Shown: one piece after another, positions 1-64,000 of the stretch
Layout: each line of letters begins with the position of its first letter
Position numbering within the stretch: position 1 is the first letter of the stretch
Assembly (NCBI RefSeq): GCF_932294415.1
Contig: NC_065542.1
Location: forward strand, 54,494,406-54,558,405
DNA from: Quercus robur
Taxonomy: Eukaryota; Streptophyta; Magnoliopsida; Fagales; Fagaceae
Length of the DNA stretch: 64,000 bases
Direction of reading: 5' to 3'
The notes under the pieces: model-generated
The model's database searches: none
What the model saw: the letters and a program-made list of their open reading frames with translations, nothing else
What the model was told of the DNA's origin: nothing
Program-made: the position numbers and the translations under genes

Positions 1-120
1 GGCTATTTGGACCAATCCAAAAATTTGAGGGGGGCCAACTATAAATTCTAAAATATGAGTCTTCCAATATACTAAATTTTTTCGAACCCCCCCCCCTGCC
101 CCTTAGTGGGTCCGTCCCTG
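1..120. mobile_element. End of a hAT-like non-autonomous element
   Basis: The window opens inside an AT-rich stretch with C-rich and G-rich runs and ends in TCCGTCCCTG at 111-120. The reverse complement, CAGGGACGGA, resembles the terminal inverted repeat of plant non-autonomous hAT elements. The element at 5893-6604 has related ends. The other end lies outside the window, so length and target duplication cannot be checked. Confidence 0.45.
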
Positions 121-429
121 CTTAACATCCGTAAAACATAAGTTGTGGTTAGAGGCAACTGTTCTTAGTTTTGAGCGCTGTTTGCCAATTTGAGCTTCTC
201 TGGTTTTGTACAATCACCAATCAGAGCATAGCACATGTTTTGGAGCACACTGTTCTTATTGACCAAAATACATTGAGCAATAAGCTGATTGTAAATTTTC
301 CTTCATTAGAAAGAAATGCTTCTCTTGCGGTGATGTATGCTTTAATTTCCTTTCAGATTGGTCCGACCAGTGTTTTCTGAAAGCCTGAATTTGATTTGCA
401 GGTTTTACCCTATATCTTGGATTCTCCAA

Positions 430-742
430 AAGCTTATTGGATTGAGGAGTAGCGTGGGAGCTTCAAAAGAGGAAGTTGAAAGGCTTCAGAAAGAAAAGAC
501 GGAACTCAAAGAAAAAGAAGAGAGCTTCCAAGGAGATAAAGCGGGTGCAAGAAGAAATAGCTTCTCTATCAGAGAATTTGAAGAAGGTGAAGCTAGAATC
601 TGAAGAGAAAGATAAGAGAGTTGAATCTGCTGAAAGCCATGTTGCTGCCCTTCAAAAACAAGCCGCAGACCAACTTCTTGAATACGACCGTCAATTAGAA
701 GACAACCAAAATCTTCGGACTCAGGCTGTGGGATATAGATAG
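430..742 (+). pseudogene. BAP31-like C-terminal coiled-coil fragment
   Basis: Two overlapping frames read together resemble the C-terminal coiled coil of plant B-cell receptor-associated protein 31-like (BAP31) ER membrane proteins. The first frame gives SKEEVERLQKEKTELKEKEE. The second gives ASKEIKRVQEEIASL and then LEYDRQLEDNQNL, ending GYR and a stop at 740-742. The frames join near position 525, where about two bases appear to be missing, so the reading is broken. The N-terminal transmembrane part expected of the family is absent. BAP31 proteins act in ER export and quality control. This copy is most likely a dead fragment. Identification rests on recalled family sequence, not on a search. 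Confidence 0.6.
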
Positions 743-2018
743 GACTTAATTCTAAAAGACACCAAGGTTTAGTCTTGGCAGTTAATTTTGGTCACTAGTG
801 ACGTTGATGAAAAGTCCCATGTTTCAAGGAAATGGTCTTTTATTTATTCGGCCCTGCCATTGGGAAAAGTGGATGGAATAGGTTTGTTTTTTGGTCCACT
901 TTTCTTGAAATTTTAGTTAGTCCACCTCAATGTTGTTCTAGTTGATAGCCACTATTCTTCTCTTTCAGTTTTCTGGAACAGATATCATAATTTTGTTTAC
1001 TAATTTTTTTCTGTGAGATAAATGTTACTAGTCTGAGGTTTGGTCATGTATCAGTTAAAAGTGTGTTAGTGATTTAACACAACAAATGCAAATAGAAGGA
1101 ACAAAAAATGAAAGAGAAATGTAATTAAACAATTGAAAAGAATGAATTCACTTGCATCAATGGAAGAAGTGATTATGGTAGATTTTGTGCTTGGACCTAT
1201 CGGTATCCAAGTGTAGAACGCAAAAGTACTTGAAAATCTATGCCACCAGACTTATTCCTTTGATAAAAGAAACATCTTTGGTATTTTTTATTTTTTATTT
1301 TTTTGTGTTTTTTGAGGGTATGATATATTTTCAAATGTTTTAATTTTTATCACATCTTTATAAATATTTAAAAAAAAAAAATTAAGGCTAAGAACCTGAA
1401 ATAACGTTTTTGAACAAATTGGGCACCCTACCTCTCATAGTCATAGGTACCATCAAAGAGCCTCCTGATGAGTAGATGGAGATATAAGAGAAAAATTGTT
1501 TTGATGATGCTTAAAGCTTAATGTGTTCTCTCTCTCATTTTTGTAATATGATTTTCCACAAAATCATCTTATCAAAGTTGTTGTTACTAACTTACAATCA
1601 TGAAATTATGAAAAATATGAGTAGTTTATCTTCAGTTATATAGTATATATCAGGCCAAAGGCCTTATAACTCCCTTAACTTCTCTTAGGAGACCAAGATA
1701 TTTATAGCATATTAGCATGTCTAGGTGTTATGTATCATGCATCCTAGCATCTCAAGACAACAAGATTCTACAAATAACAAAATTGGGGAATTTTTTCAAT
1801 TTAATTATATGGAAAGCAAAATTTGATCCCCTAAATATGGTTGTTTATTTATAAGCAATGAAGAGTTGTAATAATAAAAAATAAATAAATAAAAAATTTG
1901 AAACGTGACTTATACCTTCATTGCCAAAGAAAATGCACATTTGAAAGGTCACTTATGCTGAAACAAATACTCTAAAATGTTGCCAAGGCCCTCTTGTTTT
2001 TCTACAAAATTTTCTAGT

Positions 2019-2053
<35 letters not shown>

Positions 2054-2960
2054 AATTGTTTCTTGAGTGAACGACCCTTCTTACTCGAGTAAATTCTTCA
2101 ATAATAGAAAAAAAAATTTAGACTAAAAGTCTCACTTATCTCTCACTCAAGCAAGATCTTTACAGAAAGTTGATTGTCCTTTGCTAGAGCAGAACTTAAA
2201 TCACTTGAGCAAAACTAAATTTTGCCAGAGAAAATTTAAATCTTGATCAAGTGAGATTTTGAAAAATTCAATTTAATTTTACATTAAAATACTCTATTCT
2301 TCTAATTAATTACAGCTATGTATAACTTCAATGTGGTAAAGGGTAGGAAATATCTGTCCCAAGATAGATTATAGTATTATACAACTCTTTCAAGTGATTA
2401 CATGATTAGCATGCATTTGACAACAAACAGAAGAAAAATACAAACTACATCACTCTAAATTTATCATGGTCCATCCCAATAGATTTGATTACAAGGGAAG
2501 AAGTATATTGTTCATAATCAATGACAATGCTTTCTGTGTGTCTAGTCCTTGCCAGCAACACCAATAACTACTACAACTTCAATCCTCCCTATTGCAAACC
2601 TGCAGAAAGAAATAACACAAGTTAATAAATAAAAGTGGGTCTAGAAATGGACTTATATCTAATTACAAACATCAAGTTTAGATTGAATAAAAACTCAAAT
2701 GCATATTGACTCAGCCAAAACCACTTCTTAATTAAAATGACATACATATGAAATCAACCAATGTTTAGTCCAAGGTAATATAGGATACTAAGGATAGTAT
2801 GTAGACTTTGGAAATTTTGATTGAAAAGAAAGTTAAATAGAGCAAATACATCAATTTGGATATGATAAATTTTTGGTAACTACTAGAAGTATTTGTCCAT
2901 CAAAATTTTGAAAAAAATTCTAAATACTTAATATATACACACACACACACATAAGATTTT
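743..2960. other. AT-rich intergenic region without genes
   Basis: I see no coding exon here. The stretch holds poly(A) and poly(T) runs (longest T run about 2024-2051) and a segment near 2060-2280 with repeated short motifs around ctcgagtaa and ctcaagcaa that looks repetitive. The part at about 2320-2420 is similar to 42040-42107, the sequence that abuts the truncated end of TNL2, so it is probably DNA from downstream of a TNL gene. Confidence 0.5.
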
Positions 2961-4440
2961 ATTAGAATTTTGCCCCCCTGGCCCTAACATAGATCTGCCA
3001 ACGCAGACGCCATTGCGGGAAATTCTAGAAGTGGGACTGAGTTTACTGAAAGGCTCCCAGCAAGCCAACATGCGAGGCCAGCTGTGATAAACCCAACTGG
3101 TTGTCCTGATATGATGGGGCTAATGAACTAAGAATATAGGCAGTTTTAGTTTGTAGCATGTCACAAAGAAGGGCTGTAACGCTATGGTGTGGAGGATGGT
3201 ATATTAGTTCAACAATCAATAGCCTAATGTTATATTTACACATGTAACCTTTTCAATTACAACTTTGCTTATTTCTTTCCTCAATACTATCAATCATCAA
3301 TTAATAAAGAAGCCATGTAGTGCCTTACTGTTTGCTTGAACTCTGAGTATTATCATGCTGTTATGAGACAAAGCCCACACTTCTGCACTACCAAGCTTAG
3401 GCAACAACTTGCACCTTTCAGCTTCAATGTAACAGCCACATCCATTCACCTAGATGGAACACATGATATCAATTTCTAAGTGACAGACAAATAAGACAAT
3501 GAAAAGTTTCTAATTCCAAACTGTCATCAAGAAATACCTTAGGCTCTATTTTTCTTAATACAACAAACTTAAAAATAAATCAAACAAAAAAGTTGGGTCC
3601 CTTTCCCTTCCCCCTGTTTCTTAATACATTATTCTTATTCATCAAACCAAAAAGTTGCATTAGTTTAACTATTGGTTTAAGTGCATCTTTACTTCACATA
3701 TGTATTCAAATATAACAGCATAATGAATCAAGGTCTATTGTATTCAACAAGAAAACTTTGCAAATAATTTCATCGCCTGAATCTACCTATTTCTATAAAA
3801 ACTAATTAGAAGAAGCAAAAGGAAAAATCTCTTGAATCTACCTTTGAAATGATTGATGAAGTGAGGAAAAAAATAACACACACATGGTTGGCTTGAGAGA
3901 AGGCAACCTCTGGTGAAAAACAGCCCTAATTTTCTTCTTTCCTTTTGAATACCAAGAGAGCAACAAGAGCATCTACTTTACCCTACAAAATTAATAATCA
4001 TGAGTGTGCTATCTGTTGCACATATCTTCTTTGATCCAGACAATGCCACAGTTTCTCCTTACCAATAAACTACAAAGTCCAACAACTTCATCGTATCCAG
4101 TACGGGGACACTAGCAGAAATAAGAATCACAAATTACTGAACTCAAATGAAAGCATATATGCCAATGAATTTTAAAACGAAAAATGAAATATAAAGCTAC
4201 AAAAAAAAAAATATGTAAAAGGGAGAAAGATATCAATGACTTACAAAAAATTTAGCTGTACAGATTCATCAAAGCCACCACTTTCACTGGGATTTCTCTT
4301 CCTCTCAATCAATGTTACATTGTCCTTGTGTGATTAAATTTCCAATCCAATTTCCCAAACGTGGAATGAATCTTTCAATTAGATTAGAGGTACCTTCTCC
4401 ATTAGTTCCATTCTCATCCCTATCATACTCATCATGGCTT
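2960..4440. repeat. TNL 3'-flank block, copy A
   Basis: Non-coding sequence that recurs in the window. 3240-3420 matches 7800-7990 and, more loosely, 62270-62430. 3970-4030 matches 7276-7340 and 63840-63900. 4230-4440 matches 9320-9540 and 63930-64000. The order of matching pieces is the same in the three places and each leads into the 3' end of a minus-strand TNL, so this is the duplicated downstream flank of an ancestral TNL gene. No coding exon is seen. A short (ac)n tract lies near 2937-2951. Confidence 0.7.
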
Positions 4441-4665
4441 TCACTTAGTTTTGGTATCTTTTGCTAAATCTTCCAAATCATTTTCATAAGGAGTGATGCT
4501 ATAGCTGCTGCTGCTGCACCCATGCATTGTTTGGTTTAGATCTTCAATGTCTTGCTCGTATGCCCAACAGGCCCCGCATTTTGTAACCTCTAATCCTGGA
4601 CCTTCGGTTTCAAATCCAATCTCAATTTGACCGAATCCATTAGCATCCATGAACAAATGATTCAT
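4441..4665 (-). pseudogene. TNL C-JID tail fragment
   Basis: The minus strand encodes the end of a TNL post-LRR (C-JID) domain: GQIEIGF, then VTKCGACWAYEQDIEDLNQ, a Ser-rich stretch and ITPYENDLEDL before the stop. It is closely similar to the tail of TNL1 (9541-9774), which has GQIEIGF, VTKCGARLIFEQEIEDLNQ and ITPYEDDLEDS. Homology ends upstream near 4655-4720 and no LRR or NB-ARC exon follows. It is the remnant 3' end of a TNL whose body has been lost. In intact receptors this domain takes part in effector recognition. Confidence 0.8.
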
Positions 4666-4994
4666 GGTTCACCCTTTTCCAATGTTAGTAATACTAGTGG
4701 CTAGAGGAAGAGGATTCCCTGCCTCAAGTATGGTTTTTCACTCCTCTTGCTTATACAAAATGGACATGAGCATGATCTAAAGTAGAGGCAGTGTCAACAG
4801 CAATCTTCACAGCCCCGCCCCAAACCAAAAACAATTGACAGCTTAAGAGCCAATATATTAGAATAACATTGTAAATATTTTCTAATTTACAACATGGACA
4901 TCAATAATGACAGCAAGTAGAACCATTCGATGTCCTGTAAAATGGAGCACCAAAGCAGAAAACACAAAGATGCTTGGGAAATTAATTGTAGTTA

Positions 4995-5034
<40 letters not shown>

Positions 5035-5035
<1 letters not shown>

Positions 5036-5625
5036 ACAAAGTTTCTTTGGCTTTTTCATTGATGCAGGAGCATCAAAAGGTCCGATTTCAATTACAGCAG
5101 TAGCAACAATAATCCAGCAGGAAGGTTAGTTCAACAGTACATTCAGTCAGCCAGCAGCCTAGCCTAATGAAACTTGTTATTTGCAGCAGCCAGCTGGTGA
5201 TCACTTAAGGAGATTAACTGAGTGTCTGAGTCTTTGCCAATTCATATGGAAGCAGTTGGAAGGAGCTTGGAGGGCTGGAAGTCTCAGCTGTAACAGTCAA
5301 GTTAGAGGCAAGTTGTTTAGACTTGTAACCAAACAGTAGGCTAAAGGTTGCTAGAGAAAAGTAAACATTGAGAACTTTTTGTAATACGTTAGTCAGGATG
5401 TTAAGTGGTTATTTAGTCTAGTTCAACAGTAGATAAGATCATATCAGGTTGATTTTTTGGCTGCACTCTGATACAGCCTTTATAAATAGGCATTTAACCT
5501 TCTGCTGTAATCAGGTAGTTTTGAAGTTAATGAAATATGTAGCCTTGAGTGCTATTTGAGAGAACTAGGTGTTTTTTGCATAGGTGTTATCCACCTATAA
5601 GCTTCTCTAATCAACTTGCATCCTA
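5035..5625 (+). mobile_element. Possible LTR-derived fragment
   Basis: This stretch is missing from the paralogous block at 61.5 kb. It contains a TATA-like tataaatag near 5480, followed by sequence resembling the 3' half of an LTR R/U5 region. I could not define clean ends or a target duplication, so the family (possibly Copia) is uncertain. No internal coding domains are present, so it is a fossil fragment. Confidence 0.3.
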
Positions 5626-5892
5626 ATTAATCCACCAAGCCAAAATAACCACCCTACTTATCATTCATTTACTGAAGTATGTTCAATAAACCATGAAAGA
5701 AACAAAACATTAAGAATATTAAGAACAATAGTTTTACTAGCATCAAGGCTAGTATAAAGCTCCTCATTATATATACTTTTTTACTTACTAGAAAAAATCA
5801 TTGTTTAAGTTTAAGAAAATTAAGGAATATTAAGGGCTAATTTAAATCTTAAGGATATATTTTCTAGTGCAGGTGGACATATAGAACAGGTT

Positions 5893-6123
5893 AGGGACGG
5901 ACCTAAGTGGGGCATAAACCCCCCCTGGGTCCAATTATTTATTTATATATATATATATATAGTTATTATATATTTTATTACTGTAGTTGATCCCCTTCCA
6001 AAACTTTAGGCCTCTCTTCTCACGAATCAACCTAGCTAGTCTAACCCAGATAGCAACTATTCAACCCAAAAAGTTAACAAAAACAATAAAAACATTCACA
6101 ATGGTGATTGTATTTTAGCAAAA

Positions 6124-6164
<41 letters not shown>

Positions 6165-6604
6165 ACGACCAAAGAACCAATAAAACATGTGTTATAGGGG
6201 AAGCTAAAGCTAAATTTTTTGCAACTATAGTAAACTGGTATAAATACCAGTTGACTGTAGCAAGTTGTTAAAAATAAAATACAATATTTTATTAAAATTA
6301 TATCTCTTCCTTCTATTAAAAAACTCAAATTCTCTCTCTTCCTTTATTATTTTAATGAGTTGTTTATATTATTTTAAATGAAGTGATAAAAAAATAGAAC
6401 TCCTAGCCAACCTAGTATTAAAAAAATAAAACATTATTTTGTTTTGTTTTTGTCTTTTTTGGTAGATGATTGCATCTTAATGTATTTAGAAATAACTATT
6501 TTGTGTATTTATAATTTTTTAATACTATATGGATACTTATTTGGATCTTTTTTTTCCTTTATACTTCGGCCCCCATTAGCTTAAAATCCTGACTCTGTCC
6601 TTGG
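5893..6604. mobile_element. Non-autonomous hAT element
   Basis: The left end begins AGGGACGGACC. The right end, reverse complemented, begins CCAAGGACAGAGTCAGG. Both resemble the CAGGGACGGA-type hAT terminus also seen at the start of the window. The flanks are near-identical 8-bp direct repeats, aacaggtt at 5885-5892 and aataggtt at 6605-6612, as expected for hAT. The paralogous site near 61600 lacks the element. It is AT-rich with no transposase. Confidence 0.65.
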
Positions 6605-7489
6605 AATAGGTTGACATACAGAGAACAGTATAAATCATGCACATGAGATCAATCAATCCAAATTGGGATATTGTCCCATAAAATGTCTGTGGACAGTATC
6701 ACACAGATCATATACGCAAGCAGTATGCTTCTCTCACACAGATCATATACAAAAATGGTATGCTTCTCTCATTTGTTACTTCCTATGACCACTCAAAATA
6801 AAGTGAAGTGCTAGTAATCATGTATTCTAAATTCATTTTCTTTTATGTTTGTGCAAATCTAATTCAACTATAACCTACAAATAACAATGATCTCAAACCT
6901 CTTTAAGTTTTCAATGTTTATCCAAAAGAATAGAAAATATATAAATATAGCCAATATTAATCTATCTAGTTTGGTTACCCATTTTGCAATAAAATTTCCC
7001 ATTTTATTAAACTTCTTATCTTTGGTAACCAACATCCATATCCTACCAATGATTAATCGATAAGGCAAAGTGCTGGAGTCTATGATCAAAAATCAAATTG
7101 TGATGTCCATAACAGAAGAGCACACATATAAGATCTAATCAAAACAGAAAATAACAGATCATGTAGGACAGTTTTCAACTTTGAAAATTTTGATTGACAA
7201 GAAAATTGAATTGAGCAAACGCAAATTTCATTATTTATATATATATAGGCATTGCGAGAGTAACAAGAGTGCAGATTTTACTCACCAACATAATTGAACA
7301 AAAATGATTAGCACACAATTTGTTGCACTCTTCTTGTCTGCTAGTAGTTTGACAATTTTTCCTCCCCAACAAAGTCCAGTAACTTCATCAAAGCTACCAA
7401 GTTCACTGTGATTCCTCTTCATCACAAATAGAACTACCTTCTGTGCATAAATTCCCAAGCCAATTTTCAATTAGATTAGGGTGCTCTAT

Positions 7490-8245
7490 ACACTTTTTGG
7501 AAAAGCCACAACAACCAGTTTTTTGTTTGTAGCATGTCACAGAGAAAAGCTGTAAAATCTTACCATTCTACTAAAAAAAAAATAAAAATAAAAAATAAAA
7601 ACTCTTTTAAATAAGTCTATTGACAGAAGACTAGGAGGTGGATGACATACCATTAACTTAAGAATAGCTCAAAAGTCACAAAGGAAATAGTGAAAGTAGA
7701 GGAAAAATTATTCTTGTTTTCCCTTTTTCCCTAAGCATGGGATCAACAGATATCTTCAGTCTTTCAGGTTATAATTCTCGATTACAACTTCTAGTTCTAC
7801 TTGGTCTTATTACACCATTACAGTTTTGCTTATTTCTTTCCCTAATATGAATTATAAAATAATAAATGAGACCCCATTTGTAAGATAAAGAAGCCATGCA
7901 ACGCCTTACTGTTTGCTAGAACTCTGCATATCATCATGTTGTTATGACTTATGAGACAAAGCCCACACTTCTTTACTGCAAAGCTTGGGCAAATGCTGGC
8001 AACTGAAAGCTATATTGATTTAACCAATCTGAAAGTGATGCACACCATATATACGATATATAGGACACCCACATCCATTCACCTAGATGGAACAGCATGA
8101 CATCAGTTCCTAGTGACAGACAAGTAAGACGATGAAAAGTTTATAATTCCAAATTGTCAACAAAAAATACCTTAGGCTCTATATTTCTTAATACAGCAAA
8201 CATGAAAATAAAACAAGGGTTCTTTAGATGGATAGAAATTTTTGG
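7490..8245. repeat. TNL 3'-flank block, copy B, proximal part
   Basis: Non-coding sequence matching 3120-3560 (tracts around tttgcttatttctttcc, the cttactgtttgct segment and the agacaaagcccacactt segment) and 61990-62430 plus 63520-63545. It lies between the distal flank and the inverted-repeat element carrying the CYP28 exon. No coding exon is seen. Confidence 0.6.
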
Positions 8246-8251
8246 AACCGC

Positions 8252-8999
8252 AATGCAAATACTCTTAACTCTTAAGCTATATTAGTTATTGATACGAACA
8301 AAAAGAATATTTTGAAAACAGAATCAGATTTTATGGACAAAAATTAAACCAAAAATTAAAACAATGCCACACTTGAATAGAAAAAAAAAAGTGTAATTTT
8401 TAGAAGTTTAGAACAGCTCATATTCTATCCAAATTGTAAATGAGTAGACCCCAAGCCTCCAGCAAAAACCAATCTCACTCTCCCTCCCTCCCTCCCTCAT
8501 GATTCCCATCCACAAACAAAAATCAACATGTTCACTCCACCATCATGGCCCGCTCTTTAACATCCCAACCCCAACTCCTCCTCTCCCACCACCCTCCTCC
8601 TCCTCCTCTCCACCTCAACCCCATAATCACCCGCCGCTCCCTTCTCCTCTCCACCACTTCACTCTCACTCACCATCACCACTCCTCCACCACCCTCACTA
8701 GCCTCTCCTCCACTTAACACCACCATCACCGATCGTATCTTCACGGACTTTAGCCTCTGCCCCACCACATTCCTCCCTAACACCAAGCCAACTCTCTCCC
8801 CTGACCCCTCCACTCCTCTCTGCACCGAATCCTTCCTCTTCGGCCGTCTCATTCTTGGCCTCTATTGCCACCTCACCCCTCTCACTGTCTCCAACTTCAA
8901 GTCTATGTGTTCCTCCACTTCCTTTTCCTTATACAAGAACACCCTCGTCCACAAAATCTTTCCACTAAGATGGCTTAAGAGTTAAAAGCATTCGCATTG
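8252..8999. mobile_element. Inverted-repeat element carrying a CYP28 exon
   Basis: Positions 8252-8286 and 8965-8999 form an inverted repeat of about 35 bp with roughly 30 matching positions, centred on ctcttaactcttaag and its complement. Between them lie about 260 bp of AT-rich DNA and then the CYP28-like coding fragment, whose homology stops directly at the right repeat. This layout is what a Pack-type TIR element (captured host exon between terminal repeats) would show. I see no transposase and no convincing target duplication, so the superfamily is open. Confidence 0.5.
8545..8985 (+). pseudogene. CYP28: CYP28 cyclophilin first-exon fragment
   Basis: The frame begins MARSLTSQPQ with a Ser/Thr/Pro-rich, basic, acid-poor N terminus typical of a chloroplast transit peptide, including RRSLLLSTTSLSL and a Pro-rich stretch. 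It continues TDRIFTDFSLCP, RLILGLYCHLTPLTVSNFK and NTLVHKIFP, which resemble the start of the peptidyl-prolyl isomerase domain of plastid CYP28. The cyclophilin core (about 150 further residues) is absent: after KIFP the reading leaves the family and stops. The frame itself is open. It lies inside the inverted-repeat element at 8252-8999. Identification is from memory of the family. Confidence 0.6.
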
Positions 9000-9540
9000 T
9001 AACACTATTCTTATTCATTAAAAAATCAAAAATCAAAAAGAATTAAATGGGGTGTGTTTTCTCTTTATGGCATTTACTAAATTTTTCCAATTCCAGTATT
9101 GTTGTAAAATCAAATGGAAAGAAGTAAATTTGGGCCATTTTTCACCAGAGAGGTCACCTTTTCTCAGGCTAGCCATGTGATTTCTTTTTCCCACTACATA
9201 AGTGAACAAAAAATCAAAAAATGCTAATGGTTGAACTCAAATGAAAGCATATGCCAATGAATTTAAAAAAGAGATATATAGCTACAAAAAAAGATGCGTA
9301 AAATGGAGAAAGATATCAGTGACTTACAAAAAATTCAGGGGAAAAAGATTATCAGCTGTACAAATTCATCAAAGCCACCACTTTCACTGGGATTTCTCTT
9401 CCTCTCAATCAAAGTTACATTTTCCTTGTGTGCTTAAATTCACAATCCAATTTCCCAAACATGGAATGAATCTTTCAATTAGATTAGAGATACCTTCTCC
9501 ACTGGTTCCATTGTCATCCCTATCATACTCATCATGGCTT
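9000..9540. other. 3' region of TNL1
   Basis: Non-coding sequence immediately downstream of the TNL1 reading frame. 9250-9540 closely matches 4160-4440 downstream of the C-JID fragment, and 9350-9400 matches 63950-64000. This is the 3' untranslated and flanking region shared by the cluster. I cannot place a poly(A) signal with confidence. Confidence 0.5.
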
Positions 9541-10107
9541 TCACTCAGTTTTGGTATCTTTTGCTGAATCTTCCAAATCATCCTCATAAGGAGTGATGCT
9601 ACACCTGCTGCTGCTGCTGCACCCACTCATAGTTTGGTTCAGATCTTCAATTTCTTGTTCGAATATCAAACGGGCCCCACATTTTGTAACCTCTAATCTT
9701 GGACCGTCGGTTTTAAATCCAATCTCAATTTGACCCAATCCATTAGCATCTACTTGACTCCAATTTTCTTTCAATTTCTAATTGAATGATTTATAGGGAT
9801 AGTAACCTAGGTAAAGATGATACAAATCAATCTCACCAAATTGTTCCGAAAAACGAAAGCCACCGGATATCGATTTGTTTTCATACCCGTTGGCTTTCAA
9901 GTACCACCCAAGCTCATGCGTAAATCTATAACCTGAATGAAGTTGGCGGAGTAAAAAAACAGCACACACAGCGACTCCTCTCAATTTATTACATAATAAA
10001 TCTGAAGAAGGCACTTGCAAATTCACTGAAGTCCCCACACTTTGATGCCTAAACCATTTCGGAATTTCTCTTCCAGGAATTATAAATTCATAAATGGGTT
10101 CATCTCC
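9541..10107 (-). CDS. TNL1 exon 5: C-JID domain with premature stop
   Basis: The acceptor is tttcag, ending at 10108. The exon reads GDEPIYEF, IPGREIPKWFRHQSVGTSV, then LRGVAVCAVFLL, the hallmark of the post-LRR C-JID jelly-roll. After YYPYKSFN comes TAG at 9778-9780. In the same frame the sequence continues KLKENWSQVDANGLGQIEIGF and on to the usual C terminus, with stop at 9541-9543. The tail beyond the TAG is well conserved with the 4441-4665 copy, so the stop is a recent nonsense change, or the codon differs in active alleles. Confidence 0.8.
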
Positions 10108-10154
10108 CTGAAACATACAAAATTACAAAATCATTATATTTAGAACCTCACAAG

Positions 10155-10252
<98 letters not shown>

Positions 10253-11817
10253 TAAATTGAATGTGATGTCTTAGCGCTGTTAATAACATGTCATTGTAGT
10301 CTTCATTGTTAATCAATTTAACACAATTGAGAAGACGGAGGACCTGATAAGGACCATTTTCAGGCCTTAATGGTAATATTTCTAGTGAGGTACAACCATC
10401 TGCATTAACAAGCCTAATATTTAATGGAAGCTCTGGCAAAGATCGAAGATGTGTGCAACCACTCAGAAGAAGAAAACTCATATTAGATAGTCGAGTGGTA
10501 CTCTCAGGAAGGCATACAAAATTATTTCCACCAAGATCTAAATATTCTAAAGAGGACAAACAACCAAGACCATCAGGGATTGCCTGAAGATGGCAATAAC
10601 TTAGATTCAATTCAGTCAAAGACCATAAATTAGAAAGAGAACGCCCTAACATGCCCGTGGGGTCTTCTCTTCTTTTTCGCATTAAAGGAAAACCGATGAG
10701 CTTATTTGATGATATAGATGATAAGCCTTCACATTCATGAAGAGACAGTGCTCTGAGATTTTTTAAGAGAACTAACGAAGAAGGTAATTTTGTTATAGCA
10801 GTTTTACTCACATCTAACTTCTCAAGGCCTTTGATATTCCCCAAATTCTCTGGTAGTTCATTAATTTTTGAGCAACCAGACAAAGTGAGAATTTTTAGAG
10901 ACATCAAACAACAACAAACATTTGGAAGACTTGAAAGGTTTTTGTAGTCTCTTAGATCTAGTTTAATAAGGCCAGTTAAATGCTCCACTGACAATGGTAG
11001 TTCTTTTATGGCAGTGTTGTTCAAATAAAGTTCTGACAAATTTGACATATTTCCCACAACCTCTGGAAACTGCTTTAGTCTTGAACAACCAGAAAGAATA
11101 AAAATTTCAAGAGATTCCAAGTTGATCTTGGGTGGAAGGCTCTCAAGGCACTTGCAACCATTTAGATCCAATCGAGTAAGCCATTTGAGATTTCCAAGAG
11201 ATGCATGAATCTTAGATAGTCTTATACAACGTTGAAGAATCAACTGCTTCAAATTTGGGACTCTACTGAAGTCCAAGGTCTTGATCAAGTTTTGAGAGTC
11301 ACTGAGATCTATAAGCTTTAACTCATCAAAAATCTATTGTAAACCAATAAATAATTAGATAAAGTCAAGCCTTAATGAAAAGGAATATAATACACATTTG
11401 CATAAGTAATAATCTTACCATATTTCCTTTCCATAGTTGTTTGATGCCGCTACAATGCATTCTCAATTCAACAAGTTTGTTTGGTTGGAAATTGGTTGGT
11501 AGGCATTTTAAATGATATCCATGCCATTCAATAACACGTAACTCATTAGAAAGATAGCTGAGGCCTTCTGGAAATTGCACCTTACCCCTATTGAGGTCTT
11601 TTGGAAGTTTCACAATACCATTTATGAAGTCTTCTGGAAGTTTCTCATTACCAATTTTAAGCAATCTCAAATTTTTCATCTTTGAGAAGGCTTCAGGACT
11701 CAAGTGTTCCACTTTTTGAATTGGTAGGTTTAGCATTATCCCTTCAACTACCTCTGTTCCCTAATAAACAAAAACAATGAATTTGAAATAATTGGTAAAT
11801 TCTTAGAAAATTTAATA

Positions 11818-11867
<50 letters not shown>

Positions 11868-13880
11868 TATCTTTAAGTTCAGATTTATACTAATCAACTT
11901 ACAGTATTATTCTTCAATACATGAATGACATCCTTATAAATCCACAATCTACTACGTCCACCAGGCTCTTTAGGGGATTCGCGACGAACGATTTCTTGAC
12001 CCATATCTTGCAGCAAATCATGCATCCACAAAATTCCATGGTCATCAATGGTTATGAGAGATTTGTCCTTAAGAACACCAATATTGTAGTCTGGATAATA
12101 ACCAAAACTTTCCAGTATATCACTTATGCAATCCTTTTTTTCTCCATTGAAAAAACATGCAATATCTAGAAACAGTCCTTTTTCAGAATTTGTAAGCCCA
12201 TCAAAACTTATTTGAAGTATATCCAAAATGGTTCTATTAGGTTCTTCTTTTAGTTTATCTAGGGCACTTTTCCATTCCTTCCTTCCTTTAGCATACAACG
12301 AAGAACCTACAACTTTAAGAGCTAAAGGAAGGCCTTTAGCATAGTTCACAAAGTACTTAGACAAATCCACGTAATTTTCTTTAGGATGGGGTTTCTTAAA
12401 AGCACTCCAACTAAAAAGCTTCAAAGCTTCATCATCATTCAACCCTTTAATTTTATATACATCATCCACTTCATTTCTTTGCAAGAAATGACTATCTCTA
12501 CTTGTTAAAATAATTCTACTCCCTGGACCAAACCAATCATGTCTCCCCGCTAATGCTTTTAGTTGTTCATCTCCATCCACATCATCAAGAACAATAAAAA
12601 CATTTTTATTACATAATGTATTCCTTATAACATTGATTCCCTCATAAAGATCCCATATATTTATTTCACTTTCCATGAGGATTTTAGAAAGAAGTTGTTT
12701 TTGTAAAGAAACTAGACCTTGATTTTTAGTTGCATCTCTAACATTAGCAATAAAACTACTAGCTTCAAAGTTATCAGAAATTCTTCTATAAATTTCCAAT
12801 GCAAGAGTTGTTTTGCCCATTCCGCCCATCCCACATATCCCAACAAAGCGTACTCCACCCAATCCTTCACCTAAGTATGAATCTAACATTTCCCCCACAC
12901 AAGAGTCCATTCCAACAAGGTCCTCAGAAACACCTGGGAGCTTGTGATACAACTCACTAAATATCCTTTTAATGATTTTTTGAATAACTATTGTTTCATG
13001 CCTACAAAGAAAATAGCAAAACTATAATTTTGATGACATAGAGCTAACCACATTTAGAGGCAAAACATTCATATTAAACTTAATCTTAGCTTTCTTTAAC
13101 CAGTGCCTAATTATATTTCAAAATTCATTACGAGATGTATTGTGGGGGCAATTTAAGAGATATTAGGGGCCAAATTTTTTGCAAGGTCTATGTAAAGTTT
13201 AAACTTGCATGACTAGAATTTAGTCCTACTAGAATTAGAATAGGGTTAGTCTAGGTTATTCTACAAATAGTTAAATACACTCTTATCAGGTGGCCAAGTA
13301 TAAAATGGTAAGTAATGAGTAGTAAATAAATTCTGAAAAAGAAAAAAATTTGACAATATATAGCATTATTCTAAAGAAATTCATATTTATCCTTTAAATC
13401 CCATCCAGCAAGATTAGCAACTTTAGTCAGAGCAGCCTTCCATGTTTGTACATTTTCTATGTTATCCTTGAAATTCTCTTCATGTTTGGCAAAGGCTTCT
13501 CCAAAAGTCCCCCTATGATTTCGCACATCACTAGGATCTACATAATGAAAAACAGGTAGAACTACCAATCCTGTCTTTTCCATGCATTCAACGATCTTTG
13601 TTAGTTCAATCAAGCACCACTTTGAAGAAGCGTAGTCTCTTGATAGAATAACGATAGCAAATCTCGATTCTTCTATTGCTTTCAAGAGCTCCGAGGCAAT
13701 AGATGTTCCCTGCTTGAGTTTTTCATCATCCCTAAAAGTGAATATGCCTTTTTGTTTCAAACCAGCATATAGATGGTCTGTAAATTTTTTGCGAGTGTCT
13801 TCGCCTCTGAAACTGAGAAATACATCGTATTTCCATCTCTTGGAAGAAGAAGAGGAAGATGCAGATGAAAGAAGAGCCAT
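9541..13880 (-). CDS. TNL1, TIR-NB-LRR immune receptor (five exons, damaged)
   Basis: Five exons join in frame on the minus strand: 13880-13387, 13001-11903, 11760-11419, 11333-10251 and 10107-9541. The predicted protein is about 1190 residues, normal for a TNL. It has TIR at about 16-160, NB-ARC at about 190-500, LRRs and a C-JID domain. TNLs sit in the cytosol or nucleus, bind effectors through the LRR/C-JID, oligomerise through NB-ARC and signal by TIR NADase activity through EDS1. There are two defects. The exon 1 donor, which should be GT at 13386-13385, reads AT, so unspliced reading stops after a 169-residue TIR-only product. An in-frame TAG at 9778-9780 removes the last 79 residues. 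All other junctions have GT and AG. The gene may be non-functional, or may give a TIR-only protein. Confidence 0.8.
10157..10249. repeat. (AG)n microsatellite filling TNL1 intron 4
   Basis: A pure AG tract of about 93 bases (CT on the gene strand). It starts one base inside the predicted donor and makes up about two thirds of the 143-bp intron (10108-10250). Confidence 0.9.
10251..11333 (-). CDS. TNL1 exon 4: main LRR block
   Basis: Begins IFDELKLIDLSDSQNLIKT and holds about ten LRRs with the LxxLxxLxLxxC pattern, for example LKWLTRLDLNGCKCLESLP, LSELYLNNTAIKELP and LSSLEYLDLGGNNFVCLP. It ends HHIQFT at 10251 with a GTCTCT donor, phase 0. The donor runs straight into a long CT microsatellite. 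Unspliced reading would add a Ser-Leu repeat tail and stop at 10140, which I take to be intron, not protein. Confidence 0.8.
11419..11760 (-). CDS. TNL1 exon 3: start of LRR region
   Basis: Begins after a tttattag acceptor with GTEVVEGIMLNLP, continues AFSKMKNLRLLKI and LSNELRVIEWHGYHLKCLP, and ends IKQLWKGNM before GTAAGA. 342 bases, 114 codons, phase 0 at both ends. It is the classic short exon between NB-ARC and LRR in TNLs. Intron 2 (11761-11902) contains an (AC)n tract. Confidence 0.85.
11821..11862. repeat. (AC)n microsatellite in TNL1 intron 2
   Basis: A pure AC tract of about 42 bases in the 142-bp intron between the NB-ARC exon and the first LRR exon. Confidence 0.9.
11903..13001 (-). 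CDS. TNL1 exon 2: NB-ARC domain
   Basis: The acceptor is ctttgtag, ending at 13002. The exon opens HETIVIQKIIKRIFSEL and carries the complete series of NB-ARC motifs: P-loop GMGGMGKTTLA (residue about 222), kinase-2 VFIVLDDVDG, RNBS-B GSRIILTSRDSHFL, GLPLALKVVGSSL, RNBS-D LFLDIACFF and MHD WMHDLLQDMGQEIVR. It ends at ACT before a GTAAGT donor. No lesion is visible. The aspartate after LDD in kinase-2 is typical of TNLs. Confidence 0.9.
13387..13880 (-). CDS. TNL1 exon 1: TIR domain
   Basis: Starts MALLSSASSSSSSKRWKYD. It has box 1 YDVFLSFRGEDTRKKFTDHL, then SRDYASSKWCLIELTKI, which includes the catalytic glutamate position of NADase-active TIRs (the E of CLIEL), and VFHYVDPSDVR. It ends LAGWDLKD plus two bases of a split lysine codon, completed by the G that opens exon 2. 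The expected donor is AT instead of GT. TNL2's equivalent exon has a normal GTAAGA donor. Confidence 0.85.
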
Positions 13881-14870
13881 GAAGGAAATGGATGATCTAA
13901 AACAATGAGGTTACAGATTCATGAAACTGCAAGTTCGACAAAAAAAAACCCTCAAAAAAGCGTCTTGGTGAACACATATGGAAGTATGTGTTTGAAAGTT
14001 GTAACAAGAGTGGGTCAAAAGTTCATTTTCTATGACCCATCAATTAATTTTTTTATTTTAGTCGGTGGGCAAGTGGGCACGACCTACCATAAATTGTTGC
14101 ATAAAGTCTTTCTTCTTTGTTTTATTGTCAAACCAACTTTTTTTTTTTTTTTTTTATTTTTTTTTTTTTTTAAGTTTTCACGTGGACGTGGGCTCCATTT
14201 GGGCAAACCTTCGTATGCACAGGAAAACAACCATAATGGAAGGGCCAATTGCACACGGAATCTAATACAAAAGTCAAAATGCACTCAATCTCACCATTTA
14301 TTAAAATTGAACAATAATCACTTTGTAATCTGGAAATACTTAATTGAAGTTGAACAATAATATCTTTATTTTTTTAAAAAAGTATTAAAAATAATACAAA
14401 TTTTATTTAAAAAATTATTATTAAAATATGATAATGAATGTAATTTATGCTAATTTAACGAGATAATAAATGAGTATTTGAAAAAAAAAAATTGTGATCA
14501 GTAATTTGTAAGATTATATGCTTCACTCTTTTCTCCTTTTTCTCTAACTTTCTTTTTCTTCTGTTTTCTTTGACCATCAAACCCAACTTTAGCTGCTTTT
14601 TCCCAAGTGGGCTTCATATGTGGAGACCTCCATATGCATAAGAAAATGCCTGGAAGCTATCAAATAAAAGAAAGAAAGAGGAAAACACTCAATTTTGTAT
14701 GAGGAATCTCATCCTCATCTTTAATTTTTTTTTTTAAATTTTTTTATAGAGTTTGAAAACTCTAATGCTCTTTGGAGTCGTTTTGTAAGGAATTAGTTTC
14801 TTTAATATATGCGTTTTTTTACCCAAAAAATAAAAAATTGCACACTCAATTTCAAGATTTATTAAAATAA
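13881..14870 (-). promoter_or_regulatory. TNL1 upstream region, duplicated with the gene
   Basis: Non-coding region upstream of the TNL1 start. 13905-14100 matches 15605-15800, which lies upstream of the TIR stub. 14570-14660 and 14180-14240 match parts of 15840-15920. It therefore moved with the TIR exon during duplication and probably contains promoter and 5' UTR. Long T runs lie at about 14142-14171. I cannot identify a TATA box or transcription start. Confidence 0.4.
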
Positions 14871-15380
14871 TTTATGTGAGTTATAGAAAAAAAAAATGAT
14901 AAGTTCATATAAAAAATTGTGAACAAAAAGTCTCCATTATACCATATATAGTCAACCACTAAAACATGTTATAAAATTGAGTATACAATTAAATGTATTC
15001 TTGGATTTATATGAATGAATTACTTGTGAATTTTGATTCCTCCATCTCATTGTGCCCATTCAAAATACAAGTTATTTCAGGATGATGTACAATAAAAAAA
15101 AAATGGATTATATGTGAATTTTGGTAATCGACATTGTAGCTATAAGTTCTTCAATACAAGATTTTACAGTTGAATACAAGTAAGTAATCTGCTTATTCTT
15201 TACGATAAAGTCTCCTCCTTCTCTCATTGTAAAATTACACATGACCATTTCTAAAGACAATGGTGATGGCAATTGGGAGTAGATGCAATTATGTTGCAGT
15301 ACCAATATGTGAGGTGGTTTTAATTTAATAAGTATTGCATAGAAAAGACAAAATATTGAATTATATTGAGGAGAATTTAA
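14870..15380. repeat. TNL upstream repeat unit, copy 1
   Basis: Non-coding unit that recurs at 16330-17280 (interrupted in the middle by unrelated DNA) and in part at 17852-18230. Shared landmarks are taaaattgagtat, the segment around cttgtgaatttt, and gttgaatacaagtaagtaat. Copy 1 runs directly into the TIR stub at 15382. Confidence 0.65.
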
Positions 15381-15381
15381 T

Positions 15382-15582
15382 TATATTCAAAAGCTCTAAG
15401 GCAATAGATGTTCTCTGCTTGAGTTTTTCATCGTCCTTAAAAGTGGATATGCATTTTTGTTTTAAACCAATATATAGATGATCTGTAAATTTTTTACGGG
15501 TGTCTTCACCTCTAAAACTAAGAAACACATCGTATTTCTATCTCTTGAAGGAAGAAGAAGATGCTAATGAAAGAAGAGCCAT
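15382..15582 (-). pseudogene. TIR exon stub (about 67 codons)
   Basis: The minus strand from an ATG at 15582 reads MALLSLASSSSFKR, then a TAG where TNL1 has tryptophan, then KYDVFLSFRGEDTRKKF, a DHLY-like segment and FKDDEKLKQ. Homology to TNL1 exon 1 ends near 15382, about a third of the way into the domain. It has a nonsense codon and lacks the rest of the TIR, so it is dead. The upstream flank is also duplicated from TNL1. Confidence 0.8.
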
Positions 15583-16330
15583 AAGAAAAATGGATGAGCT
15601 TAAACAGTGAGGTTACAGATTCCCGAAATTGCGAGTTTGATTGAAAACACTCAAAAAAGCCTCTTGGTGAACGCATCTAGATGTATTTGTTACTTGTGAT
15701 AAGAGTGAGAAGATGGGTCAACCGTTCATTTTCTATGACCCATCAATTAGTCTTTTATTAGAGTCGGTGGGCAAGTGGGCAGGGCACCCACTATAGGTTG
15801 TCCAATAAAGTCTTTCTTCCTTAAATATTGTCCAACAAACTTTTGCTTTTTTCACGGGAACGTAGGCTCCATCGGCGCAAACCTCCGCATGCACAGGAAA
15901 ATTCGTGGAAGCTATCCAAAATAAAATAAAAGGAAAACGATTGGATGAGAAGTGCACTCCGTGTTTGATTCACATGTAAGCTTATTTATTTATTTTTATT
16001 TTCAGTAGTTTTTTTATAAATTTTTTTAAACCTTATTTTTTATGCATTTTTTTTTAGTTTTTTAAATTTATTTCAAGATACAAGTATATTATAGTATATT
16101 TTCAGTAAATGTTTTCAATAAAAACTAGATAAGTTATTTTCAAACTGCTGTCATTAATATCTACCCTTATGGTATATATTAATCATTTATTTTTCTAATA
16201 AAATGTTTCATAAAATGGTTTACTAATGTATGCCCTAAGCATATATATTAGTAAAACCCTAATTAAAATGGTCTACCGTGAGTAGTAAAAAAAAAAGTTA
16301 TTAGTTTTTTTTTTTTTATTTAAAGAAAAT
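15583..16330. other. Upstream flank of the TIR stub and AT-rich spacer
   Basis: 15600-15950 is the paralogue of the TNL1 upstream region. 15960-16330 is AT-rich, with poly(T) and poly(A) runs, and I see no gene or clear element in it. Confidence 0.4.
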
Positions 16331-17280
16331 AAAAGGTGATAAGGCAATATAAAAAATAGCGAACAAGTTTGTACCATATCACTTATAGTCAATCACCTTA
16401 AACATGTTGTAAAATTGAGTATAAAATTGATTTATACATAGATTTATTTAAATGGATTACTTGTGAATATTAGTCCCTCTATAGGTTATTTTTGCTAAAT
16501 AATTCTCTCTTTTTTCCAAAAATAAAGGACAAGGTTTAGTGATATCCAATGGCTGCAACTCCCACTAAAAAAAATTAATATGGTTATATATTTTAAAAAT
16601 CTCTCTAAAAAATATATATATATTTTTTAAAAATCTAACCACTAGATTATGTGTTCTTAATGTTCTTAACAAACATATCAAATTTTATGTCAATTAGATG
16701 TTATTTACTATTCAATCCATAGAATTATTTTTTATGTTTAATTTTAGTCTACAAAAACTTGAAATTTAAGTATTTGATTGATGACATATCTATTGATTTT
16801 TTATCTTTTGAAAATTTTGCAAGCTTGAAGGATATAAGAAGAAAATATAATCCAATAGTAGATTAGTCAAAATTCACATATAATAAAAAGATAATTAGTG
16901 AAGTTATAGCCATTGACAAACTTTGTCTTAAAAGAAAAAAGAAATGATTAACAAGACAAAACTATAAAGATGAAATGATATATGTACTTCTCTATTAATG
17001 AAGTGGTCATCCACACTGTAGCTATAATTTATTCAATACAAGAATCCAAAGTTGAATACAAGTGAGTGATTTGCTTAGTCATTACAATGAAGTCCCCGCC
17101 TCTCCCATTGTGAAATTTCACTTGGCCAATCTAAAGACAATGGTGATAGCAAATGAAAGTAAATGCAAATATGTTATTGTGCTAATATGTGAGGTGATCG
17201 TAATAAGATAATTCCTCGTAGAAAAGACAACAAATTGGATTATAGTAAAGAGAATTTTACCATATTAATTCATTGACGTA
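16330..17280. repeat. TNL upstream repeat unit, copy 2
   Basis: 16330-16480 and 17000-17280 match the two halves of copy 1 at 14870-15380. The middle, about 16490-16990, is not shared and is probably an insertion in this copy or a loss from copy 1. No coding potential seen. Confidence 0.55.
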
Positions 17281-17399
17281 GTATTTCTATTTATTCTTAT
17301 CGAACAATAATGTCACTTTGTAATTTGGAGATACTTAATTGAACAACAATATCTTTATTTTTTAAAAAGTGTTAAAAGTACTACAAATTTTAATACAAA

Positions 17400-17851
17400 A
17401 AATTTATAAATTGATGTAATAGTGAAAACAAATTCAATTTTGTGTTTTAAATTATTTATTTATCTATTTATTTTTCACATATTAATGTTAGATTAGATTG
17501 TGACAGCATTAACACAATACTTCTTCTTTTTTTCAAAAAACTAAAAGAATAATTTCCAAATATTATATATTTTTAATGAAACACAAAATATTATAAATAA
17601 CTTATATTAAAAATTAAAAATTTAACTAACTTACCTTTTGAATTCTTAAGAAAAATTGTATTGTTTTAATTTTGGTACAATAAATATTTTATATATTACA
17701 TTTGTGATTGTTTCTATAATAAATGAAAATATGATTATGAATCACATTACTATTTATTAAATTAGTCCAAATTAATATATATATATATATATATATTGAT
17801 GAGACTATCCTAAAAATATTATCACATGCAACGCGCAAGGTCCACAACTAG
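17400..17851 (+). mobile_element. Helitron-like 3' end
   Basis: The sequence gcaacgcgcaaggtccacaa followed by CTAG at 17848-17851 and then T resembles the 3' terminus of a plant Helitron (CTRR inserted before T) and is similar to the better-preserved terminus at 26250. DNA after 17851 resumes the repeat unit seen at 14870, which supports an insertion boundary. The stem is degraded and the 5' end could not be fixed; the start given is approximate. Confidence 0.35.
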
Positions 17852-18230
17852 TTAAAATAATTTATGTGAGTTGTGGAAAAAATGATAAGTTCATAAAAAA
17901 GTTGGGAATAGAAAGTCTCCACCATACCATTTAAACATGTTTTAAAATTGAGTATACAATTGAATGTATTCTTGGATTTATTTGAATGAATTACTTGTGA
18001 ATTTTAATCCCTCCATCTCATTGCACCCATTCAAAAGTACAAGTTATTTCAGGATGATAAAAAAATAAAAATAAAATGGATTTTATCTGAATTTTAGTCA
18101 TTTACATTGTAGCTCTTCAATATAATATTTTACAGTTGAATACAAGTAAGTAATATGCTTAGTCTTTACAATGAAGTCTCCTCCTTCTTTCATTGTAAAA
18201 TTACACATGACCATTTCTATTGCATGACTT
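17852..18230. repeat. TNL upstream repeat unit, copy 3 (partial)
   Basis: Matches 14865-15245 almost continuously, including the segment around acacatgaccatttct, where the similarity ends and another duplicated block begins. Non-coding. Confidence 0.6.
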
Positions 18231-19677
18231 TGCTTTTGCTACCAGCTGTCATGATTATCTTCCCTTTTATTTTATTTCTATTATAGTTGAATAATTTTGG
18301 TCATTGTTTTGCCACTTGCACGCACACCTACTTTGTTTTAAGTTTCAATAATCAGTAGTTGGCCTCAGTGCAAATTGAGCATAATTATCTTCCTCCTTGA
18401 TTGATTCCAATACTCATTGTTATCCTTTGACCATACTTATCTTTCTCTTTATTTTATCCTATGTAATTTGATAAGGGTAATTGTTAGTTCACACACACTT
18501 TGTTGCATACATCATACCTTTGATTTATTTTTTGAACTAAAATCGTAACTTCAAGTTATGATTTGAGTTCAAAAAATGAAATGGGTGTAACAAACACTAC
18601 CCCATTGATAATTTCAAGTCTTTGTTTTGCCTTGAAGAGGAGAGGGCAAGGTGCATGCCTACACTGTTCAAAAATTGAATTGTTGACTTTACTCAAAAAA
18701 TATGGAAGTCTATGTTTGGAGCAATTGATTGTGAACAAGAGATCTTTGTTTGAAAATCAACAAAAAAAAAAAAGCATATGGAACTATATACGTGCTTAGT
18801 CTTAACAATTATAAGCATATGGAACAGGAGGGCTGCTAATCAACTAGCCCTCCTTCTCTTCTAGCTGTGAATGCCCAAGAGAGTATAGATTTCCTAGAGG
18901 TTTAAGGTGTTAGAAATTATCTCAAATTTCTATTTGGATTTTGGTTTCGCTATTAGGTTTCTTTGGTGAGAGCAGGAAAGATTTTCCTTATTGTAGAAGA
19001 AAACAATTCTCCTTGGTATAGAATGAAAAAATGTTCCCTATTAAAAAAATAATTGGATATTCTTTGTCCATCAATGAATAGAATTTGAGCCTTATATATA
19101 GGTATTGTCAATATTGTTGGAAAGGATTGAGTGACTTTTAGATAAGGGTCCTTTCGCATTGAGAGAAGAAATGACTCTTTTAGAGGAACATAGAGTAGGT
19201 TTCTTTGAAAAGTAATTTGAGTGCTTTATCTATTTACTTTGTGTGTGTGAGGTTTATGACATTTTTTTTTTTTCTGAGAGATTTTGTTTATGATTGTTTT
19301 TGTAAGGTATGTGAGCGTTGTTTGTGAGTCTAGGAGTTGGTTTGAGGTTAGATTGAGTGTAGTTGTAATCCATATTGTTGATAGTGAATTTTGTTAAGCA
19401 TTGCTCGTGGACATAAATTTAGAATTGGCCAAATTACATTAAATATTATTATTTTGTGTCGTTGTTTTATATTATTTTTCATGTAAATGTGCTTTAGCCC
19501 CAAATAACAACTATTGGTAATTAATTCATTATGTGATCACAATCAAGGAAGGCGAAGAGTTTTTACATAGGAAAAATACCAAATGATGAAATACTATGCT
19601 TTAGAACTTAAAAATGTAGAGAAGATAATATAATCAATTATAATATGTTACATACATTATACATGAGACCAAAAGTT
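18215..19677. repeat. Duplicated intergenic block D1
   Basis: Non-coding block repeated at 25565-26249 plus 27589-28020. Landmarks shared with the second copy are 18480-18740 with 25800-26090 and 19350-19677 with 27690-28020. D1 ends at the insertion site of the LINE. Short open frames such as 18563-18799 are conserved between copies only as DNA and match no family I know. Confidence 0.75.
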
Positions 19678-19689
19678 AACTGTCACAAA
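19678..19689. repeat. Left target-site duplication of the LINE
   Basis: aactgtcacaaa, repeated exactly at 25367-25378 just after the poly(A) tail. Confidence 0.85.
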
Positions 19690-19847
19690 AAACTTTTATT
19701 TCGAGTTAAAGCAAGTGAAGATAAAACTCTCCTGTATTAGGAGCCCTCTCTCTCGTGTGACTACGAGCTCTCTATCTCCCTCAGTTCGCCTGGGGGTTTG
19801 TCTTTTGTCTTTTGCTTTTTGTTTAGCATTCTACGTCCACAATTACG

Positions 19848-21202
19848 ATGGCGGAGGAAGTAATCAATAGTCTAGAAAATTGTCTTCAGAATATGAAGCT
19901 AACAACAGAAGAAGAAGAGGTAATTGCTATATCAGATGAGGGGCGGAAGGAAGAGATTAAAAGCTGCTCCTTAAGTCTAATTGGTAAGTTCTTGACATGC
20001 AAAACATTTAACAAGAAAGCAGCGCAGAATACGTTGAGAAGAGCATGGGGTCTGAGTGATGGGCTGCAAATTATCAAGGTTGGATCAAACCTGTTCCAAT
20101 TTAAGTTTAAATCTGAGTATGAGTTGGAGCAGGTGTGGAAAGGAGGACCTTGGACTTTTGACAACAAGTCCTAATGCTGCGTAGATGGCAGTCCGGGATG
20201 ACGGCAAAGAATGTCCAGTTCGAGGCGGTCTCGCTGTGGGTGCAAATATGGGGAGCTCCGTTTGATATGGTCTGCCCCAAAGTAGCCGAGGAGGTTGGGA
20301 AGAGGTTAGGAGTAGTGGAAGAAGTCGAGAGGAGGCGAAGGCAGGATCAACAAAATTTCTTTATGAGAGTAAAGGTGGCTATCCCAATATCCAAACCGTT
20401 GAGACAGGGAGGATTTCTTGCCGGCTCAGAGGGGGAAAAGGCTTGGACTACCTTTAAGTACGAGAGACTACCGATGTTTTGTCACCATTGTGGCTTGCTG
20501 GGACACGATCTTAGGCACTGTGCGAGCTACTTCGCCTTAACGAAGAATGGCAAGGATGCTCCTCTCCAGTACGGTGAGTGGTTGAAAGCTAATGGGAGTC
20601 GTTTGGGACAAGGATAGGGGAGATTTTCTCGCCGTGCTATGGCGGTGGGGGATGAAGGGGAGAAACTTGGTGGTGGTGGGGCGGAGGCGGCGGATAGTTA
20701 CAACCAAGCAAACCCTAAGGTGCAAGAAGGTAACGGAAATGGACAGGGCGGTAAATCCGGGAACAGTCATGATGATGGAGTTAATGATACCGGAATTTCC
20801 GCGCAAATTGAAACGGGCGTGGATGGGCTAGAGCAGAGTTGTGAACGTAATAACAATTGGGAGGGAAACATGTCTTTTAATGTTAGTAAGGAGGATATAA
20901 CGGTGCATGAGAAGCGGCACGTGATGCATGGGGGTCTTGAGCACGTGGAAGGGGTAAGTGATGGGCCTAAAGACTTTAAAACAAGGCCCAAATGGACTAG
21001 GCTAGCCCGTATGACTGATGGGCATGACTCTTCAAGCATAATTGAGTCTAATGTTTTACTGGGCAAACGTAGAGTGCAGCAACGTGATGAAAACAGAGGA
21101 AAGGAGACTGAAGAAAGAACGAGCAAGCGGGAGAAGATGCAGGTTGATGGTCTTGAAAGCAAAACGGCAGGGGTGCATGAACACCCTTGCCGAGCACAAT
21201 GA
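19848..21202 (+). pseudogene. LINE ORF1: DUF4283 and zinc-knuckle protein
   Basis: Starts MAEEVINSLENCL. The N-terminal region with LIGKFLTCKTFNKKAAQ and the GGPWTFD motif is the DUF4283 domain of plant L1 and related ORF1 proteins. It is followed by LWVQIWGAPFD and a CX2CX4HX4C zinc knuckle, CHHCGLLGHDLRHC (about 20480-20521). The C-terminal third is charged and low-complexity. Such proteins bind the element RNA. There is a one-base frameshift near 20160-20170 (after TFDN) and a TAG at 20615-20617; the same frame then resumes and runs to TGA at 21200-21202. That stop overlaps the ORF2 start. Confidence 0.85.
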
Positions 21203-24200
21203 GGCTGTTAAGTTGGAACTGCCAAGGGCTTGGGAACCCTTAGACAGTTCGAAGCCTTCGCAAGCTTGTGAAGGACCAAGCTCCCATGGTGTGTTTCCTT
21301 ATGGAAACTAGGCTGGACAGGAAAGGGTTTGATAAACATTGTAAGAAGCTACCTTTTAAGAATAAATTGATAGTGAAGAAACCAGATGCAGGAGGGGGAT
21401 TGGCGCTTTTATGGAAGCCAGAAGTGCACTTAGACGTTATTAATTATACAGAGCATCATATTTTGGCCAAGGTTGTCGAAGAAGATGGGTTTGAGTGGTA
21501 TCTTACAGGCTTTTATGGGTGGGCTGAGGCTAGTCAAAAACCAAAATCATGGGCTCTAATGTCTCACTTATCAAGCTTTGTGGATGGGCCTTGGTGTTGT
21601 ATAGGAGATTTTAATGCAATATTACTATCCTCTGAGAAACAGAGCACGTACCCACCACCATACAAACAAATGGAAGAGTTTGGCTTGGCTTTGGAGTCAT
21701 GTAATCTGACCGACTTGGGGTTTGGCGTCTATCCATTCACTTGGAACAACAAACGTCCAGGGAGGGCCAATACTAAGGAACGATTGGATCGGGCGGTTGC
21801 GAACTCGGGTTGGAGAGAAAAATATCCTGCGAGTACAATATTTCACTTGTTTTCTCATGCTTCAGATCATCGCCCCATTGTATTACAAACCAAGAATGAT
21901 AGTGGTTTGCGGGCTAGAGGTGTTCGTGGGTTTAAGTTTGAGGAGGCTTGGCTATTGAATGCGGATTGTGAGAAGATGGTTGAGGAAGCGTGGAAGGCTA
22001 AGGGGGAGGAAGCAGGTTCGGCCATGGCTAGAGTTAAGGAGAGGATATTGACTTGTGGGGGAGAACTCCTTGCATGGGGCACATCCAGAACAAACCCGGA
22101 GACAGAAGAAATTAAAAAATTACAAAAGTTGGTAGAGAATTTAAGCATATGTGTGCCTACGGAAGAGACTAAGGCTGAATTTTTGGAGGCAAGTAAGAAG
22201 CTAGATGATATGCTTCTTAAGCAGGAAGTTTATTGGCATCAACGATCCAGGATTTCTTGGCTCAAACATGTGACAAAAACACCAAGTTTTTTCATTCTAA
22301 GGCTTCACAGAGACGAAGGAGAAACTTTATTCATGGCCTAAGAGATGGGCAGCAGAATTGGGTGGAGGAGATTAATGGCATGGCTAAGGTGGCAACTTCA
22401 TACTTTGAATCTATTTATAGCTCAGGTGGCTGTGACCAGTTGGAGGAATGTATTGATGCAGTGCCTTGTAAAGTGACTGGGGATATGGTGGAACTGTTGT
22501 CTAGGGAGTTTGATGAAGAAGAGATTAAAGCAGCCCTGTTTCAAATGGGACCAACAAAGGCGCCTGGACCTGATGGTATGAATGCTCTTTTTTATCAAAA
22601 ATTTTGGCATATTGTTGGGAATGATGTGATTGTTGCTGTGTTAGAATTTTTAAATTCGGGTAGGATGTTGCCTGAAATAAACTATACACATATTGTCCTG
22701 ATACCAAAAATAAAGTCACCGGAGAGAATTACAGATTATAGGCCTATTAGTCTTTGCAATGTAATTTACAAAATTATTTCTAAAGCGTTGGCCAACAAAT
22801 TAAAACTAATTCTTCCCAAGTTGATATCCCCATCACAGAGTGCCTTTGTTCCTGGCCGTTTGATTACGGATAATGTGTTGGTTGCTTATGAAACATTACA
22901 TGCTATGCATAGTAAGAGAGTGGGTAAAAGGGGTTCTTTAGCGTTGAAGTTGGATGTTAGTAAAGCTTATGACAGGGTTGAATGGGATTTTCTGAAGGGG
23001 ATTATGACTAAGCTGGGTTTGCCTGAAAGATGGATTGATCGAGTTATGAGTTGTGTGACTTCCACTTCTTTTTCTGTCCGTATTAATGGTAAGGCATTTG
23101 GTAATATTCTACCTACCCGTGGGCTTCGTCAAGGAGACCCACTATCACCTTATCTGTTTCTCTTATGTGCAGAAGGGTTCTCTTCTTTGTTAGCCAAAGC
23201 ACAGGATGGTGGGCGGCTCCACGGGGTTTCTATATGTAGAAGAGCACCATGCATATCCCATTTATTATTTGCAGATGATTCGCTCTTATTTTGTAGGGCT
23301 AATCAAGAGGAGGTGCAGGTTATTTTAGAGACCCTACAGACATATGCAGCAGCTTCAGGCCAATGTATTAATTTTGAGAAGTCCTCAGTTTTCTTTAGTA
23401 GCAACATAACAACGGAATCGAGGGAGAGAATTAAGGAGATTTTGGGAGTGGGAGAGGTGGAGCGGTTTGATTCCTATTTGGGATTACCGACTTTGATTGG
23501 CCGGGCCAAATACCAAACCTTTTCTTTTCTTAAGGATAGAGTTTGGAAGAAAATTCAAGGGTGGAAGGGGCAATTATTGTCTCGAGCAGGGAAGGAAATT
23601 CTTATCAAAGCAGTGGCACAATCCATTCCAACTTATACTATGGGGGTATTCCAGTTGCCAGTGAAGCTTTGTGATGAGCTTAACGCGATGTGCGCAAGGT
23701 TTTGGTGGGGGCAGATGGGTAATGAAAGAAAGATCCATTGGAAAAGTTGGAAGGTGTTAACTAAACCAAAGAATGAAGGCGGAATGGGGTTTCGTGACTT
23801 AAGAAATTTCAACCTTGCTATGTTGGCCAAACAGGGATGGAGATTATTACAGGAGAAAGATTCCTTGCTGTATGGATGCTTCAAGGCTAAGTATTTCCCT
23901 CGTAGTTGTTTTTTGGAAGCAGTTGACATACCTAATAGCTCTTATGTGTGGAAGAGTTTGCTGGCAGCCAAAAACATTTTGAAAAAAGGGTGTTGCTGGA
24001 GGGTTGGAGATGGCCGTTCAATCCGGGTTATGCAGGATAAGTGGATTCCAAATTACCACACTAATCAAGTTCTTCATCGGCCTTTGGATGCAGAGGAAGA
24101 GTGGCGTGTCTGCGAGTTGCTGGATGGGGATGGACATGGATGGGACCGTGGATTGGTAGGGGTGAAGTTTCATAGAGAGGATGCGGAGGCCATTCTTCGG

Positions 24201-25325
24201 ATTCCCTTGAGTTGTAGAAACATACCTGATTCGATTGTGTGGCTGCCTAATAAAGATGGCGAATACACGGTAAAGTCGGGCTACTTCACTGCAAGGGAGT
24301 TGGAAAGTGAGTTGGATGGAAGGGTGGAGAGTTTGGGTTTAAGGAACAGAGGATTGTTATGGTCAAAGTTATGGAAGCTCCATTTGCCAAGTAAAATAAA
24401 GGTTTTTGGATGGAGGGCGTGCCAGGATATTCTGCCTACGAAAGAAAACTTGGCTCGTCGACGAATCATCAAAGATGGGCTGTGCGACTTCTGTAAGCAA
24501 GAAACAGAGTCGGTGTTGCATGTTTTGTGGGGTTGTGGGGTGGCTCGGGGAGTGTGGGCTGACAGTCACAGACGGTTACAGAAGTGTGGGGGAGGTCAAG
24601 TTGATTTTGTACAATTGGTGGAGGAGCTGATGGCTAAAGTAGCAAGGGAAGAGTTAGAAATATTTCTGGTTCAGTGCTGGGTTATATGGAACCAGAGGAA
24701 CTCTGTTTTGCATGGTGGCGTGCTCCAAGAACCAGCCCAACTTGTCAAGCGTGCAATGGATATGGTGGAAGAGTTTAGAGGAGCACAGGAGCGTTTGGCC
24801 GTTCATAACAATACCAGGTGGGTGCAGAAATGGGAGCCTCCAGGGGGGTTAATGTACAAAGTGAGTTTTGACGCAGCAGTATTTGCGGACTTGGATGCTT
24901 CGGGTGTTGGGATGGTTGTGCGTAACGATAAGGGAGAAGTTATGGCCTCTCTAGCAGCCAGAGGTCCGCCGGTGAGAGACAGTGATGAAGCGGAGACGCT
25001 GGCATGCTGGAGAGCATTAGAGTTCGCTGTGGAAGCAGGCTTCTCGGAGCTGATTCTGGAAGGGGACAACTTGACGGTCATGAAGTCTCTCATTTCTCTA
25101 AAGCCTAATAGGTCGCGCTTGGGTCATATATTTGAAGAGATTCAATGTATATCAGCAGGTCTTCATCGTTTTGCAGTTAGTTTTGTCAAACGCAGCGCTA
25201 ATACAGTGGCTCATGCGTTGGCTAAGTATGCTAGACTAATTGATGATGAACTAGTTTGGCTGGAAGAGTGTCCACAGCCAGCTTTAGAACCTTTGTACCT
25301 TGACTCTCTTGGCCTCGGGCAATGA
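21199..25325 (+). pseudogene. LINE ORF2: endonuclease, reverse transcriptase, RNase H
   Basis: The ATG at 21199 opens with SWNCQGLGNP, the start of an APE-type endonuclease, followed by GDFNAIL and SDHRPI. The reverse transcriptase has [51 protein letters not shown] and the catalytic box HLLFADDSLLF. Then come a zf-RVT region (FCKQETESVLHVLWGC) and a C-terminal RNase H-like domain, with SFDAA, EAETLACWRALEFA and EGDN, as in many plant L1s. The intact protein would be about 1375 residues. Two lesions: TAG at 21241-21243 in place of an expected arginine, and loss of one base near 22270. The RT-RNase H part (22233-25325) is open for over 1000 codons. Confidence 0.92.
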
Positions 25326-25366
25326 ATGAAATTTGATTCCATTTTCAAAAAAAAAAAAAAAAAAAA

Positions 25367-25378
25367 AACTGTCACAAA
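25367..25378. repeat. Right target-site duplication of the LINE
   Basis: aactgtcacaaa. The first two bases merge with the poly(A) tail. The following sequence ttctaaataattt matches the empty site near 28030. Confidence 0.85.
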
Positions 25379-25565
25379 TTCTAAATAATTTGAGTGGCCA
25401 TGGAAGCAACTGGAAATTTGCTAGCTTGTAAAAAGATGTAGCAGAATTGGAGGAATATAGGAATAACAAGAAGAGACCTTAGATTCAGGAAATTGCAGAT
25501 GTGAATGAAAAAGCTCAAAAGGCCGGCATGCACAGGTCAACAATTCATCAATTAGAAAACAAATC
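25379..25565. other. Weak remnant of a TNL upstream region
   Basis: 25475-25560 shares short landmarks (aaattgcaga, aaaaagctcaaaa, catgcacagg, catcaatta, in that order) with the sequence upstream of TNL1 at 13915 onward and of the stub at 15610 onward. No TIR codons remain. Weak evidence. Confidence 0.3.
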
Positions 25566-26850
25566 CTCTTCTATTGCACGACTTTGCTACCAGCTGTCAT
25601 GATTATATTCCTTTTTTATTTTATTTTTTTTATTCTTAGTTGAATACTTTTGGTCGTTGTTTTGCCACTTGCACGAGCACCTACTTTGTTTCAACAATCA
25701 GTAGTTGAGCATAATTATCTTCCTCCTTCATTGATTCCAATAGTCATTGTTCTCCTTTGACCATAATTATCTTCCTCTTTATTTTATCCTATGTAATTTG
25801 ATAAGGGTAATTGTTAGTTCACACGCACTTTGTTGCATACATCATACCTTCAATTTATTTTTTGAGCTAAAATCATGGCTTCAAGTTGCAATTTTAGTTC
25901 AAAAAATGAAATGTGTAATAACACTATCCAATTGATAATTTCAAATATTTGTTTTGCCTTGAAGATGAGAGGCCAAGGTGCATGCCTACACTGTTCAAAA
26001 ATTGAATTGTTGACTTTACTCAAAAAATATGGAAGTCTATGTTTAGAGCAGCTGATTGGGAACAGAAGATCTTTGTTTGAAAATCAACAATAAACAAGCA
26101 TATGGAACTGCGCATGTGCTTAGTCTTAACAATTATAAGCATATGGAACAGGAGGGCTACAAGTCAACTAGCCCTCCTCCTCTTCCAGCTATGAATGCCC
26201 AAGAGAATACAGATCCCTATAGGTTTAGGGTGTTAGAAATTATCTCAAACTAGTTGCAGACCCACGCGATGCGTGGGAATATACAACTATTTTGTAACGT
26301 GGAATAATGTATGATTTATTCTCTAAAACATACTGGATATATTATTTCTAAAATTATTTTTCATCTCTCCATCTCTACAAATATATCGTTCTATTATTTT
26401 GATTTTTTTATTTTTTGAAGAACTTAGGTGCATTTGATTGATATTATTCCCTTTTTTATAGGTAAAAGATAGATATACCATTCTTTTTTCAAGTGATCTA
26501 TATTTTTCAAACTTTTTGTATGTTGTGTTATGGTTTTTTTTTTTTCTACAACTAAAATTTTTAAGTTCCAAAATTAATTATTTGAATTTCTCATTCTCTT
26601 AAGAAGATTATCATGATAACCAGACCTCGTCACAAATTTATAATTGATATTACTCAAATAATTTATAGAGACATTCAAATACATAATCATCTCACTTCTA
26701 AAATATCTAAAAATTAACCCAAACCAAAACTATAAGAGGGATAGAGAGTACATGTGCTAAATAACTCAAAAAAAAAAAAAACACACCACCAAAGTGTATC
26801 ATCCAAAAGTAGAAAAAAAAAAAAAAAAAAAAGAGTTGCGAGAAAGAATT

Positions 26851-26893
<43 letters not shown>

Positions 26894-27188
26894 AATTACA
26901 TTTCTTGGAAGAGAATGTGAGACAAATAACAAGATTATATAAAAGAAGATGAGTTGAAGAATATTAAAAAAAAATGTATAGTTGTAAACATCAAATTATC
27001 CAAGTCATGTTATGTAATAAAATAACTTTAAATCATTTTGTAATTTCATAGGATCACATGTAACAAACAAAGAAAATAAAATTAAAAAGATAAAAAAATA
27101 AAAATATAACCAAATCATATCAACCTAAAGTTGAGTTAAACATAAAAATTCATCAATCTAAAGAATTAAACATCCACCAAAAGAAATA

Positions 27189-27248
<60 letters not shown>

Positions 27249-28035
27249 CACCATTTTGTGTAAGCAAAATATGGATTGAATGGAAGAGAAAATAACAAAT
27301 TTTTATAGTAAAAAAAATGAGGAGAAGAAGGGTCAAAATAAAAGGAAGATGAAGGGATGGAGAAATTGTAAGATTAAGGTATAGAGTAGTGAGGAGAAAA
27401 AAAAAGGTAAAATTAAGTAAATGTTGGAGAATACGTAATTGTAAAGTGGTAAATTAATAAGGAAAAAGATAATTAAAAAAGAGAGAAAATATTGAAAATA
27501 GGTTGATGATGTAAAGCTAATGTGGCTCAATAGAAGCACAGTAACATTAAATGCTACGCTTCAACTTATATATATATATATATATATATCCTATTTGTAT
27601 TTTGGTTTCGCTATTAAGTTTTTCTGGTAAGAGCATTCGCATCAGACTAGTCAAACTAGCACGATGATAACTATATATATAGCTAAAAACTCACATTTCT
27701 TTGAATGTAGTTGTAATCCATATTGTTGATAGTGAATTTTGTTAAGCATTACTCGTGGACATAGGCTTGAAATTGGCCAAATTACATTAAATATTTTTGT
27801 TTTGTATGGTTATTTTATATTATTTTTTGTATAAATGTGCTTTCGCTAACCCCAAATAACAACTATTGGTAATTATTGTTGTGATCACAATCAAGGAAGG
27901 CTTACATAGGAAGAATACCAAATGATGAAATACTATGCTTTGGAACTCAAATGTGTAGAGAAGATAATATAATCAATTATAATATGTTACAAATATTATA
28001 CATGAGACCAAAAGTTAATTGTCACAAATTCTAAA
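25565..28035. repeat. Duplicated intergenic block D2, with a Helitron inside
   Basis: Second copy of the block at 18215-19677. It lacks the LINE but has an extra 1.3 kb (26250-27588) relative to D1, which is a Helitron-like insertion. The end near 28018-28035 provides the empty LINE target site. Confidence 0.75.
26250..27588 (-). mobile_element. Non-autonomous Helitron-like element
   Basis: Read on the minus strand, the 3' end has the perfect 7-bp hairpin CCCACGC-ATC-GCGTGGG (26261-26277), then TCTGCAACTAG and T, matching the Helitron rule of hairpin, about 11 bases, CTRR, and insertion before T. The left flank on the plus strand is A. The 5' end runs into an (AT)n tract at 27568-27588 and the expected TC is not preserved. 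Comparison with block D1 shows this exact stretch is absent there. The interior is AT-rich with (AG)n tracts at 26851-26892 and 27213-27244, a further (AT)n, and no Rep/helicase. Confidence 0.65.
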
Positions 28036-29240
28036 TAATTTCTTCTTTAATAAAAATACAAAAAGACAAATCCTATGAATGATAGGCAATTTCTAAAACC
28101 CTATGATTACCACCATAATGCAATTGAAACAAGTTTGAATATGTTTTAAGTACTGAGGCCACTCAATATTGTCTCGACGAATAATACCTCCATTGACACG
28201 AGGCCAAGTTATTGCGCCTTTGCGCGTGTTGGGTCACCACCAACCACTACTAGCAACACATTGATTTGCCCTCAATGGCATTTGCAAGCACCGAATATCA
28301 ATTTTTTTTGTCGATCTCAAATCGTTTGCAAAAACAAATTAAACTATAAAAGTATAAGCATTTTGTAGAAGATAATTAATATATTTTATTCAGTCCATGC
28401 CGTTAAAAGAAATCTGCTAACCACATGCACTAACCATAGTTGTGTTACATCACATTATTTAACATGCCATTCTTCTCAACCTTTTATTCTTGAATAAGGA
28501 TTTTCGGTTTCAGTCTCCGCCTAACTTAAAAACCTTTTTTTTTTTTTTTTTAAGCAAAGAAAAAATTTATTAGAAAAAAAAAACAAATAAACAAAAACCT
28601 AGTATAACGGGCAGTGTACTAAGAGAGAAGTACAATCAATTCAAAATACAATAATCAAACAACCGTAAGAGAGAAAACCTGTTCAATGATTCTTTTATTT
28701 TAGTCATTATCATCTTAGAGCGTTAAATTACCATTTTAGAGTGTTAAATTGCCAATTCTCCAAAAAGCTTAAGCAATTAAAAATGATATATTTAATCACT
28801 TAACTATAGTTCTAACATAATGCCTAACTTTCATTTAGGTATGTACGAAGTTCTCTCTCTATCTGTGTGTGTGAAGGTTGGAGAATTGAGAAAACTTTTT
28901 CATTGAAACAAAAATTAGAGATAAAGAGAAAACATAGTAAGAAATCTGTCTAACATTAAAATAGATCATTTTAATGTTAGAATTTTCCTCAAACTAGTTG
29001 TTATTTTCAACTAATTATGTAGCATGTACTGATATTACTCTTCCATTACAGGTTCCCTCATCCCCATGCTAACTCCATTCAATTAAGATTTTTTTTTTTT
29101 TTTTTTACTTCACTTTTATTTCTGCATGTTCTGACTTCAATTCACTAACTCTAATTAATCCAAAATAAATGGTCAATTATTCAGATTGATCTTTGCAGAC
29201 AGGCAATGTTTGATTCATCTAGCAAGTATTCTTTATTGAC
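28036..29240. other. Intergenic region, no recognised gene
   Basis: No gene I can name. 28100-28320 is less AT-rich than its surroundings and its minus strand has a short stretch (GGIIRRDNIEWPQYLKHIQ) with codon-like composition that I could not assign. The remainder is AT-rich with poly(T) and poly(A) tracts near 28535-28580 and 29090-29106. Confidence 0.35.
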
Positions 29241-29545
29241 TTTAAATTCTGAATAGGTGCTTTTTAATGTACAATGTGTACATTGTAGTCAATTAACCTT
29301 AACACAAGTTCTTCACCAAAAAAAAATCTTAACACAAGCAAAACTTTCAAGGTTTATACAAATAACTCTGTATGCTTGATAAGTGCCAATTCATAACCAA
29401 AATGAGAACAAATGAAAGAAAGGAAGGAGGAAAAAAAAACAATATCATCTCATCAAAATGAGTAGTAGCTTTCAATATACATTTAGTTACACTCAAAGCT
29501 TGTCAAAATGCTAACGTGAGAAAGTGAAAGAGAGAGAAAGAATAC

Positions 29546-29709
29546 CATAGGTATTGCCATTCAAGTCAAGGTTAAAGATGTGCGTGAGGGTGCCCGATTC
29601 GAGGCTGAGGAGTGTCCATGTCCAATAAGTTTGGTTTCTTTAGGACATCAGCGAGAATAGAATTTTCGAGTAGAGCAGTGAGCTTTGAATTTAGCCATAC
29701 CTTCTTCAC
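29546..29709 (-). pseudogene. U11/U12 snRNP 25 kDa-like exon, copy 1
   Basis: The minus strand reads VKKVWLNSKLTALLENSILAD, split here as VKKVWLNSKLTALL and ENSILAD, then PNLLDMDT. After a frame change it continues LLSLESGTLTHIFNLDLNG and ends TYG before GTATTC, a plausible donor. This resembles the N-terminal region of the plant U11/U12 small nuclear ribonucleoprotein 25 kDa protein (LxALLEDPIL, LSDVDTLI, then a ubiquitin-like fold beginning ISVLKLDGTSFDV), a component of the minor spliceosome. Only one exon is present and its frame is interrupted. The assignment comes from memory of the family. Confidence 0.5.
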
Positions 29710-29979
29710 GCTATTGCTTTTGTGTTTTTTTTTTTGATAGGTTCACGCTATTTCTTTTGTATTCATAATCTAATACTAATAGAAGAATGATGAGAATAGG
29801 AGTAAGGCAGTGCTACAATCACGTGTGAGGGTGAGGACACAAAACCTACAAGCTAAATGAAAAGCATTTTGATTCCTTTTTAAATAAGCAGGACACCTGG
29901 CAGAAATTCAACCTTTACAGGGGAAAAAATAAGAAGATGCATGCTACCATATAAAACATAGCTGATTTGGAATGTGAAC

Positions 29980-30043
29980 TGAAGAGAATTTTGTTTGCAG
30001 CCCCCATATCATTCGCGATAGGAGCAGCATTCTCTAATACAAT
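29980..30043 (-). pseudogene. Small unidentified exon, copy 1
   Basis: After a ttcttgcag acceptor the minus strand reads IVLENAAPIANDMGAAN. The second copy at about 37800-37900 reads IVLENAAPIVNDMVAAN followed by PSSTVVHSLRKKQ. Conservation of the acceptor and reading frame suggests a real ancestral exon, but I do not recognise the protein. Confidence 0.35.
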
Positions 30044-31444
30044 CTGCAAGAAACAGAATTCAAGATTACTAGGGCACCAACAATAAAATGAGAACAAGTT
30101 GTTTTATAATTGTCTTCAATGTAATGACATTCCATCCAGTATACGTCATGTATACTTCACATGTTCAATTAGATTAATAGAGTTTTCTTAAAATTAAAAT
30201 GAATTTCAAACCCAACAGAGATTGCACAAAGGAAAACGCAACAGGAATTTATGAAAGCTTTAACTAGATTAATTATGTTAAACTGCTTCTTCTTTCTTAT
30301 ATTTCAAGTTCCAACCAACTGGGACTAGCCAATTAGGCCAGTTGAGTTCTAAGTTTCTGCTGGCACTACTAGAACTACAATGAGTCTTCAATCACAAGTT
30401 TTTGTATTTTTTAAGTCAATTCAAGAGTTGCAATCAATACAGCAAATTGGTATAAGGATGGTGGTGAAGTATTTATAGCTATCATATTACAAATGCAATA
30501 TCCACAGAACGTGGGGTCCATAGAGTAGATCAACCCTGTTTTCAAAACTTCACCCACACTCAAAATGTTAGTCCCGACCCTTTTAAATTACAGGCTCAAA
30601 CTTGCTATCTCTTTCTGACTTTTTTTAAAATAAAAAATGTCATTAAGGGACAATGGGGTAGCGAATTCCCCATCCTCCCACATTATGATAACTAGAACCC
30701 AATACCTGCACTTTTAAAGGGCTAAGATCATAAAAGGAGTTCATCATATTATCAAACATGGTAATTTAGTTTTAAAGAAAGTGTAAAGATTCAAGAAAAT
30801 TAATATAAACATCACCATCATGCATTAAGGTGTCTACATATACGGTGTGGAATCCTGAAAGTGGAAGTCTGTCGAGAAAGCAACTCTTAAACATTATCCT
30901 ACCGCTAAGTTTATAGATTTAATAAAGAAGTGCCAACTACATTGCAGGTATCCTATGAGATTTTACCAGTACTAATTAATGATTGCTGTTAAAATAAATC
31001 AAGATATTTATGCTTCAAGAATTTATCAAAACAAATTCAAAATATTAACCATTTTTAAAGTTAGAGTTTAGATTTGGAAATCCAAAATGTTCTTTTTCAT
31101 TTTCTTTGGTGCTCATTTTTTAATGTGCCTATCAAGGTTGACAACTTGTGCATAATAACTGAGCTATGAAAATCTGTGTAATGCAGAGAATTTAACTTCT
31201 TTTCTTTTTATATTGAAGATCCACATCTACAAGCTCCGACTTTAATGGCAGTTCCTCACCGAGTTAGAGTAAGGAGTAGGGGTAAGTTGTGGGTTTAATA
31301 TCCACCAGGTGTGTGAGTAACCTACCAATAAAGAAAACTCCTGGCTCCACCTACACACACAAAGCAAGGAAAATACCTGGCTCCACCTAATTGGAGATGA
31401 GAACTGACATGGAGGCATAGCTGACATTACCAGCAGTAATGGCA

Positions 31445-31745
31445 ACACACCTGCCCAAGCATCCTATGTACTTTTTGAGAAGCATATTGGGCTGAAATTT
31501 CATCAGCAAATGTCATATAACCAAACCCTCTATGACAAGTTTTTCTTTCAACTTGAAGCAAAATGCATCATGATATTAGTTTGAAGCCAAAACATATGGG
31601 CAAAGCCCAAAGAACATGTGAAGGATACCTCTTGACCATGTATCAAATGTTTATGTCAGGCAACCCAGGTAGGTGAGAATCATCTGCAAAGGTCACAAAC
31701 CCAAAGCCTCTATGACAAATTTTCTTCACATCCTGCACATACCAA
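31445..31745 (-). pseudogene. RRM exon fragments (two tandem)
   Basis: Two minus-strand pieces each carry an RNP1-like motif of an RNA recognition motif. About 31735-31640 reads VQDVKKICHRGFGFVTFADD and about 31560-31445 reads CHRGFGYMTFADEISAQ. Plant hnRNP-like RRM proteins have HRGFGFVTFADD at this point. The first piece soon meets a stop, and neither has the RNP2 half. Repeated at 39245-39365 and 60425-60550. Confidence 0.5.
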
Positions 31746-32637
31746 AACAAAAGGCATGAGTAGAAAAAAAAGTTAGTTAAAACCGTCAAAATTATACAAT
31801 TGTATTACCCTGCAGGAGAACATAGCCTTGAAGTTGAACACCACATACTAGATCAAAGAATCAAGTTGGAATCACTAGAGATGCGTAAAGGTTTCCAAAT
31901 ATATCAACAAATATATTTTCTCGTTTGGACTACTTCATTACTACAAAGACATTTTTAAAGGTTCTTAGTATGCAATCAAAAATTCTCTTCCAGTCCTAGA
32001 TTGGTTTTTTTTTTAAATTTCAAATGCAAAAGAATTCTTTTATAGCTTAGTTGACCATAACTTTTTTAAAAATCAACTACCAAGTACAGCCAAGTTTAGA
32101 GGGGATATTACAGAAATACTGTGTAATGAATAATTTTCCAAAATGCAGAGAACATTTTTTTGTACCTACATTTTCAATAAATGTAGACAGATTGATCATT
32201 GGGAAGCAGAGTTCAAATGTGCTATAAAAGCCATGCAAGGAAGCGGCTTTACACCAACACTTCTAAAAGTAGCCTACCTAGCTAAAATCTATCGTATATA
32301 GAAGAAAATCAGAGATGCCATTCTCAAAATTTCAAAGATGAAGAAGCCATTTTTGAATTCATAAAGGATGCCATAAGATTCGGCTTTGTCTCTTATTTTT
32401 ATAATTACTTTCTGCAGCTTAAGCTGCTTGTTTTTCTATTGCATTAAAATGTACACTCATTATTCCCAACTCAAAAAAATAAAAAATGAAAAATAAATGG
32501 TTAAGCTCGTTGACACCTAAGTTTGCTTTTGCTCTGTATTATTAACCTATTAGGTTCCAGAAAATACCAACTTTGGACTATGAAGAAATTAAGCTAACGA
32601 TAAGTTTCATTTTTCAAAAATAAAATCTTTCTTAGCG

Positions 32638-32725
32638 TGTAAATCCCATCCAGAAATGATCTTTGTTAGTTCAATCAAGCACCCACTTGATGAAGTGTTA
32701 TCTCTTGAGAATGACAATAATGAAA
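32638..32725 (-). pseudogene. TIR exon remnant with internal deletion
   Basis: 32638-32655 matches the end of TNL1 exon 1 (coding GWDL, near 13392-13408). Directly after it, 32656-32720 matches 13590-13655, the segment coding for the residues around KWCLIELTKI. The roughly 190 bases between these parts in TNL1 are missing and the frame is broken. It is a short scar of another TNL copy. Confidence 0.6.
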
Positions 32726-32739
32726 TTAAGGAGAGGGAT

Positions 32740-34262
32740 GCGATTTTGAAAAGTGAGTTGAGAGATTTAGGAAAAGGAAATAGAAGCGGTAACTGAAAAG
32801 TGCAAGAATTTTATGAGGTTCTTGAAATGTAATTCACAGATTTAGGAAATTGCAGTACACCGACCCAGCCCTCTGTCCATGCTGTCACAGTTACTTCAGA
32901 AGATCTTATTCAGCAGAATAAACACAACAAAAGTAGAGGAAAAGTGAAAACAAACCCTTAGCATCCCTGAAATGACAAATCGTATGAACAATCAACCATC
33001 AAGTGTTCCAAAAGAACTTCTTGATGTTGCGCAGAATTTCAATGAACATGTCTAGAAACTTGAGCATATGCCATTCCTCACTTATCCTTCAGTCCATAAC
33101 AACAAGAGGAGAAGGGAATTGTACCCCTTGCAGAAGCACAAAACTCCGGCATTCTTCCTCAGAACAAGGAAGAAAATACAGAGAGTTTTCATCTGAAGAG
33201 CTCACAACCTCAATTAGCAACTACCATCAATTATACAATTATATGTGTTTGTATGTATGTAGCCAAAGTGTGACAAGTGATGCACTAAAATGGGTTACCA
33301 GACACAATTGGAAAAGGGCTGCTTTTTGAACCATTTCTATAATGGTCTATATTCTCAAGTAGATACTGAGGATGTGAATTGTATCTTGAAATAAGAAACA
33401 CATGAAACCCCCTAATATGTGTTTATACTCCCAATTTTTCTTTTGTCAGAGAATCCATGTTTTAAATGTCAAACCAAATAATATCCTCAAAAATTTTGGA
33501 TTTTCATGCAGCAGAAATAAAACCCACCATATTATGATTTATGAGATGAAACAAAAAAAGTGTCGCCTTTGACACTAGGAGCTAGAGAAATGGAAAAAAA
33601 AAAAAGTTTCAAAAGGATTAAATACTGGAGCTGTTAGAGGCAAATCATGCTTGCTGATGCAAAGCATGCAGGAAGACATTCGGATTAAAAAAATCCCCCA
33701 AGTCCTTCTTTTTGGCATTTCAATCATAGATAAATCCTTTCGAACAATCTGCATCTACCGTGAGCAATAAAGAAAGTGTATAATTTTTGACAAAAGCTCT
33801 TTGAACTTGGCTGAAGTATATAGTATAATGGGGAAATTGATAAAGTGGTGGATGTATATCAACACCCAAATTCTGCCAGAAACCCAGCTGGATATGGATA
33901 TGTTGGATGGGACCATCTGGAAGCACTGTATTGGTTACCAAGCTGCATCTATACACTCCTTAAAGATTGTAGTATGCAATAGAGACGTTAGCTTGCTTAT
34001 CTCTTCCATTTCCGCCATTATAATATTTGGAACTTACTTCCCTGAAGAGATTTCAGATCTTACCCTCATATTTCAACACATAAGCTGTGACAAATCCAGA
34101 AAAGGGAAAGGAATTCTATGCACATCAGCTTCACTAGTAGTCACCACATGAGCAGATCCCATTTTTGAAGTGATGAAATCACTTCACATCCCTCACAACA
34201 ATATCTTTGTTCAAAATTTTCGTAATGAACTTGCTTCATGGTAATCCCCAAACACCCTAAGG
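32740..34262. other. Region without a recognised gene
   Basis: No gene I can name. 32725-32830 on the plus strand reads EIKERDAILKSELRDL, with a coiled-coil-like, charged composition and a frame break, and could be an exon scrap. Open stretches at 33003-33329 and 33801-34151 lack any family signature. 33600-34200 is unique within the window. Confidence 0.3.
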
Positions 34263-35413
34263 TTATTTATGATCAATAATTTGGTTCCTGGCCCTGTGTT
34301 TAAGAGACCATAAGTAATAGCAAGCCTCCACTGTGATTACATAACTTTTTTTTTTTTTTTTTTTTTTGACTTCCTCATCAAGGGAATGCAACACAAATTC
34401 AATCTTTGGGACATATCCAATAGCTCTTATTTCATGATCCAACTTATCCAAAAGTTGCATCATATTTTCATATTGATAATGGCTCTTATCTTCCATAAGA
34501 AGAGCATGAAGTTTCTCTTCCACTTCTACTACACTATACCCTGGCACTTTCTTCATCCCTGTCTTTTTCATGATTTTTCTAACACTAGCTACATCATCCC
34601 ACTTCCTCGCCTTTGCATAGTAGTTTGAGACCAAAGAATAAATTCCCAAGTCATCCGGATTTAACTCAAGAACCTTCTTTGCTGCCATCTCTCCAATAAA
34701 CAACATGTTATTTTTGCAGCAACCTGCCAGGAGAGCAACCCAAACAGCAAGCCCCAATTCAGCATTCATGGAATCTATTAGCTCGCAAGCCTCTTCAACT
34801 TGACCTGTGCAAGCCAAAAGATCAACCATACAAACATAATGTTTTTCAGTTCGAGGGACCTTATATTCACTAACCATGTGATTAAACCAGTATTGCCCTT
34901 CTTCCACAAGATCTGAGTGACTGAAGGCTGAGAGAATGGAAGAAAAAGTAGCATGATCTGGTTTTCAAATTGTTTTTGTCATCTCTACGAAGAGTGATAG
35001 AGCTTCTTTTCCATGCCCATGAATTCCATAGCTGGTTATCATTGCATTCCAAGAGATTGAAGCCTTTGCAATTTATCTGATCAAACAGAGTGCGTGCCCA
35101 AGAAAGGGCTCCACATTTTGAATACATGTTAATCACTGCGGTACCAAAAACTTCATCAAAATCAAGCCTTATCACAATATATTTGTGTAGATTTACCCAA
35201 TTTTGAAAACCCAACTTGTGAACATGCTAGAAGTGCACTCAAAAGACACACTAAATCTTGTCTGTTTCCATAACCCTGCATCTCTTATAAGGCATCTTCT
35301 TGAAAACATGACAAGCAAGCTTCAAACTTCCACTCTTGGCATACATAGCCACAAGGTTAGTTTGAACTACAACGTCCATTTGAAGGTTTTACCAAATCAA
35401 ATACCCATGAAAA
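34263..35413 (-). pseudogene. PPR protein gene, C-terminal part
   Basis: The minus strand shows PPR repeats and the E domain of a PLS-class pentatricopeptide repeat protein: MDVVVQTNLVAMYAKSG, VFKKMP, LDFDEVFGTAVINMYSKCG, EKHYVCMVDLLACTGQ, then LELNPDDLGIYSLVSNYYA and KKVPGYSVVEV. Such proteins edit or process organelle RNA. Lesions include a stop in the HGYLI repeat near 35400, frame changes around 35280 and 34960-35050, and a T run at 34346-34367 (poly-Lys on the gene strand) that shifts the frame before the LCNHS segment. The DYW region expected beyond is absent. The N-terminal part is displaced to 39425-39790 by inserted DNA. Confidence 0.85.
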
Positions 35414-37190
35414 AGCCTACGATCATGTTAATTGGAATGCCTTGTTCTATCTGTTGGATAGGATGGGTGTAAGGGTGAAATGGAGTGGGTGGATTAAGGC
35501 ATGTGTCACCTCTGTTTGATTTTTATTCTAGTGAATGGATCCCTTGAAGGTTTTTTTGGAAGCTCATGGAGTTTGAGACAAGGTGATCCTTTATCCCCTC
35601 TCCTTTTCCTTTTGATTATGGAGGTCTTAAGTAGGATTCTGAGAAAGACTAAGGAATGTGATCTGACTCATGGTTTTCATGTGGGACCGGTGAACTCTAT
35701 TGGTGTGCGCATTTTTCATTTGTTGTTTGCAGACGACACTATTTTATTTTGTAATGCTTCTGCTTTCTATAAGGTTGGCCTTGTCATGTTTTCAAGCTTT
35801 TACAGGTTTGAAGGTTAATGTGGGGAAAAGTGAGATTGTCCCCATTAGGAAGGAGAATAATCTGGATGCTTTGGCTAATATCCTTAGTTGCAAGGTGGGC
35901 AATTTGCCTATGAAATACTTGGGGATGCCACTTGGTACTTCATTTAAGATAGCTTCTTTTTGGAATCCCACTCTAGAGAAGATGGAAAAGAAATTATCGG
36001 CATGGAAATGCCTCTATTTATCAAAGGGTGGTAGGCTCACTTTATTGAAGAGCACTCTTTCTAGTTTTCCAACTTATTTTTTATCATTATTTATTATTCC
36101 TAAAGTTGTGGCTGCTAGATTAGAAAGAATCCAGAGAAACTTTTTATGGGGATCTTCTGAAGGGAGTTTCAAATACCCTTTGGTGGCTTGGGACAAGGTT
36201 TGTTCACCTATTGAAATGGGTGGATTGGGGATAAGAAATGTAGTGTCCTTTAATCAAGATTTATTAAGGAAGTGGTTGTGGAGGTACGGGCATGAAGTTA
36301 CTCATCTTTGGCGGAGGGTTATATCCACTAAATATGGGGAGGGTAAAGGGGTAACTAAAGTTTGTAGGAGGGCTCATGGGTGTGGTTTGTGGCGTAGTAT
36401 TAGTGAAGGGTGGGAGAGCTTCTCTACGAGTTTTTCTTTTTTTGTGGGTGATGGTACTCGAATCCTCTTCTGGCATGATTGATGGGTTGGGGTTGATCCC
36501 CATAAAAACCTCTACCTTGAGTTCTATGTGATTTCGGCAGACAAGGAAGTTTGTATCTCTGATGTTTTGTGTCAATAGGAGGGGAAAATGTTAGATATTG
36601 GAACTTGAGATTTTATAGGGATTTTCAAGACTGGTAGCATGCTGCATCTTTTTCTCTACTTGATTTTATTCAAGCTCATCTTCCAGGGAGTAGGTTGTGA
36701 TTCTTTGTGTTGGGACCTTAATGGAAGTGGTAGGTTTGATACTCATTCCTTTTATAATGAGTTAAGGGAGGCCCCCAACTCTATTTTCCCTTGGAAGGGC
36801 ATTTGGAAAGCAAAGGTTCCCAAAAGGGTGGCTTTTTATCGTGAATAGCAGCCCATGATCACATTCTTATTTTGGACAATCTCATGCTTAGGGGTCACTC
36901 TTTGGCAAATCGGTGTTGCATGTGCCGGTGCAGTGGGGAATTTGTGGATAATCTCCTTCTTCAATCTCATGTAGCACATTCTTTATGGGTATTTATGCTT
37001 CAGGCTCTCGGTATTCAGTGGGTCTTGCTTGGCTCTGTGGCGGAATTATTATTTTGTTGGAGTTATTGGCTTGGGAAACATAATTCAAATATTTGGAATT
37101 TAATTCTAGGTTGTTTGATGTGGACTATTTGGACAGAACGTAATCGTCGTTCCTTTGAAGATTCTAAATTTGTGTTTTTTAATGTACAAT
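35414..37190 (+). mobile_element. Truncated L1-type LINE (RT to zf-RVT)
   Basis: Begins abruptly at KAYDHVNWNALFYLL, inside the reverse transcriptase, then [57 protein letters not shown], and a zf-RVT-like C terminus (WKAKVPKRVAF, CMCRC, WTIWTERNRRSFED). Several stops and frame changes interrupt it, for example after CVTSV near 35519, at 36481 and at 36847. It differs clearly from the LINE at 19690. Both ends are truncated: the left abuts PPR coding sequence and the right abuts block E2. No poly(A) or target duplication is visible. Confidence 0.85.
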
Positions 37191-37349
37191 GTGTACATTG
37201 TAGTCAATTAACCTTAACACAAGTTCTTCTCCAAAAAAAAATATTAACACAAGGAAAGCTTTCAAAGTTTATACAAATAACTCTATGCAAGTGCCAATTC
37301 ATGAAAAAATGTGAAAGAATGAAAGAAAGGAGGGAGAAAAAAAAAATAC

Positions 37350-37510
37350 CATAGGTAGTGCCATTCAAGTCAAGGTTAAAGATGTCCATGGTGGTGACTG
37401 ATTTGGCTGAGGAGAGTGTCCACATCTGATAAGTTTGGATTCATTAGGACATCAGCGAGAATAGAATCTTCTAGTAGAGCAGTGAACTTTGAGTTTAACC
37501 ATGCCTTCTT
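37350..37510 (-). pseudogene. U11/U12 snRNP 25 kDa-like exon, copy 2
   Basis: The minus strand reads KKAWLNSKFTALLEDSILAD and then PNLSDVDTLLSQISH. The matching continuation IFNLDLNGTTYG is in another frame. LEDSILAD and LSDVDTLL are closer to the family pattern than in copy 1, but the frame is also interrupted. Confidence 0.5.
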
Positions 37511-37799
37511 CATGCTATTGCTTCCGTGTTTTTGATAGGTTCACGCTATTGCTTTTGTATACGTAATCTAGCACTAATAGAAGAAGTGAAGAAGAATGAG
37601 AATAGGAGTCAGGTAGTGAAAAAGTCACGTGTGAGGATGAAGACAAAAAGCCTAAATGTGTACTGGTACCAACAAGCTAAATGAGAAGCATTCTGATTCC
37701 TTTTTAAATAAGCAGGACACATGGCAGACATTCAAACTTTTCAAAAAAAAAAAGTAATGCATGCTACCATTTAAAACTTGATTGATTTGGAACTGTAAA

Positions 37800-37900
37800 T
37801 GAAGATAACTTTGTTTCTTTCTCAAAGAATGCACCACAGTGGAAGAGGGATTTGCAGCCACCATGTCATTCACAATAGGAGCAGCATTCTCTAATACAAT
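37800..37900 (-). pseudogene. Small unidentified exon, copy 2
   Basis: After a ttcttgcag acceptor the strand reads IVLENAAPIVNDMVAAN, PSSTVVHSLRKKQ. It is longer in frame than copy 1 at 29980-30043. Not recognised. Confidence 0.35.
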
Positions 37901-39244
37901 CTGCAAGAAACAGAATTGATAAAAAAACTAGTGCACCAACAATAAAATGAGAACAAGTTGTTTTATTATTGTCTTCAATGTAATGACATTCCATCTAGTA
38001 TAGGACCTGTATACTTCACATGTTCAATTAGATTAATAGAGTTTTCTTCAAATTAAAGTGAAATTCGAACCCAACAGAGATTGCACAAAGAAAAACGCAA
38101 TAGGAATTTACAAAAGCTTTCACTAGATTAATTAAGTCAGACTACTTCTTTCTTATATTTCACATTCCAACCAACTGGGACTAGCCAATTAGGCCAGTTG
38201 ATTTCTAAGATTCTGCTTCCACTACTAGAACTATGATGAGTCTTCAATCACAAGTTGTCTTTCTTAAGTCAATTTAAGAGTTGCAATCAAATACAGCAAC
38301 TTGGTATAGGGATTGTGGAGAAGTATTTATAACTATCACAATACAAGTGCCATATTCACAGAACACGGTGTCTGTAGACTAGATCAGCCATGTTTTCGAA
38401 ACTTCACCCACACCCAAAATGCTAATCCTGACCCTTTTAAATTCCAGGCTCAAATGTGCTATCAACTCTCTCTTACTTATTTTATAATAAAAAATGTGAC
38501 AAAGGGACAATGGTTCAGCGATTCCCTCTCCTCCCACAGGTTGAAAATAGAACTCAATAACTGCACTTTTAGAGGGTTAAGATCATAGAAGGAGTTGGTC
38601 ATATTATCAAAAATGGTAATTTAGTTTTAAAAGAAAGTGTAAAGATTCAAGAAAATTAATATAAACATCACCATCATGCATTAACGGTGTCGAATCCTGA
38701 AAGTGGAAGTCTATTGAGAAAGCAATTCTTAAACATTACCAATACCAATCAATGATTGCTGTTAAAAAGTGGAATAAATTCATGAAACCTAACAGTAAAT
38801 CAAGATATATATGCTTCAAGAATTTATCAGAACAAATTCTAAATATTAACCATTTTTTAAGTTTAGTTTAGACTGGGAAATCCAAATGTTCCTTTTCATT
38901 TTCTTAAATTTTTAATGTGACCATCAAGGTTGACAACTAGTACATAATAAATGAGCTATGAAAATCTGTGTAAAGCAGAAAATTTTACTTCTTTCCTTTC
39001 TATACTGATTGGCTTCTGTATATACATAAACCAGTAGATCAACATCAACAAGCTCCGACTTGAATGGCACTTCCTCAACTAGTTAGAATAAGGTGGAGGG
39101 GAAGTTGTGGGTTCAAGATTCACAAGGTGTGTGAGTAACCTACCAATAAAGAAAACAATGGTACTATATTCCCCACCACCCTTCCAACACACACATACAC
39201 ACACAAAGCAAAGATATGGGCAAAGCCCAAAGAACTAGTGAAGG

Positions 39245-39365
39245 ATACCTCTTGACCTTGTATTAAATTTTTGCGTCAGGCAACCCAGGCAGCTGAAGAA
39301 TTATTTGCAAAGGTCACAAACCCAAAGCCTCTACGATAAATTTTCTTCACATCCCGCACATGCCA
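39245..39365 (-). pseudogene. RRM exon fragment in block E2
   Basis: Paralogue of 31640-31735, reading RGFGFVTFAN and then LPGLPD on the minus strand. Only the RNP1 half of an RRM is present. Confidence 0.45.
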
Positions 39366-39424
39366 GAACAAATGGCATGAGTAGAAAAAAAAGCTAGTTA
39401 AAACCGAAAAAATTTGAGGGCCAC

Positions 39425-39790
39425 AGTGAAAGTTGAGCTATCAGGTCTTACACCGTCCAAGATTATCCGATGATAGAGACATGGAACTTCAACTGGGTAC
39501 TCTTTACGCGAATACACAATGATCATGGCATTCTATGCGTCTATGCCTCTTTGAGGCAATACATCAAACACTTTTCGGGCAGTTTCAATGTTGCCCATAT
39601 TTACAAAGAACGCGATGAGTCCACCATTGGAGATTCCGTGCTTGAAGAGACCGGTCAAGAGCATGAGTGCATGGGTTTTAGCAAATGGGTGCTTTGTGTT
39701 TACAGTCCCAAAATAGGTGATTACAAGATACGGCTTCTTCATTATACAACACACATGATAAATTTTCCTGTCAAACAATTTGGTGTGATT
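39425..39790 (-). pseudogene. PPR protein gene, N-terminal part
   Basis: The minus strand reads KTHALMLLTGLFKHG, then LIAFFVNMGNIETARKVFD, LPQRGIDA, a TAG replacing tryptophan, NAMIIVYSRKEYPVEV, and ILDGVRPDSSTFTVALK. These are two PPR repeats of the same protein class as 34263-35413, and the order fits one gene. The two parts are separated by 4 kb of inserted DNA, and roughly 100 residues between them appear to be missing. Confidence 0.75.
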
Positions 39791-39869
39791 GACCTCTCCA
39801 AGTAAAAGTCGAAGAAGCCCATATAAATTTTTTTCTAAATAACAATAAATATTAAAAAATTTAATTAGT

Positions 39870-40310
39870 TGTTACGTTTCAAAACAATGTTGAAAACTAG
39901 CATCTCGAGTGTCTAAAACTCGATTTCCAAGATAAAACTCGAGTTTTTAAGTCTCGATTTGTAAGAGGATCAGGTATAAACTGAGAAAAAATTGACGTAT
40001 AAACGCCGCTATAGGGCTTTAAAACGTCACTATAGGGATTAAAAACGCTACTATAGAGCTCCCTAAACCACTAAAAAAAATTTTACAGGAAAACGCCGCT
40101 ATAGGGCTTTAAAACATCACTGTAAGGCTTAAAACGCCACTATAGGTGAAATTTTTTTGCATGAAACTCGAGTCTTAAAGACTCGAGATCTATGTGGCAT
40201 TTTCACACTTGCAAAGCGAGTCTTTTGGACTCAAGTTTTAATATGGATCTCGAGTTTCTAAAACTCGAGATGCTACTTTCCTTTATTATTTCAAACGTTG
40301 CTTAACTAAC
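39870..40310. mobile_element. Inverted-repeat MITE-like element rich in CTCGAG
   Basis: The ends are roughly inverted copies: gttgaaaactagcatctcga on the left and tcgagatgctactttc on the right, with flanking cgtttcaaaa and ttcaaacgtt. The interior has several near-repeats of cgccgctatagggctttaaa. It carries no coding sequence. The aactcgag motifs recall the arms of the Mutator-like element at 43913, but I cannot show they are related. Confidence 0.45.
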
Positions 40311-40532
40311 TATATACAACCCCTTTACACAGTTATTCTGCACATTACCTCCATATCTTTATTTTTTTTACTTTTGAAACTTTATTAAGATTTTATAATC
40401 TACTACTTTTTAAAACTTTAGCTTTAAATTGTAGTTTTTGAAATTGTAGAGTTTAATTTGTTACATCCCTAAACTCTAGGATTTAAATTGTAATTTTTCC
40501 TAAATACAGTACTTTTTAGGAGGGGGTTATAA

Positions 40533-40880
40533 TCTCTATATATTAAAAAGACTCAGAAAGTTATAACTTTAAAAAATGTCAAAAATACCCCTAATCTAAT
40601 TAGATAATTTTTATTCTTAAAAAATAAAAAATATAGTTAAATTTGTAATTCAAAAAAATTAAAAAAGAAAAGTAAAAAGAACTACTTGACAAACTTTTTC
40701 CTAAAAATTAGCATACTCTCTATAGATATGTATGTTTGATACATTTTTTTTTTCCCTAAAAACTAGCACACATTAAACTCAACAGATTACTTCATTTTAA
40801 ATCCTAAATTTTAGTTTTATAACAATCCTTTCCTGTGTAACCTCACTAACAAATAGATAAATTCAAATTGAAATTAAACT

Positions 40881-40916
<36 letters not shown>

Positions 40917-40952
40917 CTCATCACATATGTGGAGCGCAAGTGATGAAGCTAG
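40533..40952 (+). mobile_element. Short Helitron-like element
   Basis: Starts TCTCTATATATTAAAAAG after an A and ends gatgaagCTAG before a T, with a stem (tcatcac and gtgatga, 40919-40946) shortly before the end. 420 bases, non-coding, with a long A run at about 40882-40912. The spacing between stem and CTAG is shorter than usual, so the call is moderate. Confidence 0.45.
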
Positions 40953-42107
40953 TAAGTAAATAAAATCTTAAGAGAGGAGTAGGAAATCTAACCTATTAAT
41001 TTTTAACTATATATATACACACATTTTAAAGGGGGAAATAAAGTCCATTTTGACTCCAAGTTCATTTGTTCGAGAAATAAAGTCCTCATGGTGGAGAACT
41101 AATGTGGCCAATCATTCTACTAATAAAAAACTTCCATCTATTTAGAATTGTTGAGTCAAAAAAAAAATTAAAACAAAAACTGATTACTGACTCAAGAATT
41201 TTAAATAAGGAGTATTTTAGTAGAATGGTGAACAAGTGACGTGGTCCACCATGAGGACCGAATAATTTTTCTATTTGTTCAAAGAATGGTAAAAATAAGT
41301 GAAAACATTTGACAAATCACTAATGAATTGAATGAATGACAAATGCACCATCAAACACTTAGTCACAGAATGTATTTGTTTTGAAATTTGTTAGATGGGT
41401 CATGGGTGCAGCAAGAAATTTCCAAGGCAGTAAAACTATAATTAAAAAGTTAAAAGACTTGAGGCAAATGACCTATCCATATTCATCTAATTGAGTATTG
41501 CTTGGAATATGATGATTGGTTTTTGTTTTTACAAAACAATAAGTTAATGGGCACAACTTTTTTCATACATACTAATATGATCTATTGTACGATTGGTGCA
41601 AAATAATGATAGTGTAACTTTATAAGTGGTAATGGTAACAAATAAAAAAAAAAAAACTTTATAAGTGGTAAGTACATATAAAAGTGATTTTACAATCACA
41701 ATTTGCTATTTACAAAATATATTAAACCTTGAGGTCTTTTCCTTCTTAATATAAAAAGTATATCATTGCTTCAAACATTTTTTTTTTCTTTTGTTCCTTA
41801 AGCAGTCAAGTCAACCGACCAGCCTTCATGGCTTGATTCCTGTTAGAATGCGTTCAGCGTGAGCTTTCAACACTACAAAGTTTTGTGACATAATATCATC
41901 GCTGATTAAAATGAATCTCCCATTATCCTTACTAAAAAAGAAATCAAATAACAGATAGTACCAATGCCAGTAAACCGTTCTAATGAACTAAAAGCCTTTT
42001 CTTACCAACTTTCTCCTTCATGCAATCAACGTGGTGAAGGTTTGGAAATATCTATTCAAGGTAGATTATACAATACTTTCACGTGTTCTTATGGAAATAT
42101 CTATTTT
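40953..42107. other. Intergenic DNA next to the TNL2 breakpoint
   Basis: No gene seen. 42040-42107 resembles 2320-2420, DNA that elsewhere lies beyond the 3' end of a TNL, so TNL2 exon 4 appears to be joined to 3'-flank sequence by a deletion. The rest is AT-rich. Confidence 0.45.
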
Positions 42108-42232
42108 GAGACTCACTTAGGTCAATGAGTTTTAACTCATCTAAAATCTGTTATAAAATAATATTTAGTTAGATAAACTTAAGCCTTAATGAAAACGAAG
42201 AAAATACACATTTGCAAAAGTGAAAAACTTAC

Positions 42233-42552
42233 CAAAATCCCTTTCCATAATTGTTTAATGCCACTGCAGACCATTCTCAATTCAACAAGTTTGTTTGGTT
42301 GAAAACTAGTTGGGATGTAATTTAAAGGATATCCATGCCAATTTATAACATGTAACTCATTAGAAAGATAGTTGAGACCATGCAGAAGTTGCACATTACA
42401 TCTAATGAGGTCTTCTGGAGGTTGCACGTCTGAGAATGCTTTCCCAATTTTGAGAAATCTAAATTTTTCATCTTTGAGAATGCTTCAGCATTCAATTGTT
42501 CCTCTTTATGAACAGGTATTATTAGGGCTATGCCTTCAACTACCTCTATTCC
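42233..42552 (-). pseudogene. TNL2 exon 3: start of LRR region
   Basis: Begins GIEVVEGIALIIP after ttattag, reads EAFSKMKNL, then shifts by one base near 42470 to RFLKIGKAFSDVQPPEDL and LSNELHVINWHGYPLNYIP, and ends IKQLWKGIL before GTAAGT. Matches TNL1 exon 3, except that two short repeated segments of TNL1 (around PEDFINGIVKLP) are not present. Confidence 0.8.
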
Positions 42553-42653
42553 CTAATAACAAAAAGTAATGAAATTAGAATAATTGGCAATTTCTTAGAA
42601 AAACTGTAAGAATATATGTATTTCTAAGTTCAAGTTTAGACTAGTCAACTTAC

Positions 42654-43768
42654 ACTATTATTATTCAATACATGATGAACATCCTCACAGAACCACAACC
42701 TACTACGCCCACTAGGCTCTTTAGGGGATTCACGAAGAACAATTTCTTGACCCATTTTTTGTAGCAAATCATGCATCCACAAATTTCTATTGTCATCAAC
42801 AGTTATGAGAGATTTTTCCATAAGAACACCAATATTGTAGTCCAGATGGTAACCAAAACCTTTTAGTATATCTCTAATGCAATCATTGCTCTCTCCTTTG
42901 AAAATACATGCAATATCTAAAAATAATTTTTGCTGCATATCCGTTAGCCCATTATAACTTATTTGAAGTATATCCAAAATGTTTTCATTAGGTTCTACTT
43001 TTAGTTTTTGTAAGACATTTTCCCATTCATTAATCTTCTTATCAAACAAAGAAGAACCTAAAACTTTAAGAGCTAAAGGAAGGCCTTTGGCGTAACGCAT
43101 AAATTTCCTAGACAAATCCATAAAGTTTTCTTCAGGACGAGGTTTCTTAAAAGCTCTCCAACTAAAAAGTTGCAAGGCATCATCTTTATTCAACCCCTTA
43201 ATTGTGTATATATATATATATATATATATCATTCACACCGCATCTTCTCAATAAATGACTATCTCTACTAGTTACAATGATTCTACTCCCTAGACCAAAC
43301 CAATCATGCCTCCCAGCTAATGCTTTTAGATGTTCATCTCCATCCACATCATCGAGGACAATCAAAACCTTTTTATTATGTAGTATAGTCCCTATAACAT
43401 TGATTCCCTCATAAAAATTCCATATATCTATTTCGCTTTCCACGAGGATCGTAGATAGAAGCTGCTTTTGTAAAAAAACTAGACCTTGATTTTTAGTTTT
43501 TTCTTTAACATTTGCAATAAAGCTGCTAGCTTCAAAATTACCTGAAATTCTTATATAAATTTCTTTTGCAAGAGTCGTTTTGCCCATTCCACCCATCCCG
43601 CAAATCCCAACAAAGCGAACATCACCCAACCCTTCACCTAAATATAAATCCAACACTTCCTTCACACAGGAGTCTATTCCAACAAGTTCCTCGCAAACAC
43701 TCGGAAATTCATGATTCAACTCACTAAATATCTTTATGAGGATTTCATGGATAACTATTGAGTCATGC
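42654..43768 (-). pseudogene. TNL2 exon 2: NB-ARC domain, frame broken
   Basis: Opens HDSIVIHEILIKIFSEL. It has GMGGMGKTTLAKEI, VLIVLDDVDGDEHLKAL and GSRIIVTSRDSHLL. Then the (TA)n tract replaces the short segment where TNL1 has DDVYKIKG. In another frame it continues TIKGLNKDDALQLFSW, GLPLALKVLGSSL, KLFLDIACIF and WMHDLLQKMGQEIV. All motifs survive, so the repeat expansion is probably the main damage in this exon. Confidence 0.85.
43205..43229. repeat. (TA)n tract inside the TNL2 NB-ARC exon
   Basis: About 25 bases of alternating TA in coding sequence, where TNL1 has the codons for VYK. It produces a Tyr-Ile repeat and changes the frame. Confidence 0.85.
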
Positions 43769-43912
43769 CTATAAACAAGAGAGCAGAACAATAATTTTGT
43801 TGAGATAGAGTAAAGTCACATTTAGAGACAAAACATTCAACATAAGTACAATCTTAGCTACGTTCACTAGTAAAAGGAATCTTTTAAAAGTGTAAAATAA
43901 GACACCTTGGAC

Positions 43913-45608
43913 GGTGAAATGGCCAGATACCACCATTTTCATAAATTTGTAGCAAAAAAGCACTGTTTCGGAACTTATTAGGGAAATACCACTTTTATGG
44001 TACTCGAGTCTGGCAAAATCGAGTAGCATTTGGAACTCGACTTTAAGAAACTCGAGTTCCTAAAAGTTTTGCCACCGTGGCACTACTGAGGTGGAAATTG
44101 GGCGATTAAAAAAAAAATGTGGTACTCAAGCTTGGTATACTCGAGTACCATGCAACACAATACTCGAGTATACCAGGCTCGAGTACCTTTTATAAATAAA
44201 ATGTTGTTTATTTTATTTCTACAGTACTCAAGTACCATGTAACTTTTTTTTTTTCTTGGGATTATCGACAAATAAACATAAACATAAAATGCTGTTTATT
44301 TTATTTCTACAATACTTAAGCTCACTAAGCTCGAGTACCTTGTAACATTTTTTTGGGGGGGGGGGGGATTATCGATAGATAAACATAAACATAAAAACAA
44401 GTAGCTTTTTTATGTTTTTATCTATTTAAATAGAAGCATTGTAAAATATAGATATTTTAATTTCAAAATATGAATTTAATTTCTACATTAAGTAAAACTG
44501 TTCACTATTTTCTCATAAAAATTGTTCACTGTTTTCTGCATAAACTATTTCTAGCATTCTGCATAAAATTATTTTATGTTCAGCAATATTTAAAAAATTG
44601 TTCACTCTCTTTTCTGCGTAAATTATTTTCTGTTCACTATTTAAAAAATTGTTCACTGTTTTCTCATAAACCACCTAGTGAAATCGTGTTTTCTAAATTT
44701 AAACGCCAAATCTGAATGCTTTTTCATGTTTGAATTTCATAATAATCGAATCTATTTTTCTGCATTGATAAAATCTATTTCTACATTAATAAAATTTGCA
44801 CTCTGCACATCATGTTTACTGTATATTCGAATCTGCTTACTGCATTCATAAAATCTGTTTTTTGCATTAAGTAAAACTGTTCACTGTTTTCTCATAAAAA
44901 TTGTTCACTGTTTTCTGCATAAACTATTTCTAGCATTCTGCATAAAATTATTTTATGTTCAGCATTATTTAAAAAATTGTTCACTCTCTTTTCTGCGTAA
45001 ATTATTTTCTGTTCACTATTTAAAAAATTGTTCGCTGTTTTCTCATAAAACACCTAGTGAAATCGTGTTTTCTAAATTTAAAAGCTAAATCTGAATGCTT
45101 TTTCATGTTTAAATTTCACAATGAACGAATTTGTTTTTCTGCATTGATAAAATCTATTTCTACATTAATAAAATTTGCTCTCTGCACATCATGTTTACTG
45201 TATATTCGAATCTGCTTACTGCATTCATAAAATCTGTTTTTTGCATTAAGTAAAACTATTTACTGTTTTCTCATAAAAATTGTTCACTATTTTCTACATA
45301 AACTATTTCTAGCATTCTGCATAAAATTATTTTCTGTTCAGCATTATTTAAAAAATTGTTCACTCTCTTTTCTACGTAAATTATTTTTTGTTCGCTGTTT
45401 TCTCATAAAACACCTAGTGAAATCGTGTTTTCTAAATTTAAAAGCCAAATCTGAATGCTTTTTCATGTTTAAATTTCACAATGAACGAATTTGTTTTTTT
45501 GCATTGATAAAATCTATTTCTACATTAATAAAATTTGCACTCTACACATCATGTTTACTGTATATTTGAATCTACTTACTGCATTCATAAAATCTGTTTT
45601 TTGCATTA
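43913..45608 (+). repeat. Left inverted arm with three tandem units
   Basis: The outer part is 43913-44489. Tandem units start at aagtaaaact at 44490, 44869 and 45248, a period of 379 bases. The third unit ends near 45608 and is slightly shorter. Within each unit ttgttcact recurs several times. Confidence 0.85.
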
Positions 45609-48244
45609 TAGACTTGACGGCTCGCTCTTGTGCCTTCCCCTTTAGATGCTTCCTAGCCTTTTGGATTACATGAAAACGGTCTAATCACCTTTGCATTTGA
45701 TTATTTTCTTATTCAAGACGAGCAAGTATGTTGGCAGATTCAACTCTAGGTAACTCGGTTGAGCATGCCTTAGGAACTCGTAACCCATGCCATCGACAAT
45801 ACACCTCTAACTTACACCTCTTCTCGTATAGGGTTGACCATGGTGGTTCTGCTACGGTGAACTCTATTGCGGAGATATCTATACTTAGTTTTGTAGGTTT
45901 GCCGACCATGATGTGCCCGACTCTTCCAAGACTCTCGTACGTGTATATTGGCATATTAAGGAAATCTCTCTTCTTTCCAACCCATTTCCCTCCATAGTGG
46001 TTTGTGTATGTCTGTAGTTATTGATCTGCTGGAACTTGTGATAATCCATTTGTTGAAGTAGATCCAAACTTGTTTCGCATTGTATGATTTGATGTTGATG
46101 TGTTGCGACTCATAGCTTAGTCAATCTACGAAGTTAGTGGGGTAGAAATAAGATCATTATTGTGGTGCATTTATAACCTCATTTCATGTTCCAAGCATTA
46201 TAATTTCAATTATTAGGGTTTGTCATGTCAATACAAGCTGGAAAAACACTACATGAATAGGATTTTAAATGTTCCCAATGTCACAGTGAGATTTGAAGAT
46301 GTGGGCGGTAGTTGTAGTGTTCTTGAACAGGGCATCATATTTAATTGACACAGTACTATGTCCCTGGCATCAGGGTATGATTATTCATATATTTAAGTAT
46401 TCTCATGAATGTGGATGATATGACTGGACGGTGTGTGAAATCGTGCCTAGCTGGTGAGCAGCACGTGTGAAACAGTGGCGTTTGTTGGCGCATGTGGTTC
46501 GTATGACTACAGTTGGTGCTACAGCAGCGGCTGGTGATGTGTCTTCAAAAAACTACTCATGCCACAGTTGGTGCTACATCATGTTACTCTATATTCAAAT
46601 CTACTTACTGCATTCATAAAATTTGTTTTCTGCATTAATTAAAATTGTTCATTGTTTTCTCATAAAAATTGTTCACTGTTTTCTACTTAAATTATCTTTA
46701 GCATTTGCATAAAATTATTTTCTATTCAGCATTACTTGAAAAATTGTTCACTGTTTTTTCTGCATAAATTATTCACTGTTCATTAGGTGTTTTATGATTC
46801 GGATGCTCTAATACCAATGACTACCCAGGAGAGAGCACAGTAGTAATATGGAAGCATAAACAATGATAAAGTTGATACTAAAGAAGAAAATAGCAAAATA
46901 GATATATTCAAAATAAGGTTAAAATGAAGTATGGAATATGAAAATAGAAACTAGTAAAATCTTACTTGAATAAAAACTTCAGTCTTTGATAAACTTGAAA
47001 ACAAACTGCTATCTTTGATACAAGCTTGAAAATAAAACTGTCTGAAGAGAAATGTTACAAGATTACAAGATGGGGAGAGAGTACAAAATTCTTTCCGAGG
47101 GAGAGGGAAGGCTATTACAAAAGGCTTTCCAAAACTTGGAACTTAAAATTATGTAATAATAACTCATTTAGTTATAATTTCTCAAAAATATATATAAAGA
47201 AAATTCAGGATTAAAGCCATGCAATGCATGGAACTTTCACAAGTATCTTTTATAAATTTCAACATTATAAAACATTTCATCCACACTTTAAGGATATCAT
47301 TTGATTCATTTCTTTCAATTTAAATTTTGAAAGAATCCTTCTATATATATAATCTTTCTATTACATTCCTTCCAAAATGGAAAAATGATAGATAGTTTGA
47401 TAGCCATCCAAACGTATCACAAAACAAATATCATTTTTTTTTAATGAAAAACAAAATTCTTTTAAACAAAAAATCTTTTAAATATCATAGGACATTTCAC
47501 TTTTGTTATGTTTTTAGTTGATACCACTTCTATTTCTTGCAAAGTGACATTGTCTCCAAGTTCTTGTTCCACGTGTAATAGACAGTTTATTTAATTCAGT
47601 GTTAACTATAGCTATGTATCTTGTTAGACTTTGTTTCATAAAATTGCTAAAGAAACATGACTTTTTCTATACCTCTTGTTTCAAATTTAATTGACTTTCC
47701 TCTACTAATGGTTACGTTCTAATGTCAACTCGTACTTTTGATTGGAAGATTATTGCATAAATTAAGCCTATGTGAGTGGACTCTGATTGGACCAGATATT
47801 GTACTGTTCCCCATTCAGCAATCAGCTAGAAAACCTTTAGGTTTCTAAAGCATGGAAGCAATAGGCAGTAGAAATCTAAAAGAGACATTTAGCACTTGTG
47901 TTGCATTAAATTTTGTAGAAATACAATGTAGCTTAGTATGAAAATAATACACATGAAAAATACTTTAAAAAAATTATGAGAATGGCATAATAATGTAATT
48001 AAAAATGTGCAATTTGTAGTGTTTGTACAATGCAGTTGTGCAATACTAATGATTAGGTACCCAGGCCATGAGTATGAAAGAAGTGGCTGCACAATCTGCA
48101 AGCTGGCCAGCTTCAAAAGACTACAATGGGAGGTGTATGCATCCCTATAAAAGTAGATTTGTTACTTGCAAAGCTTGAAGGTAGGCAAATAGACAGACAC
48201 AATCATTTAGCTACTTGATGCTCTAGAAAGGTAGACTATATGGC
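45609..48244. other. Interior of the Mutator-like element
   Basis: 45640-46130 is less AT-rich, and its minus strand has an open stretch at 45709-45954 (RREISLICQYT in one frame; KLSIDISAIEFTVAEPPWS and EKRCKLEVYCRWHGLRVP in the other) that I cannot assign. It may be captured host DNA or a transposase-region relic. 46575-46790 is a fourth, partial copy of the arm unit. 46800-48240 is AT-rich with a small hairpin ccatgcaatgcatgg at 47217-47231. No other coding signal. Confidence 0.4.
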
Positions 48245-49854
48245 TAAAAGTAGATTTTATCAATGCAGAAAAACAAATTTGATTATAGTGAAATTTAAAC
48301 ATGAAAAAGCATTCAGATTTGGCTTTTAAATTTAGAAAACACGATTTCACTAGGTGTTTTATGAGAAAACAGTGAACAATTTTTTAAATAGTGAACAAAA
48401 AATAATTTATGCAGAAAAGAGAGTGAACATTTTTTTAATTAATGCTGAACAGAAAATAATTTCATGCAAAATCGTAGAAATAGTTTATGTGTGAACAATT
48501 TTTATGAGAAAACAATGAACAGTTTTAATTAATACAGAAAACAGATTTTATGAATGCAGTAAGCAGATTCGAATAGTAAACATGATGTGCAGAGAGCAAA
48601 TTTTATTAATGTAGAAACAGATTTTATCAATACAGAAAAATAGATTCGATTTTTGTGAAATTCAAACATGAAAAAGCATTCAGATTTGGCGTTTAAATTT
48701 AGAAAACACGATTTCACTAGGTGTTTTATGAGAAAATAGGGAACAATTTTTTAAATAGTGAACAAAAAATAATTTTCGCAGAAAAGAGAGTGAACAATTT
48801 TTTAAATAATGCTAAACATAAAATAATTTTATGCAGAATGTTAGAAATAGTTTATGCAGAAAAAAGTGAACAATTTTTATGAGAAAACAGTGAACTGTTT
48901 TACTTAATGCAAAAAATAGATTTTATGAATGCAGTAAGCAGATTCGAATATACAGTAAACATGATGTGCAGAGTGCAAATTTTATTAATGTAGAAACAGA
49001 TTTTATCAATGCAGAAAAATAGATTCGATTATTGTGAAATTCAACATGAAAAAGCATTTAGATTTGGCGTTTAAATTTAGAAAACATGATTTCACTAGGT
49101 GTTTTATGAGAAAACAGTGAACAATTTTTTAAATAGTGAATAGAAAATAATTTACGTAGAAAAGAGAGTGAACAATTTTTTAAATAATGTTGAACAGAAA
49201 ATATTTTTATGCAGAATGCTAGAAATAGTTTATGCAGAAAATAGTGAACAATTTTTATGAGAAAACAGTGAAAAGTTTTACTTAATGTAGAAATTAAATT
49301 AATATTTTGAAATTAAAATCTCTATATTTTACAATGCTTCTATTTGAATAAATAAGAACATAAACAAGCTACTTATTTTTATTTTTATGTTTATTTGTTG
49401 ATAATCCAAAAAAAAAAAATTTACAAGGTACTCGAGCTTAGTGAGCTCGAGTACTGTAGAAATAAAATAAACAGCATTTTATGTTTATGTTTATTTGTCG
49501 ATAATCCAAAAAAAAAAAAAAGTTACAAGGTACTCAAGCTTGGTGAGCTCGAGTACTGTAGAAATAAAATAAACAGCATTTTATTTATAAAAGGTACTCG
49601 AGCCTGGTATACTCGAGTATTGTGTTGCATGGTACTTGAGTATACCAAGCTCGAGTACCACATTATTTTTTTTAATCGCCTAATTTCCACCTCAACAATG
49701 CCACGGTGGCAAAACTTCTAGGAACTCGAGTTCCAAATGGTACTCGATTTTGCCAAACTCGAGTACCATAAAAGTGGTATTTTCCTAATAAGTTCCAAAA
49801 CAGTGCTTTTTTGCTACAAATTTCTGAAAATGGTGGTATTTGGCCATTTTCACC
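48245..49854 (-). repeat. Right inverted arm with three tandem units
   Basis: Inverted copy of the left arm. Unit borders lie near 48530, 48907 and 49285, then the outer part with ctcgagtac motifs runs to 49854. Units in this arm differ from the left ones by scattered changes and short deletions. Confidence 0.8.
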
Positions 49855-50127
49855 CACCTTGGACATTCTAACTTGCTTATCATAACAATTCTTAAGGAAA
49901 CTAAAACTATAAAAAGGAGGAAGGCTTTATAGATTCGACAAGTCATTTGTAGAATGTGGATTAACCAATTTTGTGTCTATGTTTGTCCATATTGGGTGAT
50001 TTAGTAAGTGACTACCATGTGGTTCTTCAACCAAAGTTCAATTTGAGCTTATAATTTCCTAATTTTGTAATATGGATGGAACAAAGATATTAACGATGGA
50101 TAGAATTATTCTAAAAGAAATTCTTAC

Positions 50128-50615
50128 TTTTCCTTTAAATCCCATCCAGCGAGATCACCAATTTTTGTCAAAGCAGTTTTCCACATTTGCACATTCCCTA
50201 TATTATCTTGGAGGTGCACTTCATATTTTACAAAGGCATTTGCAAAAGTCCCCCTCTGATGATGCACGTCATTAGGATCTACATAGTGGAAAACTGGCAA
50301 AACTACCAACCCCATCTTCTCCATGCACTCAACAATCTTTGCTAGTTCAATCAAGCACCACTTCGAAAAGGCATAGTCTTTTGAGAGAATAACGATAGCA
50401 ACTCTTGATTCTTCTATTGCTTTCAAGAGTTCTGAAGTATTGATTGCTCCCTGCTTGAGTTTTTCATCAACCCTAAAAGTGGATATGCATTTTTGTTTCA
50501 AACCAAAATATAGATCGTTTGTAAAATAAGTGCTCTCACCTTTGAAACTAAGAAACACATCGTGTGCCCACCTAGGGGTAAAAGAAGAAGATGGTAATGA
50601 TGAAGTACAAGCCAT
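50128..50615 (-). pseudogene. TNL2 exon 1: TIR domain
   Basis: Open from MACTSSLPSSSFTPRWAHD to LAGWDLKEK with no stop. Compared with TNL1, the DTRKKFTDHL segment is shortened to STYFTNDLY, a loss of two to three residues after SFKGE. The catalytic glutamate region SKWCLIELAKI and FHYVDPNDVH are kept. The donor is GTAAGA at 50127, normal. If unspliced, the next codon after the donor bases is a stop (TAA), giving a TIR-only product of about 163 residues. Confidence 0.75.
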
Positions 50616-51175
50616 GAAATAAATGGATGAGCTTGAACCGTGAGCGCTTTTAGTTTACAGATACAGAAAATTGTAGCTATGACTGAAGAAAGCTTGTTGA
50701 AATAACACTGGGCAGTGGAGTGGACTGTAACTAAGTGAGACAAATTAAGTTTCCGGCATTCATGAATCATGAGTCAACAATTCATTTTCTATGTGTAAGT
50801 GGCCGTCCTCATCTTCCAGTTATCTTCCTGGCCCAACAACTACGTAAATTTAAAAGTAAATTGTTAAAATGTATTATTTGGTTTATAATGGGGGACAGGC
50901 ATATAGAATTTTTGTGCAATATCGCATGTGGTGGGTTTGTGAGAGTGAGAAGATGCATGGTATTGGTGGGGTTCATGTACTACACTTTCTCTTCTTCTTC
51001 TTCTTCTACTTCCTTCTTTTTTTTTTTTTTTTTTTTTTTTGTTTGTGTGTGTGTGTGGCTAAATGAACGACTCTTTATTGAAAGAGTGGATATCTTTTTG
51101 TCCTAACTAGGTATAGGATACTTTAATTTACATCAAAAAAAAAAAGAAAAAAGAAAAAAAAAGGATACTTTAATA
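50550..51175. repeat. TNL2 TIR start and upstream region, copy A
   Basis: The first codons of the TNL2 TIR exon plus about 550 bases upstream. It recurs as 52608-52890 (partial) and 52890-53522. Shared landmarks are gctgggcagtggagtgga-like sequence, catgaatcatgagtcaa and gagaagatgcatggtattgg. This is probably the promoter and 5' UTR region of the TNL2 lineage. A T run lies at about 51016-51039. Confidence 0.7.
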
Positions 51176-51177
51176 AG

Positions 51178-51618
51178 TTTGGGTTTGGGTCATAAACGGG
51201 TCGACCCGAAAGTGACACGATAAGAAATGTGTCATAAGCGGGTCAACTTGCATAACCCGCAATAGACACATTTGACACACCAATTTATTTATGTCAACCC
51301 GAAATGACCCACTTAACACAAGTTTAACTCGTATAACAAATAAATATTTATTTTATTTTAGATTTGTCAAATACCTTTTATATCCAACATACATTTTAAA
51401 TTTAAAAAGAAAAGTGAGTAATTACATAAACTTACAAGGGATATAATTGGAAATTGAAACTTTACAAATCCTAGATCTCTAAACCTTACAAACCCTAAAT
51501 CTCTAAACCTTCTTATAAATATCTAATTTTTTTTTTTTTAATTTCAGCTGTACTACTCACTCTACTATATGATAGACTCACGCCCAATTCTCAAACTCAA
51601 AGTCTCAAACCGGTTATT

Positions 51619-51662
<44 letters not shown>

Positions 51663-52608
51663 ATGTGTTTAGTGAGTTTTAGAATTAAAGAAAACCGTTT
51701 TCTTGGTGTTTCAAAATTCTGCAGTAATTTTTTTTGCATAATGTTTTTGTTCTATAAACTTTGAACCCATGCGCCGTTATTAATATATGAGATATATTAA
51801 TTGTTGATTAAGGCCACGGTTGTAGCTTTTATCTTGTGCCATGTGTTTTCTTTTTTGGTGTTTGTATTAGTGTTGGACACCGTCTGCATATCTTTCAAGT
51901 AGATCTGATGGGTATTGCTTTTAAAACTATTAAGTCATGATCATATTTTTTAACTACTAATACTTATATATATTTTTTTGGCATAGAACTTGCATAAATG
52001 AAATTGGATGAGCTTGTGGAAGATGTTATAAATTTGGACATCAACAAAGAATCTATGGATGATAATCGTAGTCATAGTCAGGATTAGTCTACTGTTTGCT
52101 CCAATTCTTTCAATATCGATACTTAGCATTTGGCGAGTTCCAAGGATATTATATTTTTGTTGAACTATGTTATTTCATTTTTGTTAAACTATGTTATTTT
52201 GAATTTTGGGTTGAAATGTATGCACTTCTTTTAGAGTGTAAAGAACTTATTTCTAGATGAATGTTATATTTTTGTTGAACTATATTATTTTGAATGTGGG
52301 TTGAAGACTTGAAGTGTATGCACTGCTTTTGAGGTGTAAAAAAAATTATTTATAGATGAATGTTATATTTAATATTATGTAGGTTGAAATGGGTTGTGTT
52401 ACATTCGTGTCAACCCAACACGACTCGTTTATTAAGCATGTCAAATGGGTTGGGTCAGGTCGACCCACCTTATTAATAGGTCGGGTTAGGGTTGAAGGAT
52501 CATGACACGATTATTAAATGGGCCGAGTTAGGGTTGAGCCATTTAGTCGAATACCCTACCTCGACACAACACGAACCCAACACGCTAACCCGAATTGACA
52601 CCCCTACT
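51178..52608. mobile_element. hAT-like element with ggtcgacccg-type repeats
   Basis: It separates copy A from copy B of the TNL upstream repeat. The right end, reverse complemented, begins TAGGGGTGTCAATTCGGG, and both ends are dense in gggtcgacccg and cgggttagcg-like motifs, a pattern I associate with non-autonomous plant hAT elements. The left terminus is not well preserved and no 8-bp duplication could be confirmed. A short reading near 51998-52086 (MKLDELVEDVINLDINKE) may be a relic of a transposase N terminus. A (TC)n tract lies at 51618-51661. Confidence 0.5.
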
Positions 52609-52677
52609 AAGAAACACATTGTGTGCCCACCACCTAGGGTTAGAAGAAGAAGATGGTAATGATGAAGTAAAAGCCAT
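52608..52677 (-). pseudogene. TIR exon stub, copy B
   Basis: From ATG at 52677 the minus strand reads MAFTSSLPSSSSNPRWWAH and NVFLS, then the hAT-like element interrupts it. It resembles the TNL2 start MACTSSLPSSSFTPRWAHD. Confidence 0.7.
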
Positions 52678-52889
52678 GAGAGAAATGATTGAGCTTGAAC
52701 AGTGAACACGTTTAGTTAACAGTCACAGAAACTTGTAGGTGTGACTGAAGAAAGCTTGTTGAAATAACGCTGGGCAGTGGAGTGGACTGTAGGTAAGTGA
52801 GACAAATTAAGGTTCCGGCATTCATGAATCATGAGTCAATTTATTTTCTATGTGCAAGTGATCCTCCTCATCTTCCAGGTATCTTCCTG

Positions 52890-52964
52890 GCTACTGAGAA
52901 ACACATTGTGTGCCCACCACCTAGGGTTAGAAGAAGAAGATGGTAATGACGAAGTAAAAGCCAT
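52890..52964 (-). pseudogene. TIR exon stub, copy C
   Basis: From ATG at 52964 the minus strand reads MAFTSSLPSSSSNPRWWAH and NVFLS, then joins the upstream sequence of copy B at about 52893. It is almost identical to copy B, so this is a recent tandem duplication of about 285 bases. Confidence 0.7.
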
Positions 52965-53509
52965 GAGAGAAATGGTTGAGCTTGAACAGTGAGCGCGTTT
53001 AGTTAACAGTCACAGAAACTTGTAGGTGTGACTGAAGAAAGCTTGTTGAAATAACGCTGGGCAGTGGAGTGGAGTGTAGGTAAGTGAGACAAATTAAGGT
53101 TCCGACATTCATGAATCATGAGTCAATTTATTTTCTATGTGCAAGTGATCCTCCTCATCTTCCAAGTATCTTCTTGGCCCAACAAGTACGTAAATTTAAA
53201 AGTAAATTGTTAAACTATATTATTTGGTTTCTCATTCTCAAAAAAAAAAAAAAAAAAAAAAAATTGGTTTTTAATGGGGGACAGGCATATAGAATTTCTA
53301 TGCATTGCATGTGGGGGGTTTGTGAGAGTGAGAAGATGCATGGTATTGGTGGGGTTCGTGTATGACTCTCTTTCTTTCTTTCTTTTTTCTTTTTTTTTCT
53401 TTTTTTCTTTTTTTTTTTCCGGCTAAATGAACGATTCCTTATTGAAAGAGTGGATGTCTTTTTGTCCTAACTAGGTATAGGATACTTTAATTTACATCAA
53501 AAAAAAAAA

Positions 53510-54345
53510 AAAAGATACTTTAATAAGTTAATATTATCAATGATCATTCACATTATTAAAATCATATAATATTTATTGTTTAAATCTAATTCAACAGCCA
53601 AGAATCTTGTAGTTCGATTAGTTGGCACTTCATTGTGTTTTCAATAGTCATATTCTTAATTCAAATCCCCTCTCTCCAAACTATAAAATTATCAAAAAAT
53701 CTCATCCCATAATACTAGATACTTTTGTCAAAGCAACTCTCTATTAGTACACATCCTCTATGTTTTTTTTTTAAACACTCTTCATGTAGTGGCAACTCAA
53801 GACCTAGCGTAAGGACCCTGTTTATTAAAAAAAAATGCTCTACTTACTTTATAAAAAAAGCACTACTCCATTATTAAAAAAAGCCAAAAATTGTAGAGTA
53901 ATGCTATAGAGATACAACTTTTATTACATAGTGTTTACAATTTTTTTTTATTTTTTTTTTAGAGTATTTACCTATGGCGTCTGCCCCTTATGATAACTCT
54001 TTATCATCAGACCAAAACACCAACCAATATTTGGTGTAGGCAGGAATTGAATCCTATATCTCTTATTTAACCATAAGAGACTTTACTAGTTGAGCTAACT
54101 GGAACTCACTAATATTTACAAATTGATGTGTCACAATCACAATTAAAAAAAAAAAAATCAAATGGTTATTTTTTAGGTGGTTGAAGTCTACCAATCACAT
54201 GAATTGTCACATCAATTTGTATGCTTTACATAATAAATTTTTTTATGTATCTTTAGCATGTTCTATAAATATATGATTATAAGTGGTTAAAAAATGATTG
54301 TGCACTATTTTTTTCATACCTCCAAAAAATCTCTAAAATATCAGA
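53510..54345. repeat. Tandem duplicated intergenic block F1
   Basis: Matches 54945-55600 with scattered changes: ggatactttaataa, the caagaatcttgtagtt segment, the tattaatacacatcctctatg segment and gattgtgcactattttt. Non-coding. Confidence 0.65.
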
Positions 54346-54349
54346 CTAA

Positions 54350-54550
54350 GTGTGCGTTTGGGTAAAGATTAAAAATTAAAATTATTTCATTATTTAGCTT
54401 ATTTTTGCTATTATTCATGAGTCCCACTGCACTTTTTGGCACTATTCATGGGCCCCACTGTACTATTTCAACTAACTTTTCTCCTTATCTGCAGTACTTT
54501 CAGTAATAATTTTTCAGTTTCAACAAAATAAGCAGTATCCAAATCCACCC
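54350..54550. mobile_element. MITE with GTGTGCGTTTGGGTA ends
   Basis: Left end gtgtgcgtttgggta and right end tatccaaatccaccc are inverted copies with a few changes, flanked by taa on both sides (54347-54349 and 54551-54553). 201 bases, non-coding, and it interrupts the duplicated block F. A 3-bp taa duplication would fit PIF/Harbinger, but three bases can match by chance. Confidence 0.5.
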
Positions 54551-54553
54551 TAA

Positions 54554-54897
54554 TAGAAACTTAACCCAATTGAAAACCATAATTTATATGGAAAAAAAAA
54601 ACATTTTGAAATTTCAATTATTGTAAACTAATATTTTACATGGTAGATTACTAGATTGTTAATGTTAGCAACCTAATCTCTCACATAGCCATATACCAAA
54701 CAATCTCCAAGAAAGCCACTATAAACTTACCAAACAATCCCCTCTTTCTGCGTTGTAGAAAGGTGACCTTTTTTTTTTTCTTGGGAGAAACAAGAGGAGT
54801 GACTTTTAGATAAACAAATTAAGCTTGTTTGACGGGTGTGAAAAGCACAAATGCTTTGAAAGAGTGAATGTCTTTTTGTCCTAACTAGGTATCTCGT

Positions 54898-54928
<31 letters not shown>

Positions 54929-55746
54929 GGGGACAATAGGATACTTTAATAATGATCATTCACATTATTCCAATAAAATAGTACTTATTATTTATAGCGT
55001 AAATCTAATTCAACGACCAAGAATCTTGTAGTTTAATCTTTTGGTACTTGATAGTGTTTCTAATAGTGACTTCCACAATTCAAATCCCCATTCCCTTAAT
55101 TAAAACACAGAGGATGTGTATTAATAGAGATCTTTTGATTCAAAAGATCTCATCCCATAATTCCAGCAACTTTTTCCGAAGAAACTCTCTATTAATACAC
55201 ATCCTCTATGTTTTTTTTCTTTTAAAAACTCTTCAATTCATGCAGTGGCAGCTCAAGGCCTAACTTAACCTAAGGCCCCTGTTATTTTAAAAAATAAAAA
55301 TAAAAAATAATGTTCAACTCACGTTATAAAAAAGCATCACTCCATTATAAAAAGACCAAAAATTAAAGTAATGCTATGTTATGTATATACAACTTTTATT
55401 ACATAAAGTTTACAAACTGATGTGTCACCAATAAAAAAATTAAATTAAATTTCATTTATTAAGCCATTAAAGTTGTATGCTTTACACAATAAATTTTTAA
55501 ATATCTTTAGCATGTTCCATAAATACATGACTATAAATGGTTAAAAAAGGATTGTGCACTATTTTTCTTACCTCTAAAAAGATCTCTAAATTATTTGGAA
55601 AGAAATATTTTGAGACTTTAATTTTTGTAAATCAATATTTTACATGGTTGATTGTTAACGTTAGCAACCTAGTCTCCCACATGGCCATATACTAAATAAT
55701 CTCTATCTCTTTTATAACACCAAAATAAAAATTTATAAAGATTAAA

Positions 55747-55777
<31 letters not shown>

Positions 55778-56522
55778 TTCAATTAGGAATGAAGCTAAAA
55801 ATCCAATAAACAAATTAGAGGAGGAGAAGTTGGGGAGGTTGTTTTAGTGATCAAGGAATAAGCCACTATAAACTTACTAAGCTCTGCTATATTGTATCAT
55901 GTACCAAGTAATTCCCCTTTCCATGTTGTGAGAAAGGTGGTCAAGATGAGTGACTTTTAGGTGAACAAATTAAGCTTGTTTGACGCATAGTTATGAACAG
56001 CATAAATGGTGATGTGGAAGGCATTTTATGCTTAAGTAGGTGAAAAGAGGATGACAAATGCTAACATTGGAGAAGCTACTATAAATATTGTATCACTATC
56101 ATGTACCAAGGTTTGGATTAGCGGTATATGCAAGTAACTCCCCTCTTTCCGTGTTGTTGAATCCACTGGACTAGCTCGGCAAACCGTGATCAATTCAATT
56201 GTATTCATTTAGTAAGAGTCTTAGTTTTTCTTGAGTGTGTTTTAAGCTCCATTCTAGACCAAAGATTCAAGACCAAGAAAAACAGAAGTTTATGTGATAT
56301 CGAAACCACTTGACACCAACTCAATCGATCGAGAATCACTTATCTCAACCTATTGATGCAAAAGTCTTGACTTATCAAAAATTTTGCATAACAGAATCCA
56401 GGTATGTTTCAATCAGCCTAGGGTTTAGTGGTTTTCAAGCAAATGTATAAAAGTGACCCTAGGGCACATATTTCAAGACTTTGTAAAACTGTGTGGTGTA
56501 CACAATCATAGGAGATATTTGG
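54554..56522. repeat. Block F2 and neighbouring intergenic DNA
   Basis: 54945-55600 is the second copy of block F. 54720-54900 and 55880-56010 share the segment around attaagcttgtttgacg, a further internal duplication. 56190-56522 has less AT-rich sequence with tcaatcgatcgagaatcac, possibly part of an older retroelement into which the solo LTR inserted. No coding exon seen. Confidence 0.4.
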
Positions 56523-59031
56523 TGTAACACCCTGATCTAATTTTATAATTAAACTATGTGTTTAAGTGGTTAAGTATTACTAATATTTTAAGCCACTTAC
56601 TTACTAAAATTAATATAAGAGTATTTAATAAACATATTATTTTATAATACCTTTGAATAAGAATTGTAAAGATTATAAATAATTGAAGGGCCTTTTGTAT
56701 TATATATGTATATATATATACACACACTAAGTATGTACAAACTATATTAAGTGGTTTAAGTTATTAGATATATAGTTGGCGTTTTAATTAGGCATATGAT
56801 GCATGAGATGTTATAATGGAAATTCCACCCACATGCAATCAATTGAAATTCAACACATGTAAAGCCAAAGTTTCATGCATGCGAACAAATCCAAAGACCA
56901 AGACTTGGACATGCAATCACCAAGCTCCAACTCACCTCTTCCTTGACTTTCTCAAACAAATAGAACATCCAAGAAGCTCCTTACCTCTCCATTTCCCACG
57001 GGTACACAAATCAGAATTCTCACCCACTTTACACTCTTTTCTCTTAAGGAAAGAGCTAAGAAGCTCCCTTGAGTCTTTCTTTTGAGTCCAAGGGTTGACA
57101 CACACCAAAAGAAAGATAAGTCTCCATCTTATCTCATATTTGACTCTTTCAAAGAACCTACAACAATCAAGAACTCACTCCCTCTTTCATTCCTACGGGT
57201 CCAACACAAAAAGAAGGAAAAGCTCTCAATTATTTTTCTCCCTTTCACACCTATGAGTCCAGCAACAAGAAGGAAGCTTTTTTCAACTCTCTCAAGCTCT
57301 CTACCTCTCATACTTTCTAGTCCAGCCACTAGGAAAGGGAAATCCTTTCATGTGTAACCAGAACACAAGTCTAAGCTCCTTCAACTATAGGCTTTCGGTT
57401 CCTCTGCTTTCAGGTGTAACCAGAACACAAGTCTAAGCTCCTTCAACTGTAGGCTTTCGGTTCCTCTGCTTTCAGGTGTAACCAGAACACAAGTCTAAGC
57501 TCCTTCGACTGTAGGCTTTCGGTTCCTTTGCTTTCAGGTAAGGGATAAGTTATATGGGTATTTGGTAAGTCATGAGGTTATTTTAAAGTAAATTATGCAT
57601 TAAAAGGTTTTTGATTAGAGATATGGCATATAATCATTACTCTGACAAAGATATGTTCGTGAGTTCTCGATGTATATGATTTAAGCATATTGATGCCATT
57701 ACTAATTTCCATGAACATGATGTTTAATGAAAAGAATCGAAATGCTATTATTATGAAATGTTATTCAAAATAAGAAATTTTGGTATGATGTAAAGTATGA
57801 AATGTTTTTGGGTTATGTCCTCTGGTGATCTGAACTTGGCTAGTAGGGGTTACTTACTGGTTTTCCATGGAAAAATGTTATATGTTTAGCCATTTAAAGT
57901 AGAGGAAATGGGGTTGCCCGTAACTCTAATCTGAATAAGGCATTCTCCCCAATGTGTATAGACAGTGGGGAGGAATAAAACCTTGAGGAGATGTGCCATC
58001 AGGCCTCTCAAAGAGGACAATATCATGCACACGAGGTCACCCAAATGTGATGAGACCTTCTCTGTACAGACTTATCAGATATGGACTAACCAATAAGTTA
58101 TTTATGAACAGCTATGTTATGTTATTAATCATGAGAGAATTATTTTGTTAAAATGCATTGTGAAAAGTAAAAGCTCTCATGGCAAGAAAAAGTTTCTGAT
58201 GAAAAAAAAAGCTGTTCATTAAAGATAAAAGTTTCTGAAGTTCTATTGTGCTATAAAGATAAAGTTTTTGATGAAAGTACAAGTTTATGTTTAAAAGTTA
58301 TCAGATACTTGTTCTTTATGAAACATTAAGTTTTATGACTATGAAAGTTATAATATTTTTTGGGAAGAGGTTTATAAAGAAAGGTTTTCTTATTGAGTCA
58401 AGATGTTTCCAATTTAATACAAAGTTGTCGATTATCTAATTTAAGTTAAAATGATTATTTTGTAATAAGAATATACATATGGTGACTTTGTAGAAAATGA
58501 AAGAAGTTTAATCCGAAAAGTTTTGGTAATGTTAACCTGATAAGAAAAATGAGAACAATTATTTTCTATGAAGAGCGTATAAGCTATTATTATGAATAGT
58601 ATAAAATACTATGCATGAAAAGATGTTCTCCTATTCAAATATTCATAGAATGAAATGATTTAATTTACATGCATCCTTATTGAATTCTCATATATCTTAC
58701 TTTTACTGAGCTGTGTAGCTCACCCCTTCCACTCTTTTAGTTAGCAGGTTTTATTTTGGAGCAGAGGAAGTCTTAGTCGAGTTTTGGAGGGAGCTGATTT
58801 TAGTTTTTATGTATAGATCCTAAATTAGCAATTTGATGCTTAGATTTGTAGTAAGGTGTATTTTAGGATCTAATGAAAGTTGTGTACCTTAAAGTATTAA
58901 GAGATGTATTATGTGAAATTCTGAATTTGAATAATTGATGGATTTTGTCAATCTTTGAGTACAATGTAGATGCTCTGAATATCAAATGAAAGGTTATATA
59001 ATTTAAGTAAAGAAAAAAAAAGAAAAAAAAG

Positions 59032-59062
<31 letters not shown>

Positions 59063-59193
59063 AAAAAAAAGAGGGAAGCTTTTGCAAAAGTTTTGTTAAA
59101 AGTTAAGTTGGTTCTTGGTAATATCAGGTTTAGGCTTGATATTAGCATGCCGATCATGGTCACAAATCCGGGTATCGGGTTTGGGGCGTGACA
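56523..59193. mobile_element. Solo LTR (likely Gypsy-type)
   Basis: Begins TGTAACACCC and ends GCGTGACA, with the TG...CA rule met and a 5-bp direct duplication tttgg at 56518-56522 and 59194-59198. 2671 bases with no gag or pol sequence, so it is a solo LTR left by recombination, or a large-LTR derivative. It contains a three-fold tandem repeat at 57352-57537 and a long A-rich run at about 59010-59070. An exact target duplication suggests a relatively recent insertion. The family is inferred only from LTR length and end sequence. Confidence 0.75.
57352..57537. repeat. Three-fold 62-bp tandem repeat in the solo LTR
   Basis: Units start gtgtaaccagaacacaag at 57352, 57414 and 57476 and differ at only one to three positions. 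Confidence 0.9.
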
Positions 59194-59198
59194 TTTGG

Positions 59199-59773
59199 GT
59201 ACTCTCTAACGCATCAACTGGAGATCCAAATTCATGATTTTGAAGATCTGGTGATCAAGATGAAGTTATTGCATTCGATTAAAAAAGAATTGTTGGAGTT
59301 AATCTTCAAATGGGTACTTGGAACTCATGAGTGAGTGTTCACGTTCAACAGAGGTCACTTGTAGAAGAGTCAATCAATTCAGACCTACATGTGGTCACTT
59401 TACTAAATAACACATATGTTAGTAATAGATTTAAAGTTAAGCCTATTGTATATATTTCAAATTTACATAGTAGAGCTATTTTCTTTATGGTTGTTAGTTA
59501 AGCCCCCAACAGTGGTTTTTACTTTGGAATTCTTATTCCATTGGTTTCCCTAGGTAACTAAATTATGTATTCATCTATTTATTTATTTATTTATTTATAC
59601 AATACTGTGTATGATAATATCTATCAAGTCTAGAACATAATTAGAATAATTAAATATTTGGCTTAAAATAGTAGGATGGAATACAAAGGTGCTATAGCGG
59701 GAAGATGATGACAAATGCAATAACGGATTGGGTGCTTGTCCTTGCCCCTACATACACTTTTGTTGCATCCCCA

Positions 59774-59815
<42 letters not shown>

Positions 59816-60420
59816 AATTGAGCATTCTTCTATCTTTTTTGGATAATTCATAACTTTTTATTGTTACAAAGCAGAAACACTTAAAACACTGAGACTTCAG
59901 TTAGTCCACTACAACAACGGCATCTGCCCTGACCTATACATTAAAAGATCATCTCCACTTGAAAACAGTGTTACATCATCCCAACCCAGTTTTACATAGA
60001 GATATGAGCCTTCGGACTATACTACAGCATCAGATTGGTGTTATCTTACCCAACATCTTCTTTTAAAAAATAAGACCAATCACAAACCCAGCTACTAGCA
60101 AAACTTTTAAGCAGAAGCCATGAATGATGGAATGTGGTACTCTCCAGTTATAACAGATAACTCTGTTTAGGTTAGGATAGAGTTGCAGTAACTTCCTTTG
60201 AACATCATTCTAAACTTAACATCCTTTCTCATTCTCTTCACTTTAATTTCCTCTGTTTTGACCTCTCCATGAATTCTTAAGTTTCTCTGAGACCTTATGT
60301 GATAGACAGTAGCCCACCAAACCACTCTGCACAAGAAAGTTCTGAGGCTCTTTCCTTTGATAGTCAGCTACCCACATGAGTGCCTATTGGACCCAAGCAC
60401 CTGTCTATCATATATCATGA
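59199..60420. other. Intergenic region, no recognised gene
   Basis: 59199-59480 may continue the older element seen left of the solo LTR. An (AT)n tract lies at 59779-59813. 59880-60420 has ordinary composition but no exon I can support. Confidence 0.35.
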
Positions 60421-60424
60421 TAAC

Positions 60425-60550
60425 ATGCACACGTCTGCCCACGTATCCTATGTACTTTCTGATAAGTGTACTCCGCTGAAATTTCATCAGACAATGTAAC
60501 CGAACCCCCTATGACACATTTTTCTTTCATCCTGAAGTAAAATGCATTAT
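60425..60550 (-). pseudogene. RRM exon fragment (RNP1 half)
   Basis: After a ttacttcag acceptor the minus strand reads DERKMCHRGFGYI, then loses the frame where the 31.5 kb paralogue has MTFADE. It lies downstream, in gene order, of the RNP2 fragment at 61080-61268 and probably comes from the same ancestral gene. Confidence 0.45.
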
Positions 60551-61079
60551 GATATTAGTTATGCCAATAACATATGGGCAACACCCAAAAAGGATCTGAT
60601 AGATACTAATATATAACACAGAATATGCAATTACAGTACAAAATGAGTTTACATGATGTGCAAATAGCAACATGAAAAACCAAGCAATCAATTACAATTA
60701 GTACCAAGAAAAGCCTCTGAGAAATTACTAATTTTCAATTCTCGTCCCAGGATGAATTTGGCAGAATATCTCATCTGTTTCCAATTCGTGTTACCTCTAA
60801 GTGTTCATCATGTGTTCCTTTTCCCTCTTGTAGTCATATCTGAACATCTTAATTTCAGCATTGCGCAATAATGAATTTTTGCTATATAGATAAGTTGGTA
60901 AAAGTATCGCTCTACAAGCAAGCCCATTTTAAAAACTTGAACCCCAAGCTGGTTTAACAATACATCTTATCACATGCTTCATAGGTTGAAGCATTTAGAA
61001 AGAAGTTGTCAAGAAAAACAATGTAGTAATATTTTCATCAGCTAGCCATCCACACATTCTCAATTAAACTACATATAAA

Positions 61080-61268
61080 TCAACTACATTTTACCTTAGG
61101 AAGATACACGTCCAAAACATAGCTAAACTGACTGAAATGCAACTGCACATTATCAACTGTAGATTCAATCGGAATACATCCTATGAAAAGCCTCTTTCTC
61201 CACTTAGCAGCTGAACTTGTCAAAGGCTTAACAGCACAGTCATCAGCAGAAGCAGAACCAACCACCAT
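61080..61268 (-). pseudogene. RRM exon fragment (RNP2 half)
   Basis: The minus strand reads KRLFIGCIPIESTVDNVQL, HFSQFSYVLDVYLPK. This fits the start of an RNA recognition motif in plant hnRNP-like proteins (pattern KIFVGxLPxEATxEDL, FGRxLDVYVPK), with RNP2 as RLFIGCI. It ends at VYLPK, the usual exon border in this family, but the next bases lack a clear GT donor. With 60425-60550 it makes a broken RRM. Confidence 0.55.
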
Positions 61269-62841
61269 TTCTGCACAGTCATCAACAAGTCTTCTTTACG
61301 TCCAGAAGATAATAGTCAATTCACAGGCATCTGACCGGTTACATGAGCATGATCTGCAGGAGAGCAGAGTCAACAGCAATATGCACACCCCCCACCCCCA
61401 AAAAAACAATTTTAAAAATTGACAGCTTGAGAGCCAATATACTAGCATAGCATTGTAAATATTTTCTAATGTACAATAAGGATATCCATAATGACTGGAA
61501 GCAGAACTATCCGATGTCCTGTAAAATGGAGAACCAAACCAAAACTAAGGAATAATATGGGCTCATTTAAATCTTGAGGATACATTTTCCAGTGCAGGTT
61601 GAGATGCAGAGAACAATATAAATCATGCACATGAGATCTATCAACAAAATTCCATATTGGGACATTATCCCATAAAAGTGTTTGTGAACACTAGCATTGG
61701 ACCCAATATCACATAGATCATACACACAAGCAGTATGCTTCTCTCAGTTGTTACTTCCAATGACCACTTAAAATGATGTAAAGGGCTGGCAATCACATAT
61801 TCTAATTTAAATTTCTTTTCTGTCAGTGCCAATCTAATTCAACTATAACCAACAAACAACAATGGTCTCGAACCTCTTAAGCTGCCTATTACAATGTTTA
61901 TCCAAGAGAATAGGAAATATATACATTTTGGCAATGTTAATCTATCAATTATTGAAGAGTGAATACCCATTTTGCGGTAAAATTTCCAGTTATTATAAAT
62001 GAGGAAGTGCTATTATGAGTGAAAGGATGGAAAAGTCATTACTCACCGAATCACAAAGAGAAATAGAAAGAAATGAGATATTTTATTTAAATTTAAGACA
62101 GAAGGAAGAGCACAGTAGTAATGAAGGCAACTGTGCAAGTAGTGGAGAGGTTATTCTAAAACTTGTTTTCCCATATCTTTAAGAATGGTATCAGTGGGGT
62201 TGTCTCAGTCTTTCAAGGTGAAATCTTCTTGTTCTACTGGGTCATGCCTCATAAATCATAATTAGAGTTTTGCATTTTTCTTTCACAATTATCAATCATC
62301 AATTGACGAATGAGACCCCAATTAACAGATAAAGAGGCCACACAATCCTTTATTTGCTTGCTTACACTACATATCACCTAGCTGTTTAAAGAGTAAGTCC
62401 AAACTTCTGCACTATCAAGGTTGGTCAATTTCTAGGAATTGAATCCTGGGTTCTAGGAATTGATGCTTTTGTACTATTTGGTAGTCTAGCCCTATCTTGA
62501 TTTTGTTTATATATTTCAAGGGATCATGAGTTCACAGTTCATAGTATAATCATGGTTCTGATGATAAAATGCCAAACTCCCTTCCATTGTGAACTTGATA
62601 GAATGCCCCTTCTTAAAATCTAGAATCACAATGAGAAATTCCATACATAAGCACTAAAAAGCAACAGCCCTACCCACTTCTCACGACCTACATACCTACA
62701 ACTTCAGCCAAGCCAAAAAGCACTTCACTTCATTATTGTGCAATGTACCAGTCATATAGCCTACAAATATTGTCTCAAACTTAACTACAAGCCAAAACTA
62801 ATTATCAAATTACAAAACCAACATGATAGATAGTAGCTTAC

Positions 62842-63018
62842 CTGCTGAACCAGAGCCACTGTAGGGGCGAGGATGATGCATATGCTCTTCTGGGGCTTCC
62901 TTATCAAGTGACCCAGCTCATGTATAAGCAGTACAGCAATGTGGTCATCCCACAACCTGTCCCCAAATAAACAACAATATTCTCCTCCAAAGCTTTCCGG
63001 CATAGCTCCAACTGGTAC
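62842..63018 (-). pseudogene. DCL4: DICER-LIKE 4 helicase exon fragment
   Basis: After a gttttctgaag acceptor the minus strand reads [19 protein letters not shown], then TGCGM. In another frame it continues [34 protein letters not shown], and ends in a GTAAGC donor. This is the motif I (Walker A) exon of the Dicer helicase domain, closest to plant DCL4, which makes 21-nt siRNAs. The Walker lysine of GCGKT is changed to methionine, and one base is lost just after it, shifting the frame. No other DCL4 exon is visible within the window, so it is an isolated fragment. Confidence 0.75.
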
Positions 63019-63292
63019 CTTCAGAAAACATGTATACAAAACAACGTAAACCACAATAAGGTCCTATTTTCTTGGAAAAATACATTTTATTTAAAGGAAA
63101 GAAATTGCCAGCAAAGCCAAACACAACTGGCTTACTAGAGCTGCGCTTATGTGTTCTGAAAAGTTTCTAAGAAAATTATAGGATTTTAAGAAATAAATAA
63201 ATATGTGTGTGTGTGTGTGTTGAAGGGAAACCAAAAAATTAAGAACTCAAGAAATAAGTCAGGACGGGAACTGCTATTTCAGCCCATATGAT

Positions 63293-63487
63293 TCAAAAGC
63301 TTTTTACCCCTTTCACACTATTTAACCTCAAGTTTCCTTTTAGCCAAACAGAAATAGCCCCAAACCCAGTTCCACTCTCCATCATCATCAGCATCAACCC
63401 CAGACACTCAAAGACAGTGTAGTGGTCGTTGTAGTAAGCACCAAACCCTGTGCTCTGGGTAGTACGAACATCTCTGCCATCCAGCAT
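63293..63487 (-). other. Unrecognised open stretch
   Basis: The minus strand reads MLDGRDVRTTQSTGFGAYYN, split as LDGRDVRTTQ and STGFGAYYNDHYTVFE, followed by ESGTGFGAISVWLKGNL. Composition is protein-like and the segment is absent from the other flank copies, so it may be an exon of a captured gene. I do not recognise the family. Confidence 0.3.
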
Positions 63488-63929
63488 TGTAGCCTCTTTA
63501 TCTGCTATTGGTTTCTAAATGACAAATAAGATGATGAGAAGTTTCTAATTCTTGGGCAAACTCAACACAAAATCCGAAAACCAAAAGGCAAATTTCCAAA
63601 ACTTCATACAACAGAAAAAAATAAATAAAAAATCATTGACTCAATTTTCAGATTTCAAAAGGGTTAATGTGGTGAAGAAAAACAAAATCACGTGCCTTTT
63701 TTCTTTTTTTTCAAAAGGGTCCAAATATTCTACTTTCCATTTTATTACACAACAACATTGAAGTGGGGCTGCATCTATTCAATTGTATTCTCCTATTCCT
63801 ATGCAAAATATTGTAGCAAATACTATAGAACAACAAAAGTGCTGATTTTACCCTCTAGCATAATTGAACAAAAATGATGAACACACAATCAATTGCAAAC
63901 TAGTCCCATAAGAAAGAGAAAACGGTGAC

Positions 63930-64000
63930 TTACAAAAAAATCAAAGAGAAAACAAAAAGTTTCTCAACTGTGCAGATTCATCAAAGTTGCCACTTTCACT
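63930..64000 (-). other. 3' flank of a further TNL at the window edge
   Basis: Matches 4240-4290 and 9335-9390, the sequence just downstream of the TNL C-JID exon (landmark cagattcatcaaag). By position, a TNL coding end should begin about 180 bases beyond the window. Confidence 0.6.

Follow-up and report, generated by a model that had tools for sequence, protein, structure and literature searches.

The analysed window, a 64,000-nucleotide stretch of the Quercus robur genome (NC_065542.1, positions 54,494,406 to 54,558,405), includes the paralogous TNL genes TNL1 and TNL2. TNL2 lies on the minus strand and comprises a TIR-domain exon (50128..50654; coordinate 50654 marks the limit of the open frame and is not a transcript start established by mapping) and an NB-ARC/winged-helix region (42645..43768), separated by a predicted first intron of 6,359 nt (43769..50127) that contains a large foldback element. 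The limits of this intron were set from the end of the TIR exon at 50128 and the start of the NB-ARC exon at 43768, together with consensus splice sites (donor GTAAG, acceptor TTTATAG). Pfam domains identified in TNL2 comprise TIR, NB-ARC, a Roq1-type winged helix and LRR_3, the frames flanking the element matching TIR (PF01582, E 3.5e-39) and NB-ARC (PF00931, E 9.2e-16). An earlier sequence-only reading of this DNA had placed the element between these two exons, a position borne out by the Pfam frames and the splice sites. The NB-ARC frame is shifted by a 22-bp TA run (43207-43228), at a place where the corresponding stretch of TNL1 reads through, and TNL2 looks like a pseudogene in this assembly; the microsatellite could be an assembly or allelic matter. 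Beside TNL2, two adjacent tandem arrays of 20-21 bp (AAACGCCACTATAGGGCTTAA-like) occupy 40001-40144, and a head-to-tail 288-bp duplication with 96.9% identity, also related to 50547-50832, is found at 52604-53178.

The foldback element spans 5,942 bp (43913-49854), starting with GGTGAAATGG at 43913 and ending with CCATTTTCACC at 49854, and is flanked on both sides by a perfect 10-bp target-site duplication, CACCTTGGAC (43903..43912 on the left and 49855..49864 on the right). BLAST and alignment of the arms delimit a left inverted arm on the plus strand (43913..45519) and a right inverted arm on the minus strand (48247..49854). From outside to inside, each arm consists of a TIR of ~195 bp (left, 43913..44107, plus strand; right counterpart, 49660..49854, minus strand; family TIR sequence GGTGAAAATGGCC), a CTCGAG-palindrome block with approximate limits (44108..44479, plus strand; 49288..49659, minus strand, the latter with a 102-bp tandem repeat) and an array of ~379-bp units. 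The left array (44480..45608, plus strand) holds three 379-bp units, with a tandem period of 379 and 3.0 copies detected at 44486-45608, and the right array (48252..49287, minus strand) holds 2.8 units with a period of 378 bp. One further partial unit, separate from both arrays, is located in the element's centre (46572..46785, plus strand). The architecture anticipated by the sequence-only reading, a ~5.9-kb element with inverted, unit-bearing arms and a 9-10 bp target duplication, thus holds with an exact size of 5.94 kb and a duplication of exactly 10 bp, and its count of three units per arm stands for the left arm and is slightly too high for the right. Under very loose matching, without a control, the 379-bp unit can be read as a degenerate run of 22-25-bp pieces.

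The two arms are 90.3% identical over 1,644 columns by BLAST, gaps counted, and a global alignment gave 1,482 identities, 84 mismatches and 83 gap positions (94.6% ungapped). They share 27 perfect runs of at least 21 bp, summing to 959 bp, and their duplex energy is -2180 kcal/mol, whereas pairing the right arm with five other 1.6-kb pieces of the window gives -255 to -412; arm pairing is far above chance. A pattern search for CTCGAG hairpins that pair perfectly around a spacer of fixed length returned 0 matches. The six frames of the element centre gave no Pfam match over cut-off (OTT_1508_deam, E 0.022, falling below it), and nothing was detected by Rfam at the gathering threshold across 40000-56000.

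In a search for the empty site, the two flanks of the element were joined and the genome was searched with the joined sequence. A single full-length match was obtained, at C40:47148543-47148949 (97% over 407/407 bases), and the 307 of these 407 bases that were read show one copy of the target (CATCTTGGAC) and no element. This uninterrupted intron of a paralogous TNL is the empty site of the insertion. TNL1, the paralog within the window, was set aside for this role, having diverged too far to align across the mid-intron. The next-best matches to the joined flanks were halves, located around the window copy and around a copy at C38:54891170-54897091. The latter (positions 1970-7891 of locus L010) is the same insertion, with an identical target duplication, in a TNL paralog ~350 kb away. 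Window positions 42104-64000 are collinear with C38:54889406-54908791, with main pieces at 93.5-97.6% identity and, at that threshold, no match in the duplicate for window 56.5-59.2 kb; the two copies of the element are 96.3% identical ungapped (5,615 identities, 217 mismatches and 200 gap positions). The L010 paralog carries an 18-bp TA run at the corresponding NB-ARC position and is missing 44 bp from the NB-ARC exon, while its (TA)14 run lies inside the element, not in NB-ARC. The likely order of events is a split from the C40 intron, then the insertion, and then the segmental duplication that copied the element together with its host TNL.

Copies of the element were sought across the genome assembly (785.7 Mb, 42 contigs) with the terminal 23-mer and with a 39-base marker of the tandem unit. 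The 23-mer was found in 224 copies with up to 2 mismatches (114 forward, 110 reverse) and the unit marker in 505 copies with up to 3 mismatches (246 and 259), with controls of 0 and 0 in each case; no exact match to the termini turned up in GTDB genomes or viral contigs. We compared all or part of 27 foldback loci, window included, together with the transposase-bearing locus L041 described below. Seventeen of the elements are two-ended and represent 15 independent insertions, L010 being a duplicate of the window copy and L026 of L019. Exact 9-10-bp duplications adjoin the terminus in 8 of the 15 (window, L016, L018, L025, L027, L036, L038 and L039), that of L018 measuring 9 bp; the ends of L038 and L039 are shifted by up to 3 bases, and with ends allowed to slide by up to 4 bases the eight give 9-12 bp. 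Four more insertions have imperfect duplications (L033+34, 9/10; L035, 8/10; L028; and L019, with a shortened end), one (L037) sits in a TA microsatellite where the size of the duplication cannot be told, and none was found at L017 and L032+13. Target duplications of Mutator elements measure ~8-11 bp, and the window element displays both a duplication of this size and, in its 1.6-kb arms, the long terminal inverted repeats of the superfamily. The suggestion that the CTCGAG-rich outer part and the tandem units define a distinct family is supported by dispersed copies that share the termini and have duplications of 9-10 bp, and by the abundance of the unit marker. The sequence-only reading had named a lack of such copies elsewhere as a refutation, and their presence means that it stands against this check.

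The two-ended elements range from 1.34 to 12.3 kb in length and contain 0.2-4.8 unit equivalents in forward and 0-13.7 in reverse orientation, some copies being very unequal between arms. Tandem repeats varying in number between copies are a foldback feature, as are near-complete palindromes with little middle, represented here by L037 (1.34 kb) and L038 (2.0 kb). Termini also vary among copies (GGTG, GGCC and GGTC), and the family may therefore depend on more than one transposase. In a tree of the arms, the two arms of the same element are sister in 5 of 15 elements (L018, L019, L027, L033+34 and L039) and unresolved or separated in the other 10, so that homogenisation between arms is only suggested; the left arms of the window and L010 copies cluster together (99/96), as do their right arms (81/88), a pattern that speaks against homogenisation after their duplication. 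L019 (C35:43.68 Mb) and L026 (C35:44.12 Mb) share their immediate flanks, and this is apparently another insertion copied by duplication. A TIR pair at C3:16865144-16888679 spans 23.5 kb by its end positions; in the 11.3 kb of it that was read, the right arm has at least 9.6 379-bp units, making it a candidate seed of satellite DNA.

The relationship to Mutator transposases emerges from L041 (C2:16953309-16958009), a 4.7-kb TIR pair with the exact terminal 23-mer at both ends and a 9/10 duplication. Its ends are related to those of the foldback elements, including the left outer TIR of the window copy, over ~250 bp with CTCGAG motifs included, and it has no 379-bp units. L041 encodes a MULE transposase (PF10551, 59.9 bits with a cut-off of 27.6, E 3.4e-16) in a broken frame, with a SWIM match below cut-off in another frame. 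A genome search with the L041 transposase piece produced 151 matches. Among 32 L041-like loci (at least 69% identity), eight lie within 15 kb of a family TIR that faces inward, where 0.08 would be expected by density; the nearest TIR is 1.0-14.3 kb away and three of the eight loci sit between two such TIRs, while none of the 134 TIR marks used lies near the remaining 24. For another transposase clade (55-61% identity), the corresponding figure is 0 of 59 loci, these being about half of the listed matches below 69% identity. The Mutator-like character claimed from the sequence is supported both by the termini that L041 has in common with the family and by this co-location (8/32 versus 0/59), and the transposase-carrying relative that was to be looked for exists, with its transposase broken. 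No transposase read between family TIRs was intact, and none of the best 150 PF10551 matches, compared by eye, falls within a listed TIR pair. The L041 transposase piece had no tblastn match in the foldback loci examined, window included, and no Pfam match over cut-off was obtained in the six frames of the L017 and L022 stretches or in the three minus-strand frames of L020 (DUF4085, E 0.4, below cut-off). A transposase within the foldback centre was accordingly rejected for the window, L017, L022 and L020 frames scanned.

Longer copies of the family contain, in order between their arrays, a segment X of ~1.5 kb, a match to window 45620-47148, a segment Y of ~1.2 kb and a match to window 47144-48245. 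The window copy is without X, which adjoins the left array, and without Y, in place of which there is a deletion junction with a 5-bp TAAAA overlap (47144..47148); among the matches listed, this junction is joined only in the window and in its segmental duplicate L010. The minus-strand segment 45600..46285 is a relic, with stops and frameshift-type gaps, of a giant MULE's 205-aa ORF region (DNA identity of 90.3% to the giant-MULE piece L043). In 11 foldback copies, pN/pS for the internal ORF is ~0.57 (55 pairs, with stop codons left out and methylated-CpG decay uncorrected); stops occur in 7 of the 11 copies, and the 10 copies compared with the reference L040 all have frameshift-type gaps relative to it, some of which may be L040's own. 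Since the ratio omits both the stops and a correction for CpG decay, we interpret it as the decay of an ancestor that was under constraint, and a coding role for the internal ORF was rejected in view of the stops and frameshift-type gaps.

The 205-aa ORF occurs in the genome in many near-identical copies, many of them without stops. A MULE transposase is located 8.4-21.7 kb upstream on the same strand in 47 of 54 ORF loci, a subset of the ~150 listed; the other 7 have no transposase in the list, and within 30 kb none of the 54 has a transposase on the opposite strand. Because of this same-strand arrangement, the ORF is most likely part of a giant MULE. Adjoining the ORF is a region that includes part of a B3 domain (PF02362) and is 93-100% identical in the 40 places scored; the 850 bases read there hold part of this domain and stop short of the ends of the giant MULE. 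No match to the 205-aa ORF was found in L041. Because the transposase clade of the giant has no family TIR nearby and L041 lacks a match to this ORF, we read the foldback element as a probable mosaic, with L041-type ends and a centre partly acquired from the giant MULE. As regards a captured host gene, the mark of a Pack-MULE, the only segment recognised was the 205-aa ORF, which lies beside another MULE's transposase and has no Pfam match over cut-off.

We conclude with high confidence that the insert is a non-autonomous Mutator-superfamily foldback element that entered intron 1 of the TNL by cut-and-paste insertion, generating a 10-bp duplication. Directly observed are its boundaries, the duplication and the empty site, together with a family of many members sharing its termini and an element that combines related TIRs with a MULE transposase. 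Mobility would be provided in trans by a transposase of the L041 clade, a candidate for recognising the outer TIR, and the 379-bp units would grow and shrink within each arm through unequal exchange or slippage. Before the family dispersed, the centre would have acquired another MULE's 205-aa-ORF region, with the window copy probably having lost Y at the overlap junction and X beside the left array. The foldback could alternatively be a direct internal-deletion derivative of the giant MULE, not a mosaic, as the two have in common the 205-aa-ORF region, at ~90% DNA identity, and related subrepeats; this origin is conceivable yet on balance unlikely, given that family TIRs within 15 kb are absent from all 59 loci of the giant's transposase clade and that the TIR is common to L041, which has no ORF match. 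Palindromic duplications can also come from template switching, but a palindromic rearrangement without a transposon is refuted by the 10-bp duplication, the empty site and the many dispersed copies with the same ends, and we give it practically no credence.

A hairpin RNA arising from transcription of the intron is physically plausible, and the sequence-only reading had likened the element to Muk as a possible source of small RNAs. In a Muk-like silencer, transcripts of the TNL2 intron would fold on the arms and be cut by Dicer-like enzymes into siRNAs that silence related Mutator elements in trans. The long perfect runs between the arms and their duplex energy favour such a silencer, as do the 429 to 2,934 21-mers common to the window element and each of 26 other foldback loci, but the arms have no transposase match, just 16 21-mers are in common with L041, all in the terminal TIRs, every one of the 71 21-mers common with L043 lies outside the arms, and the TNL2 frame is broken by the TA-repeat shift in this assembly. 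An inverted duplication of transposase sequence, the Mu killer-type feature, was found neither by tblastn with the L041 transposase piece nor by Pfam analysis of the element centre. Membership in the Muk type was thus rejected, the 21-mer matches of the hairpin being to other foldback copies and not to a transposase gene, and silencing of this sort is improbable. A scheme in which the hairpin transcript of a mosaic foldback in an immune-gene intron primes siRNAs, with transitivity into the 205-aa-ORF relic and silencing of the giant MULE in trans, is highly improbable; if true, it would represent an intron-borne trap arming the plant against a rival transposon. The insert might instead act on its host gene, drawing DNA methylation or altering splicing of the TNL intron, with lower expression or an isoform switch as the outcome. 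Its location in the first intron, between the TIR and NB-ARC exons, and splice sites that look intact would fit such an effect, which is nevertheless doubtful: with the TNL2 frame broken by the TA run, and with a TA run at the same place and the loss of NB-ARC exon sequence in L010, there may be little function left to alter. The foldback element most likely serves no function for its host. Being intronic, it should be removed by splicing; any silencing it attracts would be incidental, and the consequence for the TNL itself is probably small.

No published description of this family was found in titles and abstract openings, within partial coverage of the literature, and we regard it as a new family of known design, a foldback Mutator of the ordinary kind with unusually elaborate arms and an apparently mixed origin. 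The closest known design is Tetris of Drosophila virilis (PMC4079207), a non-autonomous foldback element for which Mutator affiliation was suggested, with a variable number of ~220-bp tandem repeats in its TIRs, a variable non-coding middle and 8-10-bp duplications. The oak element resembles it in being non-autonomous, in the varying number of tandem repeats in its TIRs, in a variable middle without coding capacity and in its short duplications, and differs from Tetris in its plant host, 379-bp units and CTCGAG-palindrome block, in the transposase-bearing relative found for its family and in a centre that may derive partly from another MULE; the comparison concerns arrays inside elements, not satellite arrays outside them. 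Among plant elements, FARE of Arabidopsis has long palindromic repeats at both ends and is now classed with MULEs (Windsor and Waddell 2000, cited in PMC4486113), a likeness at the level of description. The mostly non-autonomous plant MULEs with tandem TIRs and TSDs reported by Ferguson and Jiang (PMC3310237) similarly have terminal sequence duplicated inside the MULE, but they repeat an additional TIR, whereas the oak 379-bp unit lies inside the outer TIR and forms arrays of up to ~13.7 units.

Composite TIRs with tandem motifs and transposase-bearing members are also described for the Mutator/Foldback element Tm1 of root-knot nematodes (PMC3169594), which generates 9-bp duplications and differs in its ~14-bp motif and animal host. 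The foldback MULEs of the MuTAnT family in Medicago (PMC4486113) likewise have a transposase-bearing relative; 90% of them are 200-300 bp long and they target TA repeats. One oak copy (L037) resides in a TA microsatellite, but duplications in the oak family are not restricted to TA. Maize Muk, a partial inverted duplication of mudrA with two copies of TIRA (PMC3440606), resembles the oak element in that a long inverted repeat of Mutator origin lies where a host transcript can reach it, and differs in that it duplicates the transposase gene, which the oak arms do not. The oak family offers a plant counterpart of Tetris. Its many dispersed copies, the one insertion shared by two TNL paralogs, the empty site and the relative with a transposase make it possible to trace, copy by copy, the growth of tandem arms, homogenisation between arms and the possible origin of satellite-like arrays. 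The family is also a lead to a giant MULE with two genes elsewhere in this genome, the transposase frame of which is open over ~881 aa in many copies, for example at C3:2460770-2474980 and C2:95090154-95104517.
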